Shown: positions 1 through 48,040 of the stretch, piece after piece
How the letters are laid out: every line of letters begins with the position of its first letter
Numbering within the stretch: the stretch's first letter is position 1
Origin: Cellulomonas sp.
Lineage (GTDB): Bacteria > Actinomycetota > Actinomycetes > Actinomycetales > Cellulomonadaceae
Assembly (NCBI GenBank): GCA_022013895.1
Contig: JAKLPK010000015.1
Location: 1-48,040, forward strand
DNA: 48,040 nucleotides
Direction: 5' to 3'
The notes under the pieces: model-generated
What the model was told of the DNA's origin: nothing
The model's input: only the letters and a program-made list of their open reading frames with translations
Databases searched by the model: none
Translations under genes and position numbers: made by a program

Positions 1-2
1 AC

Positions 3-428
3 AACGTCCTGGTGGTGCGCGACGGCGTGAGCATGGACCTGGAGAAGGGCAAGATCACGATCGTCGGGTCCGTACCCGCCGACATGGTCTACGTCGAGGG
101 CGGCGTGGTCGGGCGCGCGACCGAGGAGACGCTGCGTGAGCGGCGGATGCTGCGCGACGGTGGTGTGCTCACCGTCCTGGCGCTGCTCGAACCCGCGGCG
201 CACCGGCTCGCCGAGCCCCTGGAGTTCATCAGCCGCGGCGCCCTGATCGACGAGCAGGCGCTGGCCGCCGCGACCCGTGAGGTCGAGAAGGCGCTGTCCG
301 GGATGGCGGACACGCGCGAAGCAGATGCGGCCGATCTCGACGAGACGGTCCGCCGTGCCGTGCTGCGTGGCCTGCGCCGACGCACCGCACGTGAACCTGT
401 TGTTGTTGCGCTGGTCATGGACGCTTAA
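3..428 (+). CDS. rnj: Ribonuclease J, C-terminal part (5' truncated by window)
   Basis: This is the last ~141 codons of an RNase J-type metallo-beta-lactamase/beta-CASP ribonuclease; the catalytic domains lie upstream of the window. The visible part has the family's end: VPADMVYVEGGVVG, then a charged LRERRML stretch, a beta-rich segment with FISRGAL, a long helix and a terminal R-R-T-x-R-E-P-V-V-V strand. RNase J acts on mRNA and rRNA as endo- and 5'-3' exonuclease. The reading frame is open to the first base and stops at TAA 426-428. Identification is from remembered family sequence. A housekeeping gene here marks the left edge of the accessory region. Confidence 0.8.
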   Translation, partial: NVLVVRDGVSMDLEKGKITIVGSVPADMVYVEGGVVGRATEETLRERRMLRDGGVLTVLALLEPAAHRLAEPLEFISRGALIDEQALAAATREVEKALSGMADTREADAADLDETVRRAVLRGLRRRTAREPVVVALVMDA

Positions 429-511
429 GCCGGCTGGGGTACCGTCCGCGACTCGTGGGACGTTCCCCCGAATGGTTGAAGATCGGCCACCCTGCTGCCG
501 ATGGTCTCGGC

Positions 512-2899
512 ATGGCCACCTCTGGAACGGTGTGGGAGTCGCGACCACCGGTCTGGCCCGGTCCCGACCCGGTCGTGCCCGACGGAGGCGACCGGGTCGT
601 CGCCCCGCCCGCGGGACGTCGGCGGCGGCAGTGGGGGGCCGAACGTCCCCGGCCGCCGTTGCCGCCCATCGAGGCGCCCGCAAGCGTGTCGGCGACCTGG
701 CTCGGAGGTCTGGCGATCGTCGCGACGGTGGTCGCCTACCTCGCGTACCTGGCCTTCACGGTGGTCGCCCAGCTCATCGACCAGGGTCTGCAGAACAGCC
801 GGTACGTCGGCGAGACCCTGCTCTACGTCGTCCTCATGGGCTTCCTGATCTTCTCCTCGTTCCTGTACCTGCTGGCGCGTCAGGGTGCCCTGTTCCGGTC
901 GAGGACGCATGTGCGCGTCCCGCGTGCGGAGATCGACGCCTTCATGGCGGACACCCGGCCGTCGCTGACCGTGCTGGTCCCCTCGTACTGCGAGAACCCC
1001 GAGGTGGTCCGCTCCACCCTGCTGTCGGCGGCGCTGCAGGAGTACCCCGGGATGCGCCTCGTGCTGCTGCTGGACGACCCGCCCACGCCGTCCGACCCGG
1101 CGGCCGCGGCCGGTCTGGCGGGGTGCCGTGCGCTGCCCGAGGACCTGGAGACGCTGCTGGCGGTGCCGTACGAGCGGTTCAGCACCGCACAGCGCACGTA
1201 CGAGGCCGCCGCACGCGACGGCGGCGCGAGCACACCGGACCAGGTGCGGACCCTCGCGCTGCACTTCGTCTGGGCCGGTGAGTGGTTGCGCGACCAGCAG
1301 GCCGCCGCCCCTCGGACGTCCAACGCCGACGACTTCCTGGCCGATGAGGTCCTGGGCGGTCTGGCCGCCGACTTCGAGATCACGGCCGGTGCCCTGTTCG
1401 GTGCCCTCGACCAGGGTGCCGCCGTCCCTGCCGAGCGGCTGTCCCAGCTGTGCCGGCGGCTGGTCTGGACGTTCGAGGCGCAGATCTCGTCCTTCGAGCG
1501 CAAGGCCTACCTCAACCTGCCGCACGACGCGAACAAGGCCATGAACCTCAACGCCTACATCGCACTCATGGGGCACAGCGTGCGGTCCGTGGACACCGAG
1601 ATCGGTCGGGTCCTGCGGGACAGCGACGCACCGGACGCACTGGCGATCCCCGACAGCGACTACCTGCTCACGTTGGATGCGGACAGCGTGCTGCTGCGCG
1701 AGTACTGCCTGCGCCTCGTGCACCACCTGGAGCAGCCCGGGAACGCCCGGGTCGCGGTCGCCCAGACGCCGTACTCCGCGTTCCGTGGTGCGAGCACGCG
1801 GCTCGAACGGATCGCGGCCGCCACGACGGACATCCAGCACATCGTCCACCAGGGGCTCACCTACTACGACGCGACCTTCTGGGTCGGTGCGAACGCCGTG
1901 ATCCGCAAGGTCGCGCTCGACGACATCGTCGAGACCTCCTACGTGGGTGGCCAGGAGGTCCGCCGGTACGTGCAGGACCGCACCGTGATCGAGGACACCG
2001 AGTCGAGCATCGACCTCATCGCGCACGGCTGGTCGCTCTACAACTACCCGGAGCGGCTGAGCTACAGCGCGACACCGCCCGACTACGGCTCGCTCGTCGT
2101 CCAGCGCGCCCGGTGGGCCAACGGTGGCCTGATCATCGCGCCGAAGTTCTGGCACTACGCGCGGCGCGAGCGCAAGGCCGGGCACCGGGTCCGGCTCGCC
2201 TCACGGGCGCTGCGCCTCAACTACATGGCGTCGATCGCGTGGGCCAGCTTCGGGCTGCTGTTCCTGCTCGCCTTCCCGTTCGACGACAAGCTGCTCAGCC
2301 CGATCATCGTGGCGGCGGCGGTCCCGTACTTCCTGGCCATGGCGTACGACTTCCACCGGTTGGGGTACAAGCGCTCCGACGTCTTCCGCGTGTACGCGTT
2401 CAACCTGGTGCTGCTGCCCGTCAACCTGGCCGGGACGCTGAAGTCGATGCAGCAGGCGGCGTCGAAGTCGAAGATCGCGTTCGCCCGGACCCCGAAGATC
2501 GCCGACCGCACGGCGGCCCCGGCGCTGCACATCCTGGCGGCCTACGCGATCACCGCGTTCTCGTTCTACACGCTCGCGAACGACATCCAGGCCGGCAACT
2601 GGAGCCATGCGGTGTTCGCGTCGTTCAACGGTGTGCTCACGCTGTACGCGATCGTCGCGTTCATGGGCTTCCGCAACTCGATCGTGGACATCTGGCTGGG
2701 GATGCTCCACTGGGTCCGGGTCCCGGCGAAGGACCCGATGCGGACGGACGCCCCGGCGGCCGGGCCGGACTGGCGGTCGGTGCTCTACTTCGGGCCCGAC
2801 CAGCCCACGGGTCCGGTCGGCGATCGCCCGCAGGTCGCGGTCTCGGGCACGCCCCCGGTCCGTCGTGGCGACACCCGCTCACGTCAGCGGAACGGCTGA
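512..2899 (+). CDS. Membrane glycosyltransferase family 2, cellulose-synthase-like
   Basis: Predicted 795-aa integral membrane GT2. After a Pro/Arg-rich cytoplasmic N-terminus come two membrane helices (about residues 63-86 and 102-122), a large catalytic domain, and several C-terminal helices (from about 570). Processive-GT motifs are visible: LTVLVPSYCEN at the domain start, a D-A-D triad at 389-391, EDTE at 494-497 as the acceptor-site acid region, and QRARW at 531-535 (the Q-x-x-R-W motif). It should polymerise a nucleotide-sugar into a beta-glycan at the membrane; the sugar is unknown. I prefer ATG 512; an in-frame GTG at 455 would add 19 residues, and neither has a strong ribosome binding site. 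The chitinase gene follows after 5 bases, so they are probably co-transcribed. Confidence 0.8.
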   Translation: MATSGTVWESRPPVWPGPDPVVPDGGDRVVAPPAGRRRRQWGAERPRPPLPPIEAPASVSATWLGGLAIVATVVAYLAYLAFTVVAQLIDQGLQNSRYVGETLLYVVLMGFLIFSSFLYLLARQGALFRSRTHVRVPRAEIDAFMADTRPSLTVLVPSYCENPEVVRSTLLSAALQEYPGMRLVLLLDDPPTPSDPAAAAGLAGCRALPEDLETLLAVPYERFSTAQRTYEAAARDGGASTPDQVRTLALHFVWAGEWLRDQQAAAPRTSNADDFLADEVLGGLAADFEITAGALFGALDQGAAVPAERLSQLCRRLVWTFEAQISSFERKAYLNLPHDANKAMNLNAYIALMGHSVRSVDTEIGRVLRDSDAPDALAIPDSDYLLTLDADSVLLREYCLRLVHHLEQPGNARVAVAQTPYSAFRGASTRLERIAAATTDIQHIVHQGLTYYDATFWVGANAVIRKVALDDIVETSYVGGQEVRRYVQDRTVIEDTESSIDLIAHGWSLYNYPERLSYSATPPDYGSLVVQRARWANGGLIIAPKFWHYARRERKAGHRVRLASRALRLNYMASIAWASFGLLFLLAFPFDDKLLSPIIVAAAVPYFLAMAYDFHRLGYKRSDVFRVYAFNLVLLPVNLAGTLKSMQQAASKSKIAFARTPKIADRTAAPALHILAAYAITAFSFYTLANDIQAGNWSHAVFASFNGVLTLYAIVAFMGFRNSIVDIWLGMLHWVRVPAKDPMRTDAPAAGPDWRSVLYFGPDQPTGPVGDRPQVAVSGTPPVRRGDTRSRQRNG

Positions 2900-2904
2900 T
2901 CGCC

Positions 2905-4473
2905 GTGGAGCTCGCACCGTCCGCCGCGTCCCGTCCGCGCACCCGGGTGTCACCGCTGCGTCTGGCCGTGGTCCTGGTGTCCGTCGCGGCTGTGGTCGCC
3001 GTCGGGTACCGGGCCGTCCACGGGGTCGTGGTCGCGGCCGCGACCCCCGGGCCGTCCACCTTCAGCGCCTACGTCGATGTCACGGCGTGGCCCACCTACG
3101 CCTTCGAGACACCGGCCGGGCCCGCGCAGTCCGATGTGACCCTGGCCTTCGTGGTGGCAGATCCGGACGCCGCCTGCACCCCGAGCTGGGGCGGCTACTA
3201 CACGCTCGACGGCGCCGCGTCCGAGCTCGACCTCGACCGGCGGATCGCCCAGCTGCGGAGCACCGGGGGGCAGGTGCGGGTGTCGTTCGGCGGGCAGGCG
3301 AACGACGAGCTCGCGAGCGTGTGCACCGATGAGCTCTCCCTGCGTGCTGCCTATGCCGCGGTTGTCGAGCGCTACGACCTGACGACCATCGACCTCGACC
3401 TGGAGGGCGCCGCGCTGGAGGACGTCGACGGGGTCGCCCGGCGGGCGCAGGCCGTCGCCGCGGTCCAGCGCGATGTCGTCGACGCGGATGGCGCGCTCGA
3501 CGTGTGGCTCACGCTGCCCGTGGACGGAACCGGGTTGACCGCCGTCGGGCAGCAGGCAGTGGCGGCCATGCTGGCGGCCGGCGTCGACGTGACCGGCGTG
3601 AACGGGATGACGATGGACTTCGGGGTCGTCACGACCGTCGCGGATCCGCTCTACCCGGTGGTGGAGAAGGCGACGGTGGCGTTGCACACCCAGGTCGTCA
3701 GCCTCTTCGCCGACGCCGGGCAGCGGCTCGACGACGTCGAGTCGTGGAGCAAGATCGGGATCACCTCGATGATCGGGCAGAGCGACATCGCGACCGAGCA
3801 GTTCACCATCGCCGACGCCGTCCAGGTCAACCAGTTCGCACGCGACCACGGTGTGGGGCTGGTGTCGATGTGGTCGCTCAACCGGGACTCGACCTGCTCG
3901 TCGCCGCTGCCCTCGGTGACCACGGTGGTGCAGAGCACGTGCAGCGGGATCGACCAGGGTGGCAGCTCCTTCGCCGAGGTGCTGTCCGCCGACCTGCCCG
4001 CCGCCCTGCCGAGGGCGACCTCGACGCCGACCTCGACCGGTTCGACATCGCCGTCCGCGAGCCCGTCCACCGTGGCCCCCACCGCCGCCGTCGACGATCC
4101 CGCCACGAGCCCGTACCCGATCTGGGACCCGCTCGGGACCTATCCGTCGGGGACGAAGATCGTCTGGCACCGGCAGGTCTACCAGGCGCGGTACTGGACC
4201 AGCGGCGTCGCCCCCGACACCGCAGTGACGAACGCCTCGGACTCGCCGTGGACCCTGCTCGGTCCCGTGCTGCCCGGCGACACACCCTCCCCGCTGCCGA
4301 CGCTGCCGGCCGACAGCTACCCGCAGTGGGACGCCACCCAGGCCTATGTGGCCGGCACGCGCGTGCAGCTCGGGCTCGTGCCGTACGAGGCCAAGTGGTG
4401 GACGCAGGGGCAGGAGCCCGGGACCTCGGTCGCCGGCGGTTCGCCGTGGGTGCTGGTGATCCCGTCGGACTGA
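2905..4473 (+). CDS. Secreted GH18 chitinase-like glycosidase with two C-terminal carbohydrate-binding repeats
   Basis: 522 aa from GTG 2905. A basic N-terminus and one hydrophobic segment (about 20-45) indicate export or a membrane anchor. The GH18 barrel shows SFGG (127-130) and the catalytic strand TIDLDLEG with D163, D165 and the acid E167. The first Asp of the usual DxxDxDxE is Thr160. A Ser/Thr/Pro linker (about 370-400) leads to two aromatic-rich modules beginning YPIWDP (403) and YPQWDA (472), typical of chitin-binding type 3 (CBM5/12). Expected role: hydrolysis of chitin or a related beta-glycan outside the cell. It lies 5 bases after the GT2 synthase gene. It could also act on the polymer made by that synthase. 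Confidence 0.8.
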   Translation: MELAPSAASRPRTRVSPLRLAVVLVSVAAVVAVGYRAVHGVVVAAATPGPSTFSAYVDVTAWPTYAFETPAGPAQSDVTLAFVVADPDAACTPSWGGYYTLDGAASELDLDRRIAQLRSTGGQVRVSFGGQANDELASVCTDELSLRAAYAAVVERYDLTTIDLDLEGAALEDVDGVARRAQAVAAVQRDVVDADGALDVWLTLPVDGTGLTAVGQQAVAAMLAAGVDVTGVNGMTMDFGVVTTVADPLYPVVEKATVALHTQVVSLFADAGQRLDDVESWSKIGITSMIGQSDIATEQFTIADAVQVNQFARDHGVGLVSMWSLNRDSTCSSPLPSVTTVVQSTCSGIDQGGSSFAEVLSADLPAALPRATSTPTSTGSTSPSASPSTVAPTAAVDDPATSPYPIWDPLGTYPSGTKIVWHRQVYQARYWTSGVAPDTAVTNASDSPWTLLGPVLPGDTPSPLPTLPADSYPQWDATQAYVAGTRVQLGLVPYEAKWWTQGQEPGTSVAGGSPWVLVIPSD

Positions 4474-4629
4474 CGGGGGAGAGGCGTCGCGGACGGCCAC
4501 CGAGCTGGACCGCGTGATCGCCCCGGTCACCACACCCGCGTTGTCGCCGGGCCGCCGTCCCGGTGCGCCAGGCGCTGGCCGCCGACCGTTCATCTGACCG
4601 ATCCGACCCGAGACGTGTGCCCGGGATCT

Positions 4630-4673
4630 ATGCAGCATCGGGATTGGCTCACCCATTCCCGGGGTGGGTTACT
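4630..4673 (+). promoter_or_regulatory. LysR-type box and -10 upstream of the first beta-diketone hydrolase gene
   Basis: ATGC-N7-GGAT at 4630-4644 gives the T-N11-A pattern of LysR operators. The hexamer GTTACT lies at 4668-4673, 38 bases after the box start, as in four other island promoters. This is the weakest of the five: one arm is GGAT, and the hexamer lacks the TA start. It is 114 bases before ATG 4758. Confidence 0.45.
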
Positions 4674-4757
4674 GCCAGCAGGCGAACAGCCGTGGCGAGC
4701 GAAGTGGCTCGCGGATGCTGCTTGGAGCGCCGGTCAACCGAGGGAGAGTCGAGCACG

Positions 4758-5750
4758 ATGATCAGAGGCAACTACGAGTCCGACCACGACAAGCGCAAGG
4801 AGCTCCCGCACAAGGAGCTCGGAACCATCGCGCCCATGCCGTTCGAGGAGTACTCGGAACGGCTCAAGGACTTCCTCATCATGAAGCGGACCAACGGCAT
4901 CCTCGAGGCCCGCATGCACACCAACGGCGACAGCCTGCAGTGGAACGCCCAGGCGCACCAAGGCTTGCACTACTTCTTCGACTGGGCCGGCCGTGACCCC
5001 GACAACGAGGTCATCATCCTGGGCGGCTCGGGCAAGGACCTGTTCAAGGGGATCGGCCGCATGCAGGAGGACGGCACCTGGGGCTACGCGCACGAGTTCG
5101 ACTCGGCGCCCGAGCACTCGTGGCGGCTGTACGACTACCAGTACTACGACGGCACGAACGACATCGAGGGCCAGGTCTTCGACGTCGAGGTGCCGACCAT
5201 CGGCGTGTGGAACGGTGCCGCGTTCCACACCGACCTGGTGCTCTTCTCGGACATCACGCTGTGCACCGAGGACGCCTGGACCACGGAGATGCACTTCCGG
5301 GTCAACATGGTTCCCGGCGACGGCATCCAGATCGCCTGGCGCGAGCTCATGGGACGCAAGCGCTACGCGTACGCCGAGCTGACCGGCGAGATCATCACCG
5401 CCCGCAAGGCGCTCGAGCTGGGCATGGTCAACGAGATCTGTGACGACACCGAGGCCGCCTACGCGCGTGCCCACGAGATCGCCGAGCTGATCATGAGCGC
5501 CGGTACCCGGCAGACCCGTCGGCTCACCGTCCAGCAGCTGCGCAAGCCCTGGAAGGAGGAGATCGCCAACGAGCTCCGCAACGCCTTCGCCACGGAGATG
5601 TGGAACACCGCGACCGAGCACTCGCCCCACACCGTCAACTTCTGGGAGTGGGCGCACGAGGAGGCCGAGCTGGTCAAGGCGGCCGAGAAGGCGGGCAAGG
5701 TCGTCCGGCCGCGGCTCGACGGCGGTCGGGCAGAGGACGAGATCAAGTAG
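4758..5750 (+). CDS. Crotonase-superfamily beta-diketone hydrolase, 6-oxocamphor hydrolase-like (copy 1)
   Basis: 330 aa from ATG 4758, with AGGGAGAG upstream. Beyond the crotonase fold it keeps the residue set described for Rhodococcus 6-oxocamphor hydrolase (from memory: Trp40, His45, His122, His145, Asp154, Glu244): W62-x4-H67, H157 in NGAAFHTDL, H179-x8-D188 in the MHF...VPGDG segment, and E280. Such enzymes open cyclic 1,3-diketones by retro-Claisen hydrolysis without CoA. Compared with that enzyme it has about 25 extra N-terminal residues, an insertion near 100-130 and a ~45-residue charged tail. It is a single-gene unit between a LysR-box promoter and a strong terminator. The paralogue at 16699 keeps the same residues. 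Function by motif: likely; substrate: unknown. Confidence 0.78.
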   Translation: MIRGNYESDHDKRKELPHKELGTIAPMPFEEYSERLKDFLIMKRTNGILEARMHTNGDSLQWNAQAHQGLHYFFDWAGRDPDNEVIILGGSGKDLFKGIGRMQEDGTWGYAHEFDSAPEHSWRLYDYQYYDGTNDIEGQVFDVEVPTIGVWNGAAFHTDLVLFSDITLCTEDAWTTEMHFRVNMVPGDGIQIAWRELMGRKRYAYAELTGEIITARKALELGMVNEICDDTEAAYARAHEIAELIMSAGTRQTRRLTVQQLRKPWKEEIANELRNAFATEMWNTATEHSPHTVNFWEWAHEEAELVKAAEKAGKVVRPRLDGGRAEDEIK

Positions 5751-5797
5751 GTAGCACTGCTCGCGCCCTTTCGCGGGCGTGAGCCGTTCAGCATCTC

Positions 5798-5833
5798 CGA
5801 TGCCCCGGCGGGCGCTTGTCCGCCGGGGCATCG
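5798..5833 (+). terminator. Strong intrinsic terminator-like hairpin
   Basis: A perfect 14-bp stem (CGATGCCCCGGCGG at 5798-5811, pairing with 5820-5833) with an 8-base loop, followed by the T-containing GTTGTCT. It begins 48 bases after the stop of the first diketone hydrolase gene and ends 27 bases before the next LysR box. It therefore separates two transcription units. Confidence 0.8.
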
Positions 5834-5860
5834 GTTGTCTGCGAACGATTCCCAGAACTG

Positions 5861-5904
5861 ATGCGTCGTGGGCATTTCTCGACCGCTCGGCAGGCCGCCA
5901 CGCT
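5861..5904 (+). promoter_or_regulatory. LysR-type box and -10 upstream of the OFA-type MFS gene
   Basis: ATGC-N7-GCAT at 5861-5875 is a perfect 4-bp inverted repeat with T-N11-A. CACGCT at 5899-5904 sits at the same +38 offset as the other -10-like hexamers. The flanks CTG before and TTCTCGACC after the box closely match the site at 16496: 21 of 27 bases are identical from 5858. Confidence 0.6.
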
Positions 5905-5954
5905 CTGACCCGTTCGGCACCCCGGACACCGCCCGCCCCTCCCGAAGGACAGCC

Positions 5955-7160
5955 ATGCCGCAGACCATCCACCGCTGGAGGGTGCTCGCCGCCTCCGTCG
6001 TCATCGTCATGTGCACCGGCGTCGTGTACTCGTTCTCGGTCTTCGCCGGTCCGCTGCAGGAGGTGCACGGCTGGACCACGGGCGATGTCATGCTCGCCTT
6101 CGCGATCAACGGAGCGCTCGCCCCGGTGCCGATGATCCTCGGCGGTGTCGCGCTGGACCGCGGCGGGGCACGTGCGCTGATGATCGCGGGCGCCGTGCTC
6201 TTCGGCGGGGGCTTCGCGCTCACCGGAACCGCGTCCACACCCTTCCAGCTGTGCCTCTGGTACGGCGTCGTCACGGCGTTCGGGCTGGGCTTCTGCTACA
6301 CGACCGCCGTGAGCAACACCGTCAAGCTGTTCCCGGAGCGGCAGGGGCTCGCGGCGGGGCTCATCACCGCAGGCGTCGGTGCGGGGACGGTCATCGGCGC
6401 GCCGGTCGCCCGCGCGGTCATCGACGCGGCCGGGGTGTCGGCCGCGTTCGTGCGGATGGGTCTCGTGTACGGCGTCGTCGCCGTCGTCGCCGCCACGTTC
6501 GTCCGCTCCGCGCCCACGGCCGGCGAGGGGATGGCGGGTGCCGCGGGCGTCCCGTGGCACGCGATGGTGCGGTCGACCCGGTTCCCGGTGATCTTCCTGC
6601 TGCTTGCGGCCGGCCTCTTCGCACCGCTCATGGTCGTGTCCCAGCTGTCGGGGATCGGACAGAGCCCGTGGTACGGCCTCTCCGCGGCGTCGGCCGCGTT
6701 GTTCGTCGCGGGGTTCGCCGCGTGCAACGCGATCGGCGGGCCGCTCTGGGGTGCCGTCGCAGACCGGCGCGGTCCGGCCACAGCGGTCGCGCTCATGTTC
6801 CTGGTGAGCGCCGGTTCGCTCGTCGTGCTCCTGTCCGTGCACTCGTTCGCCGGTTTCGGGATCGGTGTCATCGGGATCGGCTCGTGCTTCGGCGGTGTGA
6901 TGGGAGTCTTCCCGGCGCTCACCATGACGACGTTCGGCCCGCGGTACCAGGGCACGAACTACGCGGTGATGTTCATCGCCTACTCGGTCTCGGCCTTCGC
7001 CGGACCGCGGGTGGCCGCGAGCGGTGGCGGGGCCTACACGGTGCCCTTCGTGGTGGCGATCATCGTCAGCCTCCTCGGACTGGCGTTGACGGCCCTGCTG
7101 CGGCGTCGGAACGACGTGGTCCCGGCCGCTGCGACCACCCAGGTCGCCACCAGCGGGTGA
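5955..7160 (+). CDS. MFS transporter, OFA (oxalate/formate antiporter-like) family
   Basis: 401 aa from ATG 5955, with GAAGGA at 5944-5949. About twelve hydrophobic helices. OFA-type features are the short N-terminus running directly into helix 1 (GVVYSFSVFAGPLQ), the loop NTVKLFPERQGLAAGLITAG between the first helices of the N-half, and a central charged loop (about residues 190-205). Characterised relatives exchange or import small carboxylates. In this island a cyclic or open-chain carboxylate, or export of the fermentation acid, are both reasonable (inference). It has its own LysR-box promoter and is followed by a 341-base intergenic region with no gene. Confidence 0.8.
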   Translation: MPQTIHRWRVLAASVVIVMCTGVVYSFSVFAGPLQEVHGWTTGDVMLAFAINGALAPVPMILGGVALDRGGARALMIAGAVLFGGGFALTGTASTPFQLCLWYGVVTAFGLGFCYTTAVSNTVKLFPERQGLAAGLITAGVGAGTVIGAPVARAVIDAAGVSAAFVRMGLVYGVVAVVAATFVRSAPTAGEGMAGAAGVPWHAMVRSTRFPVIFLLLAAGLFAPLMVVSQLSGIGQSPWYGLSAASAALFVAGFAACNAIGGPLWGAVADRRGPATAVALMFLVSAGSLVVLLSVHSFAGFGIGVIGIGSCFGGVMGVFPALTMTTFGPRYQGTNYAVMFIAYSVSAFAGPRVAASGGGAYTVPFVVAIIVSLLGLALTALLRRRNDVVPAAATTQVATSG

Positions 7161-7333
7161 CGGGACCCGGCCGTGCTCGTCGGTCGCCCTGGTCCTGGGG
7201 TTCCCGATCGCCGATCAGCCCGTTCGGAATGCGGATCGACGTGCGCAGTCCATGGTCGTCGAACCGGCAAGAAGCTGCGCCGTTGTGACCCCCGTGGCGC
7301 AAAGGACCAACGGCCCGAACTTGCGTCAGGCTT

Positions 7334-7377
7334 ATGCCGATCCCGAATGTCACCATCCAGCCGGACGCACCTAGTGT
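7334..7377 (+). promoter_or_regulatory. LysR-type box and -10 in the 341-base gap before the electron-transfer genes
   Basis: ATGC-N7-GAAT at 7334-7348 (T-N11-A) with TAGTGT at 7372-7377, a good actinobacterial TANNNT -10 at the shared +38 offset. The gap 7161-7501 holds no convincing gene. This is the only signal I see in it besides the ribosome binding site. The start codon at 7502 is about 120 bases downstream, giving a long leader. Confidence 0.55.
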
Positions 7378-7501
7378 CTGGGACAGCGACAACGGTGCCG
7401 ACCTTCCCCGTGAGGAACGGCAGTCGTCGGGACGTCTGGCCCGCGGGTCCGGCGTTCGACAGCTCGCACCAGTCATCGACACACGGAAGGGCGCACGAAC
7501 C

Positions 7502-9574
7502 ATGGTGGAGATCGAGGTCGACGGGCGCGCCGTGCAGGCGCTCCCCGGTCAGGACCTCCTCGCCGCATGCCTGGCCGCCGGCATCTACGTGCCGCACCTG
7601 TGCGCCCAGCCCAACCTGCCGGCCGAGGGCGGTTGCCGCATGTGCACCGTCGAGGTCGACGGCGAGGAGAGCCCGGTCCAGGCGTGCGAGGTCACCGTCG
7701 CCGAGGGCATGGTCGTGCGGACGAGGACGGCCCGGGTCGAGAAGATCCGCAACGTGGCGCTCGAGCTGATGCTGGCGCCGCACCCGAAGGACTGCACCTC
7801 CTGCGCGGCGTACCTCAACTGCGAGCTGCAGGCGCTCATGCAGTACACCGGCGTCGCGCACTCCCGGCTGCGTGAGATCGAGAAGGAGACCGCGAGGATC
7901 GGCTCCTCGGACTCGATCATCGCCAAGGAGATGTTCCGCTGCATCCAGTGCACCCGGTGCGTCCGGGCGTGCGACGACCTGCGAGGTGTCGGCATCCTGC
8001 AGCTCAACCACGCCGACGGCGAGGTCTACGTCGGCACCGCCGGGGACGTGCCGCACTCCCAGACGGACTGCCGCTTCTGCAGCGCCTGCGTCGCGGTCTG
8101 CCCGACCGGGGCGATCATGGACGTGCCCGGTCTGTTCCGCACGGACGTGCCCCGGACGCAGGCGCTGGTGCCCTGCCAGGACAGCTGCCCGGCGCACACC
8201 GACATCCCGTTGTACCTGCAGCTGGCCGGTCAGGAGCGGTACTCCGACTCGGTGGCGGTGTTCCGGGAGAAGCTCACGTTCCCGCACTCCCTGGGTTTCG
8301 TGTGCAGCCACGCGTGCGAGTCCGGCTGCAAACGCGGCAAGATCGACACACCGATCTCGATCCGGGCGGTCAAGCGGTTCGCCGTCGAGCAGGACCCCGA
8401 CCAGCGCTGGCGGGAACGGACGTCGGTCGCACCGGCGACCGGTCGCCGGGTGGCCGTCGTCGGCGCCGGTCCCGCGGGGCTCACGGGTGCCTACTACCTG
8501 GCGCGCAAGGGCCACGACGTCACCGTCTTCGAACGGTCGGCCAAGCCCGGCGGCATGCTCTCGTACGGCATCCCGCGCTACCGCCTGCCGCAGGAGGTCG
8601 TCGACGCCGAGGTCGCGACGTTGGTGGAGGACGCGCCGTTCACGATCGTCACCGGCACCGATGTGAGCCAGGTCGCGGCCCTGCGGGAGCAGTTCGACGC
8701 CGTGCTGGTCGCGACCGGCGCGCAGGCCGGACGGCGGCCCCCGGAGTTCGCGGCCGGTTGGCCGAACGCGTTCGACGGTGTCGACCTGTGCCACCGGTGG
8801 AACGACGGCACCGCGCCTGCGCTGGGTGATGTGGTGAACGTGCTCGGCGGCGGGAACGTCGCCTTCGACTGCGCGCGCAGCGTCAAGAAGCTCGGCGCGA
8901 CCACGGTCCGCGTGCTGTGCCTCGAACCGTTCTCGACGATGCTCGCCGATGCGGAGGAGGGCCGGGAGGCCCTGGCCGAGGGCATCGAGATCCTGGCCTC
9001 GGTCGCGGTCGCCCCGGTGGTCGGCGACGACGGCCGGGTGGTGGCGCTGTCCGTGTCGGACGTGGTCGCGTTCTCGTTCTCCAGCGACGGCCTGCACCTG
9101 GACCTGGTGCCCGGTTCCGAACGGGAGCTGGCCCTGGACTCCGTCATCGTGGCGACCGGTCAGCAGTCCGATCTGACGCCCGCGTGCGGCCTGGAGCTGC
9201 GGCCCGGCAACTTCGTCGTGGTGCGGGAGGCGGGCGCGACCGGGGTGGACGGGGTGTTCGCCGCGGGGGACGCGGTCAACGGCACCTCGTCGGTGGTCGG
9301 CGCCATCGCGGACGCCCGTCGGGCGACCTCGGCCGTCGACCGGTACCTGGGCGGCGACGGCGACATCGAGGACACCCTGTTCGACCGCGAGGGGCACGAC
9401 CCGGTGCTCGGGACGATCCCGGACTTCTCGGGGCTCGCCCGCACCGACTGCCGCACCGCGCAGGCCGTGACGACCGAGACGTCGCGCTGCCTGCACTGCG
9501 AGCTCCGTCGGGACATCGACACGGCGAAGTACTGGACCGACCCGGTGTTCAAGGCTCCGGTGGTGGCGCCATGA
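7502..9574 (+). CDS. Fe-S/FAD oxidoreductase: NuoG-type N-terminus fused to a GltD-like NAD(P)H domain
   Basis: 690 aa from ATG 7502, with GGAAGG upstream. Domain order: [2Fe-2S] ferredoxin (C34, C45, C48, C62); NuoG-type His-Cys site HxxxCxxCxxxxxC (H94, C98, C101, C107); two [4Fe-4S] sets (C147/150/153/157 and C190/193/196/200); a GltD-like N-terminal Cys region (C225, C229, C268, C272, C276); then an FAD/NAD(P) domain starting VAVVGAGPAG (318-326). It should move electrons between NAD(P)H and ferredoxin-like carriers in the cytoplasm. The stop overlaps the next start (ATGA), implying a complex with that protein. No molybdopterin or hydrogenase domain is attached, so it is neither a formate dehydrogenase nor a hydrogenase by itself. 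Confidence 0.82.
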   Translation: MVEIEVDGRAVQALPGQDLLAACLAAGIYVPHLCAQPNLPAEGGCRMCTVEVDGEESPVQACEVTVAEGMVVRTRTARVEKIRNVALELMLAPHPKDCTSCAAYLNCELQALMQYTGVAHSRLREIEKETARIGSSDSIIAKEMFRCIQCTRCVRACDDLRGVGILQLNHADGEVYVGTAGDVPHSQTDCRFCSACVAVCPTGAIMDVPGLFRTDVPRTQALVPCQDSCPAHTDIPLYLQLAGQERYSDSVAVFREKLTFPHSLGFVCSHACESGCKRGKIDTPISIRAVKRFAVEQDPDQRWRERTSVAPATGRRVAVVGAGPAGLTGAYYLARKGHDVTVFERSAKPGGMLSYGIPRYRLPQEVVDAEVATLVEDAPFTIVTGTDVSQVAALREQFDAVLVATGAQAGRRPPEFAAGWPNAFDGVDLCHRWNDGTAPALGDVVNVLGGGNVAFDCARSVKKLGATTVRVLCLEPFSTMLADAEEGREALAEGIEILASVAVAPVVGDDGRVVALSVSDVVAFSFSSDGLHLDLVPGSERELALDSVIVATGQQSDLTPACGLELRPGNFVVVREAGATGVDGVFAAGDAVNGTSSVVGAIADARRATSAVDRYLGGDGDIEDTLFDREGHDPVLGTIPDFSGLARTDCRTAQAVTTETSRCLHCELRRDIDTAKYWTDPVFKAPVVAP

Positions 9575-10221
9575 GGTGCGATGTGACGGCGACGCTGCGC
9601 GAGCCCGCGGACCCCGCGGCCATCGGGGCGGGCACGATCTGCCCGGTCCAGGTCGCGGCCGACCTGCTGTGGCAGGCGGCCCGGCTGTCCTGCGGACGCG
9701 AGGTCTACTGCCGTGAGGGGCCGCGCCAGGTGGCGACGATCCTCTCCGACATCGGCGTCGGGCGGGGGTCGAGCACGGATCTGGAGCTCGTCGAGGAGCT
9801 GTGCTCCCTGATGGTGGACGTCGTGCCCTGCGGTTCGGCCAAGGGCGCGGCCCGGACGACTCTCGACCTGCTGCACTCGTACCCCGAGGAGTGGGAGCGT
9901 CACGTGCTCCGCGGCCGGTGCACGAGCCTGACCTGCACGATGTCCTTCACCGTCCATGTCGACCCGGCAACCTGCACCGGGTGCCAGGCCTGCCTACCGG
10001 TCTGCCCCGTGGGTGCGATCCGCGGCGGCGAGGGGCTCATCCACGTCGTCGACGTCGAGGCCTGCACCCGGTGCGGTGCGTGCCTGGCCGCGTGCCCGGT
10101 CGACGCGCTGGCCAAGGCCGGCCCGATCAAGCCGCGGCAGCCCGCGGACCCGGTCCCGGTCGGCAGCTTCGCCGGCCCCGCGCCCGGGTCCGGGATGCGA
10201 CGCCGACGGCGCGGCGCCTGA
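9571..10221 (+). CDS. NuoF C-terminal-like domain fused to a 2[4Fe-4S] ferredoxin
   Basis: 216 aa, starting inside the previous stop (ATGA). Residues ~1-115 resemble only the C-terminal cluster-binding part of NuoF/HydB; the FMN- and NADH-binding part is absent. The usual C-G-x-C-x-x-C motif reads C41-G-R-E44-V-Y-C47-R, so one ligand position is Glu. C87 (VPCGSA) matches the fourth ligand. Residues ~125-180 are a bacterial ferredoxin with two complete sets (C135/138/141/145 and C165/168/171/175). Residues after 185 are Pro- and Arg-rich. It probably relays electrons between the preceding flavoprotein and the following FAD enzyme (inference from gene order). Confidence 0.75.
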   Translation: MRCDVTATLREPADPAAIGAGTICPVQVAADLLWQAARLSCGREVYCREGPRQVATILSDIGVGRGSSTDLELVEELCSLMVDVVPCGSAKGAARTTLDLLHSYPEEWERHVLRGRCTSLTCTMSFTVHVDPATCTGCQACLPVCPVGAIRGGEGLIHVVDVEACTRCGACLAACPVDALAKAGPIKPRQPADPVPVGSFAGPAPGSGMRRRRRGA

Positions 10222-10283
10222 CCCCCGGCCCTTGCGATGACACAGATCCCACCGACTCCACCGACGACAAAGAGGTTGTGCAG

Positions 10284-11798
10284 ATGAGCGAGAGCATGGA
10301 AGCAGACGTCGTCGTCATCGGCGGTGGCGCCTCGGGCATCACCGCGGCCGTGGCGGCAGCCGAGAAGGGCGCAAGCGTCCTGCTCGTCGAGAAGGGGAGC
10401 ACCACCGGCGGCGCCGCCAACATGGGGATGGGCTTCTTCGCCGTGGAGTCGAAGTACCAGAAGGCGCAGCTGGTCGACTTCTCCCAGGAGGATGCGTTCC
10501 GGCTGCTCATGGAGTACACGCACTGGAGGGTGGACGCGCGGTTGGTGCGCAAGTACATCGCCCAGTCGGCCGACACCGTCGAGTGGGTCGAGAAGATGGG
10601 CGTCGAGTTCCTGGGTGCGTTCAAGTACTTCCAGAACTCGACCCAGACCTGGCACGTCGTCAAGACGGCCGGTTCGAACGTCCCGGCGGAGCGGGCCGCG
10701 TCGAACCTCTACCGGGCGCTCACCGCCCAGTCCGAGGACCTCGGCGTGCAGATCATGTACCGCACGACCGCGACCAGGATCGTGGTCGAGGACGGTGCGG
10801 TCACGGGTGTCGAGCTCACCGGTGAGGACGGTGTACCCCGCGTCGTCGAGTGCAACGCCGTCATCGTGGCGACCGGCGGCTTCGGCAACAACCCCACGAT
10901 GATCCACGACTACATGGGCTACGAGTGGGGCAAGGATCTGCACTCGTTCCGCATCCCCGGGGTCGACGGCGACGGGCTGTCGATGCTGTGGGCCACCGGG
11001 GCCGGTCGCACCGAACCGGTGATGGAGCTGACGTTCACCACCCCGGGGGTGACGGATGTCTACAAGACCATCAGCGAGACGATGCGTCAGCCCAACCTCA
11101 TGGTCAACCTCGACGGGCTGCGGTTCATCGACGAGGAGATCATGAACAACACCGTCTTCACGGGGAACTCGGTGGCGCGTCAGCGCCAACGGGTCGCCTT
11201 CACGATCATCAATGACGAGATCGTCGCGGACTACCGCACGAAGGGCCTGGACTACGTCACGTTCCACCACAACATCAAGACGATGGACAAGTGGGACCGG
11301 GAGGTCGCGGCCTACGTCGGTGGCGAGGCCGTCGAGGCCTCGGGCCTGTCGGACCTGCACAACGAGGACCAGAAGCACCAGAAGAACTTCTGGGTGTGCG
11401 ACTCGCTCGAGGAGGTCGCGGCCGTGACCGGTATCGACCTGAAGAACCTCCAGGCCACGGTCACCGAGTACAACGGCTACTGCGACTCGACCGACAGCCA
11501 GTTCTTCAAGCCGTACAAGTACCTGCGGCCGCTGCGCGGCGGCAGGTACTACGTCGCGCGTCACTTCCCTGCCGGCTACGGCAGCCTCGGCGGCGTGAAC
11601 GTCAACGACCGCATGGAGGTCCTGGACACCGCGGGTCTGAAGATCCCGGGCCTGTACGCCTCGGGGACGGACGCCTGCAACATCTTCGGCGACTCGTACT
11701 GCTTCTACATGCCGGGGAACACCATGGGGTTCGCCATCAACTCGGGGCGCATGGCCGGCTACAACTCCATGGAGTACATCGACTCGGACGACTTCTAG
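10284..11798 (+). CDS. FAD-dependent oxidoreductase, fumarate reductase/ketosteroid dehydrogenase-like flavoprotein
   Basis: 504 aa from ATG 10284, with AAAGAGG 9 bases upstream. The N-terminal FAD site is VVVIGGGASG (GxGxxG at 13-18, acidic E36), followed by the T-T-G-G-A-A-N-M-G motif. The second FAD contact is the C-terminal IPGLYASGTDACNIFGDSYC region. The capping domain lies roughly at 125-360. The His and Arg that bind dicarboxylate in true fumarate reductases are absent from the HGxNRLGG-equivalent stretch (here FYMPGNTMGF), so the substrate is something else. Possibly it adds or removes hydrogen on a cyclic enone, with electrons passing through the two Fe-S proteins encoded just upstream. 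No haem motif or Tat signal is seen, so it is likely cytoplasmic. Confidence 0.78.
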   Translation: MSESMEADVVVIGGGASGITAAVAAAEKGASVLLVEKGSTTGGAANMGMGFFAVESKYQKAQLVDFSQEDAFRLLMEYTHWRVDARLVRKYIAQSADTVEWVEKMGVEFLGAFKYFQNSTQTWHVVKTAGSNVPAERAASNLYRALTAQSEDLGVQIMYRTTATRIVVEDGAVTGVELTGEDGVPRVVECNAVIVATGGFGNNPTMIHDYMGYEWGKDLHSFRIPGVDGDGLSMLWATGAGRTEPVMELTFTTPGVTDVYKTISETMRQPNLMVNLDGLRFIDEEIMNNTVFTGNSVARQRQRVAFTIINDEIVADYRTKGLDYVTFHHNIKTMDKWDREVAAYVGGEAVEASGLSDLHNEDQKHQKNFWVCDSLEEVAAVTGIDLKNLQATVTEYNGYCDSTDSQFFKPYKYLRPLRGGRYYVARHFPAGYGSLGGVNVNDRMEVLDTAGLKIPGLYASGTDACNIFGDSYCFYMPGNTMGFAINSGRMAGYNSMEYIDSDDF

Positions 11799-11939
11799 GC
11801 CGAACCTCCAGCCCCTCCGAGAATTGCGGTCCGCAGCCTTTCCGGGAACTGCTCCGGTGAGGTGGGACGCGCACACCCGAAACATCTGACCGGAGCAATT
11901 CAACAACGCTGTTCCCGACGAACAAAGAGGTTCATCACC

Positions 11940-13277
11940 ATGTCCACCACTGCCCGATCCGAGGTGACGTACCGCCCGTTCCGGTGGTTCGTCCTCGCGA
12001 CGCTCTTCATCGTCACGGCGACCTCAGCGCTGTCGCTGATCTCACCCGCTCCCCTCATCGGTGCGATCTTCACGAGCCAGTTCGCCGACCCGACAGCCAT
12101 CCCGGAGGTCCTGCCGGAAGGTGTCCTGTCACTCGGGCAGATCGCCTGGATGACCATGGGCTGGTTCAACTTCGCCGTCGCGATCGCGGCGCTGGCCGGT
12201 GGCTTCTTCGTCGACAAGCTGGGCTTCGTCAAGATCTACGTGATCGGCCTCGCGCTCATCGTCATCGGCTGGCTGCTGGTCGGTGTCATCGGCGACACCT
12301 ACACCGGGATGATGGTGATCCGCACCATCCAGGGTCTGGGGACCGGTCCCATCATGGCCTCGACGGCCGCCGTGGCTGCGACCAGGTTCCCCTCGCGCGA
12401 GCGCGGCTACGTCGCCGCCACCCAGGGCGCTGCCATGGCCGCCGGCATCGGCCTCGGGCAGGCCTTCATGCCCAAGGTCCTGTCCGCGCAGGGCGGCGAC
12501 TGGCAGGCGGCGCTCGTCGCGCTGTGGCCGGTGGCCGCGATCGCGCTCGTGATGACGATCGTCGTCGCGGTCGGGCCGAAGCAGGACGTGATCGTGGTGC
12601 AGAACGACGCGGCCGAGCAGCTGGCGGCCAAGAACGCTCTGCGCAAGGCGCTCGCCCAGCCCGTCACGTGGGCGGCGATCGGCTGCGTCGTGGTCCTGTC
12701 GTGGGTGTTCCAGGCGTTCAACGACCTGTCGCCCAGCTACCTCACGATCGCACCGCCGACCGGGGTCGGCTTCGAGAACGGGTCGACGCTGCTCGGCATC
12801 GCCCAGATCTTCAACTTCCTCGGGGCGTTCGCGGCCGGGTTCGCCACCCAGCGCTTCTTCCAGGGGCGGGTGCGGCCGGGGATCATGCTCGGCTTCGCGA
12901 TGGGTGCGATCTTCGGGCTCGCCATGCTGCTGCCGGCCGCGACGTCGAGCTCGACCCTCATGCTGGTGATCGTCTGCACGGCCGCCTTCTTCTTCGCCTG
13001 GGTCAACCCGAACGCCATCGGGTACATCGCCCAGAACTACCCGGCGAACATCACCGGCAAGCTCGGTGGCTACGCGATGGGGATCGGCATCTTCGGCGGC
13101 ACGGCGGGTGTCGCCGCAGGTTCCGCGGCGCTGCACGCGACCGGGCACTACACCCTGTCGATCATCATCATGGCTGGCGTGTGCGCCCTCGGTATCCCGG
13201 TCGCGTACTTCCTGAAGCAGCCGAAGAACGTGAGCCAGGGGGCGACGGCGGCTGAACCGGCCGCGAGCGCCCGGTAG
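11940..13277 (+). CDS. Major facilitator superfamily transporter
   Basis: 445 aa from ATG 11940, with AAAGAGG at 11924-11930. About twelve membrane helices, a central cytoplasmic loop near residues 205-225 (PKQDVIVVQNDAAEQL), and an MFS loop 2-3 motif GGFFVDKLGFVKIY. It differs from the OFA-type transporter at 5955, so the island encodes two unrelated permeases, perhaps one for substrate uptake and one for product efflux (inference). The upstream 141 bases hold a short palindrome (TGCGGTCCGCA) and distant GAATTGC/GCAATTC arms, but no clear LysR box. It may be read from the 7334 promoter. Confidence 0.8.
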   Translation: MSTTARSEVTYRPFRWFVLATLFIVTATSALSLISPAPLIGAIFTSQFADPTAIPEVLPEGVLSLGQIAWMTMGWFNFAVAIAALAGGFFVDKLGFVKIYVIGLALIVIGWLLVGVIGDTYTGMMVIRTIQGLGTGPIMASTAAVAATRFPSRERGYVAATQGAAMAAGIGLGQAFMPKVLSAQGGDWQAALVALWPVAAIALVMTIVVAVGPKQDVIVVQNDAAEQLAAKNALRKALAQPVTWAAIGCVVVLSWVFQAFNDLSPSYLTIAPPTGVGFENGSTLLGIAQIFNFLGAFAAGFATQRFFQGRVRPGIMLGFAMGAIFGLAMLLPAATSSSTLMLVIVCTAAFFFAWVNPNAIGYIAQNYPANITGKLGGYAMGIGIFGGTAGVAAGSAALHATGHYTLSIIIMAGVCALGIPVAYFLKQPKNVSQGATAAEPAASAR

Positions 13278-13285
13278 GGATCGTC

Positions 13286-13322
13286 GGCGGGGCGCGCTGC
13301 CGAGCAGGCGGTGCGCCCCGCC
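13286..13322 (+). terminator. GC-rich hairpin between MFS and htpG
   Basis: A perfect 10-bp inverted repeat (GGCGGGGCGC at 13286-13295 and its complement at 13313-13322) with a 17-base loop. It lies 8 bases after the MFS stop and ends 54 bases before the htpG start. There is no T-tract, so it may be a weak terminator, an attenuator or an mRNA-stabilising stem. Confidence 0.45.
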
Positions 13323-13376
13323 CGTCCCACCACCGGGTCTGGCCGGTGGCCGGAACACCCCGCACGAGGAGACGAC

Positions 13377-15260
13377 ATGACCACGCAGGCCGGGGTGCTC
13401 TCGATCGAGAGCGCGAACGTCTTCGCCATCCTGCGCACCTGGCTGTACGCCGAGCCGGACATCGTGTTCCGCGAGCTCGTCTCCAATGCCGCCGATGCCG
13501 TCGCCAAGCTGCGTGACCTCGCCCGACGTGGACAGGCCGCCGCGCCCGCGGGCCGGATCGACGTGGTTCTGGACGCTGCCGCGCGGACGGCGACCATCAG
13601 CGACGACGGGCTCGGCATGACGGCCGACGAGGTGGACCGCTACCTCAACCAGATCGCGTTCTCGGGGGCGAGCGACTTCATCGAGCGGTACCGGGACGCC
13701 GACGACGATGCGATCATCGGCCACTTCGGGGTCGGCTTCTACTCCGCATTCATGCTCGCCGAACGCGTCGAGGTCGACACCCGCTCGTACCTTCCCGGCG
13801 CGCAGCCGGTGCACTGGGAGTGCACCTCGGCGATGGAGTACTCCCTGGGCGCCGGTGCACGTGAACGGACCGGCACCACCGTCACCCTGCACCTGGCCGT
13901 CGACAGCCCGTACCTGGTCGGTCCCGAGGCAGCCCGTGACGCGGTCGCCCGGTACTTCGCGTTCCTGCCGGTCGCCGTGCACGTCACCTTCCGCACCGGC
14001 TCCGGCGAGGTCGCGGACGGGCACGACGCGGTGCTGATCAGCGACGACGCCCCGGTCTGGCGACGGGCAGGTGCGGGTGCCGCGGTCGAGCCCGGTGCGA
14101 TGCGTGAGTTCTACCGGACGCACTTCGACGACCCGTTCGACCCGCTGTTCTGGATCCCGGTCACCAGCCTCGACCTCGGGCTGCGCGGTGTCGTATTCCT
14201 CCGCGACACCCGCGGCGGGGCGCGTGAGATCGAGGGGCGGCTCGACGTCTACAGCCGGGGCGTCCTGGTCGGCACCGATCTGGCGGGGCTGGCCCCGAAG
14301 TTCCTGGGCCTGCACTCGATCGTGCTCGAGTGCGATGAGCTGCCGCTCGTCGTTTCGCGGTCGGGGGTGCGCACCGACGACCCGCGTGACGGGGTCCCCG
14401 CGCTGGTCGGCGAGTGCCTCACGCAGGAGGTCATCATCGCCCTGCATACGATGGCCACCCAGGACCGGCCGACCTTCGAACGGCTGTGGCCCGAGATCGG
14501 CTCCTTCGTCAAGTACGGCGTGCTCACCGACCGGACCTTCGCCTCGGTGCTGGCCAAGCGGTTGCTCTTCGCCGATCTCGACGGCCGGCTCGGCACCCTC
14601 GCCGAGCACCTCGGCACCCTCGCCGAGCACCTCGGCGACCCACCGGCCACCACGGTGCTCTACACCTCCGACCTGGCCGACCAGGCCCTGCTGGTCGACG
14701 TGTTCCGCCGCAACCACCTGCCCGCCCTCGTGCTGGACCGGGTCATCGACCAGCCGCTGCTGCGCGCCATGGAGTCCGCCCAGCCTGGTCTGACGTTCCG
14801 GCGGCTGGACGCCGACCCGGTCGCGCTGCTGGCCGCGCCGAGCTGCGACCTGTCGCCCGCGCAGTGCACCGCGCTCGCCGACGAGGTGGGCGCCGCGCTC
14901 GGCGAGCGGGTACCCGGCGCCACCGTGCAGGTGGTGGGGCTGTCGGTCCCCGACCTGCCCGTGCTGCTCACGGCGGACGAGGCCTCGCGGCGCACCGGCG
15001 ACCTGGCCCAGCTCTACGGCCTCACGCAGGGGCGTGAGATCGACGACCAGGGGCTCGTCGAGCGCACCGTCGTGGTCAACGGGAACAGCACCCTCGTCGG
15101 TCTGCTCGTCGCGTGCCAGGACCCACCGGCGCGCGAGCTGGCCATCGCGCACCTGGTCGACCTCGCGCTGCTCACCGGCGCGGCGCTCGGCCCCGAGACC
15201 GTCCCCGCCCTCCTGCTGCGCAGCCAGCGCCTGCTCGAGCACTTCCTGTCCACCCGTTGA
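13377..15260 (+). CDS. htpG: Hsp90-family molecular chaperone HtpG
   Basis: 627 aa from ATG 13377, the usual HtpG length. GHKL ATP-site motifs are in order: E33-L-V-S-N37-A-A-D40, DDGLGM near 76-81, and GHFGVGFYSAF near 114-124. The middle domain contains the catalytic-loop-like SRSGVRTDD region, and the C-terminal dimerisation domain follows. It is an ATP-dependent cytosolic chaperone. It sits inside the catabolic island between a transporter and a thiolase, in the same direction, which is not a usual htpG location. It may assist folding or maturation of the island's large Fe-S or flavin enzymes (inference). An exact 21-bp tandem duplication at 14591-14632 repeats GTLAEHL (406-412, 413-419) in frame. 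Confidence 0.88.
   Translation: MTTQAGVLSIESANVFAILRTWLYAEPDIVFRELVSNAADAVAKLRDLARRGQAAAPAGRIDVVLDAAARTATISDDGLGMTADEVDRYLNQIAFSGASDFIERYRDADDDAIIGHFGVGFYSAFMLAERVEVDTRSYLPGAQPVHWECTSAMEYSLGAGARERTGTTVTLHLAVDSPYLVGPEAARDAVARYFAFLPVAVHVTFRTGSGEVADGHDAVLISDDAPVWRRAGAGAAVEPGAMREFYRTHFDDPFDPLFWIPVTSLDLGLRGVVFLRDTRGGAREIEGRLDVYSRGVLVGTDLAGLAPKFLGLHSIVLECDELPLVVSRSGVRTDDPRDGVPALVGECLTQEVIIALHTMATQDRPTFERLWPEIGSFVKYGVLTDRTFASVLAKRLLFADLDGRLGTLAEHLGTLAEHLGDPPATTVLYTSDLADQALLVDVFRRNHLPALVLDRVIDQPLLRAMESAQPGLTFRRLDADPVALLAAPSCDLSPAQCTALADEVGAALGERVPGATVQVVGLSVPDLPVLLTADEASRRTGDLAQLYGLTQGREIDDQGLVERTVVVNGNSTLVGLLVACQDPPARELAIAHLVDLALLTGAALGPETVPALLLRSQRLLEHFLSTR
14591..14632 (+). repeat. Exact 21-bp tandem duplication inside htpG
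   Basis: Two identical 21-base units (14591-14611 and 14612-14632) encode GTLAEHL twice. The frame is kept, so the protein gains seven residues. A third partial match (CGGC) follows. Confidence 0.9.
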
Positions 15261-15309
15261 GGTCAGGCGGGCGGCCCCGTGGTCGCCGCCACCCGAGAGG
15301 AGCACCACC

Positions 15310-16461
15310 ATGTCCGACGCCGTGATCGTTGCCTATGGACGGTCCGCCATCGCGCGAGCCACCAAGGGCTCGCTCGCCCAGGTCCACCCCGTCGACTTCG
15401 GGGCGCAGACCATTGCGGGGGTGCTGGCCCGGCTGCCCCAGCTCGACCCGGCGGAGATCGACGACCTCATCGTCGGCTGCGCCATCCCCGAGGCCGGGAT
15501 GGGGCTGAACCCGGCCCGGAACATCGTGCTGCGGGCGGGTCTGCCGTTCGAGATCGCTGGTCAGACCGTCAACCGGTTCTGTGCCTCGGGCCTGCAGACC
15601 ATCGCGACAGCCGCCGCCCTCATCGAGGCCGGGATGGCGGACGTCCTCGTGGCCGGCGGAGTCGAGCACATGTCGACGCCCGTCCTGAGTGACGACCCGG
15701 CGTTCCACAACCCGTCGCTGGTCGAGCACACCGACGCCTACCTCTCGATGGGGCTGACGGCCGAGAACGTGGCCGAGCGTTACGGGGTCACCCGCCAGGA
15801 CATGGACGCGATGGCTGTCGACAGCCACGCACGGGCGTCCGCAGCCCGGGACCGCGGGGACTTCGTCGGGCAGATCGTGCCCGTGACCGGACGGGACGCC
15901 GCCGGTGCCGAGATGACCTTCGAGGTCGACGAGTGCCTGCGTCCGGGCACCTCCATGGAGGGGCTCGCCGGGCTGCGGCCGGCGTTCACGCCCGATGGTC
16001 TGGTGACCGCCGGGACGTCGTCCCCGCGCAGCGACGGTGCCGCCTTCGCGGTGCTGATGAGCGCCGAGCGGGCGGCCGCGATCGGTGCGACCCCGATCGC
16101 CCGGGTCACGGGCTTCGCGGTCGCCGGGGTCGACCCGGCGTACATGGGCATCGGGCCCGTCGCCGCTGTGCCGAAGCTGCTCGCGCACACGGGGCTCGGG
16201 CTGGACGACCTCGACGTGATCGAGCTCAACGAGGCCTTCGCGGCCCAGTCGATCGCCGTCATGCGGGAGCTCGGCCTGGACTGGGCCCGGGTCAACCGCA
16301 ACGGGGGAGCGCTCGCCATGGGGCACCCGCTGGGCGCGACCGGTGCGCTGCTCACCTGCAAGGCGCTGGCCGAGCTGGAGGCCACCGGCGGCCGTCGAGC
16401 GATGGTGACCATGTGCATCGGCGGCGGCATGGGGGCGGCCGGGGCGTTCGAGCGCCTCTGA
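15310..16461 (+). CDS. Thiolase (acetyl-CoA acyltransferase), first copy
   Basis: 383 aa from ATG 15310, with GAGAGGAG upstream. All thiolase catalytic motifs are present: nucleophile C91 in NRFCASGLQT, NEAF, H339 in GHPLGATG, and second cysteine C369 in CIGGGMG. It cleaves 3-oxoacyl-CoA with CoA, or condenses in reverse. The other thiolase in the island (22719) is clearly divergent (NRVCLSG, GHPIGQSG), so they likely act on acyl chains of different length. It lies 49 bases after htpG and is probably read with the preceding genes. It is followed by a 237-base intergenic region carrying a LysR-box promoter. Confidence 0.88.
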   Translation: MSDAVIVAYGRSAIARATKGSLAQVHPVDFGAQTIAGVLARLPQLDPAEIDDLIVGCAIPEAGMGLNPARNIVLRAGLPFEIAGQTVNRFCASGLQTIATAAALIEAGMADVLVAGGVEHMSTPVLSDDPAFHNPSLVEHTDAYLSMGLTAENVAERYGVTRQDMDAMAVDSHARASAARDRGDFVGQIVPVTGRDAAGAEMTFEVDECLRPGTSMEGLAGLRPAFTPDGLVTAGTSSPRSDGAAFAVLMSAERAAAIGATPIARVTGFAVAGVDPAYMGIGPVAAVPKLLAHTGLGLDDLDVIELNEAFAAQSIAVMRELGLDWARVNRNGGALAMGHPLGATGALLTCKALAELEATGGRRAMVTMCIGGGMGAAGAFERL

Positions 16462-16495
16462 GGCGCGGCCCGGTGCGGACCGCCGGCTGCGACTG

Positions 16496-16539
16496 ATGCA
16501 AGTTGGGCATTTCCCGATCTACCTGCGGAAATGAAGGAT
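16496..16539 (+). promoter_or_regulatory. LysR-type box and -10 upstream of the second beta-diketone hydrolase gene
   Basis: ATGC-N7-GCAT at 16496-16510 (perfect arms, T-N11-A) with AAGGAT at 16534-16539 at the common +38 offset. It lies in the 16462-16698 gap, 189 bases before ATG 16699. No other gene is seen in that gap. Confidence 0.6.
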
Positions 16540-16698
16540 CGAGAGGTCAGAGATCCAGCGCCCAGACATCCGGGCCCGAGCCAGGCATGTGCCGAGTCAA
16601 CGATGCGACGCACATGCGGGCCCACGGGCCGGAGCGTCCCGAAGGTCATCGCCGAATCATCGGGCGCCTCGTACCGGAGCCACGCAAGGAGCAGTCGG

Positions 16699-17595
16699 AT
16701 GACCAACACGAACTACGTGAAGTGGCCGGACTTCGAGCAGATCAAGGAGATGTTCAAGGAGCTCTTCATCATGGACCGTCGCGAGGACGGCGTGGTGACG
16801 GTGCGCATGCACTGCAACGGCGGCCCGCTGATCTGGTCGATGGAGCTGCACGACGCCATCGGCAAGATGTGGCGGATGCTCGGCACCGACCGCTCCACCG
16901 AGATGATCATCTTCACCGGGACGGACGACGTCTGGGTCTCCGACTTCGAGGCGGAGAGCTGGCTGCCGGAGACCACGGACCCGGCGGGCACCCGGTACGA
17001 CCACATGTTCGTCGACGGGCGACGCATGATCATCGCCCAGATCCAGGACACCGAGGTCCCCACCCTCGGCGTGCTGAGCGGTTCGGGCGGTCACACCGAG
17101 CTCGCGCTCATGTGCGACTTCGCGATCATGGCCGACGACATCACGATCCTCGACCCGCACATGCTGGTCGGGAACGTGCCCGGTGACGGCATCCACAGCT
17201 GCTTCCTCGAGCTGATGCCGTACCGCCAGGCCATCTGGTACCTCATGACCGGTGACACGATGACCGCCGCCCAGGCCCTGCAGTTCGGTCTGGTCTCCGA
17301 GATCGTCCCCCGCGAGAAGCTCATGGACCGGGCCTACGAGATCGCCGACCTGCTGATGAAGCAGAACCGCATCGTCCGTCGGCTGTCGACGCAGGTCGTG
17401 CGCCGGCAGTGGAAGCAGCGGATCGTCGACGACCTGGACATGGCCTTCGGGACCGAGATGTTCGGCTGCTTCACCGACAGCCACGAGCACTCGTTCATGC
17501 CGTCGGTCAACGAGATCACCGGCGCCCGGCCGAACTACCGGGGCAACACGAAGCTTCCCGAGGGGTTCGTCATCCCGGAGAAGAAGAAGGACTGA
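16699..17595 (+). CDS. Crotonase-superfamily beta-diketone hydrolase, 6-oxocamphor hydrolase-like (copy 2)
   Basis: 298 aa from ATG 16699, with AAGGAG 8 bases upstream. It is a divergent paralogue of the protein at 4758. It retains the same oxocamphor-hydrolase residue pattern: W46-x4-H51, H132 in SGSGGHTEL, H154-x8-D163 in PHM...VPGDG, and E253. It ends in a Lys-rich tail. The expected reaction is hydrolytic C-C cleavage of a cyclic or linear beta-diketone. Having two copies suggests two ring-opening or deacylation steps, two stereoisomers, or a mixed oligomer (inference). Its last 26 bases overlap the convergent end of the LysR gene. It has its own LysR-box promoter. Confidence 0.78.
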   Translation: MTNTNYVKWPDFEQIKEMFKELFIMDRREDGVVTVRMHCNGGPLIWSMELHDAIGKMWRMLGTDRSTEMIIFTGTDDVWVSDFEAESWLPETTDPAGTRYDHMFVDGRRMIIAQIQDTEVPTLGVLSGSGGHTELALMCDFAIMADDITILDPHMLVGNVPGDGIHSCFLELMPYRQAIWYLMTGDTMTAAQALQFGLVSEIVPREKLMDRAYEIADLLMKQNRIVRRLSTQVVRRQWKQRIVDDLDMAFGTEMFGCFTDSHEHSFMPSVNEITGARPNYRGNTKLPEGFVIPEKKKD

Positions 17596-18520
17596 CCGGT
17601 CCTCCGTTCGGCCGCGCAGGGGCGCGGTACCCCCTGCGCTGGTCCCGGATCAGCTCCACGAAGTTCTGCAGCGTCTTCTGGGCATTGTCCTTGCGGCGGA
17701 CCAGAACCATCGAGAACGACGAGTCGATATCGCCCAGGGTGCAGATCTTGAATCCTCCGACATCGGCTGAGGCGTTGAAGATCTTGGTCGGGATGAATGC
17801 GATTCCCAGGCCGAGGGACGTCTGCAGCAGCGCAGTGCTCGTGTTCGGGACGTACTCGATCCCGGCCGCCTCGGGCCCACGGTGGGTCCGTCCCGCCAGC
17901 CGGAGCTGTTTGAGGAAAGGAGGATCGACATGACGCGGGATGATGAGCGGTCGGTCGAGCAGCTCACGCGCTGTCACCACATCGCCCAGGTCGGCGCCCA
18001 GGTCGGGGCGCATGACCGCGACGAAGTTGTCCTCGCAGACCGGCGTGCGAACGAGCTTGTCGCTGTCCGGGACGGCGAAGTCGAGCGTGAAGGCGGCGTC
18101 GTAGACGCCGTGCAGGATGGAGTCCGCGAGCTCGTCGAAAGGGATGTCCTCGACCCGGGTGCTGACCTTCGGGTACTGCTCGATGAACGAGGTCATGAAT
18201 CCTTTGAAGAGCGGTCCGAACTCACGAACCGCAGCAATGCTCAGATGACCCTCATGGCCCTTCTTGGCGGCCTCCATGAGGCTCGCGACATGCGCATGGT
18301 GGCGCACCAGGAGGTCACAGTTGTCGTACAGGACCTGGCCCGCCTCGGTGAGGCAGACGTTCCTGGTGTCCCGGTCGAAGAGCTGGACGCCGAGCTCTTT
18401 CTCCAGGCTCGCGATCTGACGGCTCAGCGCCGGCTGGCCGATGTAGAAGTGCTCGGCGGCCTTGCTGAAGTTCCGGTACATCGCGACGAACTGGAAGTAC
18501 TTGAGCGACATCATGTCCAT
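17570..18520 (-). CDS. LysR-family transcriptional regulator, probable island regulator
   Basis: 316 aa if started at ATG 18520; ATG 18514 is a better fit to the upstream GGAG (10-base spacing rather than 4). The winged helix-turn-helix covers roughly residues 5-65 (SLKYFQFVAMYRNFSKAAEH, QPALSRQIASLEKELGVQLF). A LysR substrate-binding domain follows (about 90-295). Such proteins bind T-N11-A sites as tetramers and respond to a pathway intermediate. It is transcribed divergently from the butyrate kinase gene. Five T-N11-A boxes with a fixed -10 distance lie at island promoters, which makes it the likely activator. Its 3' end overlaps the second diketone hydrolase gene by 26 bases. Confidence 0.88.
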   Translation of the reverse strand: MDMMSLKYFQFVAMYRNFSKAAEHFYIGQPALSRQIASLEKELGVQLFDRDTRNVCLTEAGQVLYDNCDLLVRHHAHVASLMEAAKKGHEGHLSIAAVREFGPLFKGFMTSFIEQYPKVSTRVEDIPFDELADSILHGVYDAAFTLDFAVPDSDKLVRTPVCEDNFVAVMRPDLGADLGDVVTARELLDRPLIIPRHVDPPFLKQLRLAGRTHRGPEAAGIEYVPNTSTALLQTSLGLGIAFIPTKIFNASADVGGFKICTLGDIDSSFSMVLVRRKDNAQKTLQNFVELIRDQRRGYRAPARPNGGPVSPSSSPG

Positions 18521-18747
18521 GGGGCTCCAATCACGACGTCGTGCCTAGCCGGGCGTGCGCGTGGCCTTCGGGCGTTCCCACCATGTCGGCGGTGCCGCGC
18601 GCGCCCCGTGCCCCCAGGGTGCCGCCACCCGGCCGGTGCTGACCATAGCCACACCCACCCCGTCCGGCGCCAGTCCATCGTCCTGGCCGGCCCGGCCCTC
18701 GTCATGCACCCACGCGGGTGCTCCCTCGTCCCGTCCCGGAGGACCCG
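18521..18747. promoter_or_regulatory. Divergent lysR / butyrate kinase intergenic region
   Basis: 227 bases. It contains a perfect 12-bp palindrome CACGACGTCGTG (18532-18543) just before the lysR start, a candidate autoregulatory site. A small hairpin in the kinase leader has GCACCC arms (18706-18711 with 18716-18721), and GGAGG precedes ATG 18748. I found no ATGC-N7-GCAT box here, so control of the kinase operon is unclear. Confidence 0.35.
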
Positions 18748-19872
18748 ATGACCCGCCTGCTCGCCATCAACTGCGGTTCGACGTCGACCAAGGTCGCGTA
18801 CTTCGACGACGAGACGATGGTCCACAAGGCCTCGCTCGACGTGCCGCTCGCCGACCTGGCGACCATGCCGAAGGTGCTCGACCAGCTGGAGTACCGCAGC
18901 GCCCAGGTCGAGGCGTTCCTCACCGAGCACGCTGTGCCGATCGCCGAGCTGGACATGGTGGTGGCCCGCGCCGGCGCGATCCCGCACGTGCCGACCGGTG
19001 GTGCCTACGAGGTCAACGAGCTCATGGTCGCGACCCTCATCCATGCACCGGCCGCCCAGCACGCCTCGAGCCTGTCGTGCCTGATCGGTCGCGAGCTCAC
19101 GGCGGGCACCGACATCCCGGTGATCATCTACGACCCCACCGCCGTGCGGTGCGTGGACGAGATCGCGATGATCACGGGCGTCCCGCAGATCGTGAACCTG
19201 CCGGTGTTCCACCTGCTCAACACCAAGATGGCCGGGCGCCGGTACGCCGCATCGGTCGGTCGCAGCTACGACGAGCTCAACCTGGTGATCGCGCACCTCG
19301 GTGGCGGCATCACCCTCGGCTTCCACGACCACGGCCGGGTCGCCGACTGGGTCTACGACGACGAGGGCGCCATGTCCCCGCAGCGGGCCGGTGCCATCCC
19401 GACCCGGTTCCTCACCGACTTCTGCTTCACCAGCGGCCGCTCCCACCAGGAGATGCGGATGTACCTGGCGGGCGGCTCCGGTGTCGCCGCCCACCTGGGC
19501 ACCCAGGACCTGCGCGACGTCGAACGACTCATCGCCGACGGGGACGAGCACGCCGCGCTCATCTACCGCGCGATGGCCTACGGCGTCGCCAAGTCCATCG
19601 GTGCGCTGTCCGTGATCCGCGCCGGGCAGGTCGACCAGATCATCCTCACCGGCGGGATCGCGCACTCGGCGATGTTCACGGGCTGGGTGCGTGAGCTCGT
19701 CGAGTTCATCGCCCCCGTGACGGTGCTGCCCGGGGAGAACGAGATGGAGGCGCTCGCGGCGGGCGGGCTGCGTGTGCTCGCGGGCGACGAGCCGCTGCAC
19801 CCGTACGACGTCTACCCGCCCGGCTACTCCTCGATCGAGGAGATCCTCGCCCGCCCCAGCTTCCTGGCCTGA
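18748..19872 (+). CDS. buk: Butyrate kinase (acetokinase family)
   Basis: 374 aa from ATG 18748, with CGGAGG upstream. Acetate/butyrate kinase signatures: N8-C-G-S-T-S-T-K near the N-terminus, HLGGGITLGFHDHGR in the phosphate-binding region, TGGIAHS near the end, and a typical Buk finish (EPLHPYDVYPPGYS). It converts butyryl phosphate and ADP to butyrate and ATP in the cytoplasm. Phosphate butyryltransferase is encoded four genes downstream in the same run, completing a substrate-level phosphorylation route. Branched or keto acyl phosphates are possible substrates. It is the first gene of the run 18748-25294. Confidence 0.9.
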   Translation: MTRLLAINCGSTSTKVAYFDDETMVHKASLDVPLADLATMPKVLDQLEYRSAQVEAFLTEHAVPIAELDMVVARAGAIPHVPTGGAYEVNELMVATLIHAPAAQHASSLSCLIGRELTAGTDIPVIIYDPTAVRCVDEIAMITGVPQIVNLPVFHLLNTKMAGRRYAASVGRSYDELNLVIAHLGGGITLGFHDHGRVADWVYDDEGAMSPQRAGAIPTRFLTDFCFTSGRSHQEMRMYLAGGSGVAAHLGTQDLRDVERLIADGDEHAALIYRAMAYGVAKSIGALSVIRAGQVDQIILTGGIAHSAMFTGWVRELVEFIAPVTVLPGENEMEALAAGGLRVLAGDEPLHPYDVYPPGYSSIEEILARPSFLA

Positions 19873-19947
19873 CCTGCGCCGGAGGCATCCGCTGCCGGCG
19901 CACCACCTTCCGCACCACGTACCCGCACCACGAGAGAGGACAGTCCG

Positions 19948-20778
19948 ATGAGTCTCCAGAACAAGGTGATCATCTCCGCAGCGCTGACCGGAGCAGTCAC
20001 GCCCAAGTCGGCGAACCCGGCGATCCCCATGACACCCGAGGAGATCGCCGAGGACGCCTACCGCGTGTGGCAGGCCGGCGCCGCGATCGTGCACCTGCAC
20101 ATGCGGGACGACGAGGGCCGCGGCACGATGGACAAGGACCGCTTCGTGCGGACGGTGGCGCTCATCAAGGAGCGCACCGACTGCGACATCGTCATCAACT
20201 GCACCACGGCGGGGGACTCCCGCGCCGGTGACGCGGAGCGGATGGCGCACCTGCCGATCGTGCGTCCGGAGATCGCCTCGTACGACTCCGGCTCGTTCAA
20301 CTGGATGCCGGACGGGGTGTTCGTCAACAGCCCGCAGTTCCTGGACACGATGGGTCGGCTCATGCAGGAGCTGAACATCAAGCCCGAGCTGGAGATCTTC
20401 GACTCCGGGTTCATGAGTGCGGCCCAGTACTTCGTCAAGACGGGTGCCCTGGTCGCGCCGCTGCACTACCAGTTCGTGCTCGGGGTGCTCGGTGGCATGG
20501 ACGCCACGGTCGAGAACCTCGACTACCTGGCCCGCCAGCTCCCGGCGGGGTCGACCTGGTCGGCGTTCGGCATCGGCCGCCACCACCTGCCGATCATGTT
20601 CGCCACGCTGGCCCTCGGCGGGCACATCCGGGTCGGGCTGGAGGACAACGTCTTCTACTCCAAGGGTGTGCTCGCCACGAACACGTCCCTGGTCGAACGT
20701 GCCGCGCGGGTCATCCGTGAGTTCGGCAAGGAGCCGGCGACGCCCGACGAGGCTCGTCAGATCCTCAGCCTGAGCTGA
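19948..20778 (+). CDS. Beta-keto acid cleavage enzyme (BKACE, DUF849 family)
   Basis: 276 aa from ATG 19948, with GAGAGGA upstream. The TIM-barrel Zn site is H49-L-H51, with third ligand E232. The family's catalytic Arg and Asp match R228 and D233 in HIRVGLEDN (by analogy to Kce of lysine fermentation, from memory). These enzymes run: beta-keto acid + acetyl-CoA -> acetoacetate + acyl-CoA. The stop overlaps the next start (TGATG), so it is translationally coupled to the phosphotriesterase-like hydrolase. Next to thiolase and CoA-transferase genes it implies a beta-keto acid (for example 3,5-dioxo) intermediate. The 19873-19947 gap has no obvious promoter. Confidence 0.88.
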   Translation: MSLQNKVIISAALTGAVTPKSANPAIPMTPEEIAEDAYRVWQAGAAIVHLHMRDDEGRGTMDKDRFVRTVALIKERTDCDIVINCTTAGDSRAGDAERMAHLPIVRPEIASYDSGSFNWMPDGVFVNSPQFLDTMGRLMQELNIKPELEIFDSGFMSAAQYFVKTGALVAPLHYQFVLGVLGGMDATVENLDYLARQLPAGSTWSAFGIGRHHLPIMFATLALGGHIRVGLEDNVFYSKGVLATNTSLVERAARVIREFGKEPATPDEARQILSLS

Positions 20779-21770
20779 TGGGCGAGTCGATGAGCGTGGT
20801 CACGACGGTGCGCGGGGCGATCGACCCGGCCGACCTGGGTCGCACCCTGGTGCACGAGCACTTCACCTTCGGCTACCCCGGTCACGAGGGGGACCGGACG
20901 ATGTGGACGTACGACGAGGACGACGTCCTCGCCCGGGCGCAGCGGGCCGTGGCTGCGGTGCGCTCGTACGGCGTCACCACGCTCGTCGACCTCACACCGA
21001 ACGACTGCGGACGCGATGTGCGGCTGCTCAAGGAGATCTCGGAGCGCTTCGACATCCAGGTCGTGGCCACCTCCGGCTACTACTACGAGGGCGAGGGCGG
21101 CGCGCCCTACTTCAAGTTCCGGCGCCTGTTCGCGGACATCGTCGCCGAGCTCACCGAGCTGTACGTCACCGAGCTCACCGAGGGGGTCGAGGGGACCGGT
21201 ATCCGCACCGGCGTCATGAAGGTCGCCACCAGCGCCGGCCAGATCACCGACTACGAGCGGGCCACGATCGAGGCCGCAGCGGCGGCCCAGCAGATCACCG
21301 GTGCCCCGATCGTGACCCACACCTCGAACGGCACGATGGGTCCCGAGCAGGCCCGGCTGCTGCTCGACCTCGGGGCCGACCCGGCGAAGGTGGTCATCGG
21401 CCACATGTGCGGGCGGTCGCACGACGTGGACTACCAGCTCGAGGTGCTGCGGCTGGGGTTCGGCGTGGGCTTCGACCGCATCGGCGGCACCCGGATGTTC
21501 AGCGACGTGACCGACGACGACCGGATGGACATGGTCGTCAACCTGATGGACCGCGGGTTCAGCGACCGGATCTTCCTGTCCCACGACAGCGTCAACCACT
21601 GGAAGGGGCGGGACGCCCAGGCGTTCCACCGGCTGCCCGGGGTCGACACCTGGACGATCGCCCGGATCGGCGACTACATCATCCCCGGGCTGCTCGCGCG
21701 GGGGCTGTCGGAGGCCGATATCGACGGGCTGCTCATCGGCAACGTCACGAGCCTGTGGCAGACGTCATGA
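20778..21770 (+). CDS. Phosphotriesterase-family metal-dependent hydrolase
   Basis: 330 aa from ATG 20778, overlapping the BKACE stop by one base; M5 at 20790 is an alternative start. All binuclear metal ligands of the family are present: H26-E-H28, the Lys to be carbamylated K148 (GVMKVATS), H181 (THTSNG), H209 (IGHMCG) and D270 (LSHDS). Natural members are mostly lactonases, amidohydrolases or esterases rather than organophosphate hydrolases. Between BKACE and phosphate butyryltransferase genes it may open a lactone form of the pathway acid or act as a ring-opening cyclohydrolase (inference). The 3' end overlaps the next gene by ATGA. Confidence 0.85.
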   Translation: MGESMSVVTTVRGAIDPADLGRTLVHEHFTFGYPGHEGDRTMWTYDEDDVLARAQRAVAAVRSYGVTTLVDLTPNDCGRDVRLLKEISERFDIQVVATSGYYYEGEGGAPYFKFRRLFADIVAELTELYVTELTEGVEGTGIRTGVMKVATSAGQITDYERATIEAAAAAQQITGAPIVTHTSNGTMGPEQARLLLDLGADPAKVVIGHMCGRSHDVDYQLEVLRLGFGVGFDRIGGTRMFSDVTDDDRMDMVVNLMDRGFSDRIFLSHDSVNHWKGRDAQAFHRLPGVDTWTIARIGDYIIPGLLARGLSEADIDGLLIGNVTSLWQTS

Positions 21771-22717
21771 GGTACGCGGACTACGCCGAGCTGGCGGCAC
21801 GGGCCCGGTCGCTCGGGCTGACCGCCCGCTGCGCGGTGGCCGGCGCCGCGAGCGCCCACACCCTCGAGGCGGTCTACCAGGCCGCCGACCAGGGCTTCGT
21901 GGCGCCCGTGCTGATCGGCCCGCGTGCCCGGGTGCTCGCGATGCTCGCCGAGCTGGGCCTGCCGCCCGAGCGTGCCGAGCTCGTCGACTGCCCGGACGGC
22001 CAGAACCCGGCGCAGATCGCCGTCGAGCTGGTCCGCGAGGGTGCGGCGGACTTCATCCTCAAGGGCGCGATCGAGACCCGGGACCTGCTGCGACCGATCC
22101 TGGACAAGGCGACCGGGCTGAACGACGAGGGGTTCGTCACCCATCTCGGGCTGATGCAGATCACCGGGTACCACCGGCTGCTCGCGATGAGCGACGCCGC
22201 GGTCGTCCCGTACCCGACGTTGGCGGACAAGGCGAAGATCGTCCGGGTCTGCACCGCCGCCCTGCGCCGGCTCGGCATCGACCGGCCCGTGGTCGCCGCG
22301 CTCGCCTCCGTCGAGGTGGTCAACCCCAAGCTCGTCGAGACGGTCGAGGCGCGCGCCCTGCAGGAGCAGGCCGAACGCGGTGAGCTCGGCGACACCGTGG
22401 TCATCGGCCCGATCTCCTACGACCTGGCGACCAGCACCGAGGCGGCCGTGATCAAGGGGTACGACAACCCGTACGCCGGGGACGTCGACATGCTCCTCGT
22501 CCCGCAGATGGTCACCGGCAACGTCATGAGCAAGATCTGGAACGCCGAACCGGCGAACATCCTCGGCGGCTGCCTGGTCGGCGCCCGGGTGCCGGTGGCC
22601 CTGACGTCGCGGAGCGCGGGCACGCCCGAGAAGCTCCACTCCCTGCTGCTGTGCAGCCTGCTCGGCGCATCCGCGCCGGACCCGTCCCCCGTCGCCGTCG
22701 TCACCCAGGAGCACTGA
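21767..22717 (+). CDS. ptb: Phosphate butyryltransferase (phosphate acyltransferase family)
   Basis: 316 aa starting in the ATGA overlap with the preceding hydrolase gene. It has the Pta/Ptb fold: N-terminal AVAGAASAHTLEAV, the KGAIETRDLLRPIL segment, HLGLM, KAKIVRVC, and a C-terminal NILGGCLVGARVPVALTSRS stretch. Its length is that of Ptb (~300 aa), and it lacks the extra domains of long Pta. It interconverts acyl-CoA + phosphate and acyl phosphate + CoA, feeding the butyrate kinase encoded at 18748. Acetyl or branched acyl substrates are also possible. Confidence 0.88.
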   Translation: MRYADYAELAARARSLGLTARCAVAGAASAHTLEAVYQAADQGFVAPVLIGPRARVLAMLAELGLPPERAELVDCPDGQNPAQIAVELVREGAADFILKGAIETRDLLRPILDKATGLNDEGFVTHLGLMQITGYHRLLAMSDAAVVPYPTLADKAKIVRVCTAALRRLGIDRPVVAALASVEVVNPKLVETVEARALQEQAERGELGDTVVIGPISYDLATSTEAAVIKGYDNPYAGDVDMLLVPQMVTGNVMSKIWNAEPANILGGCLVGARVPVALTSRSAGTPEKLHSLLLCSLLGASAPDPSPVAVVTQEH

Positions 22718-22718
22718 C

Positions 22719-23924
22719 ATGCCCCACGCACCCTCGCCCACCTTCGGCCCGGACGACGTCGTCGTCGTCGGGGCCGCCCGCACCCCGAACGGTCGTCTCA
22801 AAGGCGCGCTGGCGGGGTTGTCCGCGGTCGAGCTCGGCTCGATCGCGATCCGCGGGGCGCTCGATCGCGGCGGGGTCCCCGCCGCGGAGGTCGACCTCGT
22901 CGTCATGGGCAATGTGCTCCAGGCGGGCCTGGGGCAGTGCCCCGCCCGGCAGGCCGCGGTCGGGGCCGGTATCGGGTGGGACGTCCCGGCGAGCACCGTG
23001 AACCGGGTCTGCCTGTCCGGTCTGTCGGCCATCATCGACGCGGCCCGGGTGATCCGCTGCGGCGAGGCGACGGTCGCGGTCGCGGGCGGGATGGAGTCCA
23101 TGACCCACGCCCCGCACCTGCTGCGCGGGTCCAGGTTCGGCCAGGCGTTCGGCAACGCCGAGCTGGTCGACTCGATGGCCAACGACGGTCTGTCCGATGC
23201 CTGGTCGCACGAGGCGATGGGGCTCGACACCGAACGTCGGCTCGCGGACTTCCCGGCGACCCGCGCCGAGCAGGACGAGGTCGCGGCGCGCTCCCACGTC
23301 CGTGCCGCGCAGGCGTGGGCCGACGGCGTGTTCGACGACGAGGTGGTGCCGGTGACGGTGCGCCAGAAGCGCTCCGAGACGGTCGTGACCCAGGACGAGG
23401 GCATCCGGCCGGACAGCACGTCCGCCTCGCTCGGCGCCCTGCGCCTGGCCTTCGACCCGGACGGCTCGATCACGGCGGGCAACTCCTCGTCGATCAACGA
23501 CGGCGGTGCCGCGGTGGTGCTCACCACCCGGGCCCATGCGGCGCAGCGCGGCTGGACCGTGCTCGCGACGTTGCGGGCCGCGGCGCAGGTCGCGGGCCCG
23601 TCGCCCGCACTGGCCCCCCAGCCCGGCAACGCGATCGCAGCAGCACTGGCGAAGCAGGGCTGGACGGCCGACGACCTCGACCTGGTCGAGATCAACGAGG
23701 CGTTCGCCGCGGTCGCCGTCACAGCCGTGCACCAGCTCGGGCTGAGCTGGGACAAGGTCAACGTGCACGGCGGCGGAGTTGCCGTGGGGCACCCCATCGG
23801 GCAGTCGGGTGCCCGGCTCGTGGTGCACATGGCGCACGAGCTGCACCGCAGGAACGGTGGCCGCGCCGCGGTCGCCCTGTGCGGCGGGACGGGGCAGGGC
23901 GACGCCCTGCTCCTCGAGGCCTAG
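22719..23924 (+). CDS. Thiolase (acetyl-CoA C-acetyltransferase-like), second copy
   Basis: 401 aa from ATG 22719, one base after the preceding stop. Thiolase motifs: nucleophile C98 (NRVCLSG), GGMESMTHAPHLL, NEAF, GHPIGQSG (catalytic His) and C388 in CGGTGQG. The GGMESM-x-H-A-P sequence is typical of biosynthetic/acetoacetyl-CoA thiolases, so cleavage of acetoacetyl-CoA to two acetyl-CoA is the likely job. That fits the acetoacetate released by BKACE and activated by the CoA-transferase encoded just downstream. Confidence 0.9.
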   Translation: MPHAPSPTFGPDDVVVVGAARTPNGRLKGALAGLSAVELGSIAIRGALDRGGVPAAEVDLVVMGNVLQAGLGQCPARQAAVGAGIGWDVPASTVNRVCLSGLSAIIDAARVIRCGEATVAVAGGMESMTHAPHLLRGSRFGQAFGNAELVDSMANDGLSDAWSHEAMGLDTERRLADFPATRAEQDEVAARSHVRAAQAWADGVFDDEVVPVTVRQKRSETVVTQDEGIRPDSTSASLGALRLAFDPDGSITAGNSSSINDGGAAVVLTTRAHAAQRGWTVLATLRAAAQVAGPSPALAPQPGNAIAAALAKQGWTADDLDLVEINEAFAAVAVTAVHQLGLSWDKVNVHGGGVAVGHPIGQSGARLVVHMAHELHRRNGGRAAVALCGGTGQGDALLLEA

Positions 23925-23933
23925 GAGAGCGCG

Positions 23934-24614
23934 ATGAGCACCACCACACGGACCGTCGACAAGGTCGTCACGGTGGCCGAGGCGATCTCCCACGTCCGGG
24001 ACGGGATGACCGTCATGTCCGGCGGGTTCATGGGCTGCGGCAACGCGCACCGGCTGGTCGCCGGGCTCATCGAGTCGGGGGCGAGCGACCTGACGTTGAT
24101 CTGCACCGATGCCTCGCGTCCGGGCTACGGCGTCGCCCAGCTCGTCGAGCAGCACCGGTTGCGCAAGCTCGTCGCCTCGCACGTCGGGCTCAACCCGGCG
24201 GTCGCGGCCCAGATGAACTCCGGTGAGCTCGAGGTGGAGCTGGTGCCGCAGGGCACCCTGGCCGAGCGCATCCGGGCCGGCGGTGCGGGGCTCGGCGGGG
24301 TGCTCACGCCCACCGGCCTGGGCACCCCGATCGCCGATGGGAAGCCGGTCATCGAGGTCGACGGCCGGCAGTTCCTGCTCGAGAAGCCGTTGCGCGCGGA
24401 CGTCGCCCTCATCACCGGCTACCGCATCGACACCCTCGGCAACGTCTGGTACCGCGGGACGACGCGCAACTTCAACACCGTGATGGCCACGGCGGCCGAT
24501 CTGGTGGTCGCGGAGGCCGATCACCTGGTCGAGATCGGTTCCATCCCGCCCGAGGACGTGGTCACCCCCGGGGTCCTGGTCGACCTGATCGTCGAAGGAG
24601 GCGAGCTCGGATGA
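23934..24614 (+). CDS. 3-oxoacid CoA-transferase, subunit A
   Basis: 226 aa from ATG 23934, with AGGAGAG starting 9 bases after the thiolase stop. It is a class I CoA-transferase alpha subunit with the glycine-rich CoA-binding start VMSGGFMGCGNAH and the VPQGTLAERIRAGGAGLGG core. It pairs with the beta subunit encoded in the overlapping next gene. Likely donor/acceptor pair: acetyl- or butyryl-CoA and acetoacetate or another keto acid (AtoDA/Sco-like). The 4-base ATGA overlap with the subunit B gene supports a stoichiometric heteromer. Confidence 0.88.
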   Translation: MSTTTRTVDKVVTVAEAISHVRDGMTVMSGGFMGCGNAHRLVAGLIESGASDLTLICTDASRPGYGVAQLVEQHRLRKLVASHVGLNPAVAAQMNSGELEVELVPQGTLAERIRAGGAGLGGVLTPTGLGTPIADGKPVIEVDGRQFLLEKPLRADVALITGYRIDTLGNVWYRGTTRNFNTVMATAADLVVAEADHLVEIGSIPPEDVVTPGVLVDLIVEGGELG

Positions 24615-25294
24615 GTACCCAGACGCAGGAGAAGGCCCCGCTGGACAAGGCCACGATGCGCCAGATCATCGCCCGCAGGGTGGCCCGTGAGCTGCGCGAC
24701 GGCGATTTCGTCAACCTCGGCATCGGTCTGCCCACCGAGGTGCCGAGCTACCTGCCCGAGGGCGTCCAGGTGGTCCTGGAGTCCGAGAACGGGATCGTGC
24801 GAGCCGGGTCGAGCTCGGGGTTCTCCGATGCGGCGTACGTCGTCGACGCGGGTGGCCGTGCGGCGTCGTGCCTGCTGGGCGGCGCGTTCATCGACTCGGC
24901 GACGTCCTTCGGGCTGATCCGCGGCGGGCACATGGACTCCACGGTGCTCGGTGCGCTGCAGGTCGATGTCCACGGCAACCTGGCCAACTGGATCATCCCC
25001 GGCAAGATCGTCCCGGGGATGGGCGGCGCGATGGACCTCGTGGTCGGTGCCAAACGGGTGATCGTCGCGATGGAGCACACCCAGAAGGGCGCGCACAAGA
25101 TCCTGCACGAGTGCACCCTGCCGCTCACGGCCGTGGCGTGCGTCGACCTCATCGTGACCGAGATGGCGGTCATCGAGGTGACCCCTGACGGTCTGGTGCT
25201 GACCGAGATCAACCCGGCGTTCACCGTGGAGGACGTCGTCGCGGCGACCGAGGCGCCGCTGACCGTGAGCGGGTCGCCGCGTTCGATGCTCTGA
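24611..25294 (+). CDS. 3-oxoacid CoA-transferase, subunit B
   Basis: 227 aa starting in the ATGA overlap with subunit A. The catalytic glutamate is in ESENGIV (E59). GIGLPTEVPSYLPEG precedes it, and a GGHMD...GALQVD segment follows, both typical of AtoA/ScoB. The SENG motif is that of a true transferase; IpdAB-type ring hydrolases of steroid degradation are also CoA-transferase homologues, but nothing here points to that change. It is the last gene of the run 18748-25294. A 193-base gap with a LysR-box promoter follows. Confidence 0.88.
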   Translation: MSTQTQEKAPLDKATMRQIIARRVARELRDGDFVNLGIGLPTEVPSYLPEGVQVVLESENGIVRAGSSSGFSDAAYVVDAGGRAASCLLGGAFIDSATSFGLIRGGHMDSTVLGALQVDVHGNLANWIIPGKIVPGMGGAMDLVVGAKRVIVAMEHTQKGAHKILHECTLPLTAVACVDLIVTEMAVIEVTPDGLVLTEINPAFTVEDVVAATEAPLTVSGSPRSML

Positions 25295-25362
25295 CCTGGA
25301 CCGCGACCGGGGGCGGGTGGCGATGCGGCCCTCGTCGAGTCCGGCGCGGGCGGGTCGCACCT

Positions 25363-25406
25363 ATGCACTTTCGGCAACTCTCGACCGGCCGCACCCCCCC
25401 TAGGGT
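25363..25406 (+). promoter_or_regulatory. LysR-type box and -10 upstream of the OYE/SDR pair
   Basis: ATGC-N7-GCAA at 25363-25377 (T-N11-A) with TAGGGT at 25401-25406, a TANNNT -10 at the shared +38 offset. The CTCTCGACC after the box matches the 5861 site (TCTCGACC identical). ATG 25488 is 82 bases after the -10. Confidence 0.6.
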
Positions 25407-25487
25407 CGGGTCAGACGGGGGGCGGGCGGTCCACGACAGCGGTCGCCTCCGAACCCTGCATCCATGAGACACATCGAGGTGCCTGCG

Positions 25488-27590
25488 ATGACGATGACGT
25501 ACGACCACCTGGCCCAGCCGATCTCGATCGGTTCGGTGCGGCTGAAGAACCGGATCATGAAGAACGGCACCGGTTTCTTCTGGGACGACCCGAGCACCGG
25601 CGGTTTCATGAACGACCGCTACCTGGACTACTTCGAGGAGCTGGCCAAGGGTGGGGCCGCGCTGATCTCGTCGGCGACCGGCCCCCTGACCCGGGACCTG
25701 GACGCCGCGATGCCGGGTTTCAAGGTGCTCACCGACGACTACATCCCGGGCTGGCAGCGCTGGGCCGACACGTTGCACCGCCATGACTGCCTGGCCTTCC
25801 ACCAGCTCTTCCACCTCGGCCCGATGGCGCCGTTGCTGGTCAAGGTCCCGCCGAGCAAGTCGGCGTCGGCGCTGCCACGCGAGAAGTCCCCCCGCCCGGG
25901 GTTCGGCGACTTCACGGCGTTCACGATCCCCGAGATCGAGGACATGGTCGACCTCTTCGCGGGTGCCGCCGAGCGGATGAAGAAGGCCGGTCTGGACGGT
26001 ACCGAGCTCAACGGTGCCTGCAACCACCTGCTCAACAACTTCCTGTCCCGCGCCTGGAACAAGCGTGAGGACGAGTACGGCACCCAGACGATGGAGAACC
26101 GGACCCGGCTGTTCGTCGACATCATCAAGGAGATCAAGCGCCGCAACGGCGCCGACTGGCCGCTCATCGCCATGATGAACGGCGAGGAGGTCGACCTGGC
26201 CGACGGCATCACGTTGGCCGAGAGCACGCAGTTCGCGAAGCTGTTCGTGCTGGCTGGCGCCGATGCGCTCGAGGTGCGTGCGGAGTACTACACCTGGGTC
26301 GACGACGACGACCGCCGGGAGAGCCTGCACTTCCCGGACGTGTACTTCTACCCGGAGCGCAACGGCCCCGTGGACGGGTACGTCGACGGCAGCCGGCGCG
26401 GTGTCGGTGCCAACATCCCGATGGCGGCCGCGATCAAGCAGGCCGTGACCGTGCCGGTCATCGCCGTCGGTCGCCTCACCCCGGAGATCGGCGAGAAGGC
26501 GATCGGCAAGGGCCAGATCGACATCATCAGCATGAACCGCAAGCTGTTCGCCGACCCGGCGCTGCCGCGCAAGGTGTTCGCGGGCGAGTCCGCCGACATC
26601 AACCCGTGCACCTCGTGCATGACCTGCTTCGACGCGTGCGAGCACTTCTCCGAGGTCAAGTGCAGGGTGAACGCCTCGTTGGGCAAGGAACGGCTCTACG
26701 CGATCACCCCCGCGCGGGCCAAGAAGAAGGTCGTGGTGGTCGGCGGCGGACCTGCCGGGATGGAGCTGGCCAGGGTCGCCGCACTGCGCGGGCACGAGGT
26801 CACGCTCTTCGAGAAGCAGCACCGGCTGGGCGGCTCGCTCGCGGTGGCCGCCATGATCAAGGGCGAGCGTGAGGACATCCCCGGCCTCATCGCCTACCTC
26901 GACCGCCAGGTCCACAAGGCGGGCGTCGAGGTCCGCCTGGGGGCAGCCGCCTCCCGGGCCAAGGTCGCCGCCCTTCACCCCGACGTGGTGGTCCTGGCGA
27001 CCGGCGGGCAGCACGTGATCCCGCAGATCCCCGGGATCGACGGGCGCAACGTGCTCACCGCCAAAGCGCTGCACACCAAGGCCAAGGCGTTGCTCCGGTT
27101 CACCGGGCCGACCCTGCTGCGACGGCTCCACGCACTGCCCGTGGCACGCGATGTGATGATCGGCAAGCGGGTGGTCATCATGGGCGGGCGGTTGCACGGC
27201 TGCCAGACCGCCGAGTACCTCGTCAACCTCGGTCGCCAGGTCACGATCGTCGACACCGGGACCCAGGAGCAGATCGGTGAGGGTCTGCTGGACGTCTTCA
27301 TGAAGCCGTACCTGCTGTTCTGGCTCCAGGACCGCGGGGTGGAGTTCGTCACCGACGTCGAGTACCAGGAGGTGACCTCCGAGGGACTGGTGGTGCGGGA
27401 GAAGGACGGCGCGACGCGGCTGCTGGTCGCCGACACCGTGATGACGGCCCTGCCGCTGGTGCCGGACCGGGCGACCGTCGCCGCGATGGCGGGTGCTGCG
27501 CCGCAGGTCGTCGTGATCGGCGATGCGGCCGAGCCGCACCTGATCGTCGATGCGATCGCGGCCGGTGCCAAGGTCGGGCGCGAGATCTGA
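25488..27590 (+). CDS. NADH:flavin oxidoreductase (Old Yellow Enzyme / 2,4-dienoyl-CoA reductase type)
   Basis: 700 aa. I chose ATG 25488, which has GAGGTG about 10 bases upstream; ATG 25464 lacks a site. Layout: FMN-binding TIM barrel (1-365), Fe-S segment, then FAD/NAD(P)H domains with VVVVGGGPAGMELA (415-428) and a second Rossmann motif VVIMGGRLHGCQTAEY. The cluster cysteines are C374-x2-C377-x2-C380-x11-C392, one residue tighter than the C-x2-C-x3-C-x11-C of E. coli FadH. C384 is extra. The FadH active-site Tyr region (EGYLINEF) reads CNHLLNNF, placing His180 there. Relatives reduce activated C=C bonds (dienoyl-CoA, flavones, isoflavones, bile acids). It probably reduces a cyclic enone of the island's substrate. 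Confidence 0.85.
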   Translation: MTMTYDHLAQPISIGSVRLKNRIMKNGTGFFWDDPSTGGFMNDRYLDYFEELAKGGAALISSATGPLTRDLDAAMPGFKVLTDDYIPGWQRWADTLHRHDCLAFHQLFHLGPMAPLLVKVPPSKSASALPREKSPRPGFGDFTAFTIPEIEDMVDLFAGAAERMKKAGLDGTELNGACNHLLNNFLSRAWNKREDEYGTQTMENRTRLFVDIIKEIKRRNGADWPLIAMMNGEEVDLADGITLAESTQFAKLFVLAGADALEVRAEYYTWVDDDDRRESLHFPDVYFYPERNGPVDGYVDGSRRGVGANIPMAAAIKQAVTVPVIAVGRLTPEIGEKAIGKGQIDIISMNRKLFADPALPRKVFAGESADINPCTSCMTCFDACEHFSEVKCRVNASLGKERLYAITPARAKKKVVVVGGGPAGMELARVAALRGHEVTLFEKQHRLGGSLAVAAMIKGEREDIPGLIAYLDRQVHKAGVEVRLGAAASRAKVAALHPDVVVLATGGQHVIPQIPGIDGRNVLTAKALHTKAKALLRFTGPTLLRRLHALPVARDVMIGKRVVIMGGRLHGCQTAEYLVNLGRQVTIVDTGTQEQIGEGLLDVFMKPYLLFWLQDRGVEFVTDVEYQEVTSEGLVVREKDGATRLLVADTVMTALPLVPDRATVAAMAGAAPQVVVIGDAAEPHLIVDAIAAGAKVGREI

Positions 27591-27615
27591 ACGTCAGTCG
27601 TCGAGGAGATCACGG

Positions 27616-28380
27616 ATGGGTCAGCTGGAGAACAAGGTCGCGATCGTCACGGGGGCCAACTCGGGGATCGGGCTCGCGACCGCGCGGCTGTTCGCGAAGG
27701 AGGGTGCCCGGGTCGTCCTGGCGGCCCGGCGCCAGGACCAGAACGAGCAGGTCGCTGCCCAGATCGCGGCCGACGGTGGTGAGGCGGTCGCCGTCCGGGC
27801 GGACGTGTCCGACCCCCAGGACTGCCGTCGCCTGGTGGATGCGGCGATCGAGGCGTTCGGCCGGATCGACGTGCTCGTGAACAACGCCGGGATGGGCGAC
27901 CGTCACATGCCCATCGACGAGTGCACCGAGGAGTGGTTCGACCAGGTCGTCAAGGTCGACCAGTACTCCGTCTACTCCATGACGAAGTACGTCCTGGAGC
28001 ACATGGCGCCGGTCGGCACGGGTTCCATCGTCAACGTGTCGTCGATCGGGAGCCAGGGGGTCGCCGGGATCGCCTACAGCGGGGCCAAGGCCGCCGTGAA
28101 CGCCATGACGAAGAACGTCGCCATCCGCTTCGCCTCCACCGGGATCCGGTGCAACGCGGTGGCCCCCGGACCGACGCCGACGGCGCTCAACACACCGGAG
28201 GCCTTCGCGACGTTCCACCAGGAGTTCGCGCAGGCGTGCGCGCGGCACATCGACGTCACCGTGCCCGAGGCGTCGGCGCTGGACCAGGCCCAGGCCATCC
28301 TCTGGTTCGCGTCCGACGCCTCCCGCTCGGTCACCGGCCAGATCCTGTACGTCGACCACGGCTGCAGCCTGTACGGCTGA
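27616..28380 (+). CDS. Short-chain dehydrogenase/reductase
   Basis: 254 aa from ATG 27616, with GAGGAG upstream, 25 bases after the flavoenzyme gene. Classical SDR: TGANSGIG nucleotide site (12-19), NNAG (89-92), and catalytic S143, Y154, K158 (Y-S-G-A-K). An Arg near 38-39 (AARR) suggests NADP(H) preference. It would interconvert a ring or open-chain alcohol and ketone, for example making the beta-diketone or oxidising a 3-hydroxy acid to the 3-oxo acid cleaved by BKACE (inference). It ends the catabolic island. The next gene converges from the other strand 32 bases away. Confidence 0.88.
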   Translation: MGQLENKVAIVTGANSGIGLATARLFAKEGARVVLAARRQDQNEQVAAQIAADGGEAVAVRADVSDPQDCRRLVDAAIEAFGRIDVLVNNAGMGDRHMPIDECTEEWFDQVVKVDQYSVYSMTKYVLEHMAPVGTGSIVNVSSIGSQGVAGIAYSGAKAAVNAMTKNVAIRFASTGIRCNAVAPGPTPTALNTPEAFATFHQEFAQACARHIDVTVPEASALDQAQAILWFASDASRSVTGQILYVDHGCSLYG

Positions 28381-28412
28381 GGCCGACCGCGTCACGGGCC
28401 GTCGTCGGCGGC

Positions 28413-29417
28413 TCAGGCCGTCCCGTGCACGACCTGCTCGAACAGGCGCTCGTAGTCGTCGACCATCCGGTCGCTGGAGAACCGGGCGATGGCCTCGGCG
28501 CGGCAGCCCGCCCGGTCCAGCGACCGGGCGGCGCCGACCGCTGCGACGGCCTGGGCCACGTCGTTCACCAGGTAGCCCGTCAGGTCCGGCCCGATCAGCT
28601 CGGGCATGGACCCGCGCGGGTAGGCGATGACGGGCGTGCCGGTGACCATGGACTCGGCGACCGACAGCCCGAACGGTTCGTCGAAGTCGATGAGGTGCAG
28701 CAGGGCCACGGCGCCGCCCAGCAGCCGGTCGCGTTCGGCTGGTCCGACGGAGCCCAGGTAGGTCACGGCGTGTCCGTCGACGTGCGGCTCGACCTGGGTG
28801 CGGAAGTAGCCGGCATCGTGCACGACGCCGGCGATGACCAGGGGGAGACCGGCCAGCCGAGCCACCTCGATGGCGGTCGCTGTGCCCTTGTCGGGGTGGA
28901 TCCGGCCGAGGAACAGCAGGTACCCGCCCGCACCCGCACCTGCGGTGAACTGGGTGACGTCGATGCCGTGGTGGATGGTCGCGGCGTAGTGCAGGTCCGG
29001 GTGACGGTCCGCGTCGCTGATCGCGACGTAGCGCACGACATCGTCGTACGCCCGGTACACCGGGACGATCCGCTCGGAGGAGAACCCGTGGATGGTGGTC
29101 ACGACGGGTGTGCTCACCAGCCGGCTGAACACCAGGGGCAGGAAGTCGAACTGGTTGCTGATGACGTCGAACTCGCCGGCCCGTTCGAAGACCGCGGCGA
29201 TGTGCAGCGCCTCGGACACCTTGGCGTCGACCGTCGGGTCCTCCTCGTAGCCCGCCGGCGCCTCGGCGTGCAGCCGGGCGCTCGTGAGCGAGTCGGCGGT
29301 GGCGAACAGCGTCACGTCGTGACCGCGCGCCACCAGCCCTTCGGTGAGGGTGGCGGCGACCTGTTCCCACGGGCCGTAGTCGCGCGGCGGGACCCGGTGG
29401 GCGATCGAGGCGAGCAT
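28413..29417 (-). CDS. Glycosyltransferase family 4
   Basis: 334 aa from ATG 29417. GT-B fold: N-terminal HRVPPRDYGPWEQVAATL (acceptor side), Rossmann start YLLFLGRIHPDKG, and the donor site EPFGLSVAESMVTGTPVIAYPRGSMPEL (E-x7-E type). Retaining GT4 enzymes use nucleotide sugars. Close family members begin four residues earlier as MRVAML. Here that codon is ATC (29427-29429), preceded at 6 bases by GGAGG, so translation may begin at a rare ATC codon. A GTG at 29504 would add 29 unconvincing residues. It diverges from the GT4-GH130 operon. Confidence 0.8.
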   Translation of the reverse strand: MLASIAHRVPPRDYGPWEQVAATLTEGLVARGHDVTLFATADSLTSARLHAEAPAGYEEDPTVDAKVSEALHIAAVFERAGEFDVISNQFDFLPLVFSRLVSTPVVTTIHGFSSERIVPVYRAYDDVVRYVAISDADRHPDLHYAATIHHGIDVTQFTAGAGAGGYLLFLGRIHPDKGTATAIEVARLAGLPLVIAGVVHDAGYFRTQVEPHVDGHAVTYLGSVGPAERDRLLGGAVALLHLIDFDEPFGLSVAESMVTGTPVIAYPRGSMPELIGPDLTGYLVNDVAQAVAAVGAARSLDRAGCRAEAIARFSSDRMVDDYERLFEQVVHGTA

Positions 29418-29429
29418 GGCGACCCTGAT

Positions 29430-29707
29430 GGGACACCTCCGGATCTGTTGGTACGACGGTACTCCCCGGTATTCGAGCCGCTCATCCTGGTATGGTGAAG
29501 GCACAAATCGACGTTGACTTGGTCTTTACTTGCGCTGGAACTGGTGCGGGGCGCGCTCGGCGGTCCTTGGTGAAGGCTTGGTCACTGGATCGTCCGGCCC
29601 ATGACCGGTTTCTGGCGCCGACGCCTGTCGAGCAGCCAGGACGTCGCCACCTTCCTTCCGCGCACGGCAGCACCTTCGCTGCGAGCTTGCCACCTGAAGG
29701 AAGTGCG
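29430..29707. other. Intergenic region between divergent GT4 genes
   Basis: 278 bases with no supported gene. A TTGACT element (29514-29519) lies in a relatively A/T-rich stretch but has no TANNNT hexamer at 17-18 bases. GGAGG (minus strand) precedes the left gene, and GAAGGAAG precedes ATG 29708. Confidence 0.4.
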
Positions 29708-30919
29708 ATGGCCGTCCGACTCGGGTTCCTGTCCACCTACCCGCCCACCCAGTGCGGGATCGCGACGTTCTGCCAGGCGCTCGCCGGCCAGCTCGCCGCC
29801 GACGGCGCCGAGGTGGGCGTCGTGCGGCTCGTCGATGCGCCGCAGGTGTCGCCGGACCCGGTCGTCGCGGAGTGGGTCACCACCCGCCCCGGGGACGCCG
29901 CGCAGGTCGCGCAGGTGCTCGACAGCTTCGACGTGGCGGTCCTGCAGCACGAGTACGGGATCTTCGGCGGCGCCGACGGCCAGGACGTGCTCGAGGTCGT
30001 CGCCCGGCTGCACGTCCCGCTCCTCACGGTGCTGCACACCGTCCTGACCCAGCCCTCGGCCAACGAGCACCGGGTGCTGGCCGGGCTGGTCGACCACTCC
30101 GCGGTGCTGGTCACCATGACCCGGACCGCGCGTGACCGACTCATCGCAGGCTGGGCCGTCGACCCGGCGCGCGTGGTCGTGATCCCGCACGGTGCGGCCG
30201 AACCCGCCCCCGCACCGGCGGCCGGGGTCAGGGGACTGCCCGCACCTGCGGTCTGGCGCGCCTCGGGCCTGGCCGCCGGGCTTGCCGCGAAGGCCGGCCG
30301 GGCCCTGCTGCCCGGACCTCGACCGACCGTGCTCACCTGGGGGCTGCTGTCCCAGGGCAAGGGCATCGAGTGGGCGCTGCTGGCCATGGCCGAGCTGCGC
30401 GACCGGATGGACCTGCCGCTGTACCAGGTCGTCGGCCAGACCCACCCGAAGGTCGCCGAGCACGAGGGCGAGGCCTACCGCGACCGGCTGGTCGCGATGA
30501 CCCGCGACCTCGGCCTCACCGACTCGGTGCGGTTCGACGGGCGCTACCTGACCCGACCCGAGCTGGACGAGGTGGTGCGCCGGTCCGATGTCGTGCTGCT
30601 GCCGTACGACTCCGTGGAGCAGGTCACCTCCGGTGTGCTCACCGAGGCCGTCGCCGCCGGGAAGCCCGTGATCTCCACCAGGTTCCCGCACGCCATCGAG
30701 CTGCTGTCCGGCGGGGCCGGTCTGCTGGTGCCGCAGCGCGACCCTGCGGCGATCGCGGATGCCCTCGAGACGGTGCTCACCTCCCGCGGCGTGGCCTCGT
30801 CGATGGCTGCCACATCGCGCAGCCTCGCAGCCTCCCTGCTGTGGCCCGCCGTGGCCGCCCGCTACCTCCAGGTCGCCGGCACGCTGGTGGCCGCCGATGT
30901 CCGTTCGGCCGTCGGATGA
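29708..30919 (+). CDS. Glycosyltransferase family 4, operon leader
   Basis: 403 aa from ATG 29708, with GAAGGAAG upstream. It begins VRLGFLSTYPPTQCGIATFC, the usual start of this actinobacterial GT4 group. A GT-B donor domain carries TWGLLSQGKGIEWAL and LPYDSVEQVTSGVLTEAVAAG (E-x7-E). It is cytoplasmic and transfers a sugar from a nucleotide donor. It is coupled by ATGA overlaps to the next three genes (336-aa protein, GH130, cupin). The whole set looks like manno-oligosaccharide or related glycan metabolism (inference from GH130 and the PMI-like cupin). Confidence 0.82.
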   Translation: MAVRLGFLSTYPPTQCGIATFCQALAGQLAADGAEVGVVRLVDAPQVSPDPVVAEWVTTRPGDAAQVAQVLDSFDVAVLQHEYGIFGGADGQDVLEVVARLHVPLLTVLHTVLTQPSANEHRVLAGLVDHSAVLVTMTRTARDRLIAGWAVDPARVVVIPHGAAEPAPAPAAGVRGLPAPAVWRASGLAAGLAAKAGRALLPGPRPTVLTWGLLSQGKGIEWALLAMAELRDRMDLPLYQVVGQTHPKVAEHEGEAYRDRLVAMTRDLGLTDSVRFDGRYLTRPELDEVVRRSDVVLLPYDSVEQVTSGVLTEAVAAGKPVISTRFPHAIELLSGGAGLLVPQRDPAAIADALETVLTSRGVASSMAATSRSLAASLLWPAVAARYLQVAGTLVAADVRSAVG

Positions 30920-31926
30920 GCGCCCCCTACGCCCACCTGGCCCGGTTGACGACCGCGACCGGGCTGTACGAGCACGCCCTGCTCACCGTGCCGCGCATCG
31001 AGCACGGCATGTGCGTCGACGACGTGGCCCGCGCCCTGGTCGTCACCGCCCGCCAGAGCGACCCGTCGCCGCAGGTGGTGGCGATGTCCACGACCTACCT
31101 GGAGTTCCTGCTGGATGCCCAGCAGGACGACGGTCGGATGCACAACCGTCGGGCCCCCGCTGGGGTGTGGCTCGACGAGGCGTCCACCGAGGACCAGTGG
31201 GGGCGTGCGCTGTGGGCGTTCGGTGTGGCAGCCACGCACTCACCGGACCCGCAGGTGCGGGCGGGCGCCGCCCGCGGCGCGGCCCGGGCGATGCGGGCCC
31301 GCTCGACGTACCCGCGGTCGATGGCCTACGCGGCGCTCGGTGCCGCCCAGCTCGTGGGACGTGATCCCGATGACGCACTCGCGCGTCGTCTGCTCTTCGA
31401 CGCCCGTCAGGTGCTCCCGGCCGCCGGCTACGGGACGGCCTGGCCGTGGCCCGAGGAACGGCTCAGCTACGCGAACGCCGTCCTGCCCGAGGCGATGATC
31501 GCCATCGGGATGGCGCTGCTCGACGATGCGCTGCGCCACGACGGTCTGGTGCTGCTCGCCTGGCTGGACGATGAGCAGACGGTCGACGGACACCTCTCCG
31601 TCGTCCCCGCAGGCGGCCGCGGTCGCGATGACCGACGTCCGGGGTTCGACCAGCAGCCGATCGAGGTGGCTGCACTCGCCGAGGCGGCCCGCACGGCCCT
31701 GCTGGCCACCCGGGACAGCCGCTGGGCGAGCCTGCTCACCCGATGCGAGGCCTGGTTCGTCGGCGCCAACGACTCCGGCCTGCCGATGCGCGACGCCGTC
31801 ACCGGCGGAGGATTCGACGGGCTCGAGGACGGTTCGGTCAACGAGAACCAGGGGGCGGAGTCCACCCTCGCCTGGCTCGCGACCCGCGAGCTGGCGCTGA
31901 CCGCCGGTGCGGCTGTGACGGCATGA
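30916..31926 (+). CDS. Glycan-operon protein, probable (alpha/alpha)-barrel, function unknown
   Basis: 336 aa starting in an ATGA overlap with the GT4 gene. The sequence is mostly helical with repeated W/D/E-rich turns (GMCVDDVARAL, STEDQWGRALWA, SYANAVLPEAM, FDQQPIEVAALAEAA, NENQGAESTLAWL). This resembles the (alpha/alpha)6 toroid of glycosidases and isomerases. I cannot name a catalytic residue with confidence. No signal peptide. Its position between GT4 and GH130 genes in a fully overlapping operon indicates a role in the same glycan pathway. Such proteins are often annotated only as glycosyltransferase-associated or hypothetical. Confidence 0.75.
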   Translation: MSAPYAHLARLTTATGLYEHALLTVPRIEHGMCVDDVARALVVTARQSDPSPQVVAMSTTYLEFLLDAQQDDGRMHNRRAPAGVWLDEASTEDQWGRALWAFGVAATHSPDPQVRAGAARGAARAMRARSTYPRSMAYAALGAAQLVGRDPDDALARRLLFDARQVLPAAGYGTAWPWPEERLSYANAVLPEAMIAIGMALLDDALRHDGLVLLAWLDDEQTVDGHLSVVPAGGRGRDDRRPGFDQQPIEVAALAEAARTALLATRDSRWASLLTRCEAWFVGANDSGLPMRDAVTGGGFDGLEDGSVNENQGAESTLAWLATRELALTAGAAVTA

Positions 31927-33503
31927 CGGGTACCGATCCGGCCTGGGTCACCCGCACCGAGCACCGCCTGGCGCCCGACCCCACGCGTGTGGCGACCGCG
32001 ATCTTCCTCCCCGGTCAGGAGATGGCTGCCTCGGGCCGCTCCCGGTCCGCGAGCGTGCTCAACCGCGTCCTCGCGCTCAGTGACGACCAGGTGGACGCCG
32101 AGCTGGCCCTCATGGTCGAGCAGTTCGGCACCCGGCACCGTCGGCTGGAGACGACCTGGGAGTCCCACTTCCGGCTCATCGCGCACCGTGTCGAGGCGTT
32201 CAGGCAGCTGTCGGTGAGCCGTCGACGACTCATCGGCGCCTACTTCACCCAGGAGTTCGCGGTCGAGGGTGCAGGTCTGTCCAACCCGTCGATGGTGGCG
32301 CACCCTGACCAGTCCGGGTTGCCGGCCGGGTCCGTGCGGTTCCTCATGACGCTGCGCGGCATCGGTGAGGGGCACGTGTCCTGCATCGAGATGCGCACGG
32401 GGGTCGTGGACGGTGACAACAAGGTGCTGCTCGACCCACCGCCGACCGTCGCCGTGCTGCCCGAGGAGAAGGACGCGACCTACTCGCTCGACGCGTTCGC
32501 GCACCAGCTGCGTGAGCTGGGGGACGACCGGGCCGACGCCGAGTTCGTCCTTGCACGACTGGCCCCGGAGTTCGGCCCCGGCGATCTCGCCGGCGTCATC
32601 GCCCGGCTGAAGGCCCAGGGGCTGACCCGCGTCTTCGCAGCCCGCACCGTGGAGGACCTGGAACGGATCGCTGCGAGCACCTACGTCGTGGAGTTCCCGG
32701 CAGACTCGACCCCGGCAGAGCGGGTGCTGCAGCCCCAGTCCTCCCACGAGAGCCACGGGGTCGAGGACGCGCGGATGGTGCGGACCGTCGCGGACGACGG
32801 TCGGACCGAGTACCTCGGCACCTACACCGCCTACGACGGGCACGCCATCGGGCAGCAGCTGCTGCGCACCCACGACTTCCGCAGGTTCACGTCGACCCCG
32901 ATCACCGGGCAGGGCAGCCGGAACAAGGGCCTGGCCCTGTTCCCGCGGCGTATCGGTGGGCGGTTCGCCGCGATCTCACGCGCCGATCGGGAGTCCAACG
33001 CCATCACGACCTCCTCGGACATGCTGCACTGGGACACGCCCGTCCTGGTGCAGGTGCCCGAGCACCCCTGGGAGATCGTCCAGCTCGGCAACTGCGGGCC
33101 GCCGATCGAGACCGAGGCCGGGTGGCTCGTGCTCACGCACGGCGTGGGGCCGATGCGGACCTACGCCATCGGCGCGATGCTGCTCGACCTTGACGACCCG
33201 CGAACCGTCCTGGCCTCGCTCGAGCGCCCGTTCCTGACGCCGACGCAGGAGGAACGTCACGGCTACGTGCCCAACGTGGTCTACAGCTGTGGCGCGATGC
33301 TGCACGGCCGCACGCTCGTGCTGCCCTACGGGTGCAGCGACTCGCAGACCCGTATCGCCATGGTCGACCTGGACGGGTTGCTCGGGGCGATGGTGCCCCG
33401 CACCTCCGCCGACGCGGCCGGTCCACAGCCGGTGGTTGCGGCGCCCGACCAGGCCGAACGGCCGCTGGCCGTGCTCGCCGACCCCGACCAGGTGGCCCGG
33501 TGA
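31923..33503 (+). CDS. GH130-family glycoside phosphorylase/hydrolase-like protein
   Basis: 526 aa starting in an ATGA overlap. An N-terminal helical extension (~1-125) precedes the five-bladed propeller of GH130. Motifs: SHGVEDARMV with the catalytic-type Asp, NKGLALFPRRIGGRFAAISR, an ETEAGWLVLTHGV blade, and GYVPNVVYSCGAMLHGRTLV. Known members phosphorolyse or hydrolyse beta-mannosides, giving mannose-1-phosphate or mannose. The protein has no signal peptide, so it should act in the cytoplasm. The GTG start of the following cupin gene overlaps its stop. Phosphorylase versus hydrolase cannot be decided here. Confidence 0.82.
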   Translation: MTGTDPAWVTRTEHRLAPDPTRVATAIFLPGQEMAASGRSRSASVLNRVLALSDDQVDAELALMVEQFGTRHRRLETTWESHFRLIAHRVEAFRQLSVSRRRLIGAYFTQEFAVEGAGLSNPSMVAHPDQSGLPAGSVRFLMTLRGIGEGHVSCIEMRTGVVDGDNKVLLDPPPTVAVLPEEKDATYSLDAFAHQLRELGDDRADAEFVLARLAPEFGPGDLAGVIARLKAQGLTRVFAARTVEDLERIAASTYVVEFPADSTPAERVLQPQSSHESHGVEDARMVRTVADDGRTEYLGTYTAYDGHAIGQQLLRTHDFRRFTSTPITGQGSRNKGLALFPRRIGGRFAAISRADRESNAITTSSDMLHWDTPVLVQVPEHPWEIVQLGNCGPPIETEAGWLVLTHGVGPMRTYAIGAMLLDLDDPRTVLASLERPFLTPTQEERHGYVPNVVYSCGAMLHGRTLVLPYGCSDSQTRIAMVDLDGLLGAMVPRTSADAAGPQPVVAAPDQAERPLAVLADPDQVAR

Positions 33504-33907
33504 ACGTGCCGAGGGGCTTGTCCGCCGAGTTCACGACGGCGGTCCTGCAGCCCAAGCCCTGGGGGCACGAGACGGTCTTCGCCGGCGGGGAGCACGGCTA
33601 CGTCGGCAAGCTGCTCACGGTGACCGTCGGTCAGTCGCTCAGCCTGCAGTACCACCGTGAGAAGGACGAGACGCTCCTCGTCCTGTCCGGGGCGGGGGTC
33701 CTCGAGCACGGACCGTCCGAAGGTCAGCTCTCGGTGGACACGTTGCAGGTAGGTGACAGCGTGCACATCCCGGCGACCGTGCTGCACCGTCTCACGGCGA
33801 CGGAGGACCTGGTGCTCGCCGAGGTCTCCAGCGCAGCACCGGGCTGGAACCAGGACGTCGTGCGCCTCGACGACCGGTACGGCCGCGCGGGGACCAGTGC
33901 GCCGTGA
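33500..33907 (+). CDS. Cupin, mannose-6-phosphate isomerase type II-like
   Basis: 135 aa from GTG 33500, overlapping the GH130 stop. A single cupin domain with KPWGHETVF, LQYHREKDETLLVLSG (H52, E57) and the second motif IPATVLHRLTA (H96). This pattern matches the isomerase domain at the C-terminus of ManC-type proteins. It may isomerise a hexose phosphate derived from the GH130 product, or bind sugar. It is the end of the GT4-GH130 operon. The following 46 bases are pyrimidine-rich. Confidence 0.78.
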   Translation: MNVPRGLSAEFTTAVLQPKPWGHETVFAGGEHGYVGKLLTVTVGQSLSLQYHREKDETLLVLSGAGVLEHGPSEGQLSVDTLQVGDSVHIPATVLHRLTATEDLVLAEVSSAAPGWNQDVVRLDDRYGRAGTSAP

Positions 33908-33953
33908 CCGCCCCCGCTCCCTTCTCCTTCTCGGACTCCTTCTCAGACAGGCG

Positions 33954-34469
33954 ATGACCATCGTGCCGACCAACCCCCAGCCCACCCCGACGCCCGATGC
34001 CACGGACGACCGGCACGGCCTTCGACTCGTGTCCGTCCTGGCCTCGGGCCTGCCGGCGGACCTCGGGACGGGCACCGAACCGGCGGCCTACACCGTGCCC
34101 GCCGTGTTCTCCCGGCAGGTGACCCAGGAGGAGCGGCTGCGCATCGAGGACCCGGCCGTGGCCCGGCGTCTGGCCGAGCGCACCGGCGCCGACCCGGCGC
34201 TCGCCCTGGTGGTCGAGGACCGTCGGCTCCTCATCCAGAACACGACGTTGAGCCGGCTCGAGGACGGGCTGGCGACCGCGATCGGGGACATGCTCGCCGA
34301 GCTCGACCGGGATCTGCTCGCCGCACAGGACAGACGTGCGGCCGAGGCCGGGGCGCTGGCGGCCACCGAGCAGACCCGCGTCGACCGCGTGGTCCGGGAA
34401 GCCGCCCGGATCAGCTTCGACCCGTCGCCCGCTGCCGTTGCGGACGGCGATCCGACGAGCTCGACGTGA
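33954..34469 (+). CDS. Conserved-looking hypothetical protein
   Basis: 171 aa from ATG 33954. I do not recognise the family. A Pro/Thr-rich N-terminus (~1-20) precedes a compact beta-containing region with LRLVSVLASGLP and AYTVPAVFSRQVTQEERLRIEDPAV. A helical, Ala/Glu-rich C-terminus (~105-155) could form a coiled coil. There is no signal peptide or membrane helix. The ribosome binding site is weak. It lies between the glycan operon and a small DNA-repair-like domain protein, and neither neighbour suggests a function. Confidence 0.6.
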   Translation: MTIVPTNPQPTPTPDATDDRHGLRLVSVLASGLPADLGTGTEPAAYTVPAVFSRQVTQEERLRIEDPAVARRLAERTGADPALALVVEDRRLLIQNTTLSRLEDGLATAIGDMLAELDRDLLAAQDRRAAEAGALAATEQTRVDRVVREAARISFDPSPAAVADGDPTSST

Positions 34470-34552
34470 TCGAGGACCGCCGTCGCCGCCGTCGACGCGT
34501 ATCCTGAGAAGTCCCAAGCCTTCCGTCCAGGGCCTGGCTGAGGAGAAATCGC

Positions 34553-34786
34553 GTGTCCACAACCCGCTCCAGCCGCCCGAGCCACCTGGCCTCCAGCCCG
34601 TTCAACAAGTCCCGGGACGAGCAGGCCGCGAAGTTCCCGCCGGTCGCCGTCGGTGACCGCGTCTCGCACGACCGCTGGGGCCTGGGTCGCGCAGTCAAGG
34701 CCGACGGCCCGCACGCCGTCATCGTCGACTTCGGCGGCCAGCTCCGTCGCGTCGCCTTCGACAGCCCTCGGCTCGAACGGCTCTGA
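34553..34786 (+). CDS. Small protein resembling the UvrD/PcrA C-terminal domain
   Basis: 77 aa from GTG 34553, with GAGGAG upstream. The core VGDRVSHDRWGLGRAVKADG followed by VDFGGQLRRVAF resembles the small beta-barrel at the C-terminus of UvrD/PcrA helicases, which binds RNA polymerase in other bacteria. Here it stands alone after a Ser-rich start. No helicase part is present nearby. A role in nucleic-acid or RNA polymerase binding is possible but unproven. Confidence 0.65.
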   Translation: MSTTRSSRPSHLASSPFNKSRDEQAAKFPPVAVGDRVSHDRWGLGRAVKADGPHAVIVDFGGQLRRVAFDSPRLERL

Positions 34787-34878
34787 CCCGGCTCTGACCC
34801 CGCCGCGACGGGCCCCGCTGCCTGTCACGGCACTGTGCACGACCTCCCGCCGACCGGGGCGTCCAGCCTCGTACCGGT

Positions 34879-36030
34879 TCACCTGGTGCCGGCCGGCCTC
34901 GGGTCCGCCAACCACGTGCCGGCGATCACGGCGCTGAGCCGACGGAGCAGCGGGCCTGCCTCGCGCAGGCACCGCTCCCGATCCGGTTCGATCTCGGTGA
35001 GCGCGTAGACCTGGGCGAACCCGGCGTGGCGGACCTCGTCGGGCGTCAGCTCGCTCCGGCCGCAGACGGCGACCGTCGTGACCCCCGCGGCCGCCCGTGC
35101 CACTCCGACGGGCGCCTTGCCGGCCAGTGTCTGGACGTCGAGGGCGCCCTCACCGGTGATCACCAGCCGGGCCCCCACCAGCAGATCCGCGAACCCCACG
35201 AGGTCGAGCACCAGATCGACCCCCGACCGCGCGGTCGCTCCCAGCACCGCCAGGGCGCCGAAGCCGACGCCTCCCGCTGCACCCGCACCCGGCTGGTCCG
35301 CGGCCTGTGCACCGGTGACCTGCTCAACCACGGCCGCCCACCGTTCGAGGCCCGCCTCCAGCTGTGCGGCGACCGCCCCGGCCGCCCCCTTCTGCCCGCC
35401 GTACACGGCGACAGCACCCGACGGCCCCAGGAGCGGGTTGACCACATCGCAGGCCAGGACGAGCTCGGCGGCGGCGAGCGCGGGGTGCAGCCCGGACAGG
35501 TCGAGGTGCGCGAGGTCCGTGAGCGCGCCGCCGCCCCGCACCAGCTCGCGCCCGTCGGCATCGGTGAGCACCGCGCCCAGCGCGCTCAGCATGCCGGCGC
35601 CTCCGTCACTGCTGGCGCTGCCCCCCGCCCCGATGACGATCCGTCGGTACCCGGCGTCCAGGGCCGCCCGGACCGCCTCGCCGAGCCCGTAGCTGGACGC
35701 GGTCAGCGGCGCGAGCTCATGCCCGGGCAGGTGTTGCAGCCCGCATGCATCCGCCAGCTCGACGACGGCGGTTCCCGCGTCGGCCACGTACGAGGTGTCC
35801 ACGGGCTCGCCGGTCGGACCGCTCACCCGCAGCGGCACCGAGCTCAGCCCCGCGGCGCGCAGCGCGTCGAGTGTCCCGTCACCACCGTCGGCCACCGGGA
35901 CGGCGCGCACCGGGACCGAGGGCGCCGCCCGCCGCAGACCCTGCTCGACGAGGTCCGCGACCTCGGGCGCGGTGAGCGTCCCCTTGAACTTGTCGCAGGC
36001 CACGAGCACATGTCCGGCGGGCGCGTCCAC
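34879..36030 (-). CDS. glxK: Glycerate kinase
   Basis: 383 aa from GTG 36030. It carries the GlxK/GarK family signatures: ACDKFKGTLTAPEVADL at the start, PVADGGDGTLDAL, IGAGGSASSDGGAGML (active-site region), ACDVVNPLLGPSGA and TGEGALDVQTLAGKAPVGVA. It phosphorylates D-glycerate with ATP (2-phosphoglycerate in most members of this family). It is a single gene, convergent with the small protein at 34553 and divergent from the epimerase-like gene at 36304. A large inverted repeat lies in its upstream region. Confidence 0.9.
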   Translation of the reverse strand: MDAPAGHVLVACDKFKGTLTAPEVADLVEQGLRRAAPSVPVRAVPVADGGDGTLDALRAAGLSSVPLRVSGPTGEPVDTSYVADAGTAVVELADACGLQHLPGHELAPLTASSYGLGEAVRAALDAGYRRIVIGAGGSASSDGGAGMLSALGAVLTDADGRELVRGGGALTDLAHLDLSGLHPALAAAELVLACDVVNPLLGPSGAVAVYGGQKGAAGAVAAQLEAGLERWAAVVEQVTGAQAADQPGAGAAGGVGFGALAVLGATARSGVDLVLDLVGFADLLVGARLVITGEGALDVQTLAGKAPVGVARAAAGVTTVAVCGRSELTPDEVRHAGFAQVYALTEIEPDRERCLREAGPLLRRLSAVIAGTWLADPRPAGTR

Positions 36031-36076
36031 GTCGACCTCCCTCCCTCGTCGCCCCCCATCGCAGCGCCCCCTCTGC

Positions 36077-36142
36077 AGCGCGGTACTTCGGTACGCAGCG
36101 CGGTGGATGTAGCTACCGCGCTGCGTACCGAAGTACCGCGCT
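36077..36142. repeat. Perfect 28-bp inverted repeat with nested hairpins
   Basis: Arms 36077-36104 and 36115-36142 are exact reverse complements with a 10-base spacer. Each arm also contains GTAC-TTCG-GTAC (or its complement), a self-complementary mini-hairpin with a TTCG loop. It lies in the divergent intergenic region (36031-36303) and no gene overlaps it. Confidence 0.92.
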
Positions 36143-36303
36143 CAGTCGGGGCGGGGGCGCGCGGTGGGGTGGTGGGCGAGCGTCCGCGGTGCTGCAGTGG
36201 GCGTAGCGTAGGCCCGGGTGCGACGGGTTGCGCGGGCGTGATCGGCGTGGGCGAGGATGGAGCCGTCCCCGAGCGCCGGGCGACCTGTGGGAGAGGCGGG
36301 ATC

Positions 36304-37293
36304 ATGGCCGCGCTACGCGTCCTGTTCATCGGCGGTACGGGCGTCATCAGCTCGGCGAGCGTGGAACTGGCCGCGCGACAAGGCCTCGACCTCACGCTCC
36401 TCACGAGGGGGACCGGGCGGCGTCCGGTGCCGGACGGGGTCGAGCAGCTCGTGGCCGACATCCGCGACCCTGCGGCGGTGCGGGCGGCGTTGGGCACCCG
36501 CGAGTTCGACGCCGTCGTCGACTGGGTCGCGTTCACCCCCGACCACGTGGGCGCGGACGTGGAGCTGTTCGAGGGGCGCACCGGTCAGTACGTGTTCATC
36601 AGCTCGGCCTCGGCCTACCAGACGCCGCCGGCCCGGCTGCCGATCCTGGAGTCGACCCCGCTGCGCAACCCGTACTGGCAGTACAGCCGCGACAAGATCG
36701 CCTGCGAGGACGTGCTGCAGACCGCCTACCGCGACCGCGGCTTCCCGGTGACGATCATCCGGCCGTCGCACACCTACGACCGCACCCTCATCCCGTTGAG
36801 CGGCGGCTGGACGGCGATCGAGCGGATGCGCGCGGGCAAGGAGGTCGTCGTGCACGGTGACGGGTCGTCGCTGTGGACCCTCACCCACCACACCGACTTC
36901 GCCCGCGGCCTCGTCCCGCTGCTCGGGCACCCGCGGGCGCTCGGGGAGGCGTTCACGATCACCTCCCAGGACGTGCTGACCTGGGACCAGATCACCCGCG
37001 CGCTGGCCGCCGCGGCCGGGGTCGAGGCGCGGATCGTGCACGTCCCGTCCGACCAGATCGCGGCCTACGACCCGGAGTGGGGCGCCTCGCTGCTGGGTGA
37101 CAAGACCTGGTCGGCGGTGTTCGACACCACCAAGCTGCGCGCCCTCGTGCCGGACTTCGTCGCGACCGTGCCGTTCGAGACCGGGGCCCGCGAGATCGTC
37201 GCCTGGTACGACGAGGACCCGGCCCGGCGCGTGGTCGACGAGGACCACGACCGGCTCCTGGACCTGCTCGTCGAGCGGTTCCGGGTGGGCTGA
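36304..37293 (+). CDS. NAD-dependent epimerase/dehydratase-like protein (extended SDR)
   Basis: 329 aa from ATG 36304, with GGGAGAGG upstream. Rossmann start LFIGGTGVISSASVELA, D-V-V-D-W-V strand, and the catalytic Y-S-R-D-K pentad (Y-x3-K). Sequence blocks such as RPSHTYDRTLIPLSGGWTAI and a THHTDFARGL segment place it with nucleotide-sugar epimerases/reductases of unassigned specificity. It is cytoplasmic and monocistronic, with the chemoreceptor gene converging from the other strand 3 bases away. Substrate unknown. Confidence 0.8.
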   Translation: MAALRVLFIGGTGVISSASVELAARQGLDLTLLTRGTGRRPVPDGVEQLVADIRDPAAVRAALGTREFDAVVDWVAFTPDHVGADVELFEGRTGQYVFISSASAYQTPPARLPILESTPLRNPYWQYSRDKIACEDVLQTAYRDRGFPVTIIRPSHTYDRTLIPLSGGWTAIERMRAGKEVVVHGDGSSLWTLTHHTDFARGLVPLLGHPRALGEAFTITSQDVLTWDQITRALAAAAGVEARIVHVPSDQIAAYDPEWGASLLGDKTWSAVFDTTKLRALVPDFVATVPFETGAREIVAWYDEDPARRVVDEDHDRLLDLLVERFRVG

Positions 37294-37296
37294 GCC

Positions 37297-39111
37297 CTAC
37301 AGGGTGAACCGGCCGACGAGCTCCTTGAGGTCGGCGGACATCCGGGCCAGCTCGCCGACCGCCTGCTCGGACTCGGCGGCACCCTGCGTCGTCTGCTCGG
37401 CAGCGGTGGCCACCCCGGCGATGTTGGCGGCGATCTCGCCCGAACCGGTGGCCGCCTCGGCGACCGAGCGGTTCATCTCCCCGGTGGTCGAGGTCTGCTG
37501 CTCCACGGCCGAGGCGATGGTGAGCTGGTAGTCGTTGATCGAGGCGATCACGGCGCTGATCTCGTCGATCGCGACGATGGCGTCCTCGCTGTCCTTCTGG
37601 ATGGCCTGCACCCGTTCGGCGATGTCGCCGGTGGCCTTGGCGGTCTCCTGGGCGAGGTCCTTGACCTCACCGGCGACCACGGCGAAGCCCTTGCCCGCTG
37701 CACCGGCACGCGCCGCCTCGATGGTGGCGTTGAGCGCCAGCAGGTTGGTCTGCCCGGCGATGGTCGTGATGAGCCGGACGACGTCGCCGATCTCGCGGGA
37801 GGACTCGCCGAGATGGCTGACGGTGGCGTTCGCCCGGGTGGCCGAGTCGACCGCCTGGGTGGCGACCTTGGCGGCATTGGCGGCGTTGGACGAGATCTCC
37901 TGGATCGAGGCGCCCATCTGCTCCGAACCGGCCGCGACGGTCTGGACGTTGCGTGAGACCTGCTCGGCAGCGGCCGATACGGTGCTGGCCTGGGCGGCGG
38001 TCTCGGTGGCGGCGGCGGCGATCTGCCGGGCGACCGCGGACATCTGGCTCGAGGCATCGGCCAGGCTGCCGGACGAGTGGTCGATGGTGCCCACGGTGTC
38101 GCGCAGGGCCGCGACGGCGTGGTCGAGGGCGGCCCCGGTGACGCCGACCTCGTTGGCCGTGCCGACACCGGCGACCTGCGTGAGGTCACCCCGTTCGAGC
38201 GCCTGTGCCACGAGCCGGACCCGCGCCACCCCGGTCACGATCCCCCGGGCGACCAACCAGCCGAGCACCACGGCGAGCACAGCTCCGGTCCCGATCAGCG
38301 CCAGCACCTCGATCAGCGACCGGGTGTAGCTGCTCTGGGCGAGGGCCGCGGCGGCCTGCGCATCGGTCTTCTCGGCCTCGACCATGATGTCGAGCTGATC
38401 CATCATGTCCGTGATCACGGGTTTGGAGACGGTGTCCCGCACGGTGTTGTAGAGGTCGAGGTCATTGGCCCAGGCCGCGGGCAGCAGCTGCTCGTCGCGG
38501 ATCACGACGAACGTCTCCAGATCGGCGCCGAACGCGGTGAGCGCGGCCCGTCGGACCTCGTCCAGGTCGGTGGCGCTGTAGGCGTCGAGCGTCGCGCGCA
38601 CCTCCGCCTCGTCCTGATCGGCGGCGTCCTGGTAGGCCTGCATGCTCTCCTGCGTCTGGGACAGCGCCACGTTCGCGATGTTCATCCGCATCGAGATCGT
38701 CGCGCGCCGCAGGACGGCGGCGTACTCCAGGCCCATGAAGTTCGCCTGGTACATCGACTGCGTGGCGGTCGCGGTCTGGCGCAGCGCGGCGACGCCGACG
38801 GTGCCGACCAGGACGGCGATGGCCGCCCCGACGAGAGCGACGGTGAGCACCTGGACCCGCACGGAGCGGTCGGCGAACCAGTGACGGGTGGGACGGGCGG
38901 TGATGGCGGTCACGAGGGCCTCCAGGTCGGCGTCGGCGTGGACGTCCAGACCTTCGGGAGGCGGGTCCCCCTCGAGGTGGGCATCAGGTCCCAGACCGCG
39001 GCCGTGCCCTGCGGTGCTCTCCTCGGAGCGGGCGACTGCGGGCCTGGTCATCGCTGGTGGAGGACCGGATCGGGTGGGCGGCCCAGAACCGGGAAGGTCT
39101 TTCCACTTCAC
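37297..39111 (-). CDS. Methyl-accepting chemotaxis protein
   Basis: 604 aa from GTG 39111; ATG 39051 (M21) is an alternative, and neither has a clear ribosome binding site. A cytoplasmic N-tail of ~80 residues precedes TM1 (about 87-111). A four-helix-bundle sensor (to ~265), TM2 (about 268-292) and HAMP follow. The signalling domain carries the conserved tip ([20 protein letters not shown]). It senses a ligand through the extracytoplasmic bundle and signals to CheA. Its presence implies a motile cell. The long N-tail before TM1 is unusual for this class. Convergent with the epimerase-like gene. Confidence 0.88.
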
Positions 39112-39210
39112 CCGTCGACGCCACGTCCTGGCGACCGATCGTCACTCGTTCGGCTCAGCCGGCGCACAGGATCGGTGCGCCGCGAGACAGCCACCGGCCG
39201 GTGCGGCAGG

Positions 39211-39792
39211 TCAGTGCAGCAGCGCGCCGATGAGCTGTCGCGCGGCGTCGGGGGTCGTCGTCGCGCGTCGCAGGGCTCGTACCACGACGGCGCCGACGAG
39301 GGCGGTGACCACCTCCTGGACGGGGATCTCCGGAGCGAGCTCCCCTGCCTCGCGAGCGCACTCGATCCGGGCGGTCAGGGTCGCCGTCGCGCCCAGCGCG
39401 TCGTTGAGCCGTTCGCCGATGCTCTCGTTCTCGGCTGCCGCGGCGACCAGGGAGCGCACGAGCGCGTTGTGGGTCGGCTCGTCGACGAACTGGAACAGCT
39501 GCCCGAGCCAGGTGCTCAGATCGGCGCGGATGTCGCCGGTCTCGGGAACCTCCGGATGCCCAGGCAGCAGCATCCCTTCGATCAGCGTCTCGGCGACGAC
39601 GGCGCTCTTCGAGGTCCACCAGCGGTAGATCGTCTGTTTCGCCACCCCGGCCTCGGACGCGATGCCCTCGATCGTGAGGTGGTCGTACCCGCGGGCCGCG
39701 AACAGCGAGGCGGTCGCCTCGAGGACGGAGGTTCGGGCGGCCTCGCTGCGGACGGCTCCGCGTGGTCTCGATCCGGCGGGTCGGGCTGTCAT
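39211..39792 (-). CDS. TetR-family transcriptional regulator
   Basis: 193 aa from ATG 39792. The N-terminal HTH is ATASLFAARGYDHLTIEGIA followed by AGVAKQTIYRWWTSKSAV. The helical C-domain is of the TetR_C type. It is divergent from the MMPL exporter gene and likely represses it and itself. A minus-strand promoter TTGCGT-N17-TACCTT (39827 down to 39799) would start transcription at about 39792, the start codon itself, suggesting a leaderless mRNA. Longer readings of the frame upstream lack support. Confidence 0.88.
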   Translation of the reverse strand: MTARPAGSRPRGAVRSEAARTSVLEATASLFAARGYDHLTIEGIASEAGVAKQTIYRWWTSKSAVVAETLIEGMLLPGHPEVPETGDIRADLSTWLGQLFQFVDEPTHNALVRSLVAAAAENESIGERLNDALGATATLTARIECAREAGELAPEIPVQEVVTALVGAVVVRALRRATTTPDAARQLIGALLH

Positions 39793-39816
39793 CGACCGAA
39801 GGTACCGAGGCGATTC

Positions 39817-39840
39817 ACGAGACGCAACGTATCGTATAGT
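39817..39840. promoter_or_regulatory. Candidate TetR operator overlapping both divergent promoters
   Basis: A 19-bp dyad ACGAGACGCAACGTATCGT (39817-39835) has seven of nine pairs symmetric. It overlaps the tetR -35 (39822-39827, minus strand) and the start of TATAGT (39835-39840), the -10 candidate for the MMPL gene at 39877. Confidence 0.5.
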
Positions 39841-39876
39841 CGGCCAGGTCCTGCGCCGTGACCTGAGGAGACGACG

Positions 39877-42372
39877 ATGGCGGAACTGCTCTACCGGGTG
39901 GGTCGCGGCGCGGCACGGCATGCGTGGGCCGTGGTCGGGGCGTGGGCCCTGGTCCTCGTCGCCAGTGCCGCGGCGTACGTCGCGGGATCCGGCACGCTCG
40001 CGACGAGCTTCGACATCCCAGGCCTTCCGTCGTCACAGGTCGTCGAGACGCTGGGGAGCGAGCTGCCCGATCTGGCAGGCGCCTCGGGGGCGATCGTGTA
40101 CCGCACCACGGATGGCTCGGCGCTGACCGCCGCCCAGCAGGAGCAGATCTCGGAGCTGGTCGAGTCGGGCAGCGAGCTGCCGGATGTGGCGCGCGCGGTA
40201 GACCCGTTCTCGACCGAGGCGGCGCGTACCGAGCAGTCGCAGCAGCTCCAGGACGGTCTCGCGCAGGTCGAGGCAGGCAAGACCCAGCTCGAGACGGGCC
40301 AGGAGCAGCTCGATGCCGGCACCGCCCAGCTGGACGCCGCGCAGGGGCAGCTCGACGCCGCTCGGCAGCAGGCCGTGGCCGCCGGGTTCCCGACCTCGGA
40401 GCTCGACGCCCAGCAGGCGCAGCTCGACGCGCAACGGGCCGAGCTGCAGGCGGGGCAGACCGAGCTGGACGCACAACGCGCAGAGCTGGCTGCCAGCGAG
40501 CAGAAGCTGGAGATCGGCAGCGAGCTGCTCGAGGCGGCGAGCGGGATCCGCGTGGTGTCGCAGGACGGTTCGACCGCGCAGGTGAACATCGCGTTCACGG
40601 TGGGGCGCCTCGATCTGCAGGACGAGTCCAAGCAGGCCGTGATCGACCACTTCACGGGTCAGTCGATCGAGGGCGTCGAGTCGGCCGTGTCCTCGGACAT
40701 CTCCCAGGCTGTGCCGAGCCTGGTCGGGCCCGGCGAGGTGGCCGGTCTTGTGGCCGCGGCGATCGTGCTCCTCGTCATGCTGGGTTCCGTGCTGGGAGCC
40801 GGTATCCCGCTCGTGACCGCCCTCACCGGGGTGGGCATCGGCACGTTCGGGGCGCTGTCCTTGTCCGGACTCGTGCAGATGTCGTCGATCACACCGGTGC
40901 TCGGCCTCATGCTCGGGCTGGCGGTCGGCATCGACTACTCGCTGTTCATCCTCAACCGTCACCGGGTGCAGCGGTTGCAGGGCCTCGACCTCGACGAGTC
41001 GATCGGCCTGGCCAACGGGACCTCCGGCACCGCCGTCGTGTTCGCCGGCTCGACGGTCGTGGTGGCGCTGCTCGCGCTCAACGTCACCGGGATCCCGTTC
41101 CTCGGCCTCATGGGCACGGTGGGTGCGGCGTGCGTCGCGATCGCGGTGCTCATCGCGATCACCCTGACGCCGGCCCTCGTCGGGCTGCTCGGTGAGCGCA
41201 TCGTCGGGCGGCGCCGGCCGAGAGAGCTGGTGCGCGAGGACGGCGGCGCCGTCCCGGTCAGGGTGATGTCCACCGGCCGTGCCGTGGTGCGGGCCGCGCT
41301 CAGTGTCGTCGTGCTGCTCGTGCTCGCGATCCCCGTCCTGCACATGCGGCTCGGGCTGCCGGACGGTTCGGCAGAGCCTCAGGGTTCATCGGCCGAACGT
41401 GCCTACGCGATCACGGCGGAGGCGTTCGGCGCCGGCAGCAACGGGCGGATCCTCGTCGCGGCGACCTTGCCCGCGGGTCTGGACGAGGACGCCCTCTCCG
41501 CCGCCGAGCTGGCGGTCGTGCGCGAGATCAGCGGCGTCGACAACGTGGAGGCCGTCGCCACAGCTGCAGCCTCGCAGGATGGGCAGCTGGTCGCGTTCCA
41601 GGTCCTTCCCGCCGGCGGCCCCAACGATCCGAGCACCGAGCAGCTGGTCCGCGACCTGCGGGCTCTTCCGGGCGTCGAGCTTCCTGACGGCGCGGGCACC
41701 GCCACGCTCGGGGTGGCCGGACAAGCGGCGATCAACATCGACATCTCCGAGTCGCTCAACGACGTCCTGCCGCTCTACCTCCTGGTCGTGATCGGCCTGT
41801 CGCTGATCATCCTGGTCCTGGTCTTCCGCTCGATCCTCGTCCCGCTCATCGCGACCGGCGGGTTCGTGCTGTCGTTGTTCGCCACCTACGGCGCGGTCAC
41901 CCTGGTGTTCCAGGACGGCGTCGGCGCAGGTCTGATCGGGCTCGAGAGCACCGGGCCGATCCTCTCGTTCCTGCCGATCATCCTGGTCGGCATCCTGTTC
42001 GGCCTCGCGATGGACTACCAGCTGTTCCTCGCCACCGGGATGCGGGAGGCGTACGTCCACGGCGCACCTGCGCGCACGGCCGTCGCCTCCGGTCTGCGGG
42101 CCGGGCGGCCCGTGGTGATCGCCGCCGGTCTGATCATGGTCGCGGTGTTCGGTGGATTCGTCTTCGCCGAGAACGCGATGATCCGCTCGTTCGGCTTCGG
42201 TCTGGCGTTCGGCGTCCTGGTCGACGCGTTCGTCGTCCGGCTGATGCTCATGCCCGCGCTCATGCACCTGCTGGGCGGCAGCGCCTGGTGGCTGCCCCGG
42301 TGGCTGGACAGGCTCATGCCGAACGTGGACGTGGAAGGCAGCGCCCTCGCCCGGAGGCACACCGGTCACTGA
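39877..42372 (+). CDS. MMPL/RND-type membrane exporter
   Basis: 831 aa from ATG 39877, with GAGGAG upstream. Topology: TM1 (about 17-38), a large external loop, a first membrane bundle (about 285-450), a second loop, and a second bundle (about 620-800) with the MMPL motif GLAMDYQLFLATGMREAY. The matching motif in the first half is GLAVGIDYSLFILNRHR. The first loop carries a coiled-coil-like run of QL-D/E-A repeats (about 115-215), as in other actinobacterial MMPL proteins. It uses the proton gradient to export lipids, siderophores or drugs. Likely controlled by the divergent TetR gene. Its stop lies in an 18-bp palindrome shared with the galK stop. Confidence 0.88.
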   Translation: MAELLYRVGRGAARHAWAVVGAWALVLVASAAAYVAGSGTLATSFDIPGLPSSQVVETLGSELPDLAGASGAIVYRTTDGSALTAAQQEQISELVESGSELPDVARAVDPFSTEAARTEQSQQLQDGLAQVEAGKTQLETGQEQLDAGTAQLDAAQGQLDAARQQAVAAGFPTSELDAQQAQLDAQRAELQAGQTELDAQRAELAASEQKLEIGSELLEAASGIRVVSQDGSTAQVNIAFTVGRLDLQDESKQAVIDHFTGQSIEGVESAVSSDISQAVPSLVGPGEVAGLVAAAIVLLVMLGSVLGAGIPLVTALTGVGIGTFGALSLSGLVQMSSITPVLGLMLGLAVGIDYSLFILNRHRVQRLQGLDLDESIGLANGTSGTAVVFAGSTVVVALLALNVTGIPFLGLMGTVGAACVAIAVLIAITLTPALVGLLGERIVGRRRPRELVREDGGAVPVRVMSTGRAVVRAALSVVVLLVLAIPVLHMRLGLPDGSAEPQGSSAERAYAITAEAFGAGSNGRILVAATLPAGLDEDALSAAELAVVREISGVDNVEAVATAAASQDGQLVAFQVLPAGGPNDPSTEQLVRDLRALPGVELPDGAGTATLGVAGQAAINIDISESLNDVLPLYLLVVIGLSLIILVLVFRSILVPLIATGGFVLSLFATYGAVTLVFQDGVGAGLIGLESTGPILSFLPIILVGILFGLAMDYQLFLATGMREAYVHGAPARTAVASGLRAGRPVVIAAGLIMVAVFGGFVFAENAMIRSFGFGLAFGVLVDAFVVRLMLMPALMHLLGGSAWWLPRWLDRLMPNVDVEGSALARRHTGH

Positions 42373-42386
42373 CCCCGCGGGGTCAG
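42369..42386. repeat. 18-bp palindrome containing both convergent stop codons
   Basis: CTGACCCCGCGGGGTCAG is perfectly self-complementary. Its left TGA ends the MMPL gene and its right TCA is the stop of galK on the other strand. There is no loop or T-tract, so termination is uncertain. Confidence 0.6.
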
Positions 42387-43573
42387 CCGACCCGGCCCGC
42401 TCCCGCGGCGGCCGGGGCCGGCAGGAACACCGGCGAGCGCCAGCCGCGGTCGGCGAACGCATCCTGCACCGCGACGGTCACGGCGTCGACCTGCCCGCGC
42501 GGCACCAGGGCGATCGCCGAACCGCCGAACCCGCCGCCCGTCATCCGGGCCCCGAGCGCCCCGGCGGACCTGGCCGCCTCGACGCTCACGTCGAGCTCGG
42601 GGCAGGTGACCTGGTAGTCGTCGCGCAACGAGGTGTGGCTGGCGTCCAGCACGGGGCCGATCGCCTCGACCTGATCGGAGGCGAGCAGCTCGCCGACCTG
42701 CCGCACCCGCTCGATCTCGGTGACCACGTGCCGCACCCGGGCCACCAGCACCGGGTCGTCGAGGCTGCTCAGCGCCCCGGCCAGGTCATCGATCCGGCGC
42801 AGCGTCGGCACACCGAGCAGCGCCGCAGCCCGGTCGCAGTCGGCACGTCGGGCCGCGTACTGGCCGTCGTTGAGGGTGTGCGGCGCCCGGGTGTCGATCA
42901 CCAGGAGCTCCAGGTCGTGCGCGGCCAGGTCCAGCGGGACGTGCCGGACGGACTCGTCGACGAAGTCGATGAGCAGCCCGTGATCGGCATGGGCGCGCAA
43001 CGATGCGGCCTGGTCGAGGCCGCCGGTCGGTGCGTGCGCGACCTCGTTCTCGGCCCGCACGCAGATCCGGGCCAACCGGGCCCGCAGCGCCTCGTCGAGC
43101 GTCAGCCCGGCGAGCTCGGCGAGGGCGACCGCGACCGCACCCTCGATGGCGGCCGAGGAGGACAGGCCGGCGCCGAACGGGACGCAGGAGTCGATCGCGG
43201 CGTCGAACCCGGTGACCGGGACGCCCTCATCGGCCAGCACCCAGGCGGGGCCACCGGCGTAGGCCGTCCAGCCCTGCGCTCGATCGGGTGCCAGGTCCGC
43301 GACGGTGCCGGTCCAGGGCTGGTCGGGCAGGTGGGCGCTCACCAGCCGGACCTGACCGTCGGTGCGGGCCCGGACGGCCGCGTAGGTGCGGTGCGGCAGC
43401 GCGGTCGGCAGGCACAGCCCGGCGTTGTAGTCGACGTGCTCGCCGATGAGGTTGACCCGGCCCGGCGCGGCCCAGACACCGTCGGGCGTCTCGCCGAACG
43501 TGGCGGTGAGCAGAGCGACGGCGCGGGTGATGCCCTCCTCGTCGGACCACGGGTCGAGGGTGGTGGCACTCAT
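42383..43573 (-). CDS. galK: Galactokinase
   Basis: 396 aa from ATG 43573, with a purine-rich AAGGAGAA upstream. GHMP kinase motifs: galactose signature GRVNLIGEHVDYN, ATP loop PFGAGLSSSAAIEG, and C-terminal TGGGFGGSAIALV. It phosphorylates alpha-D-galactose to galactose-1-phosphate (Leloir pathway). It lies directly downstream of galE on the same strand (26 bases apart), so the two are co-transcribed. No galT is in the window. Confidence 0.92.
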   Translation of the reverse strand: MSATTLDPWSDEEGITRAVALLTATFGETPDGVWAAPGRVNLIGEHVDYNAGLCLPTALPHRTYAAVRARTDGQVRLVSAHLPDQPWTGTVADLAPDRAQGWTAYAGGPAWVLADEGVPVTGFDAAIDSCVPFGAGLSSSAAIEGAVAVALAELAGLTLDEALRARLARICVRAENEVAHAPTGGLDQAASLRAHADHGLLIDFVDESVRHVPLDLAAHDLELLVIDTRAPHTLNDGQYAARRADCDRAAALLGVPTLRRIDDLAGALSSLDDPVLVARVRHVVTEIERVRQVGELLASDQVEAIGPVLDASHTSLRDDYQVTCPELDVSVEAARSAGALGARMTGGGFGGSAIALVPRGQVDAVTVAVQDAFADRGWRSPVFLPAPAAAGAGRVG

Positions 43574-43599
43574 CGGTCGTTCTCCTTGCGGGGTAGCGG

Positions 43600-44586
43600 T
43601 CAGTGCCGGCTGCGGGCGTCCCAGGCGGACGCGACCATGTCGGTGAGGGTGTGCGTCATACGCCAGCCCAGGTCACGTGCGGCGAGCTCACCCGAGGCGA
43701 CGATCCGGGCCGGGTCGCCCGGCCGGCGCGGCGCGATGACCGGTGCACGGTCGATCCCGGTGACGGCCGCGACGGTGTCCATGATCTGGCGTACCGACAG
43801 CCCGTCGCCCGAACCCAGGTTGTAGACCGGTTCGAGCCGGTGGCCCGCGGTCAGGGCGGCGGCCGCCGCGACGTGGGCGTCGGCCAGGTCCGCGACGTGC
43901 ACGTAGTCCCGGACACAGGTGCCGTCGGGTGTGGCGTAGTCGTCACCGTTGATCCGGGGTGCCCGGCCGTCGAGGAGCGCGTCGAAGACCAGCGGGAACA
44001 GGTTGTGCGGGCTGGTGTCGTACAGCGAGGGGTCGCCCGAGCCCACCACGTTGAAGTAGCGCAGGCTGGTGTGGGCCAGGCCGGTGGCCCGCGCCTGGTC
44101 GGCCAGCAACCACTCACCGATGAGCTTGGACTCGCCGTAGGGCGACTGCGGTGTCGTGGGGGTCTGCTCGGTCACCTGGTCGACGTCCGGCGTCCCGTAC
44201 ACGGCCGCCGAGGACGAGAACACGATCGAACCCACCCCGGCCGTCGCCATCGCCTCGAGCAGATGCACGGTGCCGGTGACGTTCTGCTCGTAGGTGTGCA
44301 GCGGGCGCTGTACGGAGACCCCGGCGTACTTGAACCCCGCGAGGTGGATCACGCCGGTCACGTCGTAGGCCCGCAGCGCCGAGGTCACCCGGTCGGTCGC
44401 CAGGATGGACGCCTCGACGAACGGCACCTCGGGCGCGACGAACTCGCGGTGCCCGCTGGACAGGTCGTCGAGCACGACGGTGCCCCAGCCCTGCGCCGTC
44501 AGCGCACGCACCACATGGGAGCCGATGTAGCCGGCACCGCCGGTGACCAACCAGGTGCCGCGCGGGGCAGGGGGGCTCGTAGGCAT
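43600..44586 (-). CDS. galE: UDP-glucose 4-epimerase
   Basis: 328 aa from ATG 44586, preceded by AAGGA at 8 bases; an earlier in-frame ATG (44613) lacks a site. NAD site VTGGAGYIGSH (14-24), catalytic S-S-S-A-A-V-Y-G and Y-G-E-S-K, and GalE-type FKYAGVSVQRPLHTYEQNV, NLFPLVFDALLDGRAP and GTCVRDYVHV. It interconverts UDP-glucose and UDP-galactose. It is followed by galK. The region between it and the GH51 gene upstream is 124 bases with no clear terminator. Confidence 0.92.
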   Translation of the reverse strand: MPTSPPAPRGTWLVTGGAGYIGSHVVRALTAQGWGTVVLDDLSSGHREFVAPEVPFVEASILATDRVTSALRAYDVTGVIHLAGFKYAGVSVQRPLHTYEQNVTGTVHLLEAMATAGVGSIVFSSSAAVYGTPDVDQVTEQTPTTPQSPYGESKLIGEWLLADQARATGLAHTSLRYFNVVGSGDPSLYDTSPHNLFPLVFDALLDGRAPRINGDDYATPDGTCVRDYVHVADLADAHVAAAAALTAGHRLEPVYNLGSGDGLSVRQIMDTVAAVTGIDRAPVIAPRRPGDPARIVASGELAARDLGWRMTHTLTDMVASAWDARSRH

Positions 44587-44710
44587 GACGTCGTCCTTCG
44601 TCCTCGGGGTCATGACCGTCCGACGCGCTGTCGGTCGCCGGCCGGGTCGAGCATGGCACGGCCCGCCGGTACCGACCTGGCGGTCCGCGCGGCGGGACCG
44701 GTGGACCCGC

Positions 44711-46237
44711 TCACCGACCGACCGCCACCGCGGCCCAGGACACCGGTGGCAGCTCGACGCGCAGCACACCGTCGGGCAGCGGGTGGACCGTCAGCGCGTG
44801 GGGCGAGACCCGGTCGGGACGGGCCGCGCTGTTGGTGGCCTCGACATCGTCCTCGTGCAGCAGGTGCGACTCCAGCACGCGGGTGGTGCCGAGGGCCGAG
44901 AGGTCCACGTCGACCGTGGCCGGGTGCTGGGTCCCGCGGTTGACCAGGAGCACCGTGGCCGTGCCGGGCTCCTCGTCCCAGGTGATGACGGCGTCGACCG
45001 CGCTCACCTCGCCGAACCGGGTGGTGGGGGTGGTGGGGGAGTCGGTCCGGGTGCGCAGCACGACGCCGCGGGCCAGCCGGGCGGTCAGCGCGAAGGGGTG
45101 GAACGTGCTCTGCCGCCAGGCGGGGCCGCCGGGTTCGGTGCGGATCGGGGCGATCACGTTGACCAGCTGGGCCAGGCTGGCGGCGTGCACCCGGTCGGCG
45201 TGCCGCAGCAGGGTGATGAGCAGGCTGCCGACCAGCACGGCGTCGGCGGCCCGGTAGTCCTCCTCGAGGAGGTGCGGGGCGGCCGGCCACGGTCGCGGTG
45301 TGCCGGGCTCGGCGGCGATGGCGGCCTGCTCGGCGTCGTTGAACGCGGTCTGCCGCCACACGTTCCACTCGTCGAAGGACAGGTGCACCTGGTGGGCGGA
45401 GCCGCGTCCGACGTGGTCGACGGTGGCCACGACGGTGTCGATGAAGTGGTCCATGTCCCGGCCGCTGGCCAGGAAGGAGGCCAGGTCGTCGCCGGTCTGT
45501 TCGTAGTAGGCGTGCAGCGAGATGAGGTCGACGTGGTCCCACGCCTGCTCCAGCACGGTGCGTTCCCAGGCGCCGAAGGTCGGCATCTGGGCGTTCGACG
45601 ACCCGCAGGCGACCAGCTCGAGCGCGGAGTCCGCGCGCTTCATGGCGGCGGCGGTGCGGGCGGCGAGCGTGCCGTAGTCGTGGGCGCTCAGGTGCCCGAT
45701 CTGCCAGGGCCCGTCCATCTCGTTGCCGAGGCACCAGATGCGCACGTCGTGCGGGCGCGGGCTGCCGTGGGCCACGCGCTGGTCCGCGAGCGTGGTGCCG
45801 GGCTCACCGTTGGTGTATTCGAGCAGGTCGAGGGCTTCGAGGACCCCGCGGGTGCCGAGGTTGACCGCGAGCATGAGCTCCAGGTCGTTGTCCCGGGCCC
45901 AGCCGGCGAACTCGTCGAGCCCCACCTGGTTGGTCTCGATGCTGTGCCACGCCAGGTCGCGGCGCACGGGGCGCTGCTCACGCGGGCCGACACCGTCATC
46001 CCAGCGGTAGCCGGAGACGAAGTTGCCGCCGGGGTAGCGCACGGTGGTGACGCCCAGCTCGCGGACGAGCGCCGCGACATCGCCCCGGAACCCGTCGGCA
46101 TCGGCGGTCGGGTGACCTGGTTCGTAGATGCCGCCGTACACGCAGCGGCCCATGTGCTCGACGAAGGAGCCGAACAGGCGGCGGTGCACCGGGGCGACCT
46201 GATCCTGCGGGACGGCTGTCACGGTGGTGCGGCGCAT
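44711..46237 (-). CDS. GH51 alpha-L-arabinofuranosidase
   Basis: 508 aa from ATG 46237, with GAGGAG upstream, the normal length for intracellular GH51 enzymes. N-terminal FGSFVEHMGRCVYGGIYEP and RYPGGNF lead to the acid/base E173 in WCLGNEMDGPW and the nucleophile E290 in SFDEWNVW. A C-terminal beta-sandwich follows. It releases arabinofuranose from arabino-oligosaccharides in the cytoplasm. The LacI gene lies 11 bases upstream on the same strand, and a sugar ABC permease diverges. This is a local uptake-and-hydrolysis unit. Confidence 0.92.
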   Translation of the reverse strand: MRRTTVTAVPQDQVAPVHRRLFGSFVEHMGRCVYGGIYEPGHPTADADGFRGDVAALVRELGVTTVRYPGGNFVSGYRWDDGVGPREQRPVRRDLAWHSIETNQVGLDEFAGWARDNDLELMLAVNLGTRGVLEALDLLEYTNGEPGTTLADQRVAHGSPRPHDVRIWCLGNEMDGPWQIGHLSAHDYGTLAARTAAAMKRADSALELVACGSSNAQMPTFGAWERTVLEQAWDHVDLISLHAYYEQTGDDLASFLASGRDMDHFIDTVVATVDHVGRGSAHQVHLSFDEWNVWRQTAFNDAEQAAIAAEPGTPRPWPAAPHLLEEDYRAADAVLVGSLLITLLRHADRVHAASLAQLVNVIAPIRTEPGGPAWRQSTFHPFALTARLARGVVLRTRTDSPTTPTTRFGEVSAVDAVITWDEEPGTATVLLVNRGTQHPATVDVDLSALGTTRVLESHLLHEDDVEATNSAARPDRVSPHALTVHPLPDGVLRVELPPVSWAAVAVGR

Positions 46238-46248
46238 CAGGGTGCTCC

Positions 46249-47316
46249 TCAGCTGCGGGGGGCGGTGGTGCGGGCGGTGTACGGCGCGGTGCTGGCGCGG
46301 ACGACGAACGTGGTCGGCACCACCACGTGGTAGGCGAGTGCCTCGTCGCCGCCGCGCAGCCGTTCCAGCACCATCCGGACGAGCTCGGCACCGATCTGGC
46401 CGAAGTCCTGGTGGACGGTGGTGAGCGGCGGCCACAGGTACTCGGCGACCGGGATGTCGTCGAAGCCGACGACGGACACGTCCTGCGGGATCGCGACGCC
46501 GTGCTCGTGCAGCGAGCGCATGAGCCCGGCTGCCATCTCGTCGTTGGCGCAGAAGACGGCGGTGATCTGCGGGTCCGCGGCCACCGTCGGTCCGAGCTCG
46601 TACCCGGCCTGCAGGGTCCAGTCGCCGCCCCAGACCTGCGGCACCGGCCGGCCGGCGGCGCGCAGCGTCTCGCGCCAGGTCTCCTGACGGACCTCGGCGG
46701 GGGAGGAGTCGGCGGGCCCGGACAGGTGGTGGACGGTCGGGTGGCCCAGGTCGAGCAGGTGCTGGACCGCCGCCCGGGTTCCGGAGACCTGGTCGGAGCT
46801 GACGGCGGCGTGCCGGCGGATGAGGCTGGAGTCGGAGACCACGACGGGCAGCCGGGGCGGCAGCGCGAGGATCGCGGGGGTGGTGGTCTCGGCGCGGATG
46901 ATGATGAGCCCGTCGATGGCCTGGTGGCTCAGCCGTCGGGCGGCCGCGTTGACCTCGTCGGAGGTGGGGGCCGTGACGTCGACGAGGGAGACGGTGTAGC
47001 CCTCGGCGCGCGCGGCCTCGACGACCCCCTCGACGGTGCGTGACTCCCCGGTGCGGGCCAGCCGGTGGGCGACCAGGCCGATGGCGCCGAAGCTGCCGGA
47101 ACGCAGTGCGCGGGCGGCGTGGTTGGGCGCGTAGCCGAGCTTGTCCATGGCCGACTGGACGCGTTGGCGGGTGGCCGGGCTCACCGAGTCGGCGCCGTTG
47201 GCCACCCGGGAGACGGTGATCGGCGCGACCCCGGCGAGCCGGGCGACATCGGCGATCGAGGCGCGGGAGGCGGACGGCCCCGGCGACGTCGGCGCGGCTC
47301 GACCAGCGGTGGACAT
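46249..47316 (-). CDS. LacI-family transcriptional repressor
   Basis: 355 aa from ATG 47316. A short disordered start (~1-17) is followed by the LacI HTH (SIADVARLAGVAPITVSRVANG) and hinge helix (SPATRQRVQSAMDKLGYAPN). The periplasmic-binding-like domain runs to VVVPTTFVVR. The effector is presumably an arabinose-containing sugar, from the neighbouring GH51 and permease genes. Three central-CG operator-like sites lie in the divergent region, one of them inside the permease promoter spacer. Confidence 0.9.
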   Translation of the reverse strand: MSTAGRAAPTSPGPSASRASIADVARLAGVAPITVSRVANGADSVSPATRQRVQSAMDKLGYAPNHAARALRSGSFGAIGLVAHRLARTGESRTVEGVVEAARAEGYTVSLVDVTAPTSDEVNAAARRLSHQAIDGLIIIRAETTTPAILALPPRLPVVVSDSSLIRRHAAVSSDQVSGTRAAVQHLLDLGHPTVHHLSGPADSSPAEVRQETWRETLRAAGRPVPQVWGGDWTLQAGYELGPTVAADPQITAVFCANDEMAAGLMRSLHEHGVAIPQDVSVVGFDDIPVAEYLWPPLTTVHQDFGQIGAELVRMVLERLRGGDEALAYHVVVPTTFVVRASTAPYTARTTAPRS

Positions 47317-47333
47317 GTCTGGAGTGTAGCCAT

Positions 47334-47345
47334 GGTGACGTGACC
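47334..47345. promoter_or_regulatory. LacI operator-like site 1
   Basis: GGTGACGTGACC is a palindrome around a central CG with one mismatched pair. It lies just upstream of the lacI start codon and could provide autoregulation. Confidence 0.5.
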
Positions 47346-47407
47346 ACGTCGGGACCTGTTCGGGATGCGGCCCGCACGCCCGTGATCGAACCGTGACCTG
47401 CTTCGTG

Positions 47408-47461
47408 TTGACGATGACAACGTCACCATCTAGCGTTCCGGTCACCGCTGGTAACGTCACC
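47408..47461 (+). promoter_or_regulatory. Permease promoter with LacI operator-like sites 2 and 3
   Basis: TTGACG (47408-47413), 17-base spacer, TAGCGT (47431-47436) form a good promoter. Site 2, GACAACGTCACC (47416-47427), sits in the spacer. Site 3, GGTAACGTCACC (47450-47461), lies just after the expected start point. Sites 2 and 3 share AACGTCACCATC exactly and are 34 bases apart. Confidence 0.65.
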
Positions 47462-47487
47462 ATCGGGTAGCCGCATGCCGGGAGACA

Positions 47488-48040
47488 ATGGTGTCCGCAC
47501 TCGCCGCGACCGTCCGGCCGAGACGACGATCGTTCGTCGGTCTCGGGTTCGTCGCACCGTTCCTTGCCGTGTTCGCCTTCGTGCTCGTCATCCCGGTGGG
47601 TTACTCGATCTACCTGTCGCTGTTCCAGGACAAGCTCATCGGGGGACGCAGCTTCGTCGGGCTCGCCAACTTCGCGCAGCTGTTCTCCGACCCCAAGTTC
47701 TGGGACGGCGTCGGGCGCGTGGCGCTGTTCCTCGCCGTGCAGGTGCCGATCATGCTCGGCCTGGCACTGGTGGCGGCGCTGGCCATCGACTCGGGCCGGC
47801 TGCGCGGGGCGTCCTTCTTCCGGATCTCGGTCTTCCTGCCCTACGCGGTCCCCGGCGTCGTCGCCGTGCTCATGTGGGGCTTCATGTACGGCGACCAGTT
47901 CGGGCTGGCGGCCAACATCAACGACCTCATCGGCTCCCAGGTGCTCCAGCCGCTCACACCCAAGTGGATCCTGCTGGCCATCGGCAACATCGTGACCTGG
48001 GAGTTCGTCGGCTACAACATGCTGATCTTCTACTCGGCGC
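47488..48040 (+). CDS. Carbohydrate ABC transporter permease, MalF-like (3' truncated by window)
   Basis: The first 184 codons are visible from ATG 47488, with GGGAG 5 bases upstream; GTG 47491 is an adjacent alternative. A basic N-terminus is followed by TM1 (GFVAPFLAVFAFVLVIPVGY), a short exposed loop with the YLSLF and FVGLANF motifs typical of CUT1 inner-membrane permeases, then further helices. The EAA loop that contacts the ATPase lies beyond the window. With GH51 and LacI next to it, an arabino-oligosaccharide importer is likely. A solute-binding protein gene is not in view. Confidence 0.88.
   Translation, partial: MVSALAATVRPRRRSFVGLGFVAPFLAVFAFVLVIPVGYSIYLSLFQDKLIGGRSFVGLANFAQLFSDPKFWDGVGRVALFLAVQVPIMLGLALVAALAIDSGRLRGASFFRISVFLPYAVPGVVAVLMWGFMYGDQFGLAANINDLIGSQVLQPLTPKWILLAIGNIVTWEFVGYNMLIFYSA

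Follow-up and report, generated by a model that had tools for sequence, protein, structure and literature searches.

Which reactions are catalysed by the two divergent crotonase-fold proteins encoded in one gene cluster of Cellulomonas sp., and do the two act in turn or in place of each other? The cluster lies in what we call the window, the whole stretch of 48,040 nucleotides that was analysed; relatives in other genomes are given by locus number (L). A sequence-only reading had described the proteins as C-C hydrolases, each with its own LysR-box promoter, that might act on successive intermediates or form a mixed oligomer, an interpretation that as a whole is partly supported by the analyses below.

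Active-site residues and predicted fold

The gene och1 (4758..5750, + strand) encodes a protein of 330 aa and och2 (16699..17595, + strand) one of 298 aa. Both products, OCH1 and OCH2, are predicted C-C hydrolases of the OCH/ABDH type, where OCH stands for 6-oxocamphor hydrolase and ABDH for the beta-diketone hydrolase of Anabaena, and they are 33% identical. The active-site residues named in the sequence-only reading were all confirmed by alignment at their positions, namely W62, H67, H157, H179, D188 and E280 in OCH1 and W46, H51, H132, H154, D163 and E253 in OCH2. Counted along the alignment, OCH residues W40, H45, H122, H145 and D154 align, in that order, with the first five of the OCH1 set, and counterparts of Trp40 and His122 are present in both copies. 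The structural alignment ranges end at residue 288 of OCH1 and residue 261 of OCH2, each on OCH residue 252, so that E280 and E253 both correspond to OCH residue 244, provided that no gap intervenes. The model of OCH2 is of low confidence in the block around E253 (mean pLDDT 52). In ABDH, which is called CoA-independent in a title cited in PMC3584854, the catalytic residues are H43, H144, D153 and E243 according to the same paper; all have counterparts in OCH1 and OCH2, the glutamate through the aligned ranges. ABDH itself carries Phe at the Trp40 place in the sequence alignment, and the tryptophan is therefore not family-defining.

By sequence, the top solved relatives of OCH1 were 1o8u (OCH, 1.4e-29), 2j5g (ABDH, 9.2e-29) and 1szo, and those of OCH2 were 2j5g (1.7e-32) and 1o8u (1.6e-29). 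The source organism of OCH (PDB 1o8u, 1szo) we take to be Rhodococcus; ABDH (2j5g, 2j5s) is from Anabaena. The predicted model of OCH1 (pLDDT 90.0) matched 1o8u with Z 34.0 (rmsd 1.4, 245 aligned) and 2j5s with Z 32.3, the top chain other than OCH/ABDH being 3rrv (Z 29.3). For OCH2 (pLDDT 78.3, with 40 C-terminal residues below 50) the values were Z 33.5 for 1szo, 32.6 for 2j5s and 28.9 for 3rrv. Overlaying predictions on the OCH crystal structures had been suggested as a check, and in this comparison both copies matched OCH/ABDH best; these are the closest crotonase-fold structures to both proteins by sequence as well as by predicted fold. With OCH the paralogues share the crotonase fold (Z 33-34) and the Trp, His, Asp, Glu set, but at only 24-31% identity in the structural alignments. 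With ABDH they share the fold (Z 32-33) and the His/His/Asp/Glu set, but have Trp where ABDH has Phe. OCH1 further differs from OCH in its additional N-terminus, insertion and tail and in its fermentative cluster. The N-terminal extension and charged tail, noticed before in this single copy, proved to be conserved family features of OCH1, as is the insertion; the tail ends in IK in 31/31 rows seen, and in EDEIK or EEEIK in 28 of them.

Distribution of the OCH-like groups

The OCH1 group comprises 33 loci (73-91% identity) in Actinobacteria, Enterobacterales, Pasteurellaceae, Alphaproteobacteria, Spirochaetes, delta-proteobacterial MAGs and Chloroflexi, with Pasteurellaceae, Brenneria, Sodalis and spirochaete MAGs among the distant hosts. 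A W...E pair was present in 33/33 OCH1 rows and in 5/5 OCH2 rows, counting those that span both places, which is more than chance would give. A third OCH-like group is represented by 39 rows among L041-L083 (Streptomyces, Microbacterium, Martelella and others). It is 32-40% identical to och1 and keeps the His/His/His/Asp core, but has His in place of Trp and Gln in place of Glu: H...Q was found in 37/39 rows, the remaining two being incomplete there, and W...E in none where readable. The window cluster genes were unmatched in the two neighbourhoods of this group that were read. Three more distant relatives (L085-L087) have Leu and Gln at the two places.

Gene content and proposed pathway

The cluster looks suited to oxygen-free fermentation of plant-type phenolic rings. 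On the + strand it encodes a beta-keto acid cleavage enzyme (BKACE, 19948..20778), subunits A (23934..24614) and B (24611..25294) of a 3-oxoacid CoA-transferase, thiolase 1 (15310..16461), thiolase 2 of the acetyl-CoA acetyltransferase type (22719..23924), a butyrate kinase over its NCBIfam cut-off (18748..19872) and a phosphate butyryltransferase-like protein under the NCBIfam cut-offs (21767..22717). In addition, the same strand carries genes for an SDR oxidoreductase (27616..28380), an OYE/BaiCD-like flavin ene-reductase (25488..27590), a vinylphenol/fumarate-reductase-like FAD protein (10284..11798), a NuoG N-terminus/GltD-like fusion that may supply electrons (7502..9574), a NuoF C-terminal/ferredoxin-like protein (9571..10221), two MFS transporters (mfs1, oxalate/formate and lactate transporter-like, 5955..7160; and 11940..13277) and a phosphotriesterase-family protein, at a guess a lactonase (20790..21770). 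BKACE, CoA-transferase and thiolases are the usual neighbours of OCH1: BKACE (at least 56% identity) was found at 27/33 loci, CoA-transferase A at 25/33 and a thiolase at 27/33. No BKACE was found in the examined stretches of L022, L032, L033 and L036.

On balance, gene content and models favour OCH1 and OCH2 as CoA-independent hydrolases that would occupy one slot as alternatives and bring cyclic 1,3-diketone rings into a single fermentative pathway, a phloroglucinol-type compound being the likeliest source. Either crotonase-fold enzyme would cut a C-C bond of the ring-derived diketone by a hydrolytic retro-Claisen reaction, yielding an open-chain oxo acid. BKACE would then turn a beta-keto acid and acetyl-CoA into an acyl-CoA and acetoacetate, CtfAB would convert acetoacetate to acetoacetyl-CoA, the thiolases would lead to acetyl-CoA and Ptb/Buk to ATP. 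Judging from gene content, the most likely ring would be phloroglucinol or dihydrophloroglucinol, and the compound reaching BKACE would be 3,5-dioxohexanoate (triacetate).

According to PMC10470551, the anaerobic phloroglucinol pathway of Clostridium scatologenes runs through PGR, DPGC, TfD and TAL, and known phloroglucinol fermentation employs a BKACE-type lyase, CtfAB, thiolase and phosphotransacylase/kinase. The window resembles it in having a clustered BKACE-family lyase, SDR, transporter and regulator, and the CoA-transferase, thiolase and acyl-phosphate enzymes (phosphotransacylase and kinase) of that pathway all have counterparts in the cluster. The two systems differ in ring opening, for which C. 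scatologenes uses a Mn-dependent cyclase-family enzyme, whereas the window candidate is a crotonase-fold hydrolase. Pfam PF04199, which we take to be the DPGC cyclase family, had no match in the window's own genome (89.8% complete) and was about equally frequent in OCH-bearing genomes (11/24) and controls (8/14). No TfD (3-hydroxyacyl-CoA dehydrogenase family) was found among the 19 cluster proteins scanned, and the cluster SDR has Arg-Arg after the second strand, at the place of the TR(S/N) motif of PGR. At residue 17 the window BKACE has Val, as do 29/29 aligned relatives; through a KCE sequence, we place this residue at Glu14 of the lysine-pathway KCE. According to PMC10470551, the triacetate lyase (TAL) of Clostridium carries Trp16 at this position, the absence of the KCE glutamate being common to the window enzyme (Val) and TAL (Trp). 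The cluster BKACE scores below the NCBIfam cut-offs of the four functions listed, 3,5-dioxohexanoate included.

We give some credence, if not much, to the same chemistry on another ring, either a resorcinol-type cyclohexane-1,3-dione or a camphor-like terpenoid diketone. Judging by their structure titles, the substrates of OCH and ABDH are other cyclic diketones, and the OYE and FAD ene-reductases of the cluster could produce such diones. However, plain 1,3-cyclohexanedione would give 5-oxohexanoate, which is not a beta-keto acid and therefore leaves the link to BKACE unexplained, and among the 19 proteins scanned neither a cytochrome P450 nor a member of any other oxygenase family, the camphor type included, was found.

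The steps before ring opening appear to vary, since the genes in question are patchy. The SDR (E 1e-70) was not found in 8/20 OCH1 genomes, in 3/3 OCH2-only genomes (two of them MAGs) or in L022, and the FAD protein (E 1e-100) and OYE were each found in 4/24 genomes. A pairing of SDR with OCH1 and OYE with OCH2 was rejected, OYE being present in the OCH1-only Demequina and absent from the OCH2-only L056 and L061. Within the phloroglucinol reading, the substrate of OCH1 and OCH2 might even be phloroglucinol itself, opened as its triketo form to 3,5-dioxohexanoate by hydrolytic dearomatisation of an arene with neither oxygen nor a reductase. This would account for the dispensable SDR and for BKACE coming straight after, but we judge it quite unlikely. 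In another version of this idea, in the SDR-bearing genomes one NADP-type SDR would give the ring a hydride before opening and retrieve it afterwards.

Proposed alternative use of OCH1 and OCH2

OCH2 heads a lysR-buk-BKACE-ptb-thl-ctfAB operon in four Actinobacteria (L048, L056, L061 and L082, two of them near-identical MAGs), and OCH1 heads that operon in Demequina (L039). Genome searches (E 1e-25) revealed no second OCH homologue in the four, three of which are MAGs and may be incomplete. Similarly, OCH2 was not found in six OCH1 genomes, those of Demequina, L016, L017, L031, L034 and L038. Both paralogues are kept in the window genome, in Actinotalea (L008), where och1 and och2 are on separate contigs, and in the delta-proteobacterial MAG L022, where OCH1 adjoins OCH2. 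Counting from OCH2 in L022, the fourth gene that follows encodes an acetoacetate-CoA ligase (score over the cut-off), which makes acetoacetate plausible as a product. It appears that either paralogue can serve as the entry enzyme, and that the two need not act one after the other. They perhaps serve different rings, and a division of labour is possible since three genomes keep both.

The earlier proposal of successive intermediates, with OCH1 opening the ring and OCH2 cutting the open-chain beta-diketone beside or instead of BKACE (3,5-dioxohexanoate, for instance, would yield acetoacetate and acetate), now seems rather unlikely. It draws on the three genomes with both genes, among them L022, where the two are adjacent and no BKACE was found in the 18.9 kb examined, but is weakened by the OCH2-headed operons that contain BKACE with no OCH1 found and by the OCH1 genomes in which OCH2 was not found.

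A common LysR-type box

The cluster has a single LysR-family regulator gene (17570..18520, - strand), whose end overlaps och2; its relatives adjoin och1 in L008 and L039 and och2 in L048, L056, L061, L082 and L088. The box pattern common to both och promoters is ATGC-N7-GCAT (T-N11-A). Perfect boxes were mapped on the + strand upstream of mfs1 (5861..5875) and och2 (16496..16510), and boxes with 1 mismatch upstream of och1 (4630..4644), the nuoG/gltD-like gene (7334..7348), BKACE (19874..19888) and the OYE gene (25363..25377). An alternative start codon of the nuoG/gltD-like gene falls inside its box. The pattern is not enriched over the whole window (11 found vs 12.2 expected), and the signal is one of position, not frequency: with the chosen start codons, 6/8 cluster matches lie in the 8.2% counted as intergenic. 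A box (at most 1 mismatch) was found at most 300 bases upstream of 9/9 actinobacterial OCH genes examined, regions that are not independent because they are homologous. From these sequences, we propose that both och genes are under one LysR box type, with one regulator gene in the cluster. Of the idea that each copy has its own LysR-box promoter, the part that stands is one box type upstream of each och; the single lysR gene and the lack of window-wide enrichment count against the rest.

Crotonases are trimers or hexamers, and OCH1 and OCH2 share one genome and one box type, but a mixed oligomer of the two is highly improbable given their 33% identity, the conserved N- and C-terminal extensions specific to OCH1 and the occurrence of each without the other in further genomes.

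Distinction from enoyl-CoA hydratases

Both proteins score over the Pfam ECH_1 cut-off and have many NCBIfam enoyl-CoA hydratase matches, as would be consistent with ordinary enoyl-CoA hydratases/isomerases in beta-oxidation. We nevertheless hold this function to be scarcely credible: the listed NCBIfam matches fall far short of their cut-offs (top scores 73 and 87 bits vs 354), OCH and ABDH come top by sequence, and in fold their lead over 3rrv, the next chain, of putative function, is more than 4 Z units for OCH and about 3 for ABDH. Moreover, through the ABDH alignment, the place of enoyl-CoA hydratase Glu164 is held by His179 in OCH1 and His154 in OCH2. By-eye alignment puts Asp159 of OCH1 and Glu134 of OCH2 at the Glu144 place. 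The assignment of both copies to the OCH/ABDH kind of C-C hydrolase is thus backed by fold, by residues and by the histidine at the Glu164 place. A comparison gene in L031 scored 277 bits as a short-chain enoyl-CoA hydratase, below the 394-bit cut-off.

Significance

No description of a crotonase-fold hydrolase route of this kind was found in the open-licence literature searched. If the proposed reading is true, a crotonase-fold enzyme would be a second way to open phenolic 1,3-diketone rings without oxygen, in very distant bacteria. OCH1 and OCH2 are picked up by enoyl-CoA hydratase families, and searches for known cyclases would therefore miss them; the extent of anoxic polyphenol breakdown would then be underestimated by cyclase-based searches. 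Finally, two paralogues in one operon slot would offer a clean system for studying the evolution of substrate choice in a small family.

Gene Cluster and Its Rarity in the Genus

The genome to which the window belongs, as contig 41 of 304, amounts to 3.76 Mb, with a completeness of 89.8% and a contamination of 5.6%; its relatives mark it as actinobacterial. The catabolic cluster spans positions 4758-28380 and is ordered och1 (4758-5750), MFS, a NuoG/GltD-like fusion, a NuoF/ferredoxin-like protein, a vinylphenol/fumarate-reductase-like FAD protein, MFS, an HSP90-like protein, thiolase 1, och2 (16699-17595), lysR (reverse), butyrate kinase (buk), the beta-keto acid cleavage enzyme (BKACE), a phosphotriesterase-family protein, phosphate butyryltransferase (ptb), thiolase 2, CoA-transferase A and B, an OYE-type reductase, and an SDR. 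The scan of cluster proteins covered och1 onwards; an open frame at 2900-4473 precedes it. The HSP90/HtpG-like ATPase gene inside the cluster (13377-15260) scored 327 bits against a cut-off of 371 bits for the HtpG model, and in Cellulomonas timonensis a 46% relative (L061 18922-20739) adjoins the OCH2 cluster.

With och1 as the query against 58 genomes, including the window's own and 35 more of the same genus, relatives were found at E 1e-15 in only two other genomes (37% and 39%), and other cluster genes were not found within 20 kb around them; och1 is thus rare in its genus. The 30 matching plasmid records were all below 60% identity, the 20 listed being at 32-37%, and the phage search gave no match.

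Fold, Residues, and Family of the Two Paralogues

The twelve active-site residues named in the sequence-only reading for och1 and och2 are all in place. In sequence, both proteins are closest to the structures of 6-oxocamphor hydrolase (OCH) and Anabaena beta-diketone hydrolase (ABDH) among those solved, and these were also the top fold matches of the AlphaFold models (pLDDT 90.0 for och1 and 78.3 for och2, the latter with low confidence around E253). The och1 model matched the OCH structure 1o8u (Z 34.0, rmsd 1.4, 245 residues) and the och2 model matched 1szo (Z 33.5, rmsd 1.7, 249 residues). The next chain was 3rrv (Z 29.3 and 28.9, respectively), which places OCH more than 4 and ABDH about 3 Z units ahead. 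According to PMC3584854, 3q1t, found in the same fold list, was deposited as an enoyl-CoA hydratase and proposed to be a beta-diketone hydrolase, and the catalytic residues of ABDH are H43, H144, D153, and E243. An enoyl-CoA hydratase identity is rejected for the two paralogues on residues, fold, and family scores; both have His at the place of the hydratase Glu164. The earlier proposal of two OCH-type C-C hydrolases is well supported at the family level by fold and residues, the activity itself being predicted. Copy 1 does have the N-terminal extension and tail noted earlier, both of which are features of the OCH1 family.

The residue survey took in 79 rows, comprising every OCH match in loci L008-L083 and L088; among them are both copies of the spirochaete locus L030 and two fragments, L040 and L082. 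An earlier alignment (A2) was made with 21 of the 33 OCH1 loci. W-H-H-H-D-E was found in all OCH1 and OCH2 rows spanning the six places, 33/33 for OCH1 and 5/5 for OCH2, with one fragment of each lacking the first two places. The other relatives have H-H-H-H-D-Q (37/39, the remaining two being cut short), and in another three (L085-L087) Trp and Glu are replaced by Leu and Gln. ABDH has Phe and Glu at these two places. The tree placed OCH1 (10 rows; 100/100) and OCH2 plus the delta-proteobacterial L022 (5 rows; 99/99) in separate groups. The actinobacterial OCH1 rows grouped with Tolumonas (98/89), consistent with lateral transfer. Long branches leave the deep forks and the placement of OCH and ABDH uncertain.

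LysR-Type Box

Each copy had been assigned its own LysR-box promoter, and a stricter palindrome search found no LysR box upstream of och1, och2, or lysR/buk. The motif ATGC-N7-GCAT was derived by eye from the same regions, i.e., chosen on the data. With at most one mismatch, it occurs 11 times in the window against 12.2 expected by chance, so there is no excess. Within the cluster, where 8.2% of the sequence counts as intergenic, six of eight matches are in that fraction (binomial 7e-6, for a motif picked from these regions), upstream of och1, mfs1, nuoG/gltD, och2, BKACE, and OYE. Among all 256 palindromes of this shape, ten others reach at least six intergenic matches, but among 26 to 124 matches each, compared with a total of eight for this motif. 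The intergenic count depends on start codons (earlier in-frame starts are at 4563 for och1, 5868 for mfs1, and 7334 for nuoG/gltD) and, the motif having been chosen from the same regions, these figures are descriptive. The box, with at most one mismatch, was found within 300 bases upstream of all nine actinobacterial OCH genes looked at, a count that is likewise descriptive.

OCH1 across Phyla

Scanning the genome_contigs collection gave 76 loci, of which 33 were at 73-91% identity to OCH1. These counts are lower bounds: scanning was by short patterns, and at least one OCH2 escaped it, that of Actinotalea, found by genome search on another contig beside lysR. One genome contributed both L009 and L011, and L056 and L082 are apparently near-identical MAGs. 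Carriers of OCH1 include Actinotalea, Demequina, Brenneria, Acerihabitans (two loci, one genome), Sodalis, Klebsiella indica, Tolumonas (including T. osonensis), Telmatospirillum (including T. siberiense), Rhodoplanes and other Alphaproteobacteria, the Pasteurellaceae Lonepinella, Necropsobacter, Mesocricetibacter, and Haemophilus, as well as Spirochaetes, delta-proteobacterial MAGs, and one Chloroflexi MAG. In the stretches around these loci, BKACE at 56% or more was found in 27/33, thiolase in 27/33, CoA-transferase A in 25/33, and an SDR (at least 49%) in 14/33.

The spirochaete MAG L030 has two closely spaced OCH1 copies, at 6.3 kb and 10.0 kb (73% and 75% to that of the window). Four spirochaete OCH1 loci (L023, L028, L030, and L031) share an HpaB-like protein of 525 aa (L023 11231-12808, L031 18976-20553), which scored 108 bits against a 480-bit cut-off; in L023, acyl-CoA dehydrogenase- and Etf-like genes lie downstream, as judged by eye. 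A conserved protein, outer-membrane-like by eye, with SPLQPG...PPPG near its N-terminus (L010 15911-16909), had no match in NCBIfam, and this type was found in ten more Gram-negative OCH1 loci.

The SDR (E 1e-70) was not found in 8/20 OCH1 genomes, in 3/3 OCH2-only genomes searched, or in L022. Among the 24 OCH-bearing genomes, OYE was found in four (L008, L039, L048, and L022), the FAD protein in four (L008, L048, L023, and L031), and PF04199 proteins in 11. L010 was left out of these genome counts, in which absence means not found, the window genome and several relatives being incomplete. This patchy presence indicates that the entry chemistry either differs between these genomes or is encoded at other places in them. 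A pairing of SDR with OCH1 and OYE with OCH2 is rejected, as OYE occurs in the OCH1-only Demequina and none was found in the OCH2-bearing L056 and L061. In L022, the OCH pair is separated from an acetoacetate-CoA ligase by a molybdopterin enzyme (11386-14070) accompanied by a small Fe-S protein. This molybdopterin enzyme is acetylene-hydratase-like: its best match is acetylene hydratase, with no transhydroxylase named among the 60 chains listed.

Proposed Pathway and Substrate

To the observed fold, residues, neighbours, and common box we add a putative mechanism, in which a His/Asp-activated water would attack a ring carbonyl and a retro-Claisen step would break the ring C-C bond, releasing an oxo acid. 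Because BKACE is a frequent partner, the OCH product would be a beta-keto acid or be converted into one shortly afterwards. The BKACE scored below every function cut-off in NCBIfam. Val occupies the presumed Glu14 place of the lysine-pathway enzyme KCE in the window and in 29/29 relatives, which disfavours a substrate with an amino tail. Phloroglucinol rings would fit BKACE via 3,5-dioxohexanoate, and the phosphotriesterase-family protein might, as a guess, be a lactonase that reopens a lactone of this compound. Its gene lies between BKACE and ptb in the window (20790-21770) and also in L008, L039, L048, L056, and L082 (56-80%), though not in L061.

The published phloroglucinol fermentation (PMC10470551) shares its second half with the route proposed here. 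The first half of the Clostridium PGR-DPGC-TfD-TAL route was not recognised: the PF04199 cyclase (the family taken for DPGC) was not found in the window genome (89.8% complete), scanning the 19 cluster proteins gave no TfD-like gene, and the phloroglucinol reductase motif is absent from the cluster SDR. A 2024 study of a curcumin beta-diketone hydrolase is cited in PMC12981152. The fold and chemistry are known, but no description of the cluster and its role, or of an OCH-type enzyme in a phloroglucinol-like pathway, was found among the open-licence PMC papers searched.

Two Paralogues in the Same Operon Slot

OCH2 (80-85%) is first in the operon lysR-buk-BKACE-ptb-thl2-ctfAB of Dactylosporangium (L048), the Propionibacteriaceae MAGs L056 and L082, and Cellulomonas timonensis (L061), three of these four operons having the phosphotriesterase-family gene. 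OCH1 holds that position in Actinotalea and Demequina. By genome search (E 1e-25), the four OCH2-headed genomes have one OCH homologue each, Demequina and five other genomes checked have OCH1 and no OCH2, and both paralogues are present in the window, Actinotalea, and L022. In Actinotalea sp. M2MS4P-6, OCH2 and lysR stand by themselves (L088 9417-11369), preceded by a perfect box and away from the OCH1 cluster. The suggestion that the two enzymes act on successive intermediates or form a mixed oligomer is not favoured; against successive action, OCH2 alone heads the operon in four genomes and six OCH1 genomes checked showed no OCH2. The distribution instead looks like the pattern expected of alternatives for one step, with a division of labour possible where both paralogues are kept.
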